In this document: positions 1 through 64,000 of the stretch, piece by piece
How the letters are laid out: each line of letters starts with the position of its first letter
Position numbering within the stretch: position 1 is the stretch's first letter
From: Nostoc sp. JL34
Lineage (GTDB): Bacteria; Cyanobacteriota; Cyanobacteriia; Cyanobacteriales; Nostocaceae
DNA length: 64,000 bases
Assembly (NCBI RefSeq): GCF_017114945.1
Contig: NZ_JABXKQ010000108.1
Coordinates: 62,001-126,000, forward strand
Direction: 5' to 3'
Notes under the pieces: generated by a model
What the model saw: only the letters and a program-made list of their open reading frames with translations
Database searches by the model: none
Told to the model about the DNA's origin: nothing
Position numbers and translations under genes: made by a program

Positions 1-2342
1 GTTTTCAGGAGTTACTAGCACGAGTGAAGTCTACAGCTTTAGAGGCTTATGTTCATCAAGACTTACCTTTTGAAAAGTTAGTAGAGGAGCTACAGCCAAA
101 TAGAGACTTGAGTTACAATCCACTATTTCAAGTGATGTTCGTTCTCCAGAATGTGCCAATATCAAATCCCAGACTGTCAGATGTCTCTGTTACTTATCAG
201 GAGGGTTACAACGGGACATCAAAGTTTGATTTGACATTGTTTATGGAGGATTCCGAGCAAGGGTTAGTTACAACTTGCGAGTACAATACAGATTTATTTA
301 ATGCAGATACTATTACCCGGATGTTGGGACACTTCCAGACTTTATTGGGAAGCATAGTTAGCGATCCCCAACAACGGATTACAGATTTGCAATTACTTAC
401 GTCATCGGAAATCCAACAGTTATTAGTTGAGTGGAATAATACCAAAACAGAGTACCCGCAAGATAAGTGCATCCATGAGTTATTTGAGGCACAGGTAGAA
501 AAAACACCTGAGGCAGTAGCAGTCGTCTTTGAAAACCAACAATTAACCTATCGCGAACTCAACGCCAAAGCAAATCAACTAGGGCATTATTTGCGATCGC
601 TGGGAGTAAAACCAGAGGTATTGGTGGGGATTTGTATAGAGCGATCGCCTTTAATGGTAGTTGCAGTGTTAGGTATTTTAAAAGCTGGCGGAGCTTACTT
701 ACCTTTAGATACTGCACATCCCAAAGAGCGTTTAGCCTTCATTTTAGAAGACACTCAAAGTCCAGTACTGCTAACTCAGCAGAGGTTGATAGAGAAATTC
801 CCAACTGATAACACTAAGGTAATTTGTCTAGACTCGAACTGGAAAAAAATTGCTCAAGAATCTTCAGAAAACCCTGTTTGCAAGACAGATGCCGCTAACC
901 TAGCGTATGTTATCTATACTTCTGGCTCCACTGGCAAACCTAAAGGAACATTAATTCCTCATCAGGGATTACTCAATTACTTAAGTTGGGCTACTCAAGC
1001 ATATACAGTTGAGCAAGGCAAAGGAACTACCGTTCACTCTTCTCTGGCCTTTGACTTAACTATCACAAGTCTGTTCACACCATTACTAGTTGGGCGTCAG
1101 GTAGAACTTATTCCTGAAGACCAAAGCATCGAATCTTTGGGAAATGCACTTCGTCAAGAGTCAAACTTGAGTCTCGTTAAAATCACACCAGCCGAACTCT
1201 TATTACTCTCTGGGCAATTATCGTCAAAAGAAGTAGCAGGTATCACTAGAGCTTTCATCATCGGAGGAGAAAACCTCTTGACAGAGAGCATCAGCTTCTG
1301 GAAGGCTTTTGCACCTGACACGATGTTGGTAAATGAATATGGCCCAACAGAAACTGTGGTGGGCTGTTGTATTTATCGAGTACCACAGGATGAAATTGAG
1401 TCAAGTTCAGTTCCTATTGGTCAACCGATCGCTAACACTCAGCTACATGTATTAGACCAATGTTACCAGCCAGTGCCGATTGGAGTTCCAGGTGAACTAT
1501 ATATTGGCGGTGCTGGTTTAGCGCGAGGTTATCTGAATCGACCAGAACTTACGGCTCTTAAATTCGTTCCAAATTCCTTTAGTCACGAGCCGGGAGCGCG
1601 ATTGTACAAGACTGGGGACTTGGCTCGTTATCGTTCAGATGGAAATCTAGAGTTTTTGGGACGAATTGATCATCAAGTAAAAGTGCGTGGTTACCGGATT
1701 GAACTTGGAGAAATTGAGGGTTTATTAGGACAACATCCCAAAGTTCAAGAAGCAGTAGTGTTGATGCGGGAGGACTTACCAAAAAATCAGAGTTTGGTGG
1801 CTTATTTTGTTGCCAACACTGAGATAGCGCCTACCACCACTAATCTCCGAAACTTTCTTAAAGAAAAACTACCGGAATATATGCTGCCATCGGTATTCGT
1901 ACAGCTAAAGGCGCTGCCATTAACGACGAATGGCAAAGTAGATCGTCGGGCATTACCAGTGCCAGATGGCGATCGCCCGGAGTTAGAAGAAGTTTATGTG
2001 GCTCCTCGTTCTGAGATGGAACGAGCGATCGCTACTGTTTGGCAAGAAGTGCTACATCTAGAAAAAGTGGGTGTCAATGACAACTTTTTTGACCTTGGCG
2101 GTCATTCACTATTAATGGTTCAGGTTAACAGCAAACTGCAAGAAGTTATTAACTGTAATATATCCATTATCGAAATGTTTCAGAATCCAACTATCAACTC
2201 ATTAACACAATACTTTAATCAGAAACCAGAAAAACAGACTTTATTTCAACCAGTCCGCGACCGAGTAAATAAGCAAATGGAAGCGATTGAAAGGCGAAAA
2301 GAATTATTGATGAGTCAAAAGAGAAAAAAATTTAAATTATGA
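1..2342 (+). CDS. NRPS module, 3' part: C(end)-A(Asn-like)-PCP
   Basis: The reading frame is open from the window edge (first full codon at base 3), so the start is missing. The first ~130 residues are the C-terminal lobe of a condensation domain. An adenylation domain follows with the TSGSTGKPKG core, NEYGPTE, YKTGD and RIDHQVKVRGYR. The PCP carries DNFFDLGGHSL. Reading the ten-position specificity code by alignment with GrsA gives D-L-T-K-I-G-E-V-G, the pattern I recall for Asn (tyrocidine TycC type). The C-terminal tail is a short, strongly basic helix-like segment (rich in R, K and Q), as in other proteins of this cluster that hand over to a KS. The stop overlaps the next start (ATGA), which couples it to the hydroxylase at 2339. 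The Asn call is inference from the code. Confidence 0.95.
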   Translation, partial: FQELLARVKSTALEAYVHQDLPFEKLVEELQPNRDLSYNPLFQVMFVLQNVPISNPRLSDVSVTYQEGYNGTSKFDLTLFMEDSEQGLVTTCEYNTDLFNADTITRMLGHFQTLLGSIVSDPQQRITDLQLLTSSEIQQLLVEWNNTKTEYPQDKCIHELFEAQVEKTPEAVAVVFENQQLTYRELNAKANQLGHYLRSLGVKPEVLVGICIERSPLMVVAVLGILKAGGAYLPLDTAHPKERLAFILEDTQSPVLLTQQRLIEKFPTDNTKVICLDSNWKKIAQESSENPVCKTDAANLAYVIYTSGSTGKPKGTLIPHQGLLNYLSWATQAYTVEQGKGTTVHSSLAFDLTITSLFTPLLVGRQVELIPEDQSIESLGNALRQESNLSLVKITPAELLLLSGQLSSKEVAGITRAFIIGGENLLTESISFWKAFAPDTMLVNEYGPTETVVGCCIYRVPQDEIESSSVPIGQPIANTQLHVLDQCYQPVPIGVPGELYIGGAGLARGYLNRPELTALKFVPNSFSHEPGARLYKTGDLARYRSDGNLEFLGRIDHQVKVRGYRIELGEIEGLLGQHPKVQEAVVLMREDLPKNQSLVAYFVANTEIAPTTTNLRNFLKEKLPEYMLPSVFVQLKALPLTTNGKVDRRALPVPDGDRPELEEVYVAPRSEMERAIATVWQEVLHLEKVGVNDNFFDLGGHSLLMVQVNSKLQEVINCNISIIEMFQNPTINSLTQYFNQKPEKQTLFQPVRDRVNKQMEAIERRKELLMSQKRKKFKL

Positions 2343-3328
2343 CTAAAATGATAAATTTAGCAACAGTTGAAACTACCGATGCTAAAATAATTTTTAGCGC
2401 TCAAGGCGAAAACATCCTTAGCCTACCAACTCAAGAAATATTAGACCTGTTCAATTCATTTGGTCTTCTGCTTTTTCGAGGTTTTGGGGTGAATTATGAG
2501 CAAATGGTAGAATTTTCGGGAAAATTTAGTTCTAAATATGTCCGAGATCCTCAAAGACAAATTGTTGATTCACCAGACAAATTCATCCAATTAGTAGACA
2601 ATGGAACTGACTATGTTCCTCCTCATTGTGAGAATGCAGTTAGTCCATTTCGTCCTGACGTTGTTTGGTTTTGTTGTGCTGTACCAGCAGCAGAAAATGG
2701 TGAAACTCTGTTCTGGGATGGTGTACAGGTTTGGAAAGAGTTAAGTGAACAGTCGAAACAACTATTTCTTTCCAAAAAGATCAAGTTTATGTTTGATTTT
2801 GATGTCGATAGCTGGAAGTTATTTTTTGGTTCAGATACCACTATTGATGATGCGAAGCGATCGTTATCTGAGTTGGAAGGAATAAATTACTTTATCAGAG
2901 ATGATCAATCCATACATATGGAATATATTTGCTCATCTGTAGTAAAAACAAGAACTTCTGGGAAAGAAGCATTTGCTAATAGCATCATACCGTGGTATCA
3001 GAAACAAGGAACTTGGGAGAAGATAAAGTCCTCTTTACTAGATACGTATAGTAGCTCGGCTTTCGGAAAGTTTTTTGGCTCTCTGCCACAATTTTTGGTT
3101 ACTTATTTACAAGCAAAACCCCAGACAGTAACCTTTGAAGATGGTTCACCGATTACTGATGTAGTTATCGATGAAATCAACACAATCATGAATAGATTGA
3201 CTGGGGTGATACCGTGGCAGACTGGCGACATGGTAATGATTGATAATTCCAGATTTTTACATGGACGCAGAGCGTTTAAAGATACTCGCCGGCAAATTTA
3301 CAGTCATCTAAGTTACCTGATAAACTAA
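2339..3328 (+). CDS. TauD/AsnO-like Fe(II)/2-oxoglutarate hydroxylase
   Basis: A 329-residue protein of the TauD/clavaminate-synthase fold. The visible iron ligands are H96 and E98 (HCE, the HxE variant used by AsnO and clavaminate synthase rather than HxD) and a distal His about H308 in FLHGRR; the following Arg is placed to bind 2-oxoglutarate. The start ATG overlaps the stop of an Asn-type NRPS module, so the likely role is beta-hydroxylation of Asn, free or on the carrier protein. A second, divergent member lies at 33797 next to another Asn-type module. The substrate is inferred from context. Confidence 0.85.
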   Translation: MTKMINLATVETTDAKIIFSAQGENILSLPTQEILDLFNSFGLLLFRGFGVNYEQMVEFSGKFSSKYVRDPQRQIVDSPDKFIQLVDNGTDYVPPHCENAVSPFRPDVVWFCCAVPAAENGETLFWDGVQVWKELSEQSKQLFLSKKIKFMFDFDVDSWKLFFGSDTTIDDAKRSLSELEGINYFIRDDQSIHMEYICSSVVKTRTSGKEAFANSIIPWYQKQGTWEKIKSSLLDTYSSSAFGKFFGSLPQFLVTYLQAKPQTVTFEDGSPITDVVIDEINTIMNRLTGVIPWQTGDMVMIDNSRFLHGRRAFKDTRRQIYSHLSYLIN

Positions 3329-3454
3329 AATAAATTGGATATTTTAATTGATATTTTTGTATTTAAAATAACATTAATACAAATTTTTCAGGTAAGCATT
3401 AGCACTGAAATGCTGCAATAAACTCTTAGAAAAAGGGAGTTAAGAAAACTGATT

Positions 3455-4717
3455 ATGAAAATTACAATTGTGACATGGGGTTCATCTGGTGACATAGTAC
3501 CTTATATTGCCTTATCTTTGGGGCTACAACATGCTGGTCATACCGTGCAACTGGCTACTTATAGTCAACATCAAGAAATAGTCAATAGTTATGGGATCAA
3601 GTGTGTTCCCATTGACTTAAATGTTAAAGAAATCGAATACCCAGAACTCTTTATCCACTCCACCTTGCGTACAATAATTTATCAAAGCAGGCTACTGCAA
3701 CTGTATAAAGAAAAAGTTCTACCTGAGTGCTGGCGTATTTGCCAAGATACAGAGGCGATTATCTTTGGCTCAGACGCACATCCAATCTATGAGATTGTCG
3801 AAAAACTAGGTATACCCAGTTATTGTGCTTTTGCACAACCACTTCACCAAACGTATGCTTTTCCTCATCCATATATGCCATGTAGATTTGATTTGGGAGG
3901 AATCTATAATTGGCTGAGCTATCCATTCTTTGACCAACTTTCTTGGCAATTTTTTCGTAAGTCGCTCAATGAATGGCGAGGGAAAAGCTTGAATTTGTCT
4001 AGTCTCTCCCATTGGGTAGGTATAGTGCGTAGGATGCATCAGCAGCAAATACCCTGTCTTTACAGTTATAGTCCCTCTGTCCTGCCTAAACCATCTGATT
4101 GGCCTGATTGGATTCATGTCACTGGCTACTGGTTTTTAGACCGACCAGCAGATTGGCAAGCACCGACTAACCTAGTGAATTTTCTATCAGCTGGAACACC
4201 GCCAGTATACATCACCAATAACAAGAATTTGGATCTACTAACTAAGGAAGCAGTGATAGAAGTATTAGCGCTGACAGGACAGAGAATTATAGTGCAGAGT
4301 TTGGATGATGATGCCGAACTACCAGATGAGGTTTTCAATATAAAACAATGGATTCCTCATGAATGGTTGCTCCCACAAGTAGCAGCAATTGTGCATCATG
4401 GTGGTTGTGGAACAACAATGAGCAGCTTGCGTGCTGGTGTTCCTACAATTATTATTCCTAGTATCACCGACCAATTTTTCTGGGGGAATAGAGTAGCAAA
4501 GTTAGGTCTTGGACCAATATCAATTCTACGAAAGCAATTTTCAGCCAAAAGGCTTGCTGCTGCAATTTTAGCTGCCATCAGTGACAAAAAAATGCAGGAT
4601 TGTGCAGCGGCTATGGGGAAACTAATTCAGGCAGAAAAGGGTGTAATGCTTGCTGTTGAAGCTTTTCATCATCATTTGCCCTCAAACCTAAAGCCGCTAA
4701 CAACCTCCGTTTTTTGA
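3455..4717 (+). CDS. GT1-family (UGT/sterol glucosyltransferase-like) glycosyltransferase
   Basis: 420 residues, two-Rossmann GT-B glycosyltransferase. The N-terminus has the acceptor-domain start MKITIVTWGSSGDIVPYIAL, typical of the UGT/vancomycin-type group. The C-terminal half has the nucleotide-sugar signature HHGGCGTTMSSLRAGVP followed by TDQFFWGNRV. No signal peptide or clear membrane segment. A GGGAG Shine-Dalgarno lies about 14 bases upstream. It follows a hydroxylase and precedes a carbamoyltransferase, so it probably adds a sugar to a hydroxyl of the peptide-polyketide. Acceptor and sugar cannot be read from the sequence. No sugar-biosynthesis genes are in the window, so a common UDP-sugar is plausible. 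Confidence 0.88.
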   Translation: MKITIVTWGSSGDIVPYIALSLGLQHAGHTVQLATYSQHQEIVNSYGIKCVPIDLNVKEIEYPELFIHSTLRTIIYQSRLLQLYKEKVLPECWRICQDTEAIIFGSDAHPIYEIVEKLGIPSYCAFAQPLHQTYAFPHPYMPCRFDLGGIYNWLSYPFFDQLSWQFFRKSLNEWRGKSLNLSSLSHWVGIVRRMHQQQIPCLYSYSPSVLPKPSDWPDWIHVTGYWFLDRPADWQAPTNLVNFLSAGTPPVYITNNKNLDLLTKEAVIEVLALTGQRIIVQSLDDDAELPDEVFNIKQWIPHEWLLPQVAAIVHHGGCGTTMSSLRAGVPTIIIPSITDQFFWGNRVAKLGLGPISILRKQFSAKRLAAAILAAISDKKMQDCAAAMGKLIQAEKGVMLAVEAFHHHLPSNLKPLTTSVF

Positions 4718-4846
4718 AGCCTTTTATTAGAACTCGTGAATTAATAATATGGAAAGTAATCTTCAGAATTAACATATTCTTCAGATGCGGATAAATATCT
4801 AGCTCAACACAAATACAATAAAGTCAAATTCAGACAAGGATAAAAA

Positions 4847-6847
4847 ATGCTAGTACTAGGAATTTCTGGAGGTCCAGAACTCATTAACGAGAATCTATAT
4901 GGACTGGACGAGCCATATATTGGTCATGACTCAGCGAGCGTTTTGCTTGAGAATGGAAAAGTAATTTTTGGAATTGAGGAAGAAAGACTCAATAGAATAA
5001 AGCATACGAACATGTTTCCTGCTCAATCCTTGCATTCGTGCTTGAAGAGTCATGGTATACAACTCAAGGACATAGACTTAATTGCCTATTACTTTTCTAA
5101 AGAATGGGTTGAGTTATTCATGAAAAAACTTTTTTTGGCTAAAGCCCAAGTGCCAACGTTTCTTGAACCGATAACGTTATTTCAGGAGCTTCTACGCCAG
5201 ACATTACACTCTGAAGTAGATCCGGATAAGCTTTGTTTTGTAAAACATCACTACGCACATGCAATGAGCACGTTCATACTTTCTGGTTATGAAAACAGCC
5301 TCATTACTACATTTGATGGATTAGGGGAAGAGTCTTCTGTTGTGGTCTTCAAAGGAGAAGGGTCGAAGCTTGAGCAGATAACCGACTTTCCAGAATCAAA
5401 ATCTCTTGGCTTGTTCTATGATGATGTTATACCTTTTTTGGGATATACTTTCTTCGACGAATATAAAGTGATGGGACTAGCTCCTTACGGAGAGTCGGGA
5501 AGATATAGAAATTTATTCAAAACATTCTATACATTACTGCCGAACGGAGATTATGTTATTCACACAGATCAGATTATCTCACTCTTTGATTTAGGAATGC
5601 CGCGCAGAAAAGGAGAGCCGTTCACACAAGTCCATAAGGATATTGCTGCTTCTCTCCAGGAAGCCTTGGAAGATATAGCGTTTCATGTAATTCAATATTA
5701 CAGACAGGAAACCAAACAGAAAAATCTATGTCTAGCTGGAGGAGTAGCTCACAATTGTACTCTCAACGGAAAAATATTGCGCTCCGGAATGTTTGAAAAT
5801 GTATTTGTTCAACCAGCGGCTCATGATGCTGGCTGTGCGTTAGGTGCTGCTTTGTATGCTTACTATAAGGCTAAACCAATGGCTCCGAAGCCTTCCAAAC
5901 TGGAGCATGTTTACTGGGGAACAGATATTGGAAGCGCACCTTCAGTATTGAGCCAATTGAGGCAATGGCAAGATTTTATTGCTATCGAAGAATTGATGGA
6001 TGTCTCTGGAAAGACGGCAGAGTTGTTAGCAAATGATTATGTTGTGGGATGGGTACAAGGTCGCTCCGAGTTTGGACCTAGAGCTTTGGGGAACAGAAGT
6101 ATTCTTGCAGATCCTCGACCGGATGAAAACAAAGTCCGTATTAACAAAATGATCAAGAAGCGGGAAGGCTACAGACCATTCGCCCCTTCTGTTTTAGAAG
6201 AGGATGTTGATGATTATTTTGAAGTTCCGCCTAATCAAAAACAGCTTCCGTTCATGATATTTGTGGTTAATGTTAAAGAAGATAAACGCAATCTTCTAGG
6301 TGCGGTAACCCATGTTGATGGCACAGCAAGGATACAAACTGTATCACGGAAAACAAACGAAAGATATTGGGATTTAATTCACTCATTTAAAAAGTTAACA
6401 GGTGTTCCTGTTTTACTGAACACATCATTTAATAACAATGTTGAGCCAATTGTAGATTCTGTTGAAGATGCAATAGTTTGCTTTTTAACAACGGAACTGG
6501 ACTATCTCGTGGTTGGAGAATATTTGATTAAGAAAAAGGAGGTCTCTTGGCGGAATTATTTGTCTTTTAAACTTTCACTTCCCCCTTATTTTTCGTTACA
6601 CCAAGATAAGAAGTTTAATTCAGATGGAAATTTAAGTAATTTCTACTATATCAGTAATAGCTACAATTTTGAGTTTCAGATAGGAGTATCAGCAGAAGTA
6701 TTTAGTATCTTGACATCAGTAACCAGTGAGGAGACTGTGGAAAACATCCTTCAGAACAATGATAAAGTTGAAGAAGTAAAAGCTCAAGAAATTGTTCATG
6801 AGCTTATGGAATTATGGTCGCAGCGTTTGATTCTCCTCCGACCATAA
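4847..6847 (+). CDS. O-carbamoyltransferase (NodU/CmcH/TobZ family)
   Basis: 666 residues. The N-terminal Kae1-like domain contains HHYAHA (H134-H138), matching the metal-binding histidines of TobZ. GGVAHNCTLNGK and the C-terminal-domain signature GRSEFGPRALGNRSILADPR are present, and LLNTSFN closes the conserved part. The reaction in the family is transfer of a carbamoyl group from carbamoyl phosphate via carbamoyl-AMP to a hydroxyl. After the conserved core about 90 residues remain (from ~575) that do not look like the catalytic domain and could be a small winged-helix or PqqD-like binding module; this is a guess. An AAGGA ribosome site precedes the ATG. Next to a glycosyltransferase it may carbamoylate the sugar or a polyketide hydroxyl. 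Confidence 0.9.
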   Translation: MLVLGISGGPELINENLYGLDEPYIGHDSASVLLENGKVIFGIEEERLNRIKHTNMFPAQSLHSCLKSHGIQLKDIDLIAYYFSKEWVELFMKKLFLAKAQVPTFLEPITLFQELLRQTLHSEVDPDKLCFVKHHYAHAMSTFILSGYENSLITTFDGLGEESSVVVFKGEGSKLEQITDFPESKSLGLFYDDVIPFLGYTFFDEYKVMGLAPYGESGRYRNLFKTFYTLLPNGDYVIHTDQIISLFDLGMPRRKGEPFTQVHKDIAASLQEALEDIAFHVIQYYRQETKQKNLCLAGGVAHNCTLNGKILRSGMFENVFVQPAAHDAGCALGAALYAYYKAKPMAPKPSKLEHVYWGTDIGSAPSVLSQLRQWQDFIAIEELMDVSGKTAELLANDYVVGWVQGRSEFGPRALGNRSILADPRPDENKVRINKMIKKREGYRPFAPSVLEEDVDDYFEVPPNQKQLPFMIFVVNVKEDKRNLLGAVTHVDGTARIQTVSRKTNERYWDLIHSFKKLTGVPVLLNTSFNNNVEPIVDSVEDAIVCFLTTELDYLVVGEYLIKKKEVSWRNYLSFKLSLPPYFSLHQDKKFNSDGNLSNFYYISNSYNFEFQIGVSAEVFSILTSVTSEETVENILQNNDKVEEVKAQEIVHELMELWSQRLILLRP

Positions 6848-6871
6848 GTAAACTCCACATTTGATCGGGTT

Positions 6872-6900
6872 GCAGGTCGAATAAGACGCTTTTGACCTGC
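6872..6900. repeat. Short inverted repeat between carbamoyltransferase and PKS genes
   Basis: GCAGGTC (6872-6878) and its exact reverse complement GACCTGC (6894-6900) flank a 15-base loop. It sits in the 91-base gap before the first PKS gene. There is no T-run after it, so it is not a good intrinsic terminator; it may be an mRNA hairpin, an operator, or chance. Confidence 0.35.
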
Positions 6901-6938
6901 CATCTATGCACAATTGATCAAGCAAGAGAAAAAAACAA

Positions 6939-9900
6939 ATGATGGGTAGCTCACAAACATCTGAATCAATGGAAGCCATTGCCATCATTGGTATAGCAGG
7001 GCGTTTTCCAGGTGCCAAAAGTCTTGAGGAATTCTGGCAGAATTTACAATCTGGTGTAGAGTCGATTTCCGTATTCACAGATGAAGAGGCAATTGCTGAT
7101 GGAATAGACCGTGTTATATTAAATGATCGCAATTATGTAAAAGCCAGTGCCATATTAAAAGATATAGATTTATTTGACGCTTCATTTTTTAGTTTTAATC
7201 CCAAAGAAGCAGAAATTACTGACCCCCAACACCGAATTTTTTTAGAGTGTGCATCTGTTGCATTGGAAAATGCTGGCTATGATTCTAATAGATGTGACAG
7301 TCGCATTGGAGTTTATGCTGGTGCTAGCCTCAATAACTATTATTCATTAGATTTAAACCGCGATCGCCTGGGTTCAGCCCAATGCTACCAAACAGTAATT
7401 GGTAACGATAAAGATTTCCTCACAACTCGTGTTTCTTATAAATTAAATCTCACCGGCCCAAGCATTACAGTCCAAACAGCTTGCTCCACCTCATTAGTTG
7501 CAACCACACTTGCTTGTCAAAGTTTGTTGAATTATCAATGCGACATGGCTTTGGCTGGTGGGGTTTCTATCCACGTACCCCAAAAAACGGGTTATCTGTA
7601 CGAACCCGGAGGCACATTATCGCCTGATGGTCACTGTCGTGCTTTTGATGCCAAAGCACAGGGAACAACTATTGGTAATGGTGTAGGAATTGTTGTCCTG
7701 AAGCGATTGAGCGATGCTCTAGCAGATGGTGATTGCATCCATGCTGTAATTAGAGGTTCAGCTATTAATAATGATGGCTCTGGTAAAGTTGGCTACACAG
7801 CGCCTAGCGTCAATGGTCAAGCAGAGGTAATTGCCGAAGCGATGATGTTGGCGGGAGTTGAGCCTGAGACAATCAACTATATTGAAGCTCATGGCACTGG
7901 TACAGCTTTAGGCGATCCCATTGAAATTGCTGCACTCTCTCAAGTCTTTCGTAGCAATACCACCAAAAAAGGCTTTTGTGCGATCGCTTCAGTGAAGACA
8001 AACATCGGTCATTTAGACGCAGCAGCTGGGATTGCCGGACTGATTAAAACAGTTCTAGCCCTGAAACATCAGCAGATACCACCCAGCTTAAATTTTGAGC
8101 AACCCAATCCCCAAATTGATTTTGCCAACAGCCCTTTTTATGTGAATACAACCCTCACAGAATGGAAAGCGGGAAGTACCCCTCGGCGTGCTGGTGTGAG
8201 TTCTTTGGGCATTGGTGGGACTAATGCTCATGTGATTCTAGAAGAAGCGCCAGTGCTGGAACAGTCTAGTTCTTCTCGTCCCTGGCAATTGTTGGTACTT
8301 TCTGCCAAAACTGACTCGGCTCTAGAAACTGCAACAGAAAATCTGGCTAATCACCTCCAGCTACATCCCGATGTGAACTTAGCGGATGTTGCCCATACCC
8401 TGCAAGTGGGGCGTGGTGAATTTAATCATCGTCGCGTGCTGGTGTGCCAAGATATCGAGGATGCAGCCAGCGCCTTACGAGATCCGCAAAGAGTTTTCAC
8501 TCGCTTAGTTGAAAGTGGCGATCGCCCCATTGTCTTCATGTTCCCTGGACAAGGCGCTCAGTATGTGGATATGGGTAAAGAACTATACCAGACTGAGCCG
8601 ATTTTTCAAGAACAGGTGGATTTGTGCTGTCAATTGCTGCAACCTTATTTGGGGTTGGATTTGCGTTCGCTAATTTATCCCAACGAGTTGGAGTCAAAAA
8701 CCGCAGCCGAAAAACTGCAACAAACTGACATCACTCAACCAGCTTTGTTTGTCATAGAATACGCTTTAGCTCAATTGTGGATGTCGTGGGGGATTTCTCC
8801 CCAGGCGATGATTGGTCATAGCATTGGGGAATATGTTGCTGCCTGTTTAGCTGGTGTAATGTCTGTTGAAGATGCCTTAAGACTGGTAGCTGCTCGTGGG
8901 CGACTGATGCAACAACTTCCATCTGGTGCTATGCTCTCTGTCCCCCTGCCAGAAGCGGAAGTTAGAGGTTTACTGAATGAAAATTTATCCTTAGCTGCTA
9001 GTAATGCACCAGCCTTATGTGTGGTATCGGGAACTGATGATGCTATAGATGCATTGCAAAACCAGCTTCAAGGGATAGAATGTCGGCGTTTGCATACCTC
9101 CCACGCTTTTCATTCTGCGATGATGGAACCCATCTTGGAGCCATTCGAGAAGGAAGTCAGCAAAGTCAAACTAAATCCCCCGAAAATTCCCTTTATTTCC
9201 AATGTTACGGGCACTTGGATTACGGCAGAGCAAGCCACAGATCCAAATTATTGGGCGAAACATTTACGCTCCTGTGTTCACTTTTCGGAAGGAATCTCTG
9301 CATTACTGCAAGAGCCAAATCGCATCCTGCTAGAGGTTGGGCCTGGACATACTTTATCTACCTTCGCCAAAAAGCATTCAGAACCGATCGCATTATCTTC
9401 ATTACGACATCCTCAAGAAAAACACTCAGATGTAGGGTTCTTATTGAACACATTAGGCAAGCTTTGGCTATCTGGAGTAAATGTGGATTGGTCGGGATTT
9501 TATGCTCATGAGCGCCGTCATCGTCTTCCCTTACCAACATACCCCTTCGAGCGCCAGCGTTACTGGATTCATGACCAAAAACCAGCAGCAACTGTCAAGA
9601 CAAATGTACAGACGCCTGTCACCTCTCTACCAGGTAAAAAGTCAGATATTGCCAACTGGTTCTACGTCCCATCATGGAAACGCTCTCCACTACCCGAAAA
9701 GCCCAAAAGTGAAAAATCGGTTTTGGCTTGCACTCTGGTGTTTACCGATGAGTGCGGATTGGGTGAAGAATTAGTGAAACGATTGAAACTGCAAGGTCGA
9801 GATGCGATCGCACTCAGCGTCGGATCAGAGTTGAGAAAACTAAGCGATCGCCACTACACTTTAAATCCCCAACAACGAGATGACTATGATGCTTTGCTCA

Positions 9901-12900
9901 AAGAACTTCTAGCAGAAAACAAATTCCCAAACACAATTGTGCATTTATGGAATGTCACCCCGATTGGTAACACAGAATCAGCAGTTGGCAAAGCAGAAGA
10001 TTTAGGATTTTACAGTCTGCTATATCTCGCTCAGGCACTTGGAAAACATCATTTTAGCGAGCAACTGCAAATAGCCGTCATCTCCAACAACATGCAGGAA
10101 GTGACTGGAGATGAAATTCTTTGTCCTGAAAAGGCAACTATTCTTGGGCCTGTAAAGGTCATACCAAAAGAGTATTTAAATATCAGTTGTCGCAGTATTG
10201 ATATTGTTAGTCCCTCAAACCAATCTTGGCATCAAGAGAAACTGATAGACCAGTTGCTCAGTGAATTACAAACACAATCTTCTGACTCAGTTATCGCCTA
10301 CCGAGGAAATCATCGCTGGGTACAACAATTTGAACCTGTTTCCTTAGAGCCAGCATCTGCAAAAATACCAAAACTACAAGAAAAAGGCGTATATTTAGTC
10401 ACTGGTGGATTGGGAGGCATTGGATTGGTGCTGGCGGAGCATCTAGCGAAGACTGTAAAAGCAAAATTGCTGCTCACAGGACGTTCATCATTTCCAGCAA
10501 AAGACAAATGGTCAGAGTGGCTGAAGGCTCATGGTGAGCAAGATAGTATTAGCCGCAAGATTCAAAAACTCCAAACACTCGAACAGTTGGGTGCAGAAAT
10601 TTTGGTGGTGAGTGCTGATGTCACTGATCGGGAACAAATGCTTGGGGCGATCGCTCAGGCGCAGGAGCATTTTGGTAAGTTCAATGGTGTAATTCACGCC
10701 GCTGGGATTCCAGGAGGTGGAATCATTCAGCTAAAAACGGCGGAAATGACAGCAAATGTTCTGGCTCCTAAAGTCAAGGGAACGCTAGTTATTAATAGTA
10801 TTTTTCAGGATACTCAGCTAGATTTCTTGGTTTTGTGTTCCTCAATGACTGCCATTGAAGGAGAATTAGGACAGGTAGATTATGCCAGTGCTAATGCTTT
10901 TCTTGACGCTTTTGCTCACTATAAGAGTAATCGAGATGGCATATTTACTACATCTATTAACTGGTCTGCTTGGCAGGAAGTTGGTATGGCAGCCGCAGCC
11001 GCAAATCTATTAACCCCATCCCTAGAGATTGCCAAACCTCAATTTCAAGCAGTAAACCATCCATTATTTGAGCAATGCATAGTGGAGAGTTCAGAGCAAG
11101 AAATATATATCTCGAAGTTTAGCGTCATCAAACACTGGGTTTTGAATGAACACATAGTCATGGAAAAGGCGACACTTCCAGGAACAGCTTACCTGGAAAT
11201 GGCTAGGGCTGCTTTTGAAAAGCATAGCGAAAATCGCCCAATAGAAATCAGTGAAGTGTATTTTCTCACGCCCTTAGTGGTAGAAGCTGATGAAGAAAAA
11301 GAAGTTCGGACACTGTTGAAAAAGCAGGGAGATAAATTTGAATTCTCTATCATCAGCCAATCAAACTCTAAGGGAGATAAATGGTTAGAACATGCTAGGG
11401 GTGAAATAGCCTTTATAGAAACAGAATTACCTAATCAATATGACATTGAAGCGATTATAGCCAGATGTAACGAGCAGGAAATTACCAATGCAGAAAGGGA
11501 GAGCAAACTTCAAGGAGGATACATAGAATTTGGTTCTAGATGGAACAACTTCAAACAGGCAAAATTCGGTAACAATGAAGGTTTAGCTATCCTAGAAATA
11601 CCTAGCCAATTTGCCAATGATATTAATTTATATAAATTACATCCGGCTTTACTAGATAATGCCGTTGGTTTTCTGAGCATCAAGGAAGAAAGCGCTTACT
11701 TACCGTTTTCTTATAAAAAATTGAGGTTTAGAGAATCTTTACCTGAGAAAGTATACAGTCACATTAGATCCATTAAAAATGACAAATATCGGAATGATAC
11801 TCTGAAATTTGATATCACTATTATGGATGAGCAAGGGAGAGAATTGGTTGAGATAGAAGAGTATACTTTGAGAAAAGTAGATGTCATCCCAAAAAAATCT
11901 CCTATTTCCGAAAGCCAAAACTTCTGTTTGCAAATTTCTTCTCCTGGTACTTTAGATACTTTGACATTTCAATCAGGATCGCGACAGCAAGCAGGTCGAG
12001 GAGAGGTAGAAATTGAGGTGGGTGCAACTGGTCTTAATTTTAAAGAAGTACTTCTGGCTCTAGGAATGCTTCCTATCCCAACTGATGCTCATCTCAAGTT
12101 CGGTTTGGAGTGTGCTGGAAAAATAGTTGCATTAGGAGAAGGCGTTGAGGGGTTTGAAATTGGAGATGAAGTGATTGCCTTTGGCGATAGTTGCTTTAGC
12201 CGATTCCTCACGACTTCTGCTTTGTCAGTTGCACTCAAACCCAAACATTTGAGTTTAGAAGCAGCGGCAACAATTCCTGTAGCATTTACTACAGCTTACT
12301 ATTCCCTGATGCAATTAGGTAGGTTGAGTAAAGGCGATCGCGTTCTCATTCATGCTGCGGCTGGTGGAGTGGGCATGGCGGCAGTTCAAATTGCTCAGTG
12401 GGTAGGAGCAGAAATCTTCGCCACGGCGGGTAATCCAGAGAAGCGAGCGTTTCTGCATTCGATTGGGATTGAACATGTCTTTGATTCTAGGTCTGTTGCT
12501 TTTGCTGAGGAAGTGATGCAACGCACGCATGGCAAGGGTGTAGACGTAGTTTTGAATTCCCTTGCTGGAGAATTCTTGACCAAAAGTCTAGACGTATTAG
12601 CACCTTACGGACGCTTTCTGGAAATTGGTAAGCGGGATATTCTCAATAACAGCCAACTAGGTCTAAAAGTCTTTGCAAAATGCTTATCGTTCTTTGCTAT
12701 TAACGTAGATCGACAACTTCCCAACTTTAGCGACCTGTGGCGCGAAGTAGTACAACATTTCCACGAGAGGAATTTTCAACCCTTGCCTTATCAGGTCTTT
12801 GCCATTGATTCTGTGGCTCGTGCTTTTGAAGAGATGGCAAGAGCGAAGCATATTGGTAAGATTGTTGTATCTTTGGAAAATCAAGACTCTCTATCTATTG

Positions 12901-13538
12901 GGGAAAACAAAGACACTAAAGTACCTGTAGCTTTCAGTTCTAGAGAGCCGAAAAAATCTGTCACACCTGCCCAAACGTATCAAAAACAGCTGCTTGAGCA
13001 GGGGTTATCATCTGCTGAGGGGATAGAAGCGTTCAACCGGATTCTGGAAAATACGCTTTCCCAAGTTTTGGTCTCAACCCATGATTTTCGACTCCAAATC
13101 AAGCCGGATCTCGTGAGTTACTCACCCATTCCAGAAGCTACAAACAAAGATAACCTCTCAAAACCAACGTATTCAAGACCAGAACTGAGTACGACTTATA
13201 TTGCTCCCAGAAACGAAATCGAGCAAAAAATCTCTTTTATCTGGCAAGAACTCCTGGGCAGCGAACAAGTAGGTATCCACGACAACTTCTTTGAGCTAGG
13301 TGGCGATTCACTCCTCATGGTACAGGTACGCAGTAAATTGCAGGCTGCTTTAAACTGTGATATCTCCACAGCTGACTTATTTGAATATCCCACCATTAAT
13401 GTCTTGGCAGGATATCTCAGCCAGACACAAAATGAACAGCCAGCCTTTGAGCAAGCCCAAGAGCGTGCCAAGAGGCAAGAAGCAGCAATTGAAGAAGAAA
13501 TGGATCTGATGAGGCTCAGGAGGAGAGTGTATGAGTAA
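6939..13538 (+). CDS. Type I PKS, fully reducing: KS-AT-KR-DH-ER-ACP
   Basis: 2199 residues. KS ~12-435 with active Cys C182 (TACSTSL), EAHGTGT and NIGHLDAAAG. AT ~530-825 with GHSIGEY (S628) and HAFH, the malonyl-type motif. KR ~900-1350: structural half, GGLGGIG NADPH loop and catalytic Y1315 in YASAN. DH ~1375-1650 with H1405 and D1573; the HxxxGxxxxP motif reads HIVMEKATLP, so Gly is Glu. ER ~1665-1980 with HAAAGGVGMAAVQ. ACP Ser S2124 in GGDSL. The usual order is DH-ER-KR; here DH-ER follow KR, and a stretch that normally trails KR (EGIEAFNRIL) is found after ER. If all domains work, the two-carbon unit is fully saturated. ATG is doubled at 6939/6942. The 3' end overlaps the next PKS start. 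Confidence 0.95.
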   Translation: MMGSSQTSESMEAIAIIGIAGRFPGAKSLEEFWQNLQSGVESISVFTDEEAIADGIDRVILNDRNYVKASAILKDIDLFDASFFSFNPKEAEITDPQHRIFLECASVALENAGYDSNRCDSRIGVYAGASLNNYYSLDLNRDRLGSAQCYQTVIGNDKDFLTTRVSYKLNLTGPSITVQTACSTSLVATTLACQSLLNYQCDMALAGGVSIHVPQKTGYLYEPGGTLSPDGHCRAFDAKAQGTTIGNGVGIVVLKRLSDALADGDCIHAVIRGSAINNDGSGKVGYTAPSVNGQAEVIAEAMMLAGVEPETINYIEAHGTGTALGDPIEIAALSQVFRSNTTKKGFCAIASVKTNIGHLDAAAGIAGLIKTVLALKHQQIPPSLNFEQPNPQIDFANSPFYVNTTLTEWKAGSTPRRAGVSSLGIGGTNAHVILEEAPVLEQSSSSRPWQLLVLSAKTDSALETATENLANHLQLHPDVNLADVAHTLQVGRGEFNHRRVLVCQDIEDAASALRDPQRVFTRLVESGDRPIVFMFPGQGAQYVDMGKELYQTEPIFQEQVDLCCQLLQPYLGLDLRSLIYPNELESKTAAEKLQQTDITQPALFVIEYALAQLWMSWGISPQAMIGHSIGEYVAACLAGVMSVEDALRLVAARGRLMQQLPSGAMLSVPLPEAEVRGLLNENLSLAASNAPALCVVSGTDDAIDALQNQLQGIECRRLHTSHAFHSAMMEPILEPFEKEVSKVKLNPPKIPFISNVTGTWITAEQATDPNYWAKHLRSCVHFSEGISALLQEPNRILLEVGPGHTLSTFAKKHSEPIALSSLRHPQEKHSDVGFLLNTLGKLWLSGVNVDWSGFYAHERRHRLPLPTYPFERQRYWIHDQKPAATVKTNVQTPVTSLPGKKSDIANWFYVPSWKRSPLPEKPKSEKSVLACTLVFTDECGLGEELVKRLKLQGRDAIALSVGSELRKLSDRHYTLNPQQRDDYDALLKELLAENKFPNTIVHLWNVTPIGNTESAVGKAEDLGFYSLLYLAQALGKHHFSEQLQIAVISNNMQEVTGDEILCPEKATILGPVKVIPKEYLNISCRSIDIVSPSNQSWHQEKLIDQLLSELQTQSSDSVIAYRGNHRWVQQFEPVSLEPASAKIPKLQEKGVYLVTGGLGGIGLVLAEHLAKTVKAKLLLTGRSSFPAKDKWSEWLKAHGEQDSISRKIQKLQTLEQLGAEILVVSADVTDREQMLGAIAQAQEHFGKFNGVIHAAGIPGGGIIQLKTAEMTANVLAPKVKGTLVINSIFQDTQLDFLVLCSSMTAIEGELGQVDYASANAFLDAFAHYKSNRDGIFTTSINWSAWQEVGMAAAAANLLTPSLEIAKPQFQAVNHPLFEQCIVESSEQEIYISKFSVIKHWVLNEHIVMEKATLPGTAYLEMARAAFEKHSENRPIEISEVYFLTPLVVEADEEKEVRTLLKKQGDKFEFSIISQSNSKGDKWLEHARGEIAFIETELPNQYDIEAIIARCNEQEITNAERESKLQGGYIEFGSRWNNFKQAKFGNNEGLAILEIPSQFANDINLYKLHPALLDNAVGFLSIKEESAYLPFSYKKLRFRESLPEKVYSHIRSIKNDKYRNDTLKFDITIMDEQGRELVEIEEYTLRKVDVIPKKSPISESQNFCLQISSPGTLDTLTFQSGSRQQAGRGEVEIEVGATGLNFKEVLLALGMLPIPTDAHLKFGLECAGKIVALGEGVEGFEIGDEVIAFGDSCFSRFLTTSALSVALKPKHLSLEAAATIPVAFTTAYYSLMQLGRLSKGDRVLIHAAAGGVGMAAVQIAQWVGAEIFATAGNPEKRAFLHSIGIEHVFDSRSVAFAEEVMQRTHGKGVDVVLNSLAGEFLTKSLDVLAPYGRFLEIGKRDILNNSQLGLKVFAKCLSFFAINVDRQLPNFSDLWREVVQHFHERNFQPLPYQVFAIDSVARAFEEMARAKHIGKIVVSLENQDSLSIGENKDTKVPVAFSSREPKKSVTPAQTYQKQLLEQGLSSAEGIEAFNRILENTLSQVLVSTHDFRLQIKPDLVSYSPIPEATNKDNLSKPTYSRPELSTTYIAPRNEIEQKISFIWQELLGSEQVGIHDNFFELGGDSLLMVQVRSKLQAALNCDISTADLFEYPTINVLAGYLSQTQNEQPAFEQAQERAKRQEAAIEEEMDLMRLRRRVYE

Positions 13539-16500
13539 TCGATTGAAAGGAATAGCCGTAATTGGCATGGCAGGTCGGTTTCCCGGAGCCAAAAATGTGG
13601 CTCAATTTTGGCAGAATTTGTGCAATGGTGTAGAGTCTATTTCACTCTTCAATGATGAAGATTTAATGGCACAAGGCGTAGATCCAGCTTGTTTACAAGA
13701 CCCTAACTATGTAAAAGCTGGGTTTGTGCTAGAAGACATCGAGATGTTTGACGCTTCATTCTTCGGCTACTCTCCTAGAGAAGCTGAGATTCTCGACCCA
13801 CAACAGCGAGTTTTTTTAGAGTGTGCGTGGTCAGCTTTAGAAAATGCTGGTTATGACCCAAAATCAGACAATAACCTGATTGGTGTATATGCTGGGGGCA
13901 ACCTGAGTACTTACCTGCTCAATAATCTCGCCTCACACCCTGACTTGCTCAAATCGCTGAACATGCAAATTGCCCTTGGCAATGATAAGGATTCTATATC
14001 TACACGAGTTTCTTACAAGTTAAATTTAAAAGGGCCAAGTATTAGTGTTGGTACAGCTTGTTCCACCTCCTTAGTAGCTGTTCATCTGGCGTGCCGAGGA
14101 TTACTGAGTTACCAGTGCGATATGGCGCTGGCTGGTGGTATCGCTATCCAAACTCCCCAAATAGAAGGTTATTTCTATCAAACTGGCGGGATGGCTTCTG
14201 CTGATGCTCACACTCGCGCCTTTGATGCTAAAGCCCAAGGTGGCCCTTTTGGCAGAGGCGTGGGGATTGTGATCTTGAAGAGGTTAGAGGATGCCGTAGC
14301 GGATGGCGACTATATTTATGGGGTAATTAAAGGTTCAGCTATTAATAATGATGGTGCAGTAAAAGTCAGCTATACAGCACCGAGCGTCGCAGGTCAAGCC
14401 GAAGTGATTGCCCAAGCTCAAGCGATCGCAGGATTTGATCCTGATACCATTACCTACATTGAAACTCATGGCACTGGTACAGCCTTGGGCGATCCGATTG
14501 AAATTCGGGCGTTAGAAAAAGTGTTTCGTGCCGGAACTAGTAAAAAGGGTTTTTGTGCGATCGGTTCCGTTAAACCTAATGTTAGCCATTTGAATACAGC
14601 TGCTGGGGTGACGGGCTTAATTAAAACTGTTTTAGCTCTAAAGCATCAACAAATACCACCCAGCTTGTATTTTGAAGAACCCAATCCTGAAATAGACTTT
14701 GCCAACAGCCCTTTTTACGTTAATACCGAACTATCTGCATGGCAAACAAACGGGACACCACGCCGCGCTGGGGTCAGTTCTTTTGGTCTTGGAGGGACTA
14801 ATGCTCATGTTGTTTTAGAAGAAGCACCGGAAGTGGAGCAGAGGGGCAGGGGAGCAGGGGAGCAGGGGAGAAAGTATCAATTGCTGGTAGTTTCTGCTAA
14901 AACTAGCTCTGCTTTAGAGACGGCGACTACAAATTTGGTTAATCACCTGGAACAGCACCCAGAAATTAACCTTGCGGATGTAGCTTATACATTGCAAGTT
15001 GGGCGGCATGGTTTGAGTCATCGGCGGACAGTTGTTTGTCAAGATACTCAAGATGCGATCGCAGCCCTCCAAAATCCCAAACGAGTCCTCACTAGCACTC
15101 AGGACATGAATGAGCGCCCAGTAGCCTTTATGTTTACTGGTTTAGGAACTCATTATGTCAACATGGGTTCAGAATTATACCAATTTGAACCAACTTTTCG
15201 CGAACACCTCGATCGCTGTTGCTCGTTGTTTGAACCTCTGTTGGGACTGAATCTCAAAGAAGTTATTTATCCTACTTCCTCCGCCAAGCAAGAAGCAACA
15301 AAAGAAAAATCAGGTATCGATTTACGCCAAATGCTTGGTCGCGATCGCCAATCACCAGATCCCGCCGCCCAAAAACTCAATCAGACATACCTCACTCAGC
15401 CAGCACTGTTTGCTATTGAGTATGCTTTAGCTCAATTATGGATGTCCTGGGGCATTCGTCCGGTAGCAATGATTGGTTACAGCATTGGTGAATATACCGC
15501 AGCAACTCTAGCAGGAGTATTGTCTCTAGAAGATGCGATTACTCTTGTTGCCAAAAGAGCGCAAATGATTCAAGAGTTGCCAGGGGGAGCAATGCTAGCA
15601 GTTCCCTTAACAGAGTCAGAAGTGCAACCTTTCTTGAATGAAAACCTTTCCTTGTCAGCAGTCAATGGCTCATTCCAATGTGTGCTTGCAGGAACTACAC
15701 AAGCTGTAGAGGAATTGGCACGCGAGTTGAGTGCTAAGGGGTTAGCCTGTCGGCAATTGCAGACTTCCCACGCCTTTCATTCTTACATGATGGAGGCGAT
15801 CGCGGACTCTTTCACCGAACTGGTGCAAACTATCAGCCTCAAACCACCGCAAATTCCTTATATATCTAACGTTACCGGAACTTGGATTACAGCAGATCAA
15901 GCCACAAATCCAAGTTACTGGACACAGCATCTATGCCAACCCGTGCGCTTTGCTGATGGAGTAAATCAGTTATGGACACAACATAGTCCAATTTTCTTAG
16001 AGGTAGGCCCGGGACAGACCTTAAGCAGTTTAGCAATGCAATGTTTAGATAATGTTCCTGATGATAACAAGGTAATATTATCCTCGCTGCGCTATGCTTA
16101 TGAGCGACAATCTGACGTTACTTTCATCCTCAACACATTAGGACAACTATGGCTTGAGGGAATCAAGATAGATTGGTCGGGATTTTATGCCCATGAGCGC
16201 CGATACCGCCTTCCCTTGCCAACATATCCCTTTGAGCGACAAAGATATTGGATTGAACCACAAAAATTGTTACCTGCACAAAGAAATTTCCAGCCCAAGC
16301 TAACAGCATCAGAGCTTTGGAAATCTTTGGTAGAAGCTGGTCAACTCCAAGCTAGTGCAGGAGCTTTGGAATTTGACGAGCAAATTTCTCAAGAGAAAAG
16401 AGAGTGTTTAGATCGTTTATGTATTGCTTATATTAATCTTACAACAGCACATTTAGGAGCTTTTAGCAATCCTACTAAACAGTATTCTTTGGAAGAATTG

Positions 16501-19416
16501 TATGACCAATGTCAGATTATTCCTTCCTATAAAGAATTGTTCAGTCGATGGCTAGAAATATTGGTAGAGCAAGGTCAGTTACATGAAGAACAAAGGCTGT
16601 TTACTAACTTTTTACCAATATCAATAGATTTTGTTAATGAGCTTTTGGTAGAAGTCAGAGCCAAATGGGCAGACACACCGCAACAAATAGATTTGCTGCA
16701 ACTGTATGGCGAAAATATGGTGTCTCTGCTGACTGGTAAAAAAGAACCATTAGAGTTCCATGTTTCTACCTTATTAAAGTCAGGAGAATTTTCAGTCCAA
16801 CAATTGCCTGAAAATAAGTACTACAACTCAATCATTCGGGTATGCCTAGAACAGGTATCAAAAGCACTACCACCTCAAGTTAATCTCAGAATTCTGGAAC
16901 TTGGCGCTGGAACTGGTACTGGCACGGCAGAGTTATTACCTATATTGCCATCAGAGAAAACTAATTATACCTTCACTGATGTGGGAGGTTTTTTCCTGAA
17001 TGCAGCTAAGAAGAAATTTAGCGATTATCCATTTATTGAATACCAATTGCTAGACCTTGAGCGATCACTACAAGAACAAGGATACTCAAGTCACAGTTTT
17101 GATGTAATTGTAGCTTTCCAAGTGCTGCACGTTGCTCGAAATATTGGAGAAACTCTCGATCGCATTCGCTCTTTACTTGCTCCTGGAGGTTTACTTCTGT
17201 TTTGGGAAACAACTCAACCCCGTTTGGAATTTGAGTTCATTGACGCACTGCTGATGAATCCGATAGAGAATCCAGAAAGCGATCGCAATATGTGCAATCC
17301 CTTTTTATCCAAAGAGCAGTGGCAACAAGAACTCAAATCTCATGGTTTTGTGCAGGTGACAGCCTTCTCAGAATTCGCACCTTTCACAGACCACATAATT
17401 GTCGCTCAGGCTACTACACAAACAACGCCCAAAGCACCAGCAGCATTTACAGCATTCCTTCATGAACAGCAAGAAGTTTCATTTGGTAAAAAGTCCAATA
17501 TTGCTGACTGGTTCTACATCCCTTCATGGAAACGTTCGCTACCACCACAATCAAACGGTCAGGTGAAACAAGCAGAACGCTGGTTAATATTTGTTGATGA
17601 GTATGGGTTAGGTGCTCAAATCGTGAAGCGACTAGAACTTGAAGGTCATAATGTGATTACCGTCAGAGTTGGGGAGCAATTTGACAGCAAAAGCGAATCT
17701 TCCGAGAAGCATCTGGGCAAGTGTGCATATACAATAGCGCCTCAACAACAGGATGATTACAATACCCTACTCAAAGAACTTCGCGCCCAAGACTTCATAC
17801 CACAAAGAATTATTCATCTGTGGAGTGTAACCCAGTCAGAACTTGCAGATTCTAACACAGCAGAAGGATTCCAAAGTTTGTTATTGTTGACACAAGCACT
17901 AGAAAAACAGAACTTTACTAATGAGTTACAGCTTGTAGTTATCTCCAACAATATGCAAGCAGTAACCGGAGTCGAAAATCTCTGCCCAGAAAAAGCAACT
18001 CTCCTGGGACTTGTTAAGGTCATCCCACAAGAATATTCAAATATAAAATGTCGTAGCATTGATGTTGCTATTCCCTCAGCAGGAAGTTGGCAAGAAGAGA
18101 AATTTGTAGAACAACTGCTGACAGAACTTAAAGCCAATTCCTCTGATTCAGTTATTGCTTACCGTGGTTTGGAACGTTGGGTGCAAACCTTTGAGTCTGT
18201 CCAATTAGATGCAAACGTCTCGGATACACCCAGTTTAAGAGAAAAAGGAGTTTACTTAATTACAGGTGGACTGGAAGACATAGGACTTGTAATAGCTGAA
18301 CATTTAGCAAAGACAGTACAGGCAAAACTGCTGCTTTTAGAAGCTGAGGATTTTCCCAACCAACAGGATTGGTCAGAGTGGCTGACAACTCACGATGAGC
18401 AAGATAACATCAGTCGCAAGATACGGAAAGTACAAGAACTGGAGAATCTGGGTGCAAAAGTCTTAATCAAGAGTGCTGATGTAGTAAATGTAGCACAAAT
18501 GCAAAGTGCGATCGCTCAAACACAAGAACAGTTTGGTCAACTCAACGGCGTGTTTCATACAGTCAAGATAGCTCTAGAAAATTCATTTTTTCCTATTACA
18601 GAGATAGACTCAACCCAGTGCAAACAGCAATTTCAACAAAAACAACAGGGACTCTTAGTATTAGAAAAGGTTTTGCAGTCTCAAAAGCTTGATTTTTGTC
18701 TATTAATGTCTTCATTAACCTCAGTTTTAGGTGGATTAGGCTCTGTTAGCAACTCAGCAGCAAGTCTGTTTATGGATGCTTTTGCTTACCAGCACAATCA
18801 GAGAAATCCTATTCCTTGGATGAGCATTAACTGGGATGCATGGCGGTTTGCAGTAGACAATTCACAAATACCTGCTAATACAAGTTTGGCTGAATTCGCC
18901 ATCGAACCTTTAGAAGGTATTAATGCCCTTGAACAGATTCTTTTGTGGAGTCAATATTATCAAATAGTTGTCTCAACTGGTAATTTACAATCTAGAATTG
19001 ACCAATGGATTAGATTAAAGCCTTTACAACAAAAAACTACTGTCCAAACAGTTAATTTATCTTCTCGTCACTCTAGACCAAATTTAAAAAATGCCTATAT
19101 TGCTCCTAGTAATGATGTAGAGCAAAAACTAGTTGAAGTTTTTCAAGAGTTACTGGGTATAGAGCCAGTAGGTATTCATGACAGCTTTTTTGCTTTAGGG
19201 GGAGACTCTCTGACGGGAACTGTACTTATTTCTCAGCTTCGCAAAACTTTTCAAATAGAACTACCTGTTCGTTCTCTTTTTGAAGCTCCCACTATTGATG
19301 AATTAGCTTTGGTGATTGAAGAAATTCTCATAGAAGAGTTAGAACAATTATCTAGAAACGAAGCAAGTGTAACTGGAGAGATTAACAAAACTCTTGATGT
19401 GCAATTGTCAAACTAG
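13531..19416 (+). CDS. Type I PKS: KS-AT-MT-KR(inactive)-ACP
   Basis: 1961 residues. KS ~6-430 with C177 and the two histidine motifs (ETHGTGT, NVSHLNTAAG). AT ~533-863 with nucleophile S651 in GYSIGEY (His replaced by Tyr), TGLGTHY where GQG is usual, and HAFH. A methyltransferase domain at ~1030-1290 has the SAM motif LELGAGTGTGT near 1122. The KR at ~1320-1770 looks dead: GGLGGIG reads GGLEDIG, the HAAG stretch reads HTVK, and the catalytic Tyr and Asn of YxxxN are Asn1741 and Ser1745. ACP Ser is in GGDSLTG. Predicted output is a methylated beta-keto unit (C- or O-methyl not decidable from sequence). The tail lacks the basic docking segment seen before KS proteins, which fits an NRPS as next partner. 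It overlaps the previous gene by 8 bases. Confidence 0.94.
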   Translation: MSNRLKGIAVIGMAGRFPGAKNVAQFWQNLCNGVESISLFNDEDLMAQGVDPACLQDPNYVKAGFVLEDIEMFDASFFGYSPREAEILDPQQRVFLECAWSALENAGYDPKSDNNLIGVYAGGNLSTYLLNNLASHPDLLKSLNMQIALGNDKDSISTRVSYKLNLKGPSISVGTACSTSLVAVHLACRGLLSYQCDMALAGGIAIQTPQIEGYFYQTGGMASADAHTRAFDAKAQGGPFGRGVGIVILKRLEDAVADGDYIYGVIKGSAINNDGAVKVSYTAPSVAGQAEVIAQAQAIAGFDPDTITYIETHGTGTALGDPIEIRALEKVFRAGTSKKGFCAIGSVKPNVSHLNTAAGVTGLIKTVLALKHQQIPPSLYFEEPNPEIDFANSPFYVNTELSAWQTNGTPRRAGVSSFGLGGTNAHVVLEEAPEVEQRGRGAGEQGRKYQLLVVSAKTSSALETATTNLVNHLEQHPEINLADVAYTLQVGRHGLSHRRTVVCQDTQDAIAALQNPKRVLTSTQDMNERPVAFMFTGLGTHYVNMGSELYQFEPTFREHLDRCCSLFEPLLGLNLKEVIYPTSSAKQEATKEKSGIDLRQMLGRDRQSPDPAAQKLNQTYLTQPALFAIEYALAQLWMSWGIRPVAMIGYSIGEYTAATLAGVLSLEDAITLVAKRAQMIQELPGGAMLAVPLTESEVQPFLNENLSLSAVNGSFQCVLAGTTQAVEELARELSAKGLACRQLQTSHAFHSYMMEAIADSFTELVQTISLKPPQIPYISNVTGTWITADQATNPSYWTQHLCQPVRFADGVNQLWTQHSPIFLEVGPGQTLSSLAMQCLDNVPDDNKVILSSLRYAYERQSDVTFILNTLGQLWLEGIKIDWSGFYAHERRYRLPLPTYPFERQRYWIEPQKLLPAQRNFQPKLTASELWKSLVEAGQLQASAGALEFDEQISQEKRECLDRLCIAYINLTTAHLGAFSNPTKQYSLEELYDQCQIIPSYKELFSRWLEILVEQGQLHEEQRLFTNFLPISIDFVNELLVEVRAKWADTPQQIDLLQLYGENMVSLLTGKKEPLEFHVSTLLKSGEFSVQQLPENKYYNSIIRVCLEQVSKALPPQVNLRILELGAGTGTGTAELLPILPSEKTNYTFTDVGGFFLNAAKKKFSDYPFIEYQLLDLERSLQEQGYSSHSFDVIVAFQVLHVARNIGETLDRIRSLLAPGGLLLFWETTQPRLEFEFIDALLMNPIENPESDRNMCNPFLSKEQWQQELKSHGFVQVTAFSEFAPFTDHIIVAQATTQTTPKAPAAFTAFLHEQQEVSFGKKSNIADWFYIPSWKRSLPPQSNGQVKQAERWLIFVDEYGLGAQIVKRLELEGHNVITVRVGEQFDSKSESSEKHLGKCAYTIAPQQQDDYNTLLKELRAQDFIPQRIIHLWSVTQSELADSNTAEGFQSLLLLTQALEKQNFTNELQLVVISNNMQAVTGVENLCPEKATLLGLVKVIPQEYSNIKCRSIDVAIPSAGSWQEEKFVEQLLTELKANSSDSVIAYRGLERWVQTFESVQLDANVSDTPSLREKGVYLITGGLEDIGLVIAEHLAKTVQAKLLLLEAEDFPNQQDWSEWLTTHDEQDNISRKIRKVQELENLGAKVLIKSADVVNVAQMQSAIAQTQEQFGQLNGVFHTVKIALENSFFPITEIDSTQCKQQFQQKQQGLLVLEKVLQSQKLDFCLLMSSLTSVLGGLGSVSNSAASLFMDAFAYQHNQRNPIPWMSINWDAWRFAVDNSQIPANTSLAEFAIEPLEGINALEQILLWSQYYQIVVSTGNLQSRIDQWIRLKPLQQKTTVQTVNLSSRHSRPNLKNAYIAPSNDVEQKLVEVFQELLGIEPVGIHDSFFALGGDSLTGTVLISQLRKTFQIELPVRSLFEAPTIDELALVIEEILIEELEQLSRNEASVTGEINKTLDVQLSN
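14846..14869 (+). repeat. In-frame 8-bp tandem repeat in KS-AT linker
   Basis: GCAGGGGA occurs three times in tandem, preceded by a related GAGGGG. This G-rich purine repeat looks like the short tandem repeats scattered between genes in Nostoc-type genomes, but here it lies inside the PKS gene. Twenty-four bases keep the frame and encode a Gly/Gln/Arg-rich linker between KS and AT. Confidence 0.75.
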
Positions 19417-19448
19417 ATCAAAAAAGTTAGTCATTGCAGGATAAAATT

Positions 19449-20312
19449 ATGAAAATTCAAACTGTCGGTGTTGTCGGAGCAGGTGTAATGGGAATTGGGT
19501 TAGCCCAAAACCTTGCTCAAACTGGTCATCAAGTGATTTTAGTAGATATTTCTGAAGAAATTTTGTCATCTGCTAACAAGCAAATCAGAAATAATATCCG
19601 TTTTCAAGGTTTTTTCAATAAAAACGACAAACTAGACAATCCTGACAACATTCTGCATCGAATTAAATTTTCTACGAATTATAAATTTCTTGAAGATACA
19701 GAATTTGTGATTGAAAATGTCACCGAAAAGTGGGATATTAAAAAGGGGGTATACGCACAAATTGATGCGATTTGTCCAGAAACAACTGTATTTGCGGCTA
19801 ATACATCTGCTATTCCCATTACTCGCATTGCTTCATTAACTAAGCGTGCTGATAAAGTGATTGGTATGCATTTCATGAACCCGGTTCCCATAAAGCCGAT
19901 GGTTGAAATGATTCGCGGGTATCACACATGTGATGAAACAATCTCAACAGCTAAAGAATTACTGGCTCAGATGGGTAAGGAAAGCATCCTCGTCAATGAT
20001 TCGCCAGGTTTTGTTTCTAACCGAGTTCTCATGTTGACGATTAATGAAGCAATTTTCTTACTACAAGACCAAGTTGCTTCAGTGGAAGAAGTAGATAGAA
20101 TTTTCAAAACCTGTTTTGGTCACAAAATGGGCCCCCTAGAAACTGCTGACTTAATTGGATTGGATACGATTCTTTTTTCCATCGAAGTTTTGTATGAAAG
20201 TTTCAACGACAGCAAATACAGGCCTTGTCAATTGCTGAAAAAGATGGTAGATGCCGGGTTGTATGGTCGCAAGAATGGGCAAGGTTTTTATACTTACAAT
20301 GGAGCAATTTGA
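19449..20312 (+). CDS. 3-hydroxyacyl-CoA dehydrogenase-like enzyme (FkbK/ZmaG type) of extender-unit set
   Basis: 287 residues from the ATG at 19449; a TTG at 19434 is in frame, but a GCAGGA ribosome site sits just before the ATG. The N-terminus has the NAD loop GVVGAGVMGIGLAQ; GMHFMNPVP carries the catalytic His; DSPGFVSNRV and GPLETADLIGLDT are family signatures. It heads a four-gene block with an ACP, an acyl-CoA dehydrogenase and an FkbH-like protein. In FK520 and zwittermicin biosynthesis the equivalent enzymes oxidise glyceryl-ACP towards hydroxymalonyl-ACP. That role is inferred from the block, not from this protein alone, which resembles ordinary 3-hydroxybutyryl-CoA dehydrogenases. 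Confidence 0.88.
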   Translation: MKIQTVGVVGAGVMGIGLAQNLAQTGHQVILVDISEEILSSANKQIRNNIRFQGFFNKNDKLDNPDNILHRIKFSTNYKFLEDTEFVIENVTEKWDIKKGVYAQIDAICPETTVFAANTSAIPITRIASLTKRADKVIGMHFMNPVPIKPMVEMIRGYHTCDETISTAKELLAQMGKESILVNDSPGFVSNRVLMLTINEAIFLLQDQVASVEEVDRIFKTCFGHKMGPLETADLIGLDTILFSIEVLYESFNDSKYRPCQLLKKMVDAGLYGRKNGQGFYTYNGAI

Positions 20313-20368
20313 AATTGGATATTAAAACAAACTCCCTAGTCATCCTGAAAGTCAAGGGGAATTAAAAC

Positions 20369-20620
20369 ATGTCAGAAATACAAGCAAAAATTAGAGAATT
20401 TTTGTCCCGATTTTTCCGAAATCATGATTTGCAGTTAGATGAAGATATTTTTGCACTTGGTTTTGTCAATTCCATGTTTGCTATGCAACTCGTCTTATTT
20501 ATTGAACAAGCATTTCAAATTAATATTGACAATGAAGACCTGGAGCTTGATAACTTTAGAACTATAAATTCTATGACTCGTTTAGTTGAACGCAAGACAG
20601 CTTTTGTTGCCCCAAAATGA
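20369..20620 (+). CDS. Free-standing acyl carrier protein (FkbJ/ZmaD type)
   Basis: 83 residues, the normal size for a discrete ACP. The phosphopantetheine Ser is in GFVNSMFAMQLV, the N-S-(L/M)-F-A variant typical of glyceryl/methoxymalonyl ACPs, rather than the GGDSL of the in-line carriers. An AAGGGG ribosome site precedes the ATG. It lies between the two dehydrogenases of the extender set and is the expected carrier of the glyceryl and hydroxymalonyl intermediates. Confidence 0.9.
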   Translation: MSEIQAKIREFLSRFFRNHDLQLDEDIFALGFVNSMFAMQLVLFIEQAFQINIDNEDLELDNFRTINSMTRLVERKTAFVAPK

Positions 20621-20665
20621 ACAAATATAAAATTCACAACTATTTTCAACAACCAAGTAATCATC

Positions 20666-21850
20666 ATGAAAATTGAGTTGACATCTCAACAAAAAGATGA
20701 TAAATCTAAATTTATAGGTTTCGTCAACAAAGAAGTTGTACCTCACGCAAATTCCTCCGACCAAGAAGAGTATACCTCCCCAAAACTTATAGAAAAGTTT
20801 GCTCATCAAGGATATTTGGGTGCTGTAATACCCGAAGAATTTGGTGGCAAAAATATGGATATGATCACCTATGGTCTTCTTAATGAAGAAATTGGACGAG
20901 GATGTTCTTCTTTACGGAGTTTGCTCACAGTTCATAGCATGGTTGCTTATGCTCTTTGTCGATGGGGTAATAAGTCCCAAAAAGAGTATTGGCTGCCAAA
21001 ATTATCATCTGGTGAAGTTATAGCTGCTTTTGCTTTAAGTGAACCTAACGTAGGAAGTGATGCCAAAAGCATAGAAACCACAGCAACACTTTCTGGTGAC
21101 TCTTATATTTTGAATGGACAGAAGAAATGGATTACCTACGGACAAATTGCTGATGTCTTTTTGGTATTTGCCCAATATTCGGGAAAACCTTCTGCTTTTT
21201 TGGTTGAAAAAAATAGTCCAGGACTTTTAATACAACCAATTTCGGGGATGTTGGGTGTTCGGGCTTCAATGCTCGCTCAATTAAACTTTCAGGATTGTCG
21301 AATTCCTCAAGAGAATCTGGTAGGCAGATTGGGTTTTGGTTTCTCCTATGTGGCTTCTTCTGCATTAGATTATGGAAGATATAGTGTGGCATGGGGTTCT
21401 GTAGGTATTGCTCAAGCCTGTCTAGAAGCCTGTATTCAGTACACAAGCGAACGAAAGCAGTTCGGTGTTTATTTGAAAGAACACCAATTAATTCGGCAAA
21501 TGATTACCGAGATGATAGTCAATGTCAAAGCAGCAAGATTACTGTGCTATCAAGCTGGCTATCTCAAAGAAATTGGCGACCCCAATTCCATAACAGAGAC
21601 TTCAATTGCCAAATATTTTGCATCTACAACAGCAACTCAAGTGGCAAATAATGCCGTACAAATTCATGGGGCTAATGGTTGTACTAATGAATATTCAGTT
21701 GCTAGATATTTGCGAGATGCCAAAATCATGGAAATTATTGAAGGAAGCACACAAATACAACAGATTGCCATCGCTGATTACGGTTATCAGGAGTATATAT
21801 CAAAACCTAGTTCCACCGTCAATTCTCAAAACTTACTGGCAATGATGTGA
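20666..21850 (+). CDS. Acyl-CoA dehydrogenase-like flavoenzyme (FkbI/ZmaE type)
   Basis: 394 residues, full-length acyl-CoA dehydrogenase fold. Visible signatures are ALSEPNVGSDAKSIETTA (FAD/substrate loop), QIHGANGCTNEYSVARYLRDAK, and EIIEGSTQIQ with the catalytic-Glu region near the C-terminus. In FkbI the substrate is an ACP-bound 2-hydroxy-3-carbon unit rather than an acyl-CoA. Its position between an FkbJ-like ACP and an FkbH-like protein supports the extender-unit role. The stop is 4 bases before the next ATG, so the two are probably translationally coupled. Confidence 0.9.
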   Translation: MKIELTSQQKDDKSKFIGFVNKEVVPHANSSDQEEYTSPKLIEKFAHQGYLGAVIPEEFGGKNMDMITYGLLNEEIGRGCSSLRSLLTVHSMVAYALCRWGNKSQKEYWLPKLSSGEVIAAFALSEPNVGSDAKSIETTATLSGDSYILNGQKKWITYGQIADVFLVFAQYSGKPSAFLVEKNSPGLLIQPISGMLGVRASMLAQLNFQDCRIPQENLVGRLGFGFSYVASSALDYGRYSVAWGSVGIAQACLEACIQYTSERKQFGVYLKEHQLIRQMITEMIVNVKAARLLCYQAGYLKEIGDPNSITETSIAKYFASTTATQVANNAVQIHGANGCTNEYSVARYLRDAKIMEIIEGSTQIQQIAIADYGYQEYISKPSSTVNSQNLLAMM

Positions 21851-21854
21851 GAAT

Positions 21855-22925
21855 ATGATTAGCACAAACACTGAAATTTCAAATGATCAACAAATCGATA
21901 AAAAAGTTATCAAATGTGTAGTTTGGGATTTAGATAACACGCTTTGGGATGGTATTTTATTAGAGGATGACTGTGTTTGCCTGCGAAATGAGGTAGTCGA
22001 TATTATCAAAATATTAGATGCTCGAGGTATTTTGCAGTCCATTGCCAGTAAAAATGACTATGCCAGAGCTATGGAGAAAATTCAGGAGTTTGGGCTGCAC
22101 GAATATTTTCTCTATCCTCAAATAAATTGGAACTCCAAATCAAGTTCTATTCAAGAAATTGCTAAGTCACTCAATCTTGGTATTGATGCATTTGCCTTTA
22201 TCGATGACCAATTATTTGAACTTGAAGAAGTCAATTTTGCACTTCCTGAAGTACTTTGTATTAATGTAACTGATTTAACGCATCTCTTAGATAAGCCAGA
22301 AATGAATCCTCGTTTTATTACAGAGGATTCCAAACTGAGAAGACTAATGTATATTAGTGATATTGAGCGGAATAATTCTGAAAAAGAATTTATTGGGACT
22401 CAAGATGAGTTTTTAGCTAAACTTAATATGACTTTTACTATCTCCACTGCTCAAGAAGATGATTTACAAAGAGCCGAAGAGTTAACATTAAGAACTAATC
22501 AATTAAATACAACTGGTTATACATACTCATATAACGAATTGAATCATTTCCGAAAATCTGATCAACATAAAATACTGATTGCTAGTTTAGAAGATAAATA
22601 TGGTAGTTATGGAAAAATTGGACTAGCTCTTGTGGAATGTTCAGAGCTTGTGTGGACTCTAAAACTTTTGTTGATGTCTTGTCGAGTTATGTCCAGAGGA
22701 GTCGGCACAATTATGCTAAATCATATTATGACATTGGCTAAGAACAATAATGTTCGTTTGCAGGCTGAGTTTGTTTCTAATAATCGTAATCGAATGATGT
22801 ATATATCTTATAAATTTGCAGGGTTTCAGGAAATTGATCAAAGTGGAGATTTGCTAATTTTAGAAAATGAGCTAACGCGAATACAGCCTATCCCTGAGTA
22901 TATAAAGGTCAAAGTTATAGATTAA
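21855..22925 (+). CDS. FkbH-like glyceryl-ACP-forming HAD protein
   Basis: 356 residues. The HAD phosphatase motif DLDNTLWDG is near residue 26; the lysine region ASKND and the FIDDQLFE motif follow. The C-terminal third is GNAT-like. FkbH proteins take 1,3-bisphosphoglycerate, remove phosphate and load a glyceryl unit on the dedicated ACP. With the three genes before it, this gives a set sufficient for hydroxymalonyl-ACP. An FkbG-like O-methyltransferase, needed for methoxymalonyl-ACP, is not in the window. Confidence 0.92.
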   Translation: MISTNTEISNDQQIDKKVIKCVVWDLDNTLWDGILLEDDCVCLRNEVVDIIKILDARGILQSIASKNDYARAMEKIQEFGLHEYFLYPQINWNSKSSSIQEIAKSLNLGIDAFAFIDDQLFELEEVNFALPEVLCINVTDLTHLLDKPEMNPRFITEDSKLRRLMYISDIERNNSEKEFIGTQDEFLAKLNMTFTISTAQEDDLQRAEELTLRTNQLNTTGYTYSYNELNHFRKSDQHKILIASLEDKYGSYGKIGLALVECSELVWTLKLLLMSCRVMSRGVGTIMLNHIMTLAKNNNVRLQAEFVSNNRNRMMYISYKFAGFQEIDQSGDLLILENELTRIQPIPEYIKVKVID

Positions 22926-22963
22926 AAAGCATTGCTAGTTCTCGTAGTTTGATAGGGGGGATT

Positions 22964-25900
22964 ATGGATATAAAAAAAGATGAAATTTTCAAACGACGGT
23001 CAAAGCTTTCGCTCGCTCAAAAGGAGCTTCTCCAAAAGCGATTGCGCGGTGAAATCGACTCTCACTCTCAATTAGAGGTTATTTCAAAACGTTCTCAAAT
23101 TAGTCCTGCTCCCCTATCCTTTGCTCAACAACGGCTGTGGTTTCTCCAACAGTTAGATCCTAGCAATCCTTACTACAGTGAACTAGCATGTGTACAGCTT
23201 GTAGGTGCGCTTAACGTGGATGCGTTAGAGCGAAGTTTCAATGAGATTGTGCGACGCCATGAAGCGTTACGTACTACTTTTGAGATAGTTGAAGAACGAG
23301 CAGTTCAGATTATTCATCCTACTGTAACTGTTACTCTGCCACTGGTAAACTTGCTCTCGATGCCAGAAGTGGAAAGACATGCACAAGTTGAGCGGTTAAC
23401 AACAGAGATAGCTGAAAAACCTTTTGATTTAGTGACTGGCCCGTTGCTGCGAGTCATGCTGCTACAAACAGGTGTCGAAGAATACTTGCTGCTGTTCACG
23501 ATTCACCACATTGCCGTTGATGGTTGGTCTATAGGAGTGTTAATCCGTGAATTAGCAGTACTGTATGAAGCCTTTTCCACCAGCAAAATATCTCCCCTCC
23601 CTGATATCTCTATTCAATACGCAGACTTTGCTATTTGGCAGCGTCAGTGGCTACAAGGCGAATTACAAAAGACGCAACTTAATTATTGGAAGCAACAATT
23701 GGCAAATGCTTCTACTTTGGCTTTGCCCACAGATCGCCCACGGCCAGCAGTCCAAAGCTTTCGAGGCGCAGTTGCTTCTTTTGAGTTATCAGCAAGCCTA
23801 ACTGATATGCTCAGATCCCTGAGCAATCGGGAAGGAGTAACCTTATTTATGACGCTACTGGGAGCATTTCAAGCTTTACTGTACCGTTACACAGGGCAAG
23901 AAGACATCTGTGTTGGCTCCCCAATTGCTAACCGCAACCAAAGTGAGATTCAAGGGCTGATTGGTTTTTTTGTCAACACCCTTGTGCTGCGGACTTATCT
24001 TTCTGGTAATCCAAGTTTTTTAGAATTGTTGAATAGAGTCCGCGAGGTGTGTGTGGGTGCATACGCTCATGCAGATATACCTTTCGAGCAATTAGTGGAA
24101 GAACTTCAGCCAGATAGAAATCTCAGTCATATGCCCTTGTTTCAGGTAATGTTTGCTTGGCAGGAAGACACTCAAAAGGAACTGACACTACCTGGTTTGA
24201 CTCTAAATTGGCTCCCGACACACGGTCAGACTGCCAAATTTGATTTAACTCTGCATATAGTGAACGCAGAGCCAGAGTTGAGGGGCTGCTTAGAATACGA
24301 CATCGACTTGTTTAATGCTGAAACAATTACTCGGATAGTAGAGCATTTTTGTACTTTGCTAGAAGGGATTGTTGCAAATCCACAAGCAAGATTATCTGAC
24401 TTACCACTATTAACGGCAGATGAGTTACATCAGCAGCTAGTGGAGTGGAATAACACTCAGGTTGAATATCCTCAACAACAATGTATTCATCAGTTGTTTG
24501 AAGCGCAAGTAGAACGCACGCCTGATGCAGTAGCAGTAGTATTTGAGGATAAACAACTAACCTACTACGAACTGAATGCTAGAGCAAATCAACTAGCGCA
24601 CTATCTGAAAAAGCTGGGCGTGGAACCAGAGGTATTAGTCGGGATTTGTGTAGAGCGATCGCTTGATATGGTCATCGGTCTATTAGCCATCCTTAAAGCT
24701 GGTGGTGCTTATGTACCGCTAGACCCTAGTTATCCTTTAGAACGCTTGGCTTATATGTTAGAAGACTCCCAACCAAAAGTCTTATTAACACAACAGCAGC
24801 TAGTAGAAAGTCTACCAGATCACAAAATTAAAGTAATTTGCATTGATCGCTATTGGAAACTAATAGCCGATGAAAATACACAAAATCCTGTGTGTAACAT
24901 CACTTGCGATAACCTTGCTTATGTTATCTACACTTCTGGTTCTACAGGTAAACCCAAAGGAGCAATGCTTCCGCACCATGCAATTTGCAATCACATGTTC
25001 TGGATGCAATCAGAATTCCCCCTCACACAAGTAGATAAAGTCCTACAAAAAACTCCCTTTAGCTTTGATGCTTCAGTTTGGGAATTTTACGCACCTTTGT
25101 TGGTAGGGGCACAATTGGTTATGGCTCGACCAGGGGGACATCAGGACAGTGATTATCTAATTCAAGCAATTATCGAGCAGCACATTACTACTCTTCAGCT
25201 CGTTCCGTCCTTGCTGCAAATGCTTTTAGCTCATGGTGGTATTGAGAATTGTCAATCTCTCAAACGTGTCTTTTGCGGGGGTGAGGCTTTGCCTGTTGCC
25301 CTTCAAGAACGCTTCTTTGCTAATTTAGATGCAGAATTGCATAATCTTTATGGCCCTACTGAAACTTGTATCGATGTAATATCCTGGACTTGCAAGCGCG
25401 GTATTAATCAACAAGTTGTTCCCATTGGTCGCCCGATCGCTAATACGCAAATATATCTATTAGACAGTAGAGGACAACCTGTTCCCGTAGGCATACCCGG
25501 AGAACTGCACATCAGCAGCGAACAACTAGCAAGAGGCTACCTCAACCGCCCAGAACTGACTGCGGAAAAATTCATTCCTAATCCCTTTGGAGATCAATTG
25601 GGAGTACGCCTTTATAAAACTGGTGATTTAGCCCGCTATTTACCGAATGGAGACATTGAATATTTGGGTCGCATTGACAACCAAATAAAAATACGAGGAT
25701 TCCGCATTGAATTGGGGGAAATTGAAACTGTTATAAATCAACACCCCCTTGTAGAAAAAACTGTAGTTGTAGTTCGCTCAGATTTAGTAAATTCTCAACG
25801 TTTAATAGCCTATGTAGTCCCAATATCTGAGCAAATGCCAACAATTGCTGAACTACGTGGCTTTTTAGAGATAAAGCTACCAAAATATATGGTTCCAGCA

Positions 25901-27694
25901 GCTTTTGTGATGCTAGAGACGTTACCATTAACACCTAATGGAAAGGTAGATCGTAATGCACTACCTGCACCTGATACAGCAAGACCTGAATTAGACAAAG
26001 AGCTAGTAGCACCTCGTAATTTTGTAGAAGCCAAGCTGGCTGAAATTTGGGCAGGAGTGCTTGGTGTGGATAAAGTAGGTATTTTCGATAACTTTTTTGA
26101 GTTAGGTGGAGATTCCATCCTTGCCATTGTAGTTATCACCAGAGCTAACAAGGCTGGCCTACAATTGACCACTAAACAGTTATTTCAACATCAAACAGTT
26201 GCTGATTTGGCAACTGTAGCAGTTACGAAAAAGGTCTATCAAGCTGAACAAGGACTGATCACAGGTTTAACCTCTTTCACACCAATCCAGTACTGGTTTT
26301 TTGAACAGAATCTACTCGAACCCCACCACTGGAACCAAGCAGTCTTACTAGAAGTTAAACAAATTCTTGACCTAGCTGTATTAGAAAAATCTTTACAGCA
26401 ACTACTGTTACATCATGATGCTCTCCGCTTGCGATTCGAGCAAACGGAGTCTGGCTGGCAGCAAGTTATAGCTAGCCCTGATGTAGAAGTCCCCTTGATA
26501 CACTTGGATTTTTCTGTCTTGTCAGAAAGCGAACAAGAACTAGCCATCGAAGCAGCTGCCACCAAATTACAAGCTAGTCTTAATATCTCAGCAGGCCCAT
26601 TGATGCAAGTTGCTCTATTTAACTTAGGGCAGCGATCAAGTCGTCTGCTGATACTCATCCACCATTTAGCCGTAGATGGCGTTTCTTGGCGAATTTTACT
26701 GGAGGACTTGGAAACAGCATACCAACTGATGAACCAAGGCAAGAAAGTGCAACTGTCGGCAAAGACAACTTCGTTTAAATACTGGTCGGAATGTCTACAG
26801 GAATATGCACAATCAGCTACTCTCCAGCAACAATGGGACTATTGGCTGAGAGAGTCTTGGCAAAAAATTGCTCCTTTGCCAGTCGATTTTTCTGACGGCG
26901 ACAATACAGTGGCTTCGGCTCAGAATATCTCAATTTTTTTGACTGGGGAACAGACTCAAGTCTTGCTAAAAGAAGTACCAAAAGCTTACAATACACAAAT
27001 TAACGATGTCTTGCTCACGGCACTAGTACAAGCTTTTTCTCAATGGACTGGCAGTAATTCCCTATTACTAGCTCTGGAAGGTCATGGGCGGGAAGAGATT
27101 TTTGATAATGTCGATTTGTCGCGCACAGTAGGTTGGTTTACATCTATTTTTCCTGTGCTGTTAGATTTTGGAAAAATCTCTCATCCCGTAGAAGCTTTGA
27201 AATTGATAAAAGAGCAGCTGCGGAGCATTCCAAATAAGGGGATGGGCTATGGTGTCTTACGTTACCTTAGTAAGGATACTGCCAGAGTAGAGTCACTGCG
27301 ATCGCTTCCACAAGCTGAGGTGGTCTTCAATTATCTAGGTCAGTTCGATCAAACATTTTCCGACTCATCAATATTTAAAATCTCTCAAGGTTCCCAAGGA
27401 CAAACGCGCAGCCTTTGCAACCGCGAGACCTATATGCTCAATATCAACGCTTTGGTAGTTAATAACCAGTTGAGAGTGGATTGGACGTACAGCGAAAAAA
27501 TACATCGACGAAGCACTATTGAACGATTAGCGCAAGGGTTTGTAGAAGCGTTGCAAATACTCATGACTCATTGTCATTCTCCTGAAGTCGGAGGATATAC
27601 ACCTTCTGACTTTCCAGAAGCAGACTTCAATCAACAAGACCTTGATCGGTTTTTAGGGAAAATCAACCGAGGGAGTAAAAATAAAACACTATGA
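22964..27694 (+). CDS. NRPS module C-A(Gln-like)-PCP-E
   Basis: 1576 residues from the ATG at 22964, chosen over an in-frame TTG at 22949 because AGGGGGG lies directly before it. C domain ~45-480 with intact HHIAVDGWS (H181-H182). A domain ~490-1000; specificity residues read D-A-W-Q-F-G-L-I-D, which I recall as a Gln-type code. PCP with S1051 in GGDSIL, the D-variant seen before epimerases. E domain ~1090-1560 with HHLAVDGVSWRILLEDL (H1233) and EGHGRE, both canonical, so the residue is predicted D-Gln. The stop overlaps the next start (ATGA). This carrier-E tail is homologous to the end of the PKS protein at 38210. Confidence 0.94.
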   Translation: MDIKKDEIFKRRSKLSLAQKELLQKRLRGEIDSHSQLEVISKRSQISPAPLSFAQQRLWFLQQLDPSNPYYSELACVQLVGALNVDALERSFNEIVRRHEALRTTFEIVEERAVQIIHPTVTVTLPLVNLLSMPEVERHAQVERLTTEIAEKPFDLVTGPLLRVMLLQTGVEEYLLLFTIHHIAVDGWSIGVLIRELAVLYEAFSTSKISPLPDISIQYADFAIWQRQWLQGELQKTQLNYWKQQLANASTLALPTDRPRPAVQSFRGAVASFELSASLTDMLRSLSNREGVTLFMTLLGAFQALLYRYTGQEDICVGSPIANRNQSEIQGLIGFFVNTLVLRTYLSGNPSFLELLNRVREVCVGAYAHADIPFEQLVEELQPDRNLSHMPLFQVMFAWQEDTQKELTLPGLTLNWLPTHGQTAKFDLTLHIVNAEPELRGCLEYDIDLFNAETITRIVEHFCTLLEGIVANPQARLSDLPLLTADELHQQLVEWNNTQVEYPQQQCIHQLFEAQVERTPDAVAVVFEDKQLTYYELNARANQLAHYLKKLGVEPEVLVGICVERSLDMVIGLLAILKAGGAYVPLDPSYPLERLAYMLEDSQPKVLLTQQQLVESLPDHKIKVICIDRYWKLIADENTQNPVCNITCDNLAYVIYTSGSTGKPKGAMLPHHAICNHMFWMQSEFPLTQVDKVLQKTPFSFDASVWEFYAPLLVGAQLVMARPGGHQDSDYLIQAIIEQHITTLQLVPSLLQMLLAHGGIENCQSLKRVFCGGEALPVALQERFFANLDAELHNLYGPTETCIDVISWTCKRGINQQVVPIGRPIANTQIYLLDSRGQPVPVGIPGELHISSEQLARGYLNRPELTAEKFIPNPFGDQLGVRLYKTGDLARYLPNGDIEYLGRIDNQIKIRGFRIELGEIETVINQHPLVEKTVVVVRSDLVNSQRLIAYVVPISEQMPTIAELRGFLEIKLPKYMVPAAFVMLETLPLTPNGKVDRNALPAPDTARPELDKELVAPRNFVEAKLAEIWAGVLGVDKVGIFDNFFELGGDSILAIVVITRANKAGLQLTTKQLFQHQTVADLATVAVTKKVYQAEQGLITGLTSFTPIQYWFFEQNLLEPHHWNQAVLLEVKQILDLAVLEKSLQQLLLHHDALRLRFEQTESGWQQVIASPDVEVPLIHLDFSVLSESEQELAIEAAATKLQASLNISAGPLMQVALFNLGQRSSRLLILIHHLAVDGVSWRILLEDLETAYQLMNQGKKVQLSAKTTSFKYWSECLQEYAQSATLQQQWDYWLRESWQKIAPLPVDFSDGDNTVASAQNISIFLTGEQTQVLLKEVPKAYNTQINDVLLTALVQAFSQWTGSNSLLLALEGHGREEIFDNVDLSRTVGWFTSIFPVLLDFGKISHPVEALKLIKEQLRSIPNKGMGYGVLRYLSKDTARVESLRSLPQAEVVFNYLGQFDQTFSDSSIFKISQGSQGQTRSLCNRETYMLNINALVVNNQLRVDWTYSEKIHRRSTIERLAQGFVEALQILMTHCHSPEVGGYTPSDFPEADFNQQDLDRFLGKINRGSKNKTL

Positions 27695-29112
27695 AAGAAG
27701 ATATTCAAGATATATACCCACTATCTCCAATACAGCATGGTATGCTGTTTCACGGTTTGCACACTCCAGAAATGGGATTATATCATTCACAGTTTGTCTA
27801 CACTTTTAGTGGCAATCTGAACGTTGTTGCTTTTAAATACGCTTGGCAGCAAGTAGCAACTCAACACACAATCTTGCGTACCAGCTTCTATTGGGAAGAA
27901 TTGGATAAACCATTACAAGTTGTGCATCGGCAAGTAGAAGTACCTGTAGAGTACCAGGATTGGCAGGAACTCGATCCATTAGAACAACAAGAGCGTTTAA
28001 AGTCTTTTATCAACAGCGATCGCTTGCGGCGGTTTGATTTTTCCCAAGCACCTCTAATGCGTGTGGCTGTAATCCAGATTCAAGAAGATGTTTATTATCT
28101 TGTTTGGAGTAGCAACCTAATCATTCTCGATGGTTGGTCATATCCATTGGTATTAAATGATGTGATTGAAATTTATGAAGCATATTGTCGGGGTCAAGAT
28201 GCACCCTTAGCAGACGGCAGTTGTTTTAAAGACTACATCAAATGGTTGAAACAGCAGGATTTATCCAAAGCAGAGGAATTTTGGCGACAGCAACTCAATG
28301 AAGTAAAAGAGCCTACTCCCCTAACTAACCTATACTCAAACAACTTGTCCAATTTAGAAGAACGCTACGAGGATATACAAATCAGTCTATCGGAAGCAAC
28401 TACAAGAAATCTAGATTTATTAGCAAGACAGCATCACCTGACTATGAATACAATAGTTCAGGGAGTTTGGGCCATACTCCTTAGTCACTACAGTGGCAAA
28501 AAAGATGTAACTTATGGCTGTACTACTTCTGGTCGCCCAGTAGATTTAGAGCGATCGGAGTCAATGGTAGGGGAAATGGTTAATACCTTACCAGTCCACA
28601 TCAAGATAGATTTGGAGGAGTATTTATTACCTTGGCTTCAGCAATTACAAACTAAATTGATAGAAGTTCGAGAGTATGAGTATTCTCCACTGGTAGATAT
28701 TCAAAAGTGCAGTAAAGTACTGGGTAATGTGCCTTTGTTTGAGAGCTTTGTGGTGTTCGAGAACCAAAAAACAGGCAAGTTTCTGCAAGAATGGGGAAGT
28801 CTAAACATCTCTGAGCAAACTAGCTATTACAAAACAAACTATCCTCTAAATATAGTTGGGTATCCTGGCTCAGAACTGACGATTGGAATTAATTATGATT
28901 TTCGCCGCTTTGATGCAGCAGCAATAATTAATATATTGGAGCATTTCAAAATATTGCTCGAAGGTATAGTAACGAATCCTAAAGTGCGTCTTCAGGAGTT
29001 ATTGTTGCTTACGGAGCAAAAACCCCATATTAAATTATTAATGTTAGAAAAAGAAATGTCATTGGATTTCGATTCTATCTTGAACACTTCAATGGCTAAT
29101 ACAATACTTTAA
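27691..29112 (+). CDS. Free-standing condensation-like domain lacking the HHxxxDG histidines
   Basis: 473 residues, a complete C-domain fold and nothing else. The opening IYPLSPIQHGMLFH is of the type that follows epimerases (DCL). At the active site the HHxxxDG motif reads N142-L143-IILD147-G, so both histidines are gone while DGWS remains. Its paralogue at 44287 has the intact HHITTDG. It follows an E domain and precedes a protein that begins with half a C domain. It may be non-catalytic (a scaffold or gate), or the condensation may be done elsewhere. A single-exon frameshift does not explain it, since gene ends and ribosome sites are clean. Confidence 0.88.
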   Translation: MKEDIQDIYPLSPIQHGMLFHGLHTPEMGLYHSQFVYTFSGNLNVVAFKYAWQQVATQHTILRTSFYWEELDKPLQVVHRQVEVPVEYQDWQELDPLEQQERLKSFINSDRLRRFDFSQAPLMRVAVIQIQEDVYYLVWSSNLIILDGWSYPLVLNDVIEIYEAYCRGQDAPLADGSCFKDYIKWLKQQDLSKAEEFWRQQLNEVKEPTPLTNLYSNNLSNLEERYEDIQISLSEATTRNLDLLARQHHLTMNTIVQGVWAILLSHYSGKKDVTYGCTTSGRPVDLERSESMVGEMVNTLPVHIKIDLEEYLLPWLQQLQTKLIEVREYEYSPLVDIQKCSKVLGNVPLFESFVVFENQKTGKFLQEWGSLNISEQTSYYKTNYPLNIVGYPGSELTIGINYDFRRFDAAAIINILEHFKILLEGIVTNPKVRLQELLLLTEQKPHIKLLMLEKEMSLDFDSILNTSMANTIL

Positions 29113-29230
29113 AAGTGACAAATAAATATTTTGCAATCAGTTAATTTGATTTTGTCTATTATCAATAAATCTGGTTACAAATATTAAATTTATATATTTA
29201 TTTTATTACTTAGTCTACAAGGAAAGAAGC

Positions 29231-31978
29231 ATGAGTACACATTTAGACTCTAATGACTTATTATCTCAAAAAATCTATTGGATAAATAAACTTTCGGGAG
29301 AATTACCTGAAACAAATCTGATGTTGGACTATGTAAGACCTTTATTTTATAGCGGTAAAAACAAATCTCTTAGCTTTGATTTATCAAACGATTTATCTCA
29401 ATCAATTATTAAGCTAGCTCAAGGTTCTTACTTTTCAATGTACTGGATACTAGTATCTGCATTGAATATATTGCTGCAAAAGTATACTCGAAACAATGAT
29501 GTTATTATTGGAATACCAATATATGAGAAAATTTTTTTAGATGAGATAAATAACAAAGTTATTCCATTACATACTCAGGTAAAACCTCATCTCTCATTCA
29601 AAGATTTTCTTTTTCAAGTTAAAGACTCAATCATCAGTGCTTACAACAACCAAAGCTATAATTTTGATGAATTAATCCAGTTGTTGAATATATCAAAAAG
29701 TCCTAACCGCCATCCAATTTTTGACATAGTAGTTTGTTTAGAAAATATTCATAATAAAAGTCCTTTAAATCAACTCAATAATGATATTACAATTTCTTTT
29801 AAAGTTGATTGTGGAAGTATTAGTGCTGATATAGAGTATAAAGAACATTTGTTTCAAGATGAAAATATAAAATTTATGAGTAGATATTATAGTAATATTC
29901 TTGGAAGCTGTATTAATCAAGTAAATACTAAGATATCAGAGATTGTTTTCTTAAAAGACTATGAGCAACACCAGATATTAACAGAGTTTAATAACAAAAC
30001 TAAACAGTATCCCGTTAATCAGACAATAAATCAATTATTTGAAACTCAAGTATCTCAGACTCCAAATAATATAGCCGTCATTCATCAACAAACTCAACTC
30101 ACGTATCAAGAACTAAACCATCAAGCGAATCAGCTAGCTGAATTATTGCGGAAATTAGGAGTTGAACAAGGAGACTTTGTAGGCATTTTTAAAGACCGTG
30201 ATATCAATTTCCTGATTGCTATTCTTGCTATATACAAGGCAGGTGGTGCATATGTACCTATTGATAGTACTTACCCACCAAATCGAATTAAGTATATGCT
30301 ATCTAATAGCGAAGTGAGGTTCTTATTAACAGATTTTTCGCTCTTAAATGTTCTATCAGACCTGGTAGAAGGTTGTTCCGAGTTATCCTCTATTATTTGT
30401 TTAGATAGCATTGTTATTGCTCAGACGCCCCTTGCTAAACAAACCGGGTTAAAAATATATAATAAATTGGATTTTCAGCAGCTATCTAATGATAATATAG
30501 AACAGGTTAATCATGCTGCTGACCCAGCTTATATGCTTTATACTTCCGGGTCTACAGGATTACCAAAGGGGGCAATTGTCAGGCATGATGGTGCAATTAA
30601 TCATATTTATGCCCAATTTGATGAGTTGGAGTTAACGCAAGAGTTTTCTTTTCTGCAAAGTGCTCCATCTTCCACAGATATTTCTGTATGGCAATTTTTA
30701 GCACCACTTTTAATTGGTGGTCAGACGGTAATAGTAGATATAGAAACCGTTGCTATTCCTGAGCAACTATTTCTTGCTCTGAAATCTGAGAAAATTACAG
30801 TTGTTGAATTAGTCCCAGCATTATTTGTCGGCTTGCTTGAATATACTTCTCAGCTACCGATTCATCAAAGAGAATTACCTAATTTAAAATGGATGATGGT
30901 TGTAGGAGAACCAGTATCGGTCAGTTTGGTAAATAGGTGGCTTGAGATATATCCCGAAATTAAAATTGTTAACGCTTATGGCCCAACTGAGGCTGCTGAT
31001 GATATCACCCAGTTTATCGTTGACAAGCCTTTGCCAGAAAATCAGCGGACGGTTCCAATTGGTAAACCATTAGCTAACTTAAATCTCTACATTCTGGATG
31101 GAGAAATGCAATTATTACCCATTGGCGCTCCTGGAGAGATTTGTGTATCGGGAATTGGTGTGGGTGATGGGTACTGGAAAAATCAAGAAAAAACTAATTT
31201 CAGCTTTGTGACTAACCCGTTTACAGATGTTAGTCAGAAATTACCAGAAAATCGCAGAGATTTAATTTATAAAACTGGAGATTTAGGAAGATGGCTTCCT
31301 GATGGGAATATAGAATTCCTCGGACGTATTGACCATCAGGTGAAGATTCGTGGCTTCCGGGTTGAACTTGGAGAAATTGAGACATTTTTGTGTCAGCACC
31401 AAGCTGTTAGAGAAGCTGTAGTTATAGTTATGGAGGAAAACCCTGATGATAAACGCTTAGTGGCTTATGTTGTTCCTAGGACTGAGAGCGATCGCAATGA
31501 TCTAAGTAGTAGCGAACTGGTTCAACAGTTACGCGATTTACTTAAAGAAAGGCTACCAGGCCATATGATACCTTCTGCGATTATACGGATCGAGGCATTG
31601 CCTTTAAGTCCTAGTGGTAAAATAGATCGCCGCGCATTACCTGTACCAAATTTCCAGAATGAATCGCAACTGGATTTTGTTGCACCCCGGACTCCCGCAG
31701 AGGAGATAGTTGCTGACATCTGGATTCAGATATTAAAGCGAGATCATATAGGCATTTACGATAACTTCTTTGATTTGGGTGGGCATTCTTTATTGGCGAC
31801 TCAAGCTATTTCCAGGTTGCGAGAAGCTTTTAAAGTAGAAGTACCTTTACGCACTTTATTTGAAGCACCTACACTAGCTCAATTGGTAGAAGGTATCGAA
31901 AAGATGCTTACAGTCCAACAACTACAGCTTGTTTCTATGGATGGGGTAGATCACGAGCGAGAGGAGATAGAACTATGA
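29231..31978 (+). CDS. NRPS half-C-A(Dab-like)-PCP, copy 1
   Basis: 915 residues. Residues ~1-215 match only the C-terminal lobe of a condensation domain (from IYWINKLSGELPETNLMLD onward); the N-lobe with HHxxxDG is absent. A domain ~240-740 with YTSGSTGLPKGAIV, NAYGPTEA and YKTGDLGRW. Specificity residues read D-I-W-E-M-V-A-D-D, close to the D-I-W-E-L-T-A-D-D code I recall for 2,4-diaminobutyrate; an ectB homologue at 46748 supports this. PCP has DNFFDLGGHSL. The tail is acidic (ends EREEIEL), suitable as a partner for the TubC-type docking domain at 32152. AAGGAAAG precedes the ATG. The stop overlaps an ATG of a docking-domain remnant. Confidence 0.93.
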   Translation: MSTHLDSNDLLSQKIYWINKLSGELPETNLMLDYVRPLFYSGKNKSLSFDLSNDLSQSIIKLAQGSYFSMYWILVSALNILLQKYTRNNDVIIGIPIYEKIFLDEINNKVIPLHTQVKPHLSFKDFLFQVKDSIISAYNNQSYNFDELIQLLNISKSPNRHPIFDIVVCLENIHNKSPLNQLNNDITISFKVDCGSISADIEYKEHLFQDENIKFMSRYYSNILGSCINQVNTKISEIVFLKDYEQHQILTEFNNKTKQYPVNQTINQLFETQVSQTPNNIAVIHQQTQLTYQELNHQANQLAELLRKLGVEQGDFVGIFKDRDINFLIAILAIYKAGGAYVPIDSTYPPNRIKYMLSNSEVRFLLTDFSLLNVLSDLVEGCSELSSIICLDSIVIAQTPLAKQTGLKIYNKLDFQQLSNDNIEQVNHAADPAYMLYTSGSTGLPKGAIVRHDGAINHIYAQFDELELTQEFSFLQSAPSSTDISVWQFLAPLLIGGQTVIVDIETVAIPEQLFLALKSEKITVVELVPALFVGLLEYTSQLPIHQRELPNLKWMMVVGEPVSVSLVNRWLEIYPEIKIVNAYGPTEAADDITQFIVDKPLPENQRTVPIGKPLANLNLYILDGEMQLLPIGAPGEICVSGIGVGDGYWKNQEKTNFSFVTNPFTDVSQKLPENRRDLIYKTGDLGRWLPDGNIEFLGRIDHQVKIRGFRVELGEIETFLCQHQAVREAVVIVMEENPDDKRLVAYVVPRTESDRNDLSSSELVQQLRDLLKERLPGHMIPSAIIRIEALPLSPSGKIDRRALPVPNFQNESQLDFVAPRTPAEEIVADIWIQILKRDHIGIYDNFFDLGGHSLLATQAISRLREAFKVEVPLRTLFEAPTLAQLVEGIEKMLTVQQLQLVSMDGVDHEREEIEL
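29713..31371 (+). repeat. 1659-bp direct repeat, copy 1 (C-lobe end and A domain)
   Basis: I found no mismatch with 48536-50194 (offset 18823) by eye along the lines compared, and the encoded proteins are identical. Sequence similarity drops abruptly at both borders. It covers the end of the half-C domain and the A domain up to about the A8 motif. Confidence 0.93.
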
Positions 31979-32082
31979 GAACTATTGAAGAGTTTTTGTC
32001 TTACCTTTGCAGTCTTGATATCAAGATAAAAAATCGAAAAACTATTTATAAGATATTTAGATTGAAAAAAGGATGTTTGTAG
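31975..32082 (+). pseudogene. 35-codon remnant of a TubC-type N-terminal docking domain
   Basis: An ATG overlapping the stop of the previous gene (ATGA) opens a 35-codon frame starting MRTIEEFLSYLCSLDIKI and ending at TAG. Its first half aligns with the start of the next protein (SIDELLLYLDSLNVKF), the beta-alpha docking domain found before C domains. The second half has lost the usual APxGxL part. It is best read as a truncated leftover of an earlier N-terminus, although a translated peptide cannot be excluded. Confidence 0.6.
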
Positions 32083-32151
32083 CTGAGGATTCACCTCTTT
32101 TTCAAAAAGCCCTACTTTTATAGTGCTTAAGTCATGATGTGAGGAGGTTAA

Positions 32152-33795
32152 GTGAGCAGAAGCATTGACGAATTATTATTATACCTTGACAGCCTCAACG
32201 TCAAATTTAGAGTTGATGGCGATCGCTTATACTGTAATGCTCCTCAAGGAGTACTCTCACCAGATTTAAGCACTCAGTTGCGAGAGCGGAAACAAGAAAT
32301 CCTCAAACATTTAACATCAAGCGTTAATCTTCAGCCCATAGTACCTGTTCCTAGAAATACCAATTTACCCTTGTCCTTTGCCCAACAAAGGCTATGGTTT
32401 CTCAATCAGTTGGAGCCAAATAGCACCACTTATAACCTTCCCTTTGCCGTGCGTCTTACTGGTACGCTTAATATGCCTGCATTGGAGCAGAGTCTCAACG
32501 AAATTGTGCAGCGTCATGAAACCTTGCGAACCACTTTTGCGCTCGTCAATGGACAACCAATTCAGGTAATTACTCCAACCCTGACTTTGAAGCTATCTGT
32601 GGTGGACTTGCAAGAGTACCCAATAACAAAGCAGGAAGCTGAAGTTTTGCGGCTAGCAGTTCAAGAAAGCCAGTTGCTTTTTAACTTAGCGCAGGGGCCT
32701 TTGCTGAGAACGACTCTGTTGCACTTAAGTGAAAAACAATATGTCCTGTTGTTCACCATGCATCATATTGTCTCTGATGGTTGGTCAATAGGGCTACTCA
32801 TCAAAGAAGTAACAGCACTCTATGAAGCCTTCTGCAAAGGACAGCCTTCCCCACTTTCGGAACTACCAATTCAGTACGCGGACTTCGCAGCTTGGCAACA
32901 AAACTGGTTACAGGGTGAAGTACTTAACACCTTACTTACATATTGGAAAAAGCAGTTAGGAGATAACTTACCAGTTTTACAATTATCTAAAAATTATCGA
33001 TCTTCAGAAGTGAAAACCTCTCAAGAGGAACGACAAAGTTTAATCCTCTCTAAGACATTATCCCAAGCGATTAAGAAGCTAGGTGATAGTGTTGGAACGA
33101 CGTTATTTATGACGCTACTTGGAGCATTTAAAGTTTTGTTATCCTGGTATACAGGCGACAAAGATATTGTTGTTGGTACTGATATTGCCAACCGCAATAT
33201 GATTGAAGTAGAGAATTTAATTGGTTTTTTTGTTAATCAACTAGTATTACGTACTGACCTATTTGGCAACCCTGGTTTTAGCGATTTTTTGCAACGAGTT
33301 CGTAAGGTTTGCCTAGAAGCTTATGCTCACCAAGATTTACCATTTGAGAAACTAGTTAGCGCTCTTAATCCCAAACGAGACTTCAACCAAACTCCTCTAT
33401 TTCAAGTCAAGTTTATTCTCCAAAATGCTCCCATACATTCTTTAGAAGTTTCAAATTTAACCCTGGCTAGTTTAGATTTAGAAAATCCGGTAGGCAGAGT
33501 TGATTTACTCCTGGAATTAACAGATACAGAGCAAGGAATAGTTGGGTTATTAAAATATAGCAAAGACTTATTTGATACTAGTAGTATGGCCCGATTGCTA
33601 AATGCTTTTGAAACAATTTTATCTCAAATTGTTGTAGAGCCTGCTATTAACTTAAATCAGCTAGAAAAAATTGTCATTATATCAGATAAAGAATATCAAT
33701 TGAGTGAAGAACGAAAACGTAAAGAAAAATATCAACAAAAATTAAGCATAATTAAGCGAAAAGTAATTGGCATTTCAACCGAAGTAGAGAAGTAA
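32152..33795 (+). CDS. NRPS docking (TubC-type) plus free-standing C domain
   Basis: 547 residues. It starts at GTG with a strong AGGAGG 4 bases upstream (32142-32147). Residues ~1-58 are a TubC-type docking domain (YLDSLNVKFRVDGDRLYCNAP, then a conserved LRERKQEIL helix). Residues ~68-520 are an LCL-type condensation domain with intact HHIVSDG (from H204) and the NRN and VGFF-like motifs. No adenylation or carrier domain follows; the gene ends in a charged tail. It probably performs the condensation for the interface-A-PCP protein at 34959, with the hydroxylase gene placed between them. It ends one base before the next ATG. Confidence 0.93.
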   Translation: MSRSIDELLLYLDSLNVKFRVDGDRLYCNAPQGVLSPDLSTQLRERKQEILKHLTSSVNLQPIVPVPRNTNLPLSFAQQRLWFLNQLEPNSTTYNLPFAVRLTGTLNMPALEQSLNEIVQRHETLRTTFALVNGQPIQVITPTLTLKLSVVDLQEYPITKQEAEVLRLAVQESQLLFNLAQGPLLRTTLLHLSEKQYVLLFTMHHIVSDGWSIGLLIKEVTALYEAFCKGQPSPLSELPIQYADFAAWQQNWLQGEVLNTLLTYWKKQLGDNLPVLQLSKNYRSSEVKTSQEERQSLILSKTLSQAIKKLGDSVGTTLFMTLLGAFKVLLSWYTGDKDIVVGTDIANRNMIEVENLIGFFVNQLVLRTDLFGNPGFSDFLQRVRKVCLEAYAHQDLPFEKLVSALNPKRDFNQTPLFQVKFILQNAPIHSLEVSNLTLASLDLENPVGRVDLLLELTDTEQGIVGLLKYSKDLFDTSSMARLLNAFETILSQIVVEPAINLNQLEKIVIISDKEYQLSEERKRKEKYQQKLSIIKRKVIGISTEVEK

Positions 33796-33796
33796 A

Positions 33797-34852
33797 ATGA
33801 AACAGGTAAAAATAAGTAATTCTCATCTCAAGCCTGAATTCAATAAAGTTAGTAGAAAATCTATAAATTTACAGATCGAACTAATTAAGCTAGATAATTT
33901 GGGAGGAGATCAAACCCTACCGTTAATTATCAAACCATCTGTATTAGATGTTGATCTTGCAGATTGGGCTGAGGCAAATCAGGAATTTATAGATACAAAT
34001 TTAATCAAACATGGTGCTATACTTTTCAGAGACTTTAATATTACGACAGCAGCCGCATTTGAAAAGTTTGGTCTAGCGGTTTGCTCAGAACTATTCAATG
34101 AAAATGGCGAACATAACCGTGAAACAGTAACTGGTAAAGTTTATACTCCAGTTTTTTACCCTGCGGATAGCAAGTTATTGTGGCATAACGAGAATTCTTT
34201 TAATTATCGATGGCCTGTGAAAATTTTGTTCGGCTGTCGTCAACCTGCACAGCAAGGAGGAGAAACCCCAATAGTTGATAGTCGTAAGGTGTTTCAACTT
34301 ATAGAACCCAAGATTAGGGAGCAGTTCGTTGAAAAGCAAGTTATGTATGTTCGTAATTATGGAAACGGATTAGGGCTTGACTGGCAAACAGTTTTTCAAA
34401 CTCAAAGTAGAGCAGATGTAGAAAAGTTTTGTCAAAGTAACTTAATTGATTTTGAATGGAAAAACGATGGTGGTTTGAGAACTATTTCTATTCGTCCAGC
34501 CGTAATCAAGCATCCTCAGACAGATGAACTTTCTTGGTTTAATCAAGCACAACATTGGCATTTAGCTTGTTTAGATATACAAACTCGTGAGTCACTACTG
34601 TCATCTTTTAAGAAAGAAGATTTACCACGAAACTGCTTTTACGGAGATGGTACTCCTATTGAAGACTCTACAATGATTGATATCTGTGGAGTATATCAGA
34701 GATTAGAAGTATGTTTTCCTTGGCAACAAGGAGACATATTGTTACTAGACAACGTATTAACTGCTCATGGACGCAATCCCTATGTAGGAAAACGTAAGCT
34801 TTTTGTTGCGATGAGCGAACTAACAAGTTTTAGTCAAGCTTTAGATAGTTAA
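33797..34852 (+). CDS. TauD/SyrP-like Fe(II)/2-oxoglutarate hydroxylase
   Basis: 351 residues. Iron ligands are H130 and E132 (HNE, HxE type) and H324 in TAHGRNPYVGKRK, with a downstream Arg for 2-oxoglutarate. It resembles the SyrP group, which acts on carrier-bound residues. It is sandwiched between a C domain and a C-like/A(Asn)/PCP protein, the genetic order expected for in-line beta-hydroxylation of Asn. It is only distantly similar to the hydroxylase at 2339, so the two may differ in substrate or stereochemistry (inference). Confidence 0.88.
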   Translation: MKQVKISNSHLKPEFNKVSRKSINLQIELIKLDNLGGDQTLPLIIKPSVLDVDLADWAEANQEFIDTNLIKHGAILFRDFNITTAAAFEKFGLAVCSELFNENGEHNRETVTGKVYTPVFYPADSKLLWHNENSFNYRWPVKILFGCRQPAQQGGETPIVDSRKVFQLIEPKIREQFVEKQVMYVRNYGNGLGLDWQTVFQTQSRADVEKFCQSNLIDFEWKNDGGLRTISIRPAVIKHPQTDELSWFNQAQHWHLACLDIQTRESLLSSFKKEDLPRNCFYGDGTPIEDSTMIDICGVYQRLEVCFPWQQGDILLLDNVLTAHGRNPYVGKRKLFVAMSELTSFSQALDS

Positions 34853-34958
34853 TTTTTGCTTCAACTCACTACGTCAATGTTTTATTAACTCTCTGCTATT
34901 TATTAAAATTAAAATATCTGAAAAATTTTGACTAAATTTGAATAATTGAGAAATAAAA

Positions 34959-37900
34959 ATGCAACAAATAATTCAAGGTTTTCCACTATCTCCCCAACAA
35001 AAACATCTTTGGTTACTAGAACAAGATAGTAATTTATATCGCAGTCAATGTGCTATTCTTATTGAAGGAAATATAAAACTAGAGATACTAAAAGAAGCGT
35101 TACAGAAAGTTATTGCTAGAAATGAAATTCTTCGGACAAAGTTTCATCGTCCCCGAGGATTAAAAATACCTATCCAGGTTATAGATACTACTAGTAGTAT
35201 TCTTTTCAAGGAGTCTACTTTAGAAAATAAATCTTCTCAATATGAAGAGATAGAAGTACTTTTTAATAAAATAAGCGAACAATCTGTAAAATTAGATAAA
35301 GGGCAATTATTAAATATACAGTTGCTAAGTTGCTCATTAAATAAATACGTTTTATTTTTTAACTTACCATCTCTTTGTGCAGACTATAAGACATTAAAAA
35401 ATATAGTTGATGAAATTAGTCAGTATTACAGTGCCTGTTTGCAGAATGTAGAACTCAGCGAAGAACCACTACAATATGCTGATGTTGCTACATGGCAAAA
35501 TGAATTACTTGAAGCAGGAGAGAGAAAGTATTGGCAAGAAATAGATTTTTCGACCCTGGATAGCTTAAAGCTTCCTTTTGAGAATCGTCTTTCTGAAAAA
35601 TCGGAATTTGAACCCCAATTGATTAAGTTAGCAATTCATAGTGATTTACTCGCTAAAATTGAAGAAATTGTCCACAAATCTCAAATATCGATAGATATAT
35701 TTTTTCTTACTTGCTGGCAAATTCTACTTTGGCGTCTTACTGGGCAATCAAATTTAATTATAGGTCTAGGCTGTGATGGTCGCAATTATGAAGAGTTAAA
35801 AGCAGCACTAGGTTTATTTGCCAAATATTTACCGCTTGCTTATCATCTGCAAGAAAATGATACATTCAAAAATACTTTGGCACAGGTTAAAAAATTAACA
35901 AATGAAATACTTGAATGGCAGGATAGTTTTAGTTGGGACGCATTTACTCAAACAAACACAGATGATATAGAACAGTCATTTTTACCATTTTGTTTTGATT
36001 TTGAGGAAACAGAAACTAATTATTCTACTCCTCAAGTAGCATTTTCAATTTATCAGCATTATGTCTGCTTTGACCGATTTAAAATAAAGCTTTCTTGTAT
36101 CCGTACACAAAATCGGTTAGTCAAAATAGAGTTTCATTATGATGCAAAAGTTTTCTGTAAAGAAGATATTCAACGTTTAGCAGATCATTGGCAAACTTTG
36201 TTAATCAGTGTTATTAATAATCCTTCTACACCAATATCGCGGTTGAATATTCTCAGTGAACAAGAACGAGAACAACTCTTAGTTGCATTCAACAATAGTA
36301 AGACAGCAGAGCTACAATACAAGTGCATCCACCATTGGGTTGAACAGCAGTGCGATCGCACGCCAGACAATATTGCCATTATTTATAAAAATCAGCAATT
36401 TACCTACCGAGAATTGAACACTCGTGCTAACCAGCTAGCTCATTACCTACAACAATTAGGTGTAAAACCAGACGTAATGGTGGGACTTTGTGTCGAGCGA
36501 TCGCCTTTAATGCTGATTGGACTTTTAGCTGTCCTCAAAGCTGGTGGTGCTTATGTACCGATTGACCCTAGCTATCCCTTAGAAAGAAAAACTTTTATCC
36601 TAAATGATTCTCAAATGCCAGTGCTGCTGACTCAACAGCATTTAATGGCAGATTTAGCTACAAATGGAATTAAAGTAATTTGTATAGATAGTGATTGGCA
36701 AGCCATCAACCAACAAAAAGTTGAAAATCCAAGTACTACAACAACCGAATTAAATTTAGCCTATGTTATTTACACCTCTGGTTCTACTGGTAAACCCAAA
36801 GGAACTCTAATTCCTCATCAAGGATTAATTAACTACTTGAGTTGGTGTACCCAAACATATGCAGTACAAGAAGGAGTCGGAACTTTAGTTCATTCACCTT
36901 TGGGTTTTGACTTAACAATCACTAGTCTTTTTTCACCTTTATTAGTTGGTCGTACAGTAGAATTACTATCAGAAGAACAAGGCATTGAAACCTTTTCTCA
37001 AGCTTTAAGTAAAAGCTCGAATTTAAGTTTGGTAAAAATTACCCCTGCTCACTTGGATTTGCTGAAGCAACAGTTATCTAAAGAAGAGATTGGCAATAAA
37101 ACGAGAGCTTTTATTATTGGTGGCGAAAATTTATTAGCTGAAAGCATCACCTTCTGGCAAGATGTAGCTCCAGATACAATTTTAGTAAACGAATACGGGC
37201 CTACAGAGACAGTAGTAGGCTGCTGTGTTTATCAGGTTCCAATAGGTAAACACGCTTCCGGTTCCATACCCATTGGTAAGGCGATCGCTAATACCCAGTT
37301 ATACATTTTAGACCAATATTTGCAACCAGTATCAATGGGGGTATCCGGTGAATTGCACATTGGCGGACTTGGATTAGCCAGAGGCTATCTAAATCAACCT
37401 GAATTAACAGCCCTAAAGTTTATCCCCAATCCCTTTAGCAAACAAGAAGGCGATCGCCTTTACAAAACAGGTGATTTAGTTCGCTTTCTACCAAGTGGAG
37501 ATATCGAGTATATCGGTCGCATTGATAACCAAGTGAAAATACGTGGGTTCCGTGTTGAACTAGGAGAAATTGAAGCGACTATTAATCAACATCCATCAAT
37601 ATCGACAAGTGTAGTTATTGTTAGAGAGGATAAATCTGGAAATCAAAGTTTAATAGCCTATGTAACTCTTCACTCAGACAAAGCACTAACAATTCCTGAA
37701 CTGCGCCGCTTCTTGCAGAATAAATTGCTTGATCATATGGTGCCAACAGCCTTTATGATATTAGAAGCATTACCATTAACATCTAATGGCAAAGTAGACC
37801 GTCAAGCCTTGCCAATGCCCGACGCTCTGCGCCCAGAATTAGAAGTTGCTTATGTGGTACCGCAAACTGAGGTGGAGAAGACAATAGCCTCTGTTTGGCA

Positions 37901-38195
37901 AAAAGCTTTGAATCTTGAAAAGATAGGCATTCACGATAATTTTTTTGAAATTGGCGGTCATTCATTACTTTTAGTTACAGTTCACAGCCAATTGCAGGAA
38001 ATATTAAAAGCAGAACTGTCAACCCTTGATTTGTTTAGATATCCTACCATCAATTCTTTAGCAGAGTATTTAAATTCATCTCCAAATACCACAGCATTTT
38101 TACAGGAAAGCGATACTCAAGCAGAGAAAATTTCATCTGGTAAGGCGCAACAAAAAAAACGTCTAGAAAAAATGAAATCAGTTGAAAATAATTAA
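34959..38195 (+). CDS. NRPS interface-like(C-type)-A(Asn-like)-PCP
   Basis: 1078 residues. The first ~450 residues have a condensation fold, but the HHxxxDG site reads L136-P137-SLCAD, with both histidines lost. This resembles the interface domains described for NRPSs that recruit a stand-alone Asp beta-hydroxylase in siderophore pathways. A domain ~455-960; specificity residues read D-L-T-K-I-G-E-V-G, the same Asn-type code as the first gene. PCP with HDNFFEIGGHSL. The basic tail (KAQQKKRLEKMK) fits hand-over to the KS protein at 38210. Together with 32152 and 33797 it forms one split C / hydroxylase / interface-A-T station. Confidence 0.92.
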   Translation: MQQIIQGFPLSPQQKHLWLLEQDSNLYRSQCAILIEGNIKLEILKEALQKVIARNEILRTKFHRPRGLKIPIQVIDTTSSILFKESTLENKSSQYEEIEVLFNKISEQSVKLDKGQLLNIQLLSCSLNKYVLFFNLPSLCADYKTLKNIVDEISQYYSACLQNVELSEEPLQYADVATWQNELLEAGERKYWQEIDFSTLDSLKLPFENRLSEKSEFEPQLIKLAIHSDLLAKIEEIVHKSQISIDIFFLTCWQILLWRLTGQSNLIIGLGCDGRNYEELKAALGLFAKYLPLAYHLQENDTFKNTLAQVKKLTNEILEWQDSFSWDAFTQTNTDDIEQSFLPFCFDFEETETNYSTPQVAFSIYQHYVCFDRFKIKLSCIRTQNRLVKIEFHYDAKVFCKEDIQRLADHWQTLLISVINNPSTPISRLNILSEQEREQLLVAFNNSKTAELQYKCIHHWVEQQCDRTPDNIAIIYKNQQFTYRELNTRANQLAHYLQQLGVKPDVMVGLCVERSPLMLIGLLAVLKAGGAYVPIDPSYPLERKTFILNDSQMPVLLTQQHLMADLATNGIKVICIDSDWQAINQQKVENPSTTTTELNLAYVIYTSGSTGKPKGTLIPHQGLINYLSWCTQTYAVQEGVGTLVHSPLGFDLTITSLFSPLLVGRTVELLSEEQGIETFSQALSKSSNLSLVKITPAHLDLLKQQLSKEEIGNKTRAFIIGGENLLAESITFWQDVAPDTILVNEYGPTETVVGCCVYQVPIGKHASGSIPIGKAIANTQLYILDQYLQPVSMGVSGELHIGGLGLARGYLNQPELTALKFIPNPFSKQEGDRLYKTGDLVRFLPSGDIEYIGRIDNQVKIRGFRVELGEIEATINQHPSISTSVVIVREDKSGNQSLIAYVTLHSDKALTIPELRRFLQNKLLDHMVPTAFMILEALPLTSNGKVDRQALPMPDALRPELEVAYVVPQTEVEKTIASVWQKALNLEKIGIHDNFFEIGGHSLLLVTVHSQLQEILKAELSTLDLFRYPTINSLAEYLNSSPNTTAFLQESDTQAEKISSGKAQQKKRLEKMKSVENN

Positions 38196-38209
38196 GGAAT
38201 TAACAAATA

Positions 38210-41200
38210 ATGAGTATTCCAACTGGTGCAGATCATAGTAACGGTTCAGAAATAGCAATTATTGGATTAGCAGGAAGATTTCCTGGAGCTAAAAATATTG
38301 ATGAATTTTGGCATAACCTCAAAAATGGTATAGAATCAATTTCTTGGTTCAGCGATCAAGAACTGTTGGAATCAGGAGTAGATGCAGCGCTTCTGGGCAA
38401 TCCCAGTTATGTGAAAAGAAATGCTGTGATCGAAGATGCAGAACTTTTTGATGCTGACTTTTTTGGTTTTAATCCCAGAGATGCAGAAATTACTGACCCG
38501 CAACATCGGATTTTTTTAGAGTGTGCTTGGGAAGCCCTGGAAAAAGCAGGCTATAATTCCGAAACATACAATGGTTCCATAGGTGTTTTTGCTGGTTCTA
38601 ACTTAAGCGGTTATTTATTAAACATTTATTTTAATCAAAATATTAGAAACTCAGTAGATGAACAACAAATAGCGATCGCTGGGGATAAAGATTACCTGGC
38701 TACACGTACTTCTTACAAACTTAATTTAACGGGGCCTAGTTATACAGTTCAAACAGCTTGCTCAACCTCATTAGTGGCCGTGCATTTAGCCTGCCAAAGT
38801 TTGCTTAACGGTGAATGTGATATGGCTTTGGTTGGTGGTGTTTCCATCAGCGCTTCAAGAAAATCTGGCTATCTTTATAATGAGGGAGGGATTAATTCTC
38901 CTGATGGACACTGCCGCGCCTTTGATGCTAAAGCACGGGGAACAGTGGGCGGAGAAGGTGTGGGAATCGTCGTTTTGAAAAGATTAGAAGATGCTCTAAC
39001 TGATAGAGATTCTATTGATGCTGTTATTAAAGGTTCGGCAATAAATAACGATGGTTCAAACAAAGTTAGTTACACAGCACCGCGTATAGAAGGTCAAGCT
39101 AAAGTTATTAAAACGGCTCAAGTTGTTGCAGAGTTAGAACCAGAAACAATAACTTATATTGAAGCTCACGGGACAGGAACATCTTTAGGAGATCCGATTG
39201 AAATTGCAGCACTGACGCAAGCATTTCAAAGCAGCACAAAAAAGAAAGGCTTCTGTGCAATTGGTTCCTTAAAAACAAATATTGGTCATTTAGATGCCGC
39301 TGCTGGTGTTGCAGGTTTAATTAAAACTGTCTTAGCTCTTAAACACAAACAAATTCCTCCTAGTCTGCACTTTGAGGAACCAAATCCTCAAATTGATTTT
39401 GCCAATAGCCCCTTTTATGTCAACAATAAACTTTCCCAATGGAAAGTAGACAAACATCCTAGACGCGCAGGAGTTAGTTCTTTTGGAATTGGTGGTACTA
39501 ATGCTCATGTAATTTTAGAAGAAGCTCCACTTTTTACAAGTCAAGAAAGTATTTCTCGCCCCTGGCAGTTGTTAGCAATCTCTGCAAAAACTCAAACAGC
39601 TTTAGAATCTACTACAACTAACCTTACCAATTATTTAACACAATATCCTGATATCAACCTTGCTGATGTAGCTCATACTTTACAAGTTGGCCGTCGAAAT
39701 TTTAGCCATCGTCGAGTGTTGCTGTGTCAGGATATTCAAGATGCTATAAAAATATTAACAGCGTCAAATCAACAAGGAGTTTTCAGTAATTTCTCAGAAA
39801 CCCGTAACCATTCAATCGTGTTTATGTTTCCCGGACAGGGAGCGCAGTATGTAAACATGGGACGGGAATTATATAAAACAGAAGCAATTTTTCGAGAACA
39901 AGTTGATGATTGCTGTGAATTACTCAAACCACATTTAAAGTTAAATCTCAAAGATATACTTTATCCCTCGACAATAGAAGCTACACAAGAAAAACTTAAA
40001 CAAACTTCCTTAACACAAGTTGCGCTATTTGTGATTGAATATGCTCTTGCTAAACTTTGGATGGCGTGGGGTGTACATCCGCAAGTGATGATTGGTCACA
40101 GCATTGGTGAGTATGTAGCTGCTTGTATTTCAGGTGTTTTTTCTTTAGAAGAGGCATTGACTTTAGTCGTAATTCGCGGACGACTGATGCAACAAGTCGA
40201 ACCAGGGTCAATGCTTTCTGTTTCTCTCTCTGCCAAAGAAATACAACCTATGTTGGGTTCAGAACTTTCTTTAGCAGCTAGCAATGCACCATCTCTTTGT
40301 GTGGTTTCTGGTGCTACTAATGCGATAGAACTATTACAAAATAGTTTGATAGAACAAGGTGTTGATTGTCGTCGGCTGCATACATCTCATGCTTTTCATT
40401 CTCAGATGATGGAGCCGATTTTAGAGCCATTTCTCCGGCATGTTAGAGAAGTCAACCTGAAACCACCTCAAATTCCTTTTGTTTCCAACGTTACCGGAAC
40501 TTGGATTATGGCAAAGCAGGCGACTGATCCTGACTACTGGGCTAGACACCTACGACAACCCGTATTATTTAACGAGGGAATCATTGAACTGCTGCAACAG
40601 CCAGAGCGAATGCTATTGGAAGTTGGCCCAGGACGAACGCTAACTACCTTAGCTAAACGACAGTCGATTTCACAGACTGTAGTCCTAACTTCCTTGCGAC
40701 ATCCCCAAGAGCAAATTTCTGATGTAGCATTTTTACTCAATACTCTCTCTCGGCTTTGGCTATCAGGATTGCAAATAAACTGGGCAGGCTTTTATACAAA
40801 GGAGCAACGCAGACATATTCCTTTGCCTACCTATCCTTTTGAGCGTCAGCGTTACTGGATTGAAGCTAACCCCGAAACTGTATTATCAAAGGCATGGCAA
40901 AAATCATCAGGTAAAAAGCCAGATATTGCTGATTGGTTTTATGTCCCAATCTGGAAACAATCTACACCACTTGAGTTCTTCCAAGGGAAGAAAATAGTAA
41001 CCGATAAAAATACTCGCTGGTTAGTTTTTATCGATGACTATGGAATTGGAAGCGAAGTTGCTAAACGACTCGAACAACAAAGTCAAAATGTTGTTAAAGT
41101 TAGGGTCGCAGATAAATTTACTAAGCTGAATAAATATACATATACTGTTAACCCACGGCAAAGCGATGACTACGATGCCTTGCTTCAAGAACTCCAAAAA

Positions 41201-44200
41201 GAGAGTTTGATTCCAAATGGATTAGCTCACTTTTGGAGCATTACACCAAATGATACGTTACCTTGCAATGAGTTAAAAGAACAAACACAATTATCACATC
41301 AGTTTTTTGAAAATTGTCAGAATCTCGGTTTTTGGAGTTTGTTGTATTTAATACAGGCATTAGGAAGACAAAATATCAGCGATTCTCTGAAGCTGAGGGT
41401 TGTAACTAACAATCTACATAATGTTAGCGGCGACGAAAATTTACGCCCAGAAAAGGCAACAATATTGGGGCCGTGTAAGATAATTCCCAAGGAATATCTA
41501 AACATTAATTCCTGTCTGATCGATGTAGTAATTCCTGCTGCTAACATCTCACCAACACAAAAATTTATCGACTATCTGGTTACTGAGCTGACAACACAGG
41601 AAACTGATAATATCGTTGCTTATCGTGGATCTCATCGCTGGATTCAAACCTTTGAAACTGTTCGTTTGGATAATAGTACTCCAGCTAAAACTAGGTTAAA
41701 GCAAGAAGGAGTTTACTTAATTACTGGTGGACTTGGCGGTATCGGTTTGGTGCTGGCGGAATATTTAGCGAAGACAGTACAAGCTAAGTTAATTTTAATT
41801 GGCAGAAAGGGATTGCCGGAGCGATCGCAGTGGCAGCAATGGCTAGAAACTCATGATAGTAAGGATAGTGTCAGCTGCAAAATCCAAAAAATGCTAGCAC
41901 TTGAAGAGTTGGGGTCAGAGGTTGAGGTTAAAAGTGCCGATGTAGCTAGCTACGAACAAATGCAGGTAGCCGTTGCTGAAGCTTTAGAAAAATTTGGTCA
42001 AATCAATGGTGTCATCCATGCAGCGGGTATTGCTGGTGGTGGCATTGTTCAACTAAAAACACAGGATGTAGCAAACAGCGTATTAGCACCAAAAGTCAAA
42101 GGCACATTAGTATTAGAGGAGATTTTAAAGTTACAAAATATTAATTTAGATTTTTTAGTCCTTTGTTCATCTCAAAGCTCTATCTTGAGTGAATTTGGAC
42201 AGGTAGATTATTGTGCAGCGAATGCATTTCTGGATATTTATGCAGATTATCGGAATTCTAAATCTGACCAATTGACAGTGGCAATCAACTGGGGTACTTG
42301 GCAAGAGGTAGGGATGGCAGTAGAGACAGCACTACCAGAACAATTAAAACTTCAACGTGAAGAGGATCTCAAAAAAGGAATATTATCTCAAGAAGGTGCC
42401 GAAGCTTTTAATCGCATTTTGCTAAGTAGCTTGCCTCATGTTGTTGTATCCCCGCAAGACTTCCAAACAGTAATTGAACAGGACAATTCTTTCAATTATC
42501 TAGAACAAGAATTAGCCCTTTTATCAGAGACATCAAAAACAAATCTTTCTAAACTAAGCCATCCTCGTCCAAATTTGGCAAATGCTTATGTTGCTCCTTG
42601 TAACGAAGTTGAGCAGACCCTTGCTGATATTTGGCAACAATTTCTGGGAATCGATAAAGTTGGTATTCATGACAACTTTTTTGAATTGGCAGGAGATTCC
42701 ATCATTACAATTCAAATTGTTGCCAAAGCTAACCAACTAGGTTTGAAGTTGACTTCTCAACAAATGTTTATGCACCAAACTATCGCTGAATTAGCGACAG
42801 CAACAGGTGTAGCTGAAACTAACCTGAGTGAAAAGAGTTCAATAAATAGAGAACTATATCTAACACCTATTCAGCATCGCTTCTTTGAGCAGAATCAAGC
42901 AGATGCACATTCTTGTAACCAGTCTTTAATACTGGAAATGCAACAAATATGCGATCCTAAAGTATTAAAGCAGGCTGTAGAATATGTGATTGAATACCAC
43001 GATGTATTTCGTCTGCGTTTTCTTCAAAAAGAATCTAGCTGGCAGCAAATTAAAGCTAATACCAATGATATAATGGTATACAAGCATCTGGATTTGTCTG
43101 CACTTCCAGAAAATCAGCAAAAATATGCTTTTGAATCTGCGATCGCAGAACTACAAAGTAACTTCAACTTAAGTGAAGGGCCCCTTGTAAAAGTAGCTTT
43201 TATTGAATTGCGATCGCCGACAAATAGCTACCTAGTAATTACCATCCACCATCTTTTAATAGATGCTGTTTCTTGGCAGATTTTGCTAAAAGATTTACAA
43301 ACAGTTTATCAGCAACTGAGTCAAGGTAAAGCTATACAGTTGTCTGATAAAGGCACTTCATTCAAGCGCTGGAAGCAGTGTGTGCAAGAGTACGCTCAGA
43401 CATCAGAAATGATTCATGAGCAAGACTACTGGTTAGCAAAAGCTCAAAAACCTTTCTACAGTCTACTTGTTGACTATTCTGCAAGGGAAAATACAGTATC
43501 TAACACTGAGATAGTATCAATTTCTCTAGATAAACAGGAAACACAAGCCTTATTAAAAAATGTCAATAAGGCTTATAACACCCAGATAAACGATGTTCTC
43601 TTAACAGCGTTGGTGCAAGCTTTTGCAAAGTGGACAGGAGAGCAGCAATTATGGGTAGATGTTAAAGATAATGGTCGAGATATAATCTTCAAAGATGTTA
43701 ACGATATATCTCTATCTGATACGATTGGTTTATTTACAACTTGCTTCCCAGTCATTTTAGATATAACAGAGGCTTCCGATCAAGGAAGTGCATTGATAGC
43801 AGTCAAAGAGTATTTACGTAGCATTCAGAATAAAGGTATTGGGTACGATATACTGCGCTATATCAGAAGTAATTCAGAAATAAATTCCAAGCTAAAATCT
43901 TTTCCACAACCTCAAATAAGTTTTCATTACTTAGGTAACTTTGACCCTGTTATATCCCAGTCATATTTATTTGATTTAACCGGCCAGTCTATTAGACTCA
44001 ACCAAAGTCAAAATGCAAATCAATTTTACTTACTGGAAATAAATGGAATTATTGTTCAAGAACAACTGCAATTGAACTGGATTTATAGTACAGCGGTTCA
44101 TCGTCGAGAAACAATTGAAACTTTAGCTAAAAGCTTCATTGGAGCTATGCAAAGCATAATTGATCACTGTCAGTCTCTTGAGACAGAAAAATATACACCT

Positions 44201-44290
44201 TCTGACTTTCCCAGAGCTAACTTGAATCAACAAGACCTAGATAAATTCCTGACAAAAATTAATCGAGCAAGTGAGAAAAAAGCACAATGA
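38210..44290 (+). CDS. Type I PKS with terminal epimerase-like domain: KS-AT-KR-T-E(degenerate)
   Basis: 2026 residues. KS ~13-440 with C184; AT ~540-840 with S631 (GHSIGEY) and HAFH; KR ~890-1370 with intact GGLGGIG and Y1334 (YCAAN); carrier Ser S1497 in AGDSII. After the carrier comes an epimerisation-type domain (~1545-2010), not expected on a PKS module. Its motifs are eroded: HHLLIDAVSW (H1680-H1681; DG became DA), and the EGHGRE motif reads KDNGRD, losing the catalytic Glu. Carrier and E resemble the end of the Gln module at 22964, which suggests the NRPS T-E part was joined to a PKS. Expected output is a beta-hydroxy unit. The stop overlaps the next ATG. Confidence 0.93.
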   Translation: MSIPTGADHSNGSEIAIIGLAGRFPGAKNIDEFWHNLKNGIESISWFSDQELLESGVDAALLGNPSYVKRNAVIEDAELFDADFFGFNPRDAEITDPQHRIFLECAWEALEKAGYNSETYNGSIGVFAGSNLSGYLLNIYFNQNIRNSVDEQQIAIAGDKDYLATRTSYKLNLTGPSYTVQTACSTSLVAVHLACQSLLNGECDMALVGGVSISASRKSGYLYNEGGINSPDGHCRAFDAKARGTVGGEGVGIVVLKRLEDALTDRDSIDAVIKGSAINNDGSNKVSYTAPRIEGQAKVIKTAQVVAELEPETITYIEAHGTGTSLGDPIEIAALTQAFQSSTKKKGFCAIGSLKTNIGHLDAAAGVAGLIKTVLALKHKQIPPSLHFEEPNPQIDFANSPFYVNNKLSQWKVDKHPRRAGVSSFGIGGTNAHVILEEAPLFTSQESISRPWQLLAISAKTQTALESTTTNLTNYLTQYPDINLADVAHTLQVGRRNFSHRRVLLCQDIQDAIKILTASNQQGVFSNFSETRNHSIVFMFPGQGAQYVNMGRELYKTEAIFREQVDDCCELLKPHLKLNLKDILYPSTIEATQEKLKQTSLTQVALFVIEYALAKLWMAWGVHPQVMIGHSIGEYVAACISGVFSLEEALTLVVIRGRLMQQVEPGSMLSVSLSAKEIQPMLGSELSLAASNAPSLCVVSGATNAIELLQNSLIEQGVDCRRLHTSHAFHSQMMEPILEPFLRHVREVNLKPPQIPFVSNVTGTWIMAKQATDPDYWARHLRQPVLFNEGIIELLQQPERMLLEVGPGRTLTTLAKRQSISQTVVLTSLRHPQEQISDVAFLLNTLSRLWLSGLQINWAGFYTKEQRRHIPLPTYPFERQRYWIEANPETVLSKAWQKSSGKKPDIADWFYVPIWKQSTPLEFFQGKKIVTDKNTRWLVFIDDYGIGSEVAKRLEQQSQNVVKVRVADKFTKLNKYTYTVNPRQSDDYDALLQELQKESLIPNGLAHFWSITPNDTLPCNELKEQTQLSHQFFENCQNLGFWSLLYLIQALGRQNISDSLKLRVVTNNLHNVSGDENLRPEKATILGPCKIIPKEYLNINSCLIDVVIPAANISPTQKFIDYLVTELTTQETDNIVAYRGSHRWIQTFETVRLDNSTPAKTRLKQEGVYLITGGLGGIGLVLAEYLAKTVQAKLILIGRKGLPERSQWQQWLETHDSKDSVSCKIQKMLALEELGSEVEVKSADVASYEQMQVAVAEALEKFGQINGVIHAAGIAGGGIVQLKTQDVANSVLAPKVKGTLVLEEILKLQNINLDFLVLCSSQSSILSEFGQVDYCAANAFLDIYADYRNSKSDQLTVAINWGTWQEVGMAVETALPEQLKLQREEDLKKGILSQEGAEAFNRILLSSLPHVVVSPQDFQTVIEQDNSFNYLEQELALLSETSKTNLSKLSHPRPNLANAYVAPCNEVEQTLADIWQQFLGIDKVGIHDNFFELAGDSIITIQIVAKANQLGLKLTSQQMFMHQTIAELATATGVAETNLSEKSSINRELYLTPIQHRFFEQNQADAHSCNQSLILEMQQICDPKVLKQAVEYVIEYHDVFRLRFLQKESSWQQIKANTNDIMVYKHLDLSALPENQQKYAFESAIAELQSNFNLSEGPLVKVAFIELRSPTNSYLVITIHHLLIDAVSWQILLKDLQTVYQQLSQGKAIQLSDKGTSFKRWKQCVQEYAQTSEMIHEQDYWLAKAQKPFYSLLVDYSARENTVSNTEIVSISLDKQETQALLKNVNKAYNTQINDVLLTALVQAFAKWTGEQQLWVDVKDNGRDIIFKDVNDISLSDTIGLFTTCFPVILDITEASDQGSALIAVKEYLRSIQNKGIGYDILRYIRSNSEINSKLKSFPQPQISFHYLGNFDPVISQSYLFDLTGQSIRLNQSQNANQFYLLEINGIIVQEQLQLNWIYSTAVHRRETIETLAKSFIGAMQSIIDHCQSLETEKYTPSDFPRANLNQQDLDKFLTKINRASEKKAQ

Positions 44291-45690
44291 AAGCAGAAAA
44301 TGTCGAGGACATATATGAACTGACGCCCGTACAAAAGGGGATGCTCTTTCACTGTTTATACGCAAGCGAATCAGCATTATACTTTTTTCACCATACCTTA
44401 ACTTTGCATGGTAATCCAAATGTAGAGGCTTTTGAACAAGCATGGCAACAAGTAGTAGATAGACATACAGTTTTGCGTACAGGATTTTATTGGGAAGACA
44501 TTGATAATCCATTACAAGTTGTTTATAAACAAGTAAAAATTACCTTAAATCAAGATGATTGGCGTGGTGTTGAGGAAGCAGAACAACAAGAGCGATTAAA
44601 ATTATTTCTAGAGAGCGATCGCAAATTAGGTTTTGACTTTTCCCAACCATGTTTAATGCGTATAACTTTAATTCGTCTTGCTGATGAGCGCTATGAATTT
44701 ATTTGGAGCAATCACCATATAACCACAGACGGATGGTCTGGGCCGATCATATTAGAAGAATGCTTACAAATCTACGAAGCGCTTTGTGATTGTAAAGAAG
44801 TGAACTTATTGCCAACTCGTCCTTTTAGGAATTACATCGACTGGTTGCAGCAACAAAGTATAACCAAGACCGAAAGTTTTTGGCGTGAAGCATTACAAGG
44901 AGTGAAAGCACCAACTCCCCTAACTTATATAGAAAACAATCAATTATCTAACCAAGAGGAAAGGTACGATGAAGAGATCGTTAAACTATCAGAAGCAACT
45001 ACAAAATCATTACTATCTTTTGCTACAAAAAATCGTCTAACTCTTGCCACATTAGTTAATGGAATTTGGTCTATTCTTCTTAGTCGTTACACTTGTCGTA
45101 ACAATATAATTTATGGATTCACTGTCACAGGAAGACCAGTAGATTTAGCTGAAGTAGAGTCAATGGTTGGTATGTTTATAAATACCTTACCAATAAATGT
45201 CAAGTTAAATACTGAGCAGCAGTTATTGTCGTGGCTACAAGATTTTCAGATCCAACTAGTCAAAGCGCGTCATCATGAATATACTCCACTTACGCAAATT
45301 CAGGGTTGGAGTGAAGTACCACGGAATTTACCTCTATTTGAAACTATTGTTGTGGTTGAAAACTTTCCAGTCAGCCAATTTTTAAAAAGCTGGGAAGGAA
45401 ATATAGAATTTGAGCTAACTGGAACTTATTACAGAAATAACTACCCTTTGAATTTAGTTATATATCCAGAAGCCGAAATTATAGTCGCAATTTCATACGA
45501 TTCTCGTAGATTTGATATCGCTACAATTACTGGAATAATTAGCGATTTTCAAATCCTGCTACAAGAAATAATGACTAATCCTTATGCTCAAATTAAAGAT
45601 TTATCATTTTCGACATCACAACAACAGCAAATCTCAACATCTTTAGAAAAAGAAGCATTATTTGATTGGAAATTAGCTCCAATGTCTTAG
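44287..45690 (+). CDS. Free-standing condensation domain (active-site motif intact)
   Basis: 467 residues, a single C domain beginning IYELTPVQKGMLFHCL. The catalytic motif is HHITTDGWS (H143-H144). It is the paralogue of the protein at 27691 and occupies the same relative place: directly after an E domain with an ATGA overlap and ahead of a half-C-A(Dab)-PCP protein. Here two tailoring genes separate it from that A domain. It probably condenses the upstream chain with the Dab loaded at 48054. Confidence 0.9.
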   Translation: MKAENVEDIYELTPVQKGMLFHCLYASESALYFFHHTLTLHGNPNVEAFEQAWQQVVDRHTVLRTGFYWEDIDNPLQVVYKQVKITLNQDDWRGVEEAEQQERLKLFLESDRKLGFDFSQPCLMRITLIRLADERYEFIWSNHHITTDGWSGPIILEECLQIYEALCDCKEVNLLPTRPFRNYIDWLQQQSITKTESFWREALQGVKAPTPLTYIENNQLSNQEERYDEEIVKLSEATTKSLLSFATKNRLTLATLVNGIWSILLSRYTCRNNIIYGFTVTGRPVDLAEVESMVGMFINTLPINVKLNTEQQLLSWLQDFQIQLVKARHHEYTPLTQIQGWSEVPRNLPLFETIVVVENFPVSQFLKSWEGNIEFELTGTYYRNNYPLNLVIYPEAEIIVAISYDSRRFDIATITGIISDFQILLQEIMTNPYAQIKDLSFSTSQQQQISTSLEKEALFDWKLAPMS

Positions 45691-45780
45691 ATGACTGATA
45701 ATAAGTGAGTTTATTTCTGCCAATCAGCAAAAATATTGATCGCATTTATGAGAATTGACAAGATTCAAAAGGATAAAGCT

Positions 45781-46662
45781 ATGATTGTTTCATCTGCAAT
45801 AGAAAGAAGATACAAACTTTCAAGTGATGAATTCAATAAAGACTATGTTGAATTAGGAAAACCAGTCATAATTTCTGGAGTAATTCCCAGTTGGAATGGC
45901 TTTGATAAATGGTCTTTAAAATACCTTAAAGATTTATCTCCTTCTCTAAATATTTACGCCAAAAAATTTAGTAACGATGGAATTGAGATATGTAGTCTCA
46001 CAATGGAAAGATATATAGAATTAATAGAAAACTATGAAGAAAATCCTCAAAATAATGCTAGACCACCATATTGCCATGACTTACCTTTATTTAGTTTAAT
46101 ACCTTCTTTAGTAAAAGATGTTCAACCATTTCCTTTTGATTATTTGCCAGAATGGTATTGGCACGAGTGGTGGCGTTACTGCCAGTTTTTCTTGGGTTCT
46201 TCTAATAGTATTACACCACTACATTTTGATTGCCTTCTGACTAACAATATTTTCTTTCAAATTGTTGGACGTAAACAATTTACTATATTACTGCCTGAAG
46301 ATGCCAAATATTGTTATCGGAAAGGCTGGCGATGGTTTCTCGTTAATCCAGAAAACCCAGATTTAAATAAATACCCAGAATATAAAAATGCCAGACCGAT
46401 TAAATTTATTGTAAATCCTGGGGATATTGTATACATGCCTCCTGGAACACTGCATCATGTTCGGAGTTTAGATATGTCGATTTCTTTTAATATTGATTGG
46501 CATACTCAAAAAAGTTCGCTTAATGCTCTAGCAGCTATTACAAAAGGGATGCCACTTCAAAACTTATACTATAACTTTTTATTAGCTATGGGTTTAGTGT
46601 TAAAAGTACCTCCTCAAATTATTTTTAAATATTATAAGTCTTATCTTAATTATGTTTCTTAA
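45781..46662 (+). CDS. Cupin-8/JmjC-like Fe(II)/2-oxoglutarate oxygenase
   Basis: 293 residues from the ATG at 45781, which has AAAAGGA 7 bases upstream; an in-frame ATG at 45748 has no visible ribosome site. The double-stranded beta-helix carries H148-x-D150 (PLHFDC), the core FFQIVGRKQFTILLP, and the distal H225/H226 in PPGTLHH. Family members hydroxylate amino-acid side chains. Lying between a C domain and an EctB homologue in the Dab cassette, it may hydroxylate Dab or a neighbouring residue. It is unrelated in sequence to the two TauD-type hydroxylases. Confidence 0.85.
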   Translation: MIVSSAIERRYKLSSDEFNKDYVELGKPVIISGVIPSWNGFDKWSLKYLKDLSPSLNIYAKKFSNDGIEICSLTMERYIELIENYEENPQNNARPPYCHDLPLFSLIPSLVKDVQPFPFDYLPEWYWHEWWRYCQFFLGSSNSITPLHFDCLLTNNIFFQIVGRKQFTILLPEDAKYCYRKGWRWFLVNPENPDLNKYPEYKNARPIKFIVNPGDIVYMPPGTLHHVRSLDMSISFNIDWHTQKSSLNALAAITKGMPLQNLYYNFLLAMGLVLKVPPQIIFKYYKSYLNYVS

Positions 46663-46747
46663 AAAATAAGACAAGTACAAGAATATATGCCGTGCACATA
46701 GTCAGTAGATTGATTAATGCCTTTTGTAATTAAAATAGAAAAATATC

Positions 46748-48004
46748 ATGAATATATTTGAAAAGTGTGAATCAAACGTCAGAAGCTATTGCCGTAATTT
46801 TCCCGATATATTTCATAGAGCTAAAGGTTCTATAATTTATTCGGATTCAGGTAAAGAATATATTGATTTTTTTGCAGGAGCAGGAGCTTTAAATTATGGA
46901 CATAATCATGACTATATAAAACGAAAGGTTATGGCATATTTAGATGCCGATGGAATTGCACACGGCTTAGATATGTATACTTCAGCTAAAGAGAAGTTTT
47001 TAGCAAAGTTTGATGAAGTTATACTAAGCTCAAGAAAACTAGATTATCGCATTCAGTTTTGTGGGCCAACAGGAACAAATGCAGTTGAAGCAGCTTTGAA
47101 GTTAGCCAGAAAAGTCAAACAAAGACCAGGTATATTCTCCTTCATGGGAGCGTATCACGGAATGACTTTAGGTAGCCTATCTATTAGTGGTAATGTCGGA
47201 ATTCGAGCCGGGGCAATTGGGGCATCAAATAATGTAACATTTATGCCTTATCCCTATGGATTTATGGAAAGTTTTGACACAATAGAATATATAAAAACAG
47301 TTTTAAATGATGTCAATTCTGGAATTGAAAAACCAGCAGCAATAATTTTTGAAACAGTACAAGCTGAAGGTGGAGTTGTTATAGCTCCTATTGACTGGAT
47401 GCAAAGACTAAGGAAGTTGTGTGACGAGAATGATATTTTACTAATTTGTGATGATATTCAAGTCGGCTGTGGTCGAACAGGCCCTTTCTTTTCTTTTGAA
47501 AGAGCAGATATAGTTCCCGATATGGTAGTACTCTCTAAATCTATTAGTGGGTATGGGTTTCCAATGTCACTATTATTGATTAAGCCAGAGTTGGATATAT
47601 GGGAACCGGGTGAGCATAATGGTACTTTTAGGGGGAATCAATTGGCATTTGTAGGAGCTACAGCTGCTTTAGAGTATAGAGAAAGTTGTAATTTTGAACA
47701 AGATGTTAAAGCTAAAGAGCTTTTTTTGAAAAATTTTCTAACTCAACAAATACTACCAATTAGTGAAAACATATCAATCCGTGGGATTGGGATGATTTGG
47801 GGTATTGATGTTAAAAACTTTGGTGGTAGCAGTTTCGCTAAAAGTATCACTTCACGTTGTTTTGAACTAGGGTTAATAGTTGAAAGATCAGGTAGAAATG
47901 ATACTGTTATTAAAATTTTACCACCATTAATCATTGATATGTCTACCTTAGAAAAGGGATGTTCAATTATCAAAGAAGCTTTTAATGATTGCATAGAAAA
48001 CTAG
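46748..48004 (+). CDS. ectB: Diaminobutyrate-2-oxoglutarate aminotransferase (EctB-like)
   Basis: 418 residues, a class III PLP aminotransferase. Signatures typical of EctB are FEKCESNVRSYCRNFP at the start, YIDFFAGAGALNYGHNH, QFCGPTGTNAVEAALKLAR and the PLP lysine K264 in LSKSISGYG. It converts L-aspartate 4-semialdehyde to L-2,4-diaminobutyrate with Glu as amino donor. No ectA or ectC is next to it, so ectoine synthesis is unlikely. The neighbouring A domain has a Dab-like code, so it is best seen as a dedicated precursor supplier. No strong Shine-Dalgarno is visible. Confidence 0.92.
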   Translation: MNIFEKCESNVRSYCRNFPDIFHRAKGSIIYSDSGKEYIDFFAGAGALNYGHNHDYIKRKVMAYLDADGIAHGLDMYTSAKEKFLAKFDEVILSSRKLDYRIQFCGPTGTNAVEAALKLARKVKQRPGIFSFMGAYHGMTLGSLSISGNVGIRAGAIGASNNVTFMPYPYGFMESFDTIEYIKTVLNDVNSGIEKPAAIIFETVQAEGGVVIAPIDWMQRLRKLCDENDILLICDDIQVGCGRTGPFFSFERADIVPDMVVLSKSISGYGFPMSLLLIKPELDIWEPGEHNGTFRGNQLAFVGATAALEYRESCNFEQDVKAKELFLKNFLTQQILPISENISIRGIGMIWGIDVKNFGGSSFAKSITSRCFELGLIVERSGRNDTVIKILPPLIIDMSTLEKGCSIIKEAFNDCIEN

Positions 48005-48053
48005 GATATTAGCATTAATAAGTTTGCAAGTAATTGATTACAAGGATAAAACT

Positions 48054-50810
48054 ATGGGTATACATCTACAATCGAATGACTCATTCTCTGAAAAAGTTTA
48101 TTGGATAAATAAACTATCAGGAGAATTACCAGAAACAAATCTGATGCTGGACTATGTAAGACCTTTATTTTCTAGTGATAAAAAGAAATCTCTTAGTTTT
48201 GATTTATCAAATGATTTATCTCAAACAATTATTAAGCTAGCTAAAGGCTCTTACTTTTCAATCTACTTGATACTTGTATCTGCATTGAATATATTACTGC
48301 AAAAATATACTAGAAATAATGATGTTGTTGTCGGAATACCAGTATATGAGACAACTGGTATTAATTGCGTAAATACTAAAATTATTCCTTTGCGTACTCA
48401 AGTCACACCTCGACTTTCATTCAAAGATTTTATTTTTCAAGTTAAAGATGCTACGATCGCAGCTTACAGTCATCAAAACTATAATTTTGATGAAGTAATC
48501 GATTTGTTGGAGCTACCAACGAGTCTTAATCGTTGTCCAATTTTTGACATAGTAGTTTGTTTAGAAAATATTCATAATAAAAGTCCTTTAAATCAACTCA
48601 ATAATGATATTACAATTTCTTTTAAAGTTGATTGTGGAAGTATTAGTGCTGATATAGAGTATAAAGAACATTTGTTTCAAGATGAAAATATAAAATTTAT
48701 GAGTAGATATTATAGTAATATTCTTGGAAGCTGTATTAATCAAGTAAATACTAAGATATCAGAGATTGTTTTCTTAAAAGACTATGAGCAACACCAGATA
48801 TTAACAGAGTTTAATAACAAAACTAAACAGTATCCCGTTAATCAGACAATAAATCAATTATTTGAAACTCAAGTATCTCAGACTCCAAATAATATAGCCG
48901 TCATTCATCAACAAACTCAACTCACGTATCAAGAACTAAACCATCAAGCGAATCAGCTAGCTGAATTATTGCGGAAATTAGGAGTTGAACAAGGAGACTT
49001 TGTAGGCATTTTTAAAGACCGTGATATCAATTTCCTGATTGCTATTCTTGCTATATACAAGGCAGGTGGTGCATATGTACCTATTGATAGTACTTACCCA
49101 CCAAATCGAATTAAGTATATGCTATCTAATAGCGAAGTGAGGTTCTTATTAACAGATTTTTCGCTCTTAAATGTTCTATCAGACCTGGTAGAAGGTTGTT
49201 CCGAGTTATCCTCTATTATTTGTTTAGATAGCATTGTTATTGCTCAGACGCCCCTTGCTAAACAAACCGGGTTAAAAATATATAATAAATTGGATTTTCA
49301 GCAGCTATCTAATGATAATATAGAACAGGTTAATCATGCTGCTGACCCAGCTTATATGCTTTATACTTCCGGGTCTACAGGATTACCAAAGGGGGCAATT
49401 GTCAGGCATGATGGTGCAATTAATCATATTTATGCCCAATTTGATGAGTTGGAGTTAACGCAAGAGTTTTCTTTTCTGCAAAGTGCTCCATCTTCCACAG
49501 ATATTTCTGTATGGCAATTTTTAGCACCACTTTTAATTGGTGGTCAGACGGTAATAGTAGATATAGAAACCGTTGCTATTCCTGAGCAACTATTTCTTGC
49601 TCTGAAATCTGAGAAAATTACAGTTGTTGAATTAGTCCCAGCATTATTTGTCGGCTTGCTTGAATATACTTCTCAGCTACCGATTCATCAAAGAGAATTA
49701 CCTAATTTAAAATGGATGATGGTTGTAGGAGAACCAGTATCGGTCAGTTTGGTAAATAGGTGGCTTGAGATATATCCCGAAATTAAAATTGTTAACGCTT
49801 ATGGCCCAACTGAGGCTGCTGATGATATCACCCAGTTTATCGTTGACAAGCCTTTGCCAGAAAATCAGCGGACGGTTCCAATTGGTAAACCATTAGCTAA
49901 CTTAAATCTCTACATTCTGGATGGAGAAATGCAATTATTACCCATTGGCGCTCCTGGAGAGATTTGTGTATCGGGAATTGGTGTGGGTGATGGGTACTGG
50001 AAAAATCAAGAAAAAACTAATTTCAGCTTTGTGACTAACCCGTTTACAGATGTTAGTCAGAAATTACCAGAAAATCGCAGAGATTTAATTTATAAAACTG
50101 GAGATTTAGGAAGATGGCTTCCTGATGGGAATATAGAATTCCTCGGACGTATTGACCATCAGGTGAAGATTCGTGGCTTCCGGGTTGAACTTGGGGAAAT
50201 TGAGACATTTCTGTGTCAGCATCCGAATGTACGTGAAAATGTAGTCGTGGTTCGACAGGACGAACCAGGTAATTTGCAATTAGTTGCCTATGTGGTTGCT
50301 AAGACAGAACCAGTTCCTAGTATTAGTGAATTGCGTAGCTTCTTAAAAGAAAAGTTACCTGACCATATGTTACCTTCTGCCTTTATGATGCTAGAAAATC
50401 TACCGCTAGCACCTAGCGGTAAGGTAGACCGGAAAGCTTTACCAAAACCAGATAATCTTCGCCCGGAATTAGAAACAGCTTACGTATTGCCGCGAAATGA
50501 GATGGAACACGTAATTGCTGATATTTGGCAAAAAATACTTAAGGTGGAGAAAGTTGGCATTCAAGATAACTTTTTTGACCTTGGTGGTCATTCGCTAAAT
50601 GTGCTTCAGGTTTACAGCAAACTGCGGGAACTTTATAAAGCTGATTTAGTAATAACTGACCTATTTAAATATCCAACAATCAGTTCAATAGCACGATATT
50701 TCAATCAAGAAGAAGATGATAACTTTGCCATTCAGAGTAATGAATTAAATGACCAGTTAGAAGCTGGAAAAGCAAGATTAAAAAAACGATTTCTACAAAA
50801 TAGACAATAA
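48054..50810 (+). CDS. NRPS half-C-A(Dab-like)-PCP, copy 2
   Basis: 918 residues from the ATG at 48054 (AAGGA 7 bases upstream, and alignment with the start of its paralogue at 29231); a TTG at 48024 is less likely. Residues ~1-205 are a C-domain C-lobe only. The A domain carries the same D-I-W-E-M-V-A-D-D code, and 1659 bp appear identical to copy 1. After the A8 motif the two diverge strongly, and this copy has its own PCP (DNFFDLGGHSL). The tail is basic (GKARLKKRFLQNRQ), not acidic as in copy 1, matching a KS protein as the next partner. Confidence 0.94.
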   Translation: MGIHLQSNDSFSEKVYWINKLSGELPETNLMLDYVRPLFSSDKKKSLSFDLSNDLSQTIIKLAKGSYFSIYLILVSALNILLQKYTRNNDVVVGIPVYETTGINCVNTKIIPLRTQVTPRLSFKDFIFQVKDATIAAYSHQNYNFDEVIDLLELPTSLNRCPIFDIVVCLENIHNKSPLNQLNNDITISFKVDCGSISADIEYKEHLFQDENIKFMSRYYSNILGSCINQVNTKISEIVFLKDYEQHQILTEFNNKTKQYPVNQTINQLFETQVSQTPNNIAVIHQQTQLTYQELNHQANQLAELLRKLGVEQGDFVGIFKDRDINFLIAILAIYKAGGAYVPIDSTYPPNRIKYMLSNSEVRFLLTDFSLLNVLSDLVEGCSELSSIICLDSIVIAQTPLAKQTGLKIYNKLDFQQLSNDNIEQVNHAADPAYMLYTSGSTGLPKGAIVRHDGAINHIYAQFDELELTQEFSFLQSAPSSTDISVWQFLAPLLIGGQTVIVDIETVAIPEQLFLALKSEKITVVELVPALFVGLLEYTSQLPIHQRELPNLKWMMVVGEPVSVSLVNRWLEIYPEIKIVNAYGPTEAADDITQFIVDKPLPENQRTVPIGKPLANLNLYILDGEMQLLPIGAPGEICVSGIGVGDGYWKNQEKTNFSFVTNPFTDVSQKLPENRRDLIYKTGDLGRWLPDGNIEFLGRIDHQVKIRGFRVELGEIETFLCQHPNVRENVVVVRQDEPGNLQLVAYVVAKTEPVPSISELRSFLKEKLPDHMLPSAFMMLENLPLAPSGKVDRKALPKPDNLRPELETAYVLPRNEMEHVIADIWQKILKVEKVGIQDNFFDLGGHSLNVLQVYSKLRELYKADLVITDLFKYPTISSIARYFNQEEDDNFAIQSNELNDQLEAGKARLKKRFLQNRQ
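48536..50194 (+). repeat. 1659-bp direct repeat, copy 2 (C-lobe end and A domain)
   Basis: Partner of 29713-31371. The left border follows TCGTTG (copy 1 has CGCCA before the shared TCCAATTTTT). On the right the first mismatch is GGAGAA in copy 1 versus GGGGAA here, after which differences become frequent. Confidence 0.93.
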
Positions 50811-50848
50811 AATCTTTAATAATTTATAGTCAATAGCTAGCATTAAGT

Positions 50849-53800
50849 ATGGAAAACTCAGAATATTTAAGTAACAAAACTGGTCTGGAAATAGCTATTA
50901 TTGGTATGAGTGGTTGTTTCCCAGAGGCGGAAAATATTGAGCAGTTTTGGCTAAATATCCGAGACGGAATAGAGTCAATACATAGATTTCATGACCAAGA
51001 ATTAAAAGATTTAGGTGTAGATGCAGCTTTATTGAGCGACATCAATTATGTTAAAGCAGAGGGAGTAGTCGAAGGTATAGACTTGTTTGATGCTTCATTT
51101 TTTGACATCAGTCCTAGAGAAGCTGAAGTCATGGATCCTTCACTCCGTTTTTTCTTGGAGCATTCATGGAAAGCACTTGAGGATGCTGGTTATAGTTCGG
51201 ATGTCTATAAAAAACCAATTGGGGTCTACGCTGGTACAAGTTTTGGCAGTTATCTACTTAACATTTATTCTAATTATGAGCTTATTGCCTCTGTGGGTGA
51301 TAAGCAGATAGAAAAGGGAACTTCTCCAGATTATGTGACTACACTTGCTTCTTATAAATTAAATTTGCAGGGCCCAAGTTATGCGGTGCAAACTACTTGC
51401 TCAAGTTCATTGGTTGCTGTACATTTAGCTTGCCAAAGTTTGCTTAGTGGTGAGTGTGATATTGCTTTGGCAGGAGGAGTTTCAATATCAACAGCAAATG
51501 GTTATTTATATCAAGAGGGAGGAATTGAATCTCCTGATGGACATTGCCGTGCTTTTGATGCAAAGGCTGCGGGAACAGTAAAAGGAAGAGGTTTGGGTAT
51601 TGTAGTTTTAAAGCGCTTAGAAGAAGCGATCGCAGATGGAGACTGCATCAATGCTATTATCAAAGGCTCTGCTATTAATAACGATGGTTCAGATAAAGTT
51701 AGCTACACCGCACCCAGCGTCAATGGTCAAGCCAAGGTAATAAGAGCAGCTCAGGTTATGGCTGAGGTGGAACCTGATACTATTAGCTACATTGAAGCTC
51801 ATGGAACCGGAACTTCTCTAGGAGATCCCGTTGAAATCGCTGCATTAACACAAGCTTTTCGTACTAAAACTCAGAACAAGGGATTTTGTAGCATTGGTTC
51901 TGTGAAAACCAACATTGGGCATTTGGACTCAACTGCTGGAGTAGCAGGTTTAATTAAAACCGTACTAGCCTTAAAACACAAAAAAATTCCCCCCAGTTTA
52001 AACTTTGAAGAACCATCACCCCAAATTGATTTCGCTAATAGTCCCTTTTATGTAAACAATAAATTATCTGAATGGAAAACTAACGGTACGCCTCGCCGTG
52101 CAGGTGTTAGTTCCTTTGGCTTTGGTGGGACAAATGTCCATTTGATTGTGGAAGAAGCGACCATAACTAAATCCTCTAGTTCTTCTCGACCTTGGCAACT
52201 ATTATTACTTTCAACCAAGACGAATACAGCCCTAGAAACTGCTACAGAAAATCTGGCTAATTACTTACAAAAGCATCCCGATTTAAACCTTGCGGATGTT
52301 GCTCATACTTTACAATTAGGCCGGTGGACTTTGAACCATCGCCGAATGGTAGTTTGCCAAAACCAAGAAGATGCAATCAACGCATTACAAGATCCTCAAA
52401 GAGCTTTCACCCATTACCAAGAACCTTGTAATCGCCCAGTTGTGTTTATGTTTTCTGGACAAGGTTCACAATATGTCAATATGGGTCGAGAATTATACGA
52501 CAGTGAAACCGTATTTAAAAAACAAGTTGATTACTGCTGTGAACTGCTCAAACCTCACTTGGAATTAGACCTGCGTACAGTTCTCTATCCCAGTCTAGAA
52601 AAAGCTCAGGAAGCAACACAAAAATTGCAACAAACAGCAATTACTCAACCAGCATTGTTTGTGATTGAATATGCTTTAGCCAAGTTGTGGATGGCGTGGG
52701 GTATATGCCCTGAGATGATGATTGGTCACAGTATCGGGGAGTATGTCGCTGCAACTATGGCTGGAGTTTTCTTATTGGAAGATGCTTTAGCGATCGTTGC
52801 AATGCGAGGAAAACTAATGCAGCAGTTGCCTGCTGGTGCCATGCTCTCGGTTCAGCTTCCAGAACAAGAGGTACAACAACTGCTAGAAAAGGAAATCTGT
52901 CTAGCTGCGAGCAATGCACCTTCTTCCTGTGTGGTGTCCGGTGCGACAGAAGCAATAGAGAAATTGCAACAGAAGCTACAACAAATAGGTGTAAAGTATA
53001 GGCGTTTACATACTTCCCACGCCTTTCATTCTCAAATGATGGAACCCATCATTGAGACTTTCATCCAGTCATTACAAAAAGTAAAACTCAATTCCCCAAA
53101 GATTCCGTTTGTTTCTAATGTCAGCGGAACTTGGATTACCGCGGCCGAAGCAACAGATCCTAACTATTGGGCTAAACATTTAAGGCAACCAGTATGTTTC
53201 AGTTTAGGAATCGCTGAATTGCTCAAACAGTCAGAGCCAATACTGTTAGAAGTTGGGCCGGGACGGACGCTAAGTAGTTTGGCGAAACAACATCAAACAG
53301 ATAAAATCACAGCACTAACCTCTATACGACATCCTCAAGAGCAACAATCAGATGTAGAATTTTTACTTAACACCTTAGGTAGGCTTTGGTTAGTAGGAAT
53401 TCAAATTGATTGGTCGGGTTTTTATGTAAATGAAAAGCGTCATCGTATACCCTTACCTACTTATCCTTTTGAGCGTCAGCGTTACTGGATTGAGGTAAAT
53501 CGAAATGCAACCTTGGCAATGATGTCGCCAAAAACTTCAGATAAGAAGCCAGATATTGCTGACTGGTTCTACCTTCCTTGCTGGAAAGAATCTACACCTA
53601 TTGAGTTTTTGCAACTGGAAAATCTGGGAGAACAAAAGATATGTTGGTTAGTGTTTGCTGATACCTATGGAGTGGGAGTAGAAATTGCTGAACGACTCAA
53701 ACAACAGGATCAAGATGTGATTTTCGTTAGGGTTGCAGATAAATTTGCAAAAATTGATAACTGTACATATACAATTAATCCTGAACAAAGGGATGACTAT

Positions 53801-55525
53801 GATAACTTGTTGCAAGCACTACAAGAACAGAATTCTACTCCTCAAGCGATCGCACATTTTTGGAGCGTTACTCCTAACGATATTTTACCTAGTCAAGAGC
53901 TAGACCCACAAACACAATATCAGTTTTTTGAAGATTGCCAAAACCTCGGTTTTGATAGTCTGCTATTTCTGACGCAAGCCTTGGCAAAACAGAATATAAT
54001 TGACCCAATAAAGTTGATGGTTGTCACCAGTAATCTACATGATATAACTGGCAGCGAGAATTTATGCCCAGATAAGGCAACTATATTAGGGCCATGCAAT
54101 GTAATTCCACAAGAGTATCTCAACATAACTTGCTGTTGCTTTGATATCGTACTACCAAAATCTGGAACTAAGCCATCACAAATACTGATAGACTCACTGA
54201 TTACAGAATTTACAGCCCCAATAACTGATAACTTAATTGCTTATCGTGGCAATCATCGCTGGATTAAAACATACGAAGCTGTACATTTAGATGAAAGCAT
54301 TATCAGCAAAACTAAGTTGAGGAAAGGGGGTGTTTACCTAATCACTGGTGGGCTTGGTCGCATTGGTTTAGCCATGTCAGAATACTTAGCAAAAAAAATG
54401 CAAGCTAAGTTAGTTTTAATCGGTAGAAATGGCATACCTGAAAGAGATGAGTGGTCTGAATGGCTACTAACTCATGATGAATCTAATCAAGTTAGCCAGA
54501 AGCTGAAAAAGGTGATGAGGCTAGAAGAATTAGGTGCCCAAGTTCAGGCGATCGCTGCTGATGTGGCTAATGAACAACAAATGCAACAAGCTATAGCGTT
54601 AGTTCATGAACGTTTTGGTAAAATTCATGGTGTGATCCACGCAGCCGGAATTAATGACGATGCGTATTATACTATTGAAGAAAGTTCTAAAACTCAAAGT
54701 CAATCACAATTTAATCCCAAAGTGTATGGACTATTTATTTTAGAAAAACTTTTGCGAGATCAAAAGTTAGATTTTTGTTTATTCACATCTTCTTCATCAT
54801 CTGTTTTAGGAGGTTTAGGGTTAAGTTCCTATTCTGCTGCTAACATTTTTATGGATGCCTATGCTCACAAGCAGAATCAGACAAATTTGTTTCCTTGTAT
54901 TAGTGTGAACTGGGATACTTGGCAATCTCAAGAAAACGATATGCAGGATCTAACTGTGGGAGTAGCGTTAGAAAAATTACGCATGACATGGCAGGAAGGC
55001 ATAGATGTCTTTAGCCGTGTATTATCTCTAACTAAAACTCCTCAGATTGTTGTTTCTGCGGGAGAACTGCAACCCAGAATTGAACAATGGATAAAACGAG
55101 ACTTTTTACAAAACAAGAAATTATCAAATAATCGAGATAGTTTATCACTCCATTCCAGAGCAAACTTACAAAGCGAGTATGTCCCAGCTAGCAACAATGT
55201 AGAGCAAATAGTTGCTACAACTTGGCAAAAAGTTCTGGGGATTGAAAAGATTGGTATTTATGATAACTTTTTTGATTTGGGAGGTAGTTCTCTAATCGGT
55301 GTTGAAATTATATCCCAGCTTCAAAAAGAATTAAATGCCCATATTCCGATAATCAGCATTTATGAAAAGCCAACTATTAGTTCACTTGCCGAGTTTTTAA
55401 GCAACGACGAACAAGCATATTTACAAAAAGATTCTTACCGGAATCAAACGAGGTCTGCTTCAATTAAGCGTCGCAAACAAGCTAGGCAAAATTATCGAAA
55501 AACATCACTAATAGAAGATAATTAG
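50849..55525 (+). CDS. Type I PKS: KS-AT-KR-ACP
   Basis: 1558 residues. KS with C184 in TTCSSSL (a variant of TACSTSL), EAHGTGT and NIGHLDSTAG. AT with S628 in GHSIGEY and HAFH, the malonyl type. KR with GGLGRIG and Y1328 in YSAAN; the sequence INDDAYY near the LDD position suggests a B-type ketoreductase (tentative). ACP with S1481 in GGSSL. Predicted product is a beta-hydroxy two-carbon extension. The C-terminal tail is basic (KRRKQARQNYRK). A 119-base spacer separates it from the decarboxylase gene. Confidence 0.95.
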   Translation: MENSEYLSNKTGLEIAIIGMSGCFPEAENIEQFWLNIRDGIESIHRFHDQELKDLGVDAALLSDINYVKAEGVVEGIDLFDASFFDISPREAEVMDPSLRFFLEHSWKALEDAGYSSDVYKKPIGVYAGTSFGSYLLNIYSNYELIASVGDKQIEKGTSPDYVTTLASYKLNLQGPSYAVQTTCSSSLVAVHLACQSLLSGECDIALAGGVSISTANGYLYQEGGIESPDGHCRAFDAKAAGTVKGRGLGIVVLKRLEEAIADGDCINAIIKGSAINNDGSDKVSYTAPSVNGQAKVIRAAQVMAEVEPDTISYIEAHGTGTSLGDPVEIAALTQAFRTKTQNKGFCSIGSVKTNIGHLDSTAGVAGLIKTVLALKHKKIPPSLNFEEPSPQIDFANSPFYVNNKLSEWKTNGTPRRAGVSSFGFGGTNVHLIVEEATITKSSSSSRPWQLLLLSTKTNTALETATENLANYLQKHPDLNLADVAHTLQLGRWTLNHRRMVVCQNQEDAINALQDPQRAFTHYQEPCNRPVVFMFSGQGSQYVNMGRELYDSETVFKKQVDYCCELLKPHLELDLRTVLYPSLEKAQEATQKLQQTAITQPALFVIEYALAKLWMAWGICPEMMIGHSIGEYVAATMAGVFLLEDALAIVAMRGKLMQQLPAGAMLSVQLPEQEVQQLLEKEICLAASNAPSSCVVSGATEAIEKLQQKLQQIGVKYRRLHTSHAFHSQMMEPIIETFIQSLQKVKLNSPKIPFVSNVSGTWITAAEATDPNYWAKHLRQPVCFSLGIAELLKQSEPILLEVGPGRTLSSLAKQHQTDKITALTSIRHPQEQQSDVEFLLNTLGRLWLVGIQIDWSGFYVNEKRHRIPLPTYPFERQRYWIEVNRNATLAMMSPKTSDKKPDIADWFYLPCWKESTPIEFLQLENLGEQKICWLVFADTYGVGVEIAERLKQQDQDVIFVRVADKFAKIDNCTYTINPEQRDDYDNLLQALQEQNSTPQAIAHFWSVTPNDILPSQELDPQTQYQFFEDCQNLGFDSLLFLTQALAKQNIIDPIKLMVVTSNLHDITGSENLCPDKATILGPCNVIPQEYLNITCCCFDIVLPKSGTKPSQILIDSLITEFTAPITDNLIAYRGNHRWIKTYEAVHLDESIISKTKLRKGGVYLITGGLGRIGLAMSEYLAKKMQAKLVLIGRNGIPERDEWSEWLLTHDESNQVSQKLKKVMRLEELGAQVQAIAADVANEQQMQQAIALVHERFGKIHGVIHAAGINDDAYYTIEESSKTQSQSQFNPKVYGLFILEKLLRDQKLDFCLFTSSSSSVLGGLGLSSYSAANIFMDAYAHKQNQTNLFPCISVNWDTWQSQENDMQDLTVGVALEKLRMTWQEGIDVFSRVLSLTKTPQIVVSAGELQPRIEQWIKRDFLQNKKLSNNRDSLSLHSRANLQSEYVPASNNVEQIVATTWQKVLGIEKIGIYDNFFDLGGSSLIGVEIISQLQKELNAHIPIISIYEKPTISSLAEFLSNDEQAYLQKDSYRNQTRSASIKRRKQARQNYRKTSLIEDN

Positions 55526-55644
55526 TACTTTTAAAAGCTCATGAATGGTTTGTAGGAAGCACTAAAAACTTTCTTAAAAGAAACTAGGCTTTTTGGTGTT
55601 AGTAGCAAGGCAATTAGGAACTAAGAGATATTCTGGAGTATAAA

Positions 55645-57324
55645 ATGGCATTGAGTCAGCAGAGACAAGAAAAAACTCAGCAAAATTTCTTTCTTGAGAA
55701 TGAGCTAACACCACAGTATGCAGTTGCTGAAGAAGTAATGCAACTATTTACACCATCTAACAATTTAATATCTATAGAAGCTAAGATGGGTGTTCAAACT
55801 GACACTTTAGTTGATGATTTTTTAAGTGCAATTAACACTAATTCAGATATTGATTTTAATGCATTAGTAGAAACATTTTCTGATAGTCAAGTTCCCATTA
55901 ATCCTGCTAATTTTGATAACTATCTTGATTATTTAGCAAATAATGTTATTAATCATTCAATACATACATCTTCACCACGATTTATAGGTCACATGACCTC
56001 TGCACTACCCTGTTTTGTGCGACCGATCGCAAAACTGATGACAGCAATGAACCAAAATGTTGTCAAAATAGAAACAGCTAAAGCTTTTAGCCCTTATGAA
56101 CGTCAGGCTTTGGCAATGATGCATAGATTGATTTATAACTTTTCTGATGAATTTTATACCGAGCATATCCAAAATAGCCAAAGTACTTTAGGGATATTGG
56201 TTTCTGGAGGTACAGCAGCAAACATCATCGCCCTCTGGTGCGCCCGTAATAAATCCTTGGGTGCAAAAAATAGTTTTGCAGGTGTAGAAAAGGAAGGTTT
56301 AACAGCAGCTTTAGATTACTACGGTTATCAAGGAGCAGTGATCATTGGCTCTGAATTGATGCATTATTCTTTTGACAAGGCCGCAGACTTATTAGGCATA
56401 GGTACACATGGTTTGATAAAAATTCCTACTAATGGTGATAACCAAGTAGAGTTACCGGCTTTACGTCAGGCTGTTGCAGATTGTCATGCCAAAAATCTGC
56501 ATATTATTGCGATCGTTGGCGTTGCTGGTACTACGGATTCTGGTAATATAGATTCGCTTTTAGATATAGCAGATATTGCCCAAGCTGCAAATGTTCATTT
56601 TCATGTAGATGCAGCTTGGGGCGGCCCACTCATATTTTCAGAACAACATCGACAAAAGCTTGTTGGTATTGAACGCGCTGATTCAGTCACAATTGATGGA
56701 CATAAACAGCTATATTTACCTATGGGTATTGGTATGGTATTCATGCGCGAACCATACTTAGCTTCATCGATTGAAAAAAATGCTAGCTATACCATGCGTA
56801 AGGGTTCATTCGATTTGGGTAAACGCGCTTTAGAAGGTTCTCGAGCGGGTATGGCATTATTTTTACATGCTGGACTACATCTGATAGGGCTTAAAGGTTA
56901 TGAATTTTTGATTGATGCAGGCATTGAGAAGACACAATATATGGCTGCTCAGATCACTACCATGTCTGAATTTGAGTTACTATCTCAACCGGATATAAAT
57001 CTTCTTCTTTACCGCTACATTCCAGAATCTTTCAGAGAACTTACAGTTAAAAAGCAATTAACAGAAAGTGATAATCAACAAATAAATATATTCAATGAGC
57101 GCCTGCAAAAAAGTCAACGTCAAGCTGGTCGGACTTTTATCTCGCGGACAACAAAAATAATTACCTGTTTAGAACAAGAATTTTCGGTTACCGCCCTTCG
57201 TGCAGTAATCGCCAATCCGCTCACTACTAAAGATGATATTGATGCAGTACTAAACGACCAAATTCAGATTGCTTTAGATTTATCAATATCAGATTCTTTA
57301 GAAGCCACTCAGAGCCTAGCATAG
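55645..57324 (+). CDS. panP: PLP-dependent aspartate 1-decarboxylase-like (PanP family)
   Basis: 559 residues, a group II PLP decarboxylase. FIGHMTSALP, NQNVVKIETAKAFSPYERQ, VSGGTAANI and HVDAAWGG are visible; PLP binds K354 in DGHKQLYLPMG. The pattern matches the PanP group, which makes beta-alanine from aspartate in bacteria lacking PanD; this length is close to the family norm. Glutamate or diaminobutyrate decarboxylase activity cannot be excluded, and the latter is of interest because the cluster makes Dab. GGAG precedes the ATG. Its place between two PKS genes suggests a precursor role, although no beta-alanine-type A domain is in the window. Confidence 0.82.
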   Translation: MALSQQRQEKTQQNFFLENELTPQYAVAEEVMQLFTPSNNLISIEAKMGVQTDTLVDDFLSAINTNSDIDFNALVETFSDSQVPINPANFDNYLDYLANNVINHSIHTSSPRFIGHMTSALPCFVRPIAKLMTAMNQNVVKIETAKAFSPYERQALAMMHRLIYNFSDEFYTEHIQNSQSTLGILVSGGTAANIIALWCARNKSLGAKNSFAGVEKEGLTAALDYYGYQGAVIIGSELMHYSFDKAADLLGIGTHGLIKIPTNGDNQVELPALRQAVADCHAKNLHIIAIVGVAGTTDSGNIDSLLDIADIAQAANVHFHVDAAWGGPLIFSEQHRQKLVGIERADSVTIDGHKQLYLPMGIGMVFMREPYLASSIEKNASYTMRKGSFDLGKRALEGSRAGMALFLHAGLHLIGLKGYEFLIDAGIEKTQYMAAQITTMSEFELLSQPDINLLLYRYIPESFRELTVKKQLTESDNQQINIFNERLQKSQRQAGRTFISRTTKIITCLEQEFSVTALRAVIANPLTTKDDIDAVLNDQIQIALDLSISDSLEATQSLA

Positions 57325-57358
57325 TTGCTAAAAATAAGTTTAATTAGGTATTTATCCG

Positions 57359-60300
57359 ATGAATAATTTTCAGGAATTTAATAACTTTGATGATAGCGAT
57401 GAAATAGCCATTATTGGTATAAATGGCCGCTTTGCCGGTGCAAACAATGTTGATAAATTTTGGCAAAATTTGCGGGATGGAGTAGAGTCAATTTCTCATT
57501 TTACAGATGAAGAACTGCTAGCTTCGGGTATAGAGCAAAGTTTACTCAATGACCCAAATTATGTTAAAGCCAGCAGCATAGTGGAAGGTATCGAGTTATT
57601 TGATGCAGCATTTTTTGGATTTACTCCTAGAGAGGCTGAAATCACAGACCCACAACATCGGATCTTTTTAGAATCTGCCTGGGAAGCTTTAGAATCTGCT
57701 GGCTATGATTCCGAATCATACAAAGGTAAAATTGGCGTTTACGCTGGTGTAACTAACAGTAATTATTTATTTACAAATTTATATTCAAATCAAGACTTAA
57801 TGCAGTCAGTAGATGCTTTAAATATTTTTATTGGTAATGAAAAAGATAACTTAAGCACACAAACTTCTTATAAGTTAAATCTTACTGGGCCAAGTATAAA
57901 TATTCAAAATAACTGCTCTACATCATTAATAGCTGTACATTTAGCCTGTCAAAGTTTGCTAAATGGAGAAAGTGATATAGCTTTGGCTGGTGGTGTTTCC
58001 ATAGCAAAGCTACCCCAAAAATCTGGTTATCAGTATCAAGAAGGGGTTCTTTGTTCCCCTGATGGACATTGCCGATCTTTTGATGCTAAAGCTAAAGGAA
58101 CAGTATTTGGTGATGGGTTGGGAATTGTTGTGTTAAAACGGTTGGCTGATGCTGTTACTGATGGAGACTTTATTCATGCTGTAATTAAAGGTTCAGCTAT
58201 CAATAACGACGGTTCTTTAAAGGTTGGTTATACAGCGCCTAGTGTTAATGGTCAAAGAGAAGTAATTTTAGAAGCACTTGCCTTAGCTGATGTAGAACCC
58301 GATACTATTTCTTATATTGAAGCTCATGGAACTGCAACTCCCTTAGGAGATCCGATTGAAATCAAGGCTCTCACACAAGCTTTTCGTGCTAGCACAAATC
58401 AAAAAGGCTTTTGTGCTATCGGTTCAGTAAAAAGCAATATTGGGCATCTGGATACAGCAGCGGGTGTGACAGGCTTAATTAAAACTGTGCAAGCATTAAA
58501 ACATAAACAAATACCCCCTAGCTTACACTTTGAAAAACCCAACCCAGAGATAGACTTTGCCAAGAGTCCCTTCTACGTCAACACCAAATTATCAGAGTGG
58601 AAAACTAAAGGTTTACCTCGCAGAGCAGGTGTAAGTTCTTTTGGGGTTGGCGGGACTAACGCTCATGTAATCTTAGAAGAAGCTCCAGTAATGGAAGCAT
58701 CTAGTGTTTCTCGCCCTTGGCAATTGCTGTTGCTCTCAGCCAAAACTAGCACAGCCTTAGAAAGTGCAACTGCAAATTTAGCCGCTTACTTCCAGCAACA
58801 TCCCAATATCAACCTGCCTGATGTAGCTTACACTCTACAAGTAGGTCGTCGAGCTTTTGATCATCGGCGGGTGGTAGTTTGCCAAGATTTGAATGATGCA
58901 GTCGGATTACTTAAAAATGAAGACCCGCAACGTATTTTTAGTTACCATTGGAAACCAAGTCGTTGCCCTGTCATTTTCATGTTTTCAGGACAAGGGTCAC
59001 AATATGTAAACATGGGTCGGGAACTATACGAAGTTGAAGCAACATTTCGCAGACATATAGATACTTGCGCCGAAATCTTGCAATCTCACCTTGGTCTTGA
59101 TATCCGTCATCTATTGTTTCTAGAGTCAGAAGAAATTGCAACAGCTAACCAAAAATTACAGCAAACAGCGCTTACTCAACCAGCATTATTTGTGATTGAG
59201 TATGCCCTAGCTGAGTTACTTATCTCATGGGGAGTGCGCCCAGAAGCGATGATTGGTGACGGTATTGGTGAATATGTCGCAGCTGCGATCGCAGGTGTAT
59301 TTTCTCTCGAAGATGCCCTATTCATTGTAGCAAACAGGGGACAACTGCGATCGCTCAAAAAAATTCAACTCAATCCACCAGGTATTCGCTTTATTTCCAA
59401 TGAGACTGGTAGTTGGATTACAGATGCACAAGCCACAAATCCTAACTACTGGAGCCAAAATTTACAACAAGCTGTGAAGTTCTCCGATAGTATTTCTCAA
59501 CTGTTAGAGCAGTTTGAAGGTGTTTTTATAGAGGTGGGGCCGGGACAAAATTTAAGCACATTAACTAAACAACATTTAGATATTAATGCTAAACAACATG
59601 TACTGACTTCCTTACCTGACGTTCAAGATAAACAATCAGATGTCAGCTTTTTGTTAGAAAAATTAGGACAGTTATGGCTTTTTGGAGTCGAGATAGATTG
59701 GTCGGTATTTTATACTGAAGAACAGCGTCATCGTCTACCTTTGCCTACCTATCCTTTTGAACGACAAAGGTATTGGATTGATGCCAAAAAGCAAGGAAAA
59801 GATGATAATCAGAGTCCAGTATTATTGGGTAAAAAACCTGATATAGCTGACTGGTTTTACATTCCTTTTTGGAAGCCATCTTTACCTCCAGTTCAACTCG
59901 ATAGCAAAGAATTAATATCTGAAAAATCTTGTACTTTAGTATTTATCGATGAGTGCGGCTTGGGTATTAATTTGGTAAAACAACTAGAAAAACAAAATCA
60001 AGATGTAATAACTGTAAAAATAGGTGATAAATTTACCAGATTAGGCGAGTCTGGATATACTATTAATCCTAAAAATAATCAAGATTATGATATTTTATTT
60101 CAAGAAATTTTTAGACAAAATAAGTTACCAAAAACAATAGCTCATTTATGGAATGTCACACCTATTAATGACCAAGAATTAGAAATAATAAAAGTTAGTC
60201 AGGCTCAAGAAAGGGGATTTTATAGTCTACTATTTATTGCCCAAACTTTAGGTAAACGAGAAACTACTGATGATTTTCAAATCACAGTTATTTCTAACAA

Positions 60301-61762
60301 CCTACAGCCAGTGACCGGAACTGAAGTACTTTGTCCAGAGAAAGCCACTTTAATCGGCCCAATTAAAGTTATTTCTCAAGAATATGCAAATATAAACTGT
60401 CGTAGTATTGATGTTATGCTTCCTGCTAACGGCAGTTGGCAAGAAGAAAAACTTATAGAAAAATTGTTGGCAGAACTGACAGTTGATAATTCTGAAAAGT
60501 TAATAGCTTATCGAGGTTTGAATCGTTGGGTGCAGAGTTTTGAGCCAGTGCGTTTTGATAAAGCTAAAATTGAAAAACCTCGACTACGAGAAAGAGGAGT
60601 CTATTTAATTACAGGTGGACTCGGAGGTATCGGACTTGTTTTGGCAGAATATTTAGCTCGAACTTTACAAGCAAAACTACTGTTATTAGGACGTTCTGCT
60701 TTACCTAAAAAAGATGAGTGGTTGCAATGGCTTGCGACTCATGATGAGACTGATAGTACTAGCTGCAAGATTCGCAAAGTTCAAGAACTTGAAGATTTGG
60801 GTGCAGAAGTTTTAGCGCTCGCTGCTGATGTCAGCAACACAGAACAAATGCAAAGTGCGATCGCTCAAGCTCAACAGCAATTTGGTCAACTAAATGGTGT
60901 TATCCACGCCGCTGGAGTTCCTGGAGGCGGTGTAATTCAGCGAAAAACTCCAGAAGAAGCAGAAAGTATTCTGGCTCCCAAGGTAAAGGGGACAATAGTT
61001 CTTGATTCAATTGTCAAAGATATTGAGTTAGATTTCTTTATTCTAGTATCATCAAATAGCTCAATAGTAGCGGAATTTGGACAGGTAGATTATTGTGCAG
61101 CAAATGCTTTTCTTGATGCTTATGCTCATAATGCTACAAAACAGTGTCGATTGACTACAAGTATAAACTGGGATACTTGGCAAGAAGTTGGGATGGCAGT
61201 AAACACAGAATTACCTCACCGACTCCAAGAATTGCGATTAGAAAATCTTAATCAAGGTATATTACCTAATGAAGGTGTAGATATTTTTCTCCGTACTTTG
61301 GGAAATACAATCCCTCAAGTTGTAATATCTACCTCTGACTTATTAGATGTCCTCAAACAGTACAAGTCTTACAACAAAACACAAACCCTAGAATTTTTAG
61401 AAACTGTCAATTCCTTTAAATTAAAATATCCCCGACCTGAACTAAGTAATGATTATGTTGCTCCTCGAAATAAAATTGAACAAAAGCTAGTTGACATTTG
61501 GCAAGAAGTTATAGGTATTGAACGGATAGGAATTTATGATAACTTCTTTGAGCTTGGTGGTGATTCTCTCATAGGTATTCAACTTATGACGATCGAAAAT
61601 AAGGAATTTAATTCAAATCTTTCAATTGCCAGACTTTATGAATGCCCAAATATCGGCTCTATGGCAAAGATTTTTACTCCTGAAGACTCTCAAGAAAATG
61701 CTTTTGAACAAAGGTTAAGTAGAGGACAGAGAAGAAGACAGATGAAAATACAAACAAACTAA
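57359..61762 (+). CDS. Type I PKS: KS-AT(destroyed)-KR-ACP
   Basis: 1467 residues. KS with C186 (NNCSTSL), [12 protein letters not shown] and [10 protein letters not shown]. In the AT the nucleophile motif GHSIGEY reads GDGIGEY (Ser replaced by G635). About 83 residues that include the HAFH histidine are missing in frame, RGQL running directly into [11 protein letters not shown]; a HIP1 octamer lies at the junction. KR has GGLGGIG and Y1245 (YCAAN); ACP has S1403 in GGDSL. The AT cannot work as usual, so this module must be skipped or loaded in trans. The surviving AT parts are very similar to those of the next gene. The basic tail ([12 protein letters not shown]) again precedes a KS protein. 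Confidence 0.94.
59347..59354. other. HIP1 octamer at AT deletion junction
   Basis: GCGATCGC sits where the AT of the PKS at 57359 jumps over about 83 residues present in its paralogues. The homologous AT at 63700-63830 has a similar GCGATCGC inside the missing part (near 63822), so recombination between two such sites is a possible mechanism (inference). Confidence 0.6.
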
Positions 61763-61795
61763 AACACAAAGTTAATTTATCTGGTTGATAAAATC

Positions 61796-64000
61796 ATGAG
61801 TACTGAAATAGGACAAGAACAAACGGCAAATCCAGATATAGCAATAGTGGGGATGTCTGGTCGTTTACCTGGGGCAAAAAATATTGATGAGTTTTGGCAT
61901 AATCTCGAAAATAGAGTTGAGTCAATTTCATTTTTTTCAAATCAAGATTTAATAGATTTAAATCTGGGAGAGGACATTTTACGCGACCCAAATTATGTTA
62001 AAGCAGCACCTATATTAGAGGATATTGAGCATTTTGATGCGAGGTTTTTTGGTTACACTCCTAGAGAAGCTGAACTAATTGACCCACAACATCGCCTTTT
62101 CATAGAATGTGCCTGGGAAGCTCTTGAAAACGCTGGATATGACCCAGAAACCTATGAAGGTTTAATTGGGGTATATGCTGGTGTTAGCACAAATACTTAC
62201 TTTTTTAATAATATATATAACAACGTTAATTCTAGAGATATTTCTAATAACTATACTTTTAACAAAGATTTTTTAACAACAAATGTCTCATATAAATTAA
62301 ATTTAAAAGGGCCAAGTGTAGGAATCCAAACTTACTGCTCTACTTCATTAGTTGCCTTACACTTAGCCTGCAAAAGCCTACTTGATGAAGAGTGTGATAT
62401 CGCTTTAGCAGGTGGGGTTACAATTATAGTTCCACAAAATTCAGGTTATTTCTATGAGGAGGACGGCATTCTATCTCCTGATGGTCATTGTCGAGCCTTC
62501 GATGCTAAAGCACAGGGGACTGTTTTTGGTAGTGGACTAGGAATAGTCGTCTTAAAAAGATTAAAAGATGCTATTGCAGATAAAGATTATATTCATGCAG
62601 TTATTAAAGGTTCAGCAATCAACAATGACGGTTCTTTGAAAGTTAGCTATACAGCACCTAGTGTAAATGGTCAGGCTGAAGTGATTGTAGAAGCTTTGGC
62701 AAATGCTGGAATAGATGCTGATGATATTTCCTATATAGAAACTCATGGAACTGGAACTGCTGCTGGAGATCCAGTGGAAATTGCTGCACTCACTAAAGCT
62801 TTTCGTGCTTTTACAAAAAGAAATGGCTTCTGCGCTATCGGTTCAGTAAAACCAAATATCGGACATCTAGATATAGCCGCTGGTATAGCAAGTCTAATCA
62901 AGACTGTACAAGCATTAAAATATAAAAAAATCCCTCCTAGCCTCCATTATGAAGTTCCTAATCCTGAGATTGATTTTGTAAACAGTCCCTTCTATGTTAA
63001 TACTCAACTTACTGAGTGGGAAACTCATAATACTCCCCGGAGAGCAGGAATTAGTTCCTTAGGTTTTGGTGGAACTAATGCTCATGTGATTCTGGAAGAA
63101 GCCCCGGAGATTGAATATTCTCATGACTCTAGACCTTGGCAATTGTTGTTAATTTCAGCTAAAACTAGCACAGCCTTAGAAACTGCAACTACCAATTTAA
63201 CTGCGTATTTAAAAGAACATCAAGATATAAATTTAGCTAATGCTGCTTATACTTTAAAAGTGGGTCGTAGAGCTTTTAACCATCGCCGAATATTGGTGTG
63301 TCAAAGTGTTCAAGATGCTGTAGGAGTTTTAGAAACACAGGAGCAGGAACGAATTTTTACTCTATGTCAGGAACATAGAGAACAGCCAGTCATTTTCATG
63401 TTTTCCGCACAAGGGTCACAATATGCAAATATGGGTCGAAAACTATACGAAGTAGAACCGATATATCGCAGACATGTAGATACTTGCGCCGAAATTTTGC
63501 AACCCCACCTTGGTCTTGATATCCGCCATCTACTCTTTCCATCAGAAGAAATTGAAGCAGCTAGCCAAAAATTACAACAAACAGCCTTCACTCAACCAGC
63601 GTTATTTGTGATTGAGTACGCCCTGGCTCAGTTATGGATGTCTTGGGGAGTGCGACCAGAAGCGATGATTGGTCATAGCATCGGAGAATATGTCGCAGCT
63701 GCGATCGCAGGTGTATTTTCTCTTGAAGATGCCCTATTCATTGTGGCAAAAAGGGGACAACTGATGCAACAGTTACCTCCAGGGGGTATGCTGGCAATCC
63801 CACTACCAGAAAAAGATGTGCGATCGCTGTTGGATGCACAGACGTTGTATAAAAACTCTCTAGAAATAGCAGCAATTAACACCAGAACTTCATGCGTAGT
63901 TTCTGGGACAAAGGAAGCGATCGCCACCTTACAAAACCAATTATCTTCTCAAGGGGTTGAATGTCGGCTGTTGCATACATCTCATGCATTCCATTCTCAA
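61796..64000 (+). CDS. Type I PKS, 5' part: KS-AT (continues past window)
   Basis: 735 codons open to the window end without a stop. The ATG at 61796 gives MSTEIGQEQTANPDIAIVGM, a normal KS start. KS has the active Cys in TYCSTSL, ETHGTGTAAGDP and NIGHLDIAAG. AT has S628 in GHSIGEY and reaches HAFHS at the last bases, the malonyl type; the GQG motif reads AQG. The spacing of 33 bases from the previous gene fits one transcript. The remaining domains lie outside the window. Confidence 0.93.
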   Translation, partial: MSTEIGQEQTANPDIAIVGMSGRLPGAKNIDEFWHNLENRVESISFFSNQDLIDLNLGEDILRDPNYVKAAPILEDIEHFDARFFGYTPREAELIDPQHRLFIECAWEALENAGYDPETYEGLIGVYAGVSTNTYFFNNIYNNVNSRDISNNYTFNKDFLTTNVSYKLNLKGPSVGIQTYCSTSLVALHLACKSLLDEECDIALAGGVTIIVPQNSGYFYEEDGILSPDGHCRAFDAKAQGTVFGSGLGIVVLKRLKDAIADKDYIHAVIKGSAINNDGSLKVSYTAPSVNGQAEVIVEALANAGIDADDISYIETHGTGTAAGDPVEIAALTKAFRAFTKRNGFCAIGSVKPNIGHLDIAAGIASLIKTVQALKYKKIPPSLHYEVPNPEIDFVNSPFYVNTQLTEWETHNTPRRAGISSLGFGGTNAHVILEEAPEIEYSHDSRPWQLLLISAKTSTALETATTNLTAYLKEHQDINLANAAYTLKVGRRAFNHRRILVCQSVQDAVGVLETQEQERIFTLCQEHREQPVIFMFSAQGSQYANMGRKLYEVEPIYRRHVDTCAEILQPHLGLDIRHLLFPSEEIEAASQKLQQTAFTQPALFVIEYALAQLWMSWGVRPEAMIGHSIGEYVAAAIAGVFSLEDALFIVAKRGQLMQQLPPGGMLAIPLPEKDVRSLLDAQTLYKNSLEIAAINTRTSCVVSGTKEAIATLQNQLSSQGVECRLLHTSHAFHSQ

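Follow-up and report, generated by a model that had tools for sequence, protein, structure and literature searches.

A stretch of 64,000 nucleotides from Nostoc sp. JL34 (the window) probably holds an asparagine-directed, interface-type beta-hydroxylation station within a lipopeptide siderophore pathway. This reading, in which we have good confidence, rests on gene content, gene order, domain classes, phylogeny, conservation, the coupling of hydroxylase and interface domain and the siderophore context, and from these we infer the loading of asparagine, the timing of hydroxylation, the docking and the product. The station type itself is already known and asparagine is the addition; in the mostly open-access literature searched, no report of interface-type asparagine hydroxylation or of a 3-hydroxy-asparagine siderophore was found. 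A wider proposal is that cyanobacterial siderophore clusters, mostly in the Nostocales, share an asparagine branch with matched clades of hydroxylase, interface and adenylation (A) domains, making 3-hydroxy-asparagine as a candidate iron ligand, and for this the case appears evenly poised.

Three consecutive genes for a free condensation (C) domain, a hydroxylase and a C-like/A/PCP protein were named in the preliminary description of this DNA, and open reading frames and domains were found at just those positions. The first gene (32152..33795, forward strand), its coordinates exactly as described, encodes a free condensation protein of 547 amino acids, recognised by profile match and motif. 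It carries a TubC_N docking domain at residues 5-54 and one complete Condensation domain at residues 70-516 (364.7 bits) with the intact active-site motif HHIVSDG. A quick tree built from 109 C-like domains, which took every fifth listed homologue (24 rows) and gives SH-aLRT support only, pairs this domain with the free C domain of Nostoc sp. NIES-3756 (support 98). The C domains around the pair stand ahead of hydroxylases of the kind encoded by the next gene, one base downstream, or are joined to such enzymes in one protein. The preceding gene (29231..31978, forward strand) encodes, by domain search and code, a module of half a C domain, an A domain with the code DIWEMVADD and a carrier (T) domain, ending in an acidic tail. 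That tail is likely the partner of the TubC_N domain, as tail and head fit a handover which we take to resemble TubB-TubC docking. On the other side the station is followed by a polyketide synthase (PKS) gene (38210..44290, forward strand) with KS-AT-KR-ACP and, by domain search and tree, a C-terminal epimerization-type C-like domain.

The third gene of the station (34959..38195) encodes a protein of 1078 amino acids with a Condensation-like region at residues 8-441 (208.3 bits), AMP-binding at 462-811, AMP-binding_C and PP-binding. On the forward strand these correspond to an interface-type C-like domain (34959..36300, about residues 1-445), an A domain (36330..37810, approximate bounds) with the asparagine-type code DLTKIGEVG, and a carrier domain found by domain search (37880..38080, residues 975-1038). 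The N-terminal domain has LPSLCAD at the HHxxxDG site and is thus a member of the condensation superfamily that has lost the motif; HH is missing from all 75 of the 75 aligned interface rows from loci in the best 80 of 364 stretches. Its predicted structure has the C-domain fold (mean pLDDT 87.4), and a fold search of the PDB agrees; since many C-superfamily entries tied there, the fold search cannot tell interface from C. The phylogeny proposed in the preliminary description does so: the domain joins interface-type domains and not ordinary C domains, inside a 38-row clade of the quick 109-row tree (SH-aLRT 97), and the interface-like character first suggested for it is supported. The clade comprises 35 LPxLCAD-type domains, those of the cyanochelin B proteins CcsI and CcsL included; its other three members are proteobacterial, are flanked by a fused hydroxylase on one side and an A domain on the other, and are assigned by position only, one of them (L019) on a long branch. 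The references for the interface class are the CcsI and CcsL domains. The row label I_LPxLCAD was given automatically wherever a C-like domain lacking HH came ahead of an A domain; the five of 40 such rows that fell elsewhere are not interface domains. The window's domain directly precedes an A domain and pairs with a beta-hydroxylase gene, both marks of an interface domain.

Stations of this type usually run C, hydroxylase, interface, A, T, with the hydroxylase either fused to C or in a gene of its own. In cyanochelin B biosynthesis, CcsFGH closes with a C domain to which a hydroxylase is fused, and the next protein, CcsI, has a C-like domain at its N-terminus (we take CcsI to be BAU16012 from its position behind the fused one), giving the same C-hydroxylase-interface order as in the window. 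The hydroxylase gene of the window was said to stand between the C and interface genes, and it is indeed the immediate neighbour of the 34959 gene. The further suggestion, that insertion of a hydroxylase had split a C-interface-A-T order, was rejected as the common order already has the hydroxylase between C and interface: in 75 loci from the best 80 of 364 stretches, 88 of 90 interface matches are the first domain of their reading frame, the other two being one domain matched twice and three of the 88 frames opening at a locus edge. The window differs from the fused stations in encoding C and hydroxylase separately; other cyanobacteria do so too, and the idea of a unique split was also discarded. 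The arrangement recurs beyond what chance would give: the three-gene split block is annotated in plasmid pNOS3756_1 of Nostoc sp. NIES-3756, Chlorogloeopsis fritschii PCC 6912 is another cyanobacterium that has the block, and of the 58 hydroxylase/interface sets, one being the window's and the other 57 coming from the best 80 of 364 stretches, 20 combine a C-only frame with a stand-alone hydroxylase, 14 of these 20, the window included, carrying an asparagine-type code. A DNA search of plasmids with the three-gene block matched 62 records, none of which spans 80% of the block.

The loci compared came from one scan of genome contigs and were chosen by interface likeness, the best 80 of 364 stretches being kept as 75 loci; the window's interface domain was among the six seeds of the initial C profile, and a separate interface profile later competed with it. 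In these loci, 57 of 74 interface-A modules have a hydroxylase as their nearest upstream domain, against none of the 84 ordinary C-A modules; 3 and 19 modules, respectively, are without an upstream domain in reach. Together with the grouping with cyanochelin B domains, this pairing supports the interface reading. The other 17 interface modules are preceded by a C domain (nine), the locus edge (three), an A match (two), a split interface (two) or a cupin_8 domain (one). Five of them carry the asparagine code (L045, L050, L055, L066, L067), and an interface domain can thus occur without an adjacent hydroxylase. These five exceptions would suit a reading in which the C-like domain is merely a dead C and the substrate of the hydroxylase is free asparagine or a different residue in the chain. 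Hydroxylases of free asparagine exist, AsnO being an example. L-Asn hydroxylation is also mentioned for a daptomycin-like peptide in the available text of PMC7524897. This reading is nevertheless quite improbable given the strength of the pairing in the best 80 of 364 stretches and the partial correlations described below, and it sits poorly with the fusion of C and hydroxylase seen in some relatives (P0026, P0027 and L012, for example). As a weak test, a PDB sequence search with the hydroxylase at E≤1e-3 matched 1y0z and 9yut only, with AsnO and VioC absent.

The case for an interface that serves the hydroxylase is strengthened by the way in which sequence distances of the partner domains vary together. 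A mirror-tree analysis of mutually related rows, using 57 of the 58 sets from loci in the best 80 of 364 stretches (L040, without a C domain, was dropped), gave correlations of 0.774 for hydroxylase with interface, 0.740 for hydroxylase with A and 0.391 for hydroxylase with C. The Mantel p was 0.001 for each of the three pairings, C included, and the partners are therefore told apart by the partial values only: 0.045 for hydroxylase and C given interface, and 0.546 for hydroxylase and interface given A. From the mirror-tree and partial values together, the partners that the hydroxylase varies with are interface and A and not the adjoining C. The interface domain may physically dock the hydroxylase.

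The second gene (33797..34852, forward strand) encodes a predicted stand-alone TauD-type Fe/2-oxoglutarate beta-hydroxylase of 351 amino acids, identified by profile, motif and tree. It matches TauD (PF02668) with 136.7 bits and has the HNE and AHGR motifs, its metal-ligand pattern HNE...H conforming to the HxD/E...H of Fe-binding TauD-family enzymes. The enzyme is 70% identical to its Nostoc sp. NIES-3756 counterpart, and the two adjoin the fused-hydroxylase group in a hydroxylase tree (99/98) whose query row, F_P0002, carries the fused label, so that fused tallies there are one too high. By phylogeny the window's enzyme sits beside the fused type (predicted 3S, L-threo) though it is encoded as a separate gene. 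A single clade (100/100), to which the window's enzyme belongs, takes in 23 of the 26 asparagine-paired hydroxylases found in loci from the best 80 of 364 stretches; all 23 are stand-alone, and L070, L090 and L091 lie outside. The clade adjoins the aspartate-paired fused clade that contains CcsFGH; the trees are midpoint-rooted, and the branching order accordingly says no more than that the two are next to each other. Interface domains follow a similar division: 25 of the 31 asparagine-coded interface rows from loci in the best 80 of 364 stretches fall in one 26-row clade (100/100), 23 of those 25 with a hydroxylase, the remaining row being of another code (L034) and the six outside being L050, L055, L067, L070, L090 and L091. 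Seven positions of the window's enzyme (118, 119, 127, 193, 253, 257 and 286) passed the cut for separating asparagine- from aspartate-paired groups, chosen from the same rows that had defined the two groups.

The preliminary description had proposed asparagine rather than aspartate as the residue concerned, and the code read by alignment, DLTKIGEVG, agrees in being asparagine-type and not aspartate-type, from which the A domain would activate asparagine. The hydroxylation of asparagine is likewise predicted from sequence. The codes following the 74 interface domains from the best 80 of 364 stretches are asparagine-type in 30 cases, aspartate-type in 28, DSALIAEVW or DSVLIAEVW (histidine) in ten and other in six. 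In the available part of an A-code survey (PMC12283262), the histidine code of the DSALIAEVW kind is reported to accept beta-OH, and DLTKIGEVGK is placed with asparagine/beta-cyanoalanine (Cya-3) domains, the beta-cyanoalanine of albicidin being thought to derive from asparagine. The same text assigns the related code DLTKVGHVGK to both aspartate and asparagine, and such partial overlap leaves room for a station that is otherwise the same and takes aspartate despite the glutamate at the seventh code position, its product being beta-hydroxy-aspartate as in cyanochelins. A carboxylate would also be favoured by the siderophore context, and beta-hydroxy-aspartate is the residue of cyanochelin B, a cyanobacterial interface-type product in which it is proven, as given in the accessible portion of PMC12628792. 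We consider aspartate unlikely, however, since CcsI and CcsL have histidine at that code position (DLTKIGHVG) where the window's clade has glutamate, since the groupings of hydroxylases and of interface domains for the most part follow the code, and since the survey lists DLTKIGEVGK as described above.

The surroundings of the station, which lies on a contig of 156 kb, point to iron uptake. Upstream of the assembly line lie genes for two FecCD permeases, ABC proteins, a periplasmic binding protein, a TonB-dependent receptor, a penicillin acylase and a cupin_8 protein; the assembly line opens with a fatty-acyl ligase, and a C-A-T-thioesterase protein and two P450s are found in the downstream part of the cluster. 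With its uptake genes, fatty-acyl ligase, NRPS/PKS and thioesterase, the cluster looks by sequence like a lipopeptide siderophore layout, and it has the cyanochelin-type arrangement of a fatty-acyl ligase start, NRPS/PKS, a beta-hydroxylase and TonB-type uptake genes. Its six NRPS A codes (from the window, L004 and L005) are DLTKIGEVG twice, DAWQFGLID, DIWEMVADD twice and VDWIISLAN, a seventh row being the fatty-acyl ligase. Judged by code only, none of the six is aspartate-type, for which reason the cluster is not classed as a cyanochelin cluster. A TonB receptor is present within 60 kb on the same contig in at least 20 of 21 asparagine-clade genomes, where about 2.2 would be expected by a simple length estimate from receptor counts among the matches listed, but FecCD within 60 kb in only nine of the 21. 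These 21 loci are the asparagine clade without the window and L027 (same genome as L025), L070, L090 and L091 standing outside the clade; for the L025/L027 genome the copy on contig C131 was counted, the other having a receptor at about 51 kb, and in G065 the nearest receptor is a broken copy, with an intact one at about 46 kb. 

The two cupin_8 genes of the cluster (45736-46662 and, in L004, 15481-16365) bear on yet another reading, in which cupin_8 enzymes hydroxylate this or other residues and the TauD enzyme does something else. In laxaphycins, the 3-hydroxy-asparagine and 3-hydroxy-leucine are proposed to be the work of cupin_8 enzymes in the available text of PMC7524897. In the present cluster, however, one cupin_8 gene precedes an aminotransferase and a DIWEMVADD-code module and the other the loading module, and 17 of 22 fetched asparagine-clade loci are without cupin_8 within about 9 kb on each side (the five that have it are L022, L023, L024, L030 and L031), which makes this reading scarcely credible.

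In the asparagine station as we propose it, the A domain of the 34959 protein would load asparagine onto the carrier domain of the same protein, and the 33797 hydroxylase would dock on the inactive C-like interface domain and hydroxylate the beta-carbon of the carrier-bound asparagine. The TubC-type docking domain may tether the free C protein to the preceding 29231 module, allowing it to join the growing chain to 3-hydroxy-asparagine, and the chain would then pass to the PKS at 38210. A point against the proposal is that beta-hydroxy-asparagine lacks the carboxylate that makes beta-hydroxy-aspartate an iron ligand. The amide could serve unchanged or be converted to the acid at a later step. 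If the proposal is true, interface-type beta-hydroxylation, described for aspartate and histidine, gains a third residue. The comparison also shows a hydroxylase that follows its interface and A partners and not the C domain beside it or fused to it. Glutamate versus histidine in the A code, combined with hydroxylase positions 118, 119, 127, 193 and 253, could then predict 3-hydroxy-asparagine in cyanobacterial siderophores. The window's system also offers a test of what determines the configuration of the beta-carbon: phylogeny would lead to L-threo, whereas a rule based on fused or free layout, cited in PMC12628792, would lead to L-erythro.

Interface-type beta-hydroxylation of siderophore NRPSs was reportedly described by Reitz et al. 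in 2019 (PNAS). Stations of that type resemble the window's in having a hydroxylase after C and an inactive C-like interface before A, within a siderophore cluster, whereas the window has an asparagine code instead of aspartate or histidine, and C and hydroxylase as separate genes. The X domain of glycopeptide NRPSs (PDB 4tx2, 4tx3), which recruits P450s, is not the closest match of the window's domain by Z or by sequence. Aspartate and histidine are the residues known to be beta-hydroxylated in siderophores according to the available sections of an eLife 2026 census (PMC12971057), which names the cyanobacterial aspartate-hydroxylase clades CyanoBH_Asp1 and CyanoBH_Asp2; like the window's enzyme, their members are cyanobacterial, siderophore-associated Fe/2-oxoglutarate beta-hydroxylases. 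Since the same sections mention further clades without assignment, the asparagine hydroxylase clade may be one of these. Beta-hydroxy-asparagine is found in burkholdines (accessible text of PMC12838130), and laxaphycins and scytocyclamides share with the predicted product a cyanobacterial NRPS origin and 3-hydroxy-asparagine, their asparagine being activated as such. They differ from the window in the cupin_8 enzyme to which hydroxylation is ascribed and in a module with an epimerase (both as given in the available part of PMC7524897). The best yardstick is cyanochelin B of Leptolyngbya sp. NIES-3755, as its product is solved: the CcsI and CcsL modules each install beta-hydroxy-aspartate (available text of PMC12628792), and CcsI and CcsL both have LPxLCAD at the motif and DLTKIGHVG, an aspartate code. 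It has the same order as the window, with homologous C, hydroxylase, interface, A and T, and of its two hydroxylases one is fused (CcsFGH) and one, CcsK, which is followed by CcsL, is stand-alone. The differences lie in the aspartate code and the beta-hydroxy-aspartate of the product, and the hydroxylase clade of the window adjoins that of CcsFGH.

Two proteins of the window, encoded at 29231-31978 and 48024-50810, start with a partial C domain that covers only the C-terminal half (Pfam positions 186-456); an A domain with the code DIWEMVADD follows. The two products are 85% identical across 887 residues, and a free full C domain is found upstream of both. A sequence search returned 169 relatives at E≤1e-3, and among the 120 matches listed the length was 890-930 aa in 105. 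The half-C form is thus a conserved one. An EctB-type diaminobutyrate-2-oxoglutarate aminotransferase is encoded at 46748-48004 and is the likely source of diaminobutyrate for the half-C modules. Its relatives in two comparison loci, L087 (1044-2294) and L089 (15045-16328), have 76% and 79% identity to it, respectively, and each directly precedes a half-C module.

Other C-like domains are also present in the window. The free C domain at 27691-29112 is possibly inactive, since its sequence reads SNLIILDG where HHxxxDG is expected. The PKS protein encoded at 38210-44290 (KS-AT-KR-ACP) carries a C-terminal C-like domain (residues 1549-2005), which clustered with epimerization domains in the tree of C-like domains.

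The second A domain with an asparagine code in the cluster belongs to a fatty-acyl ligase-T-C-A-T protein (3-3328) that starts in the adjoining locus L004 and is without an interface domain; it is followed by a distant TauD enzyme with 25% identity to the hydroxylase encoded at 33797. Asparagine-type interface-A modules without a hydroxylase directly upstream were seen in L045, L050, L055, L066 and L067, and the interface domain tree placed L050, L055 and L067 in a clade of their own. In L019, a plasmid of the non-cyanobacterial host Bradyrhizobium japonicum USDA 123, a fused hydroxylase precedes a divergent interface-like domain, and the code, DLTKVGEVG, is of the asparagine type.

The cluster further includes genes for a glycosyltransferase, a carbamoyltransferase and a PanP-type aspartate 1-decarboxylase (3455-6847 and 55645-57324), and the genes for 3-hydroxyacyl-CoA dehydrogenase, acyl-CoA dehydrogenase and FkbH (19434-22925), a trio known for hydroxymalonyl-type extender units.
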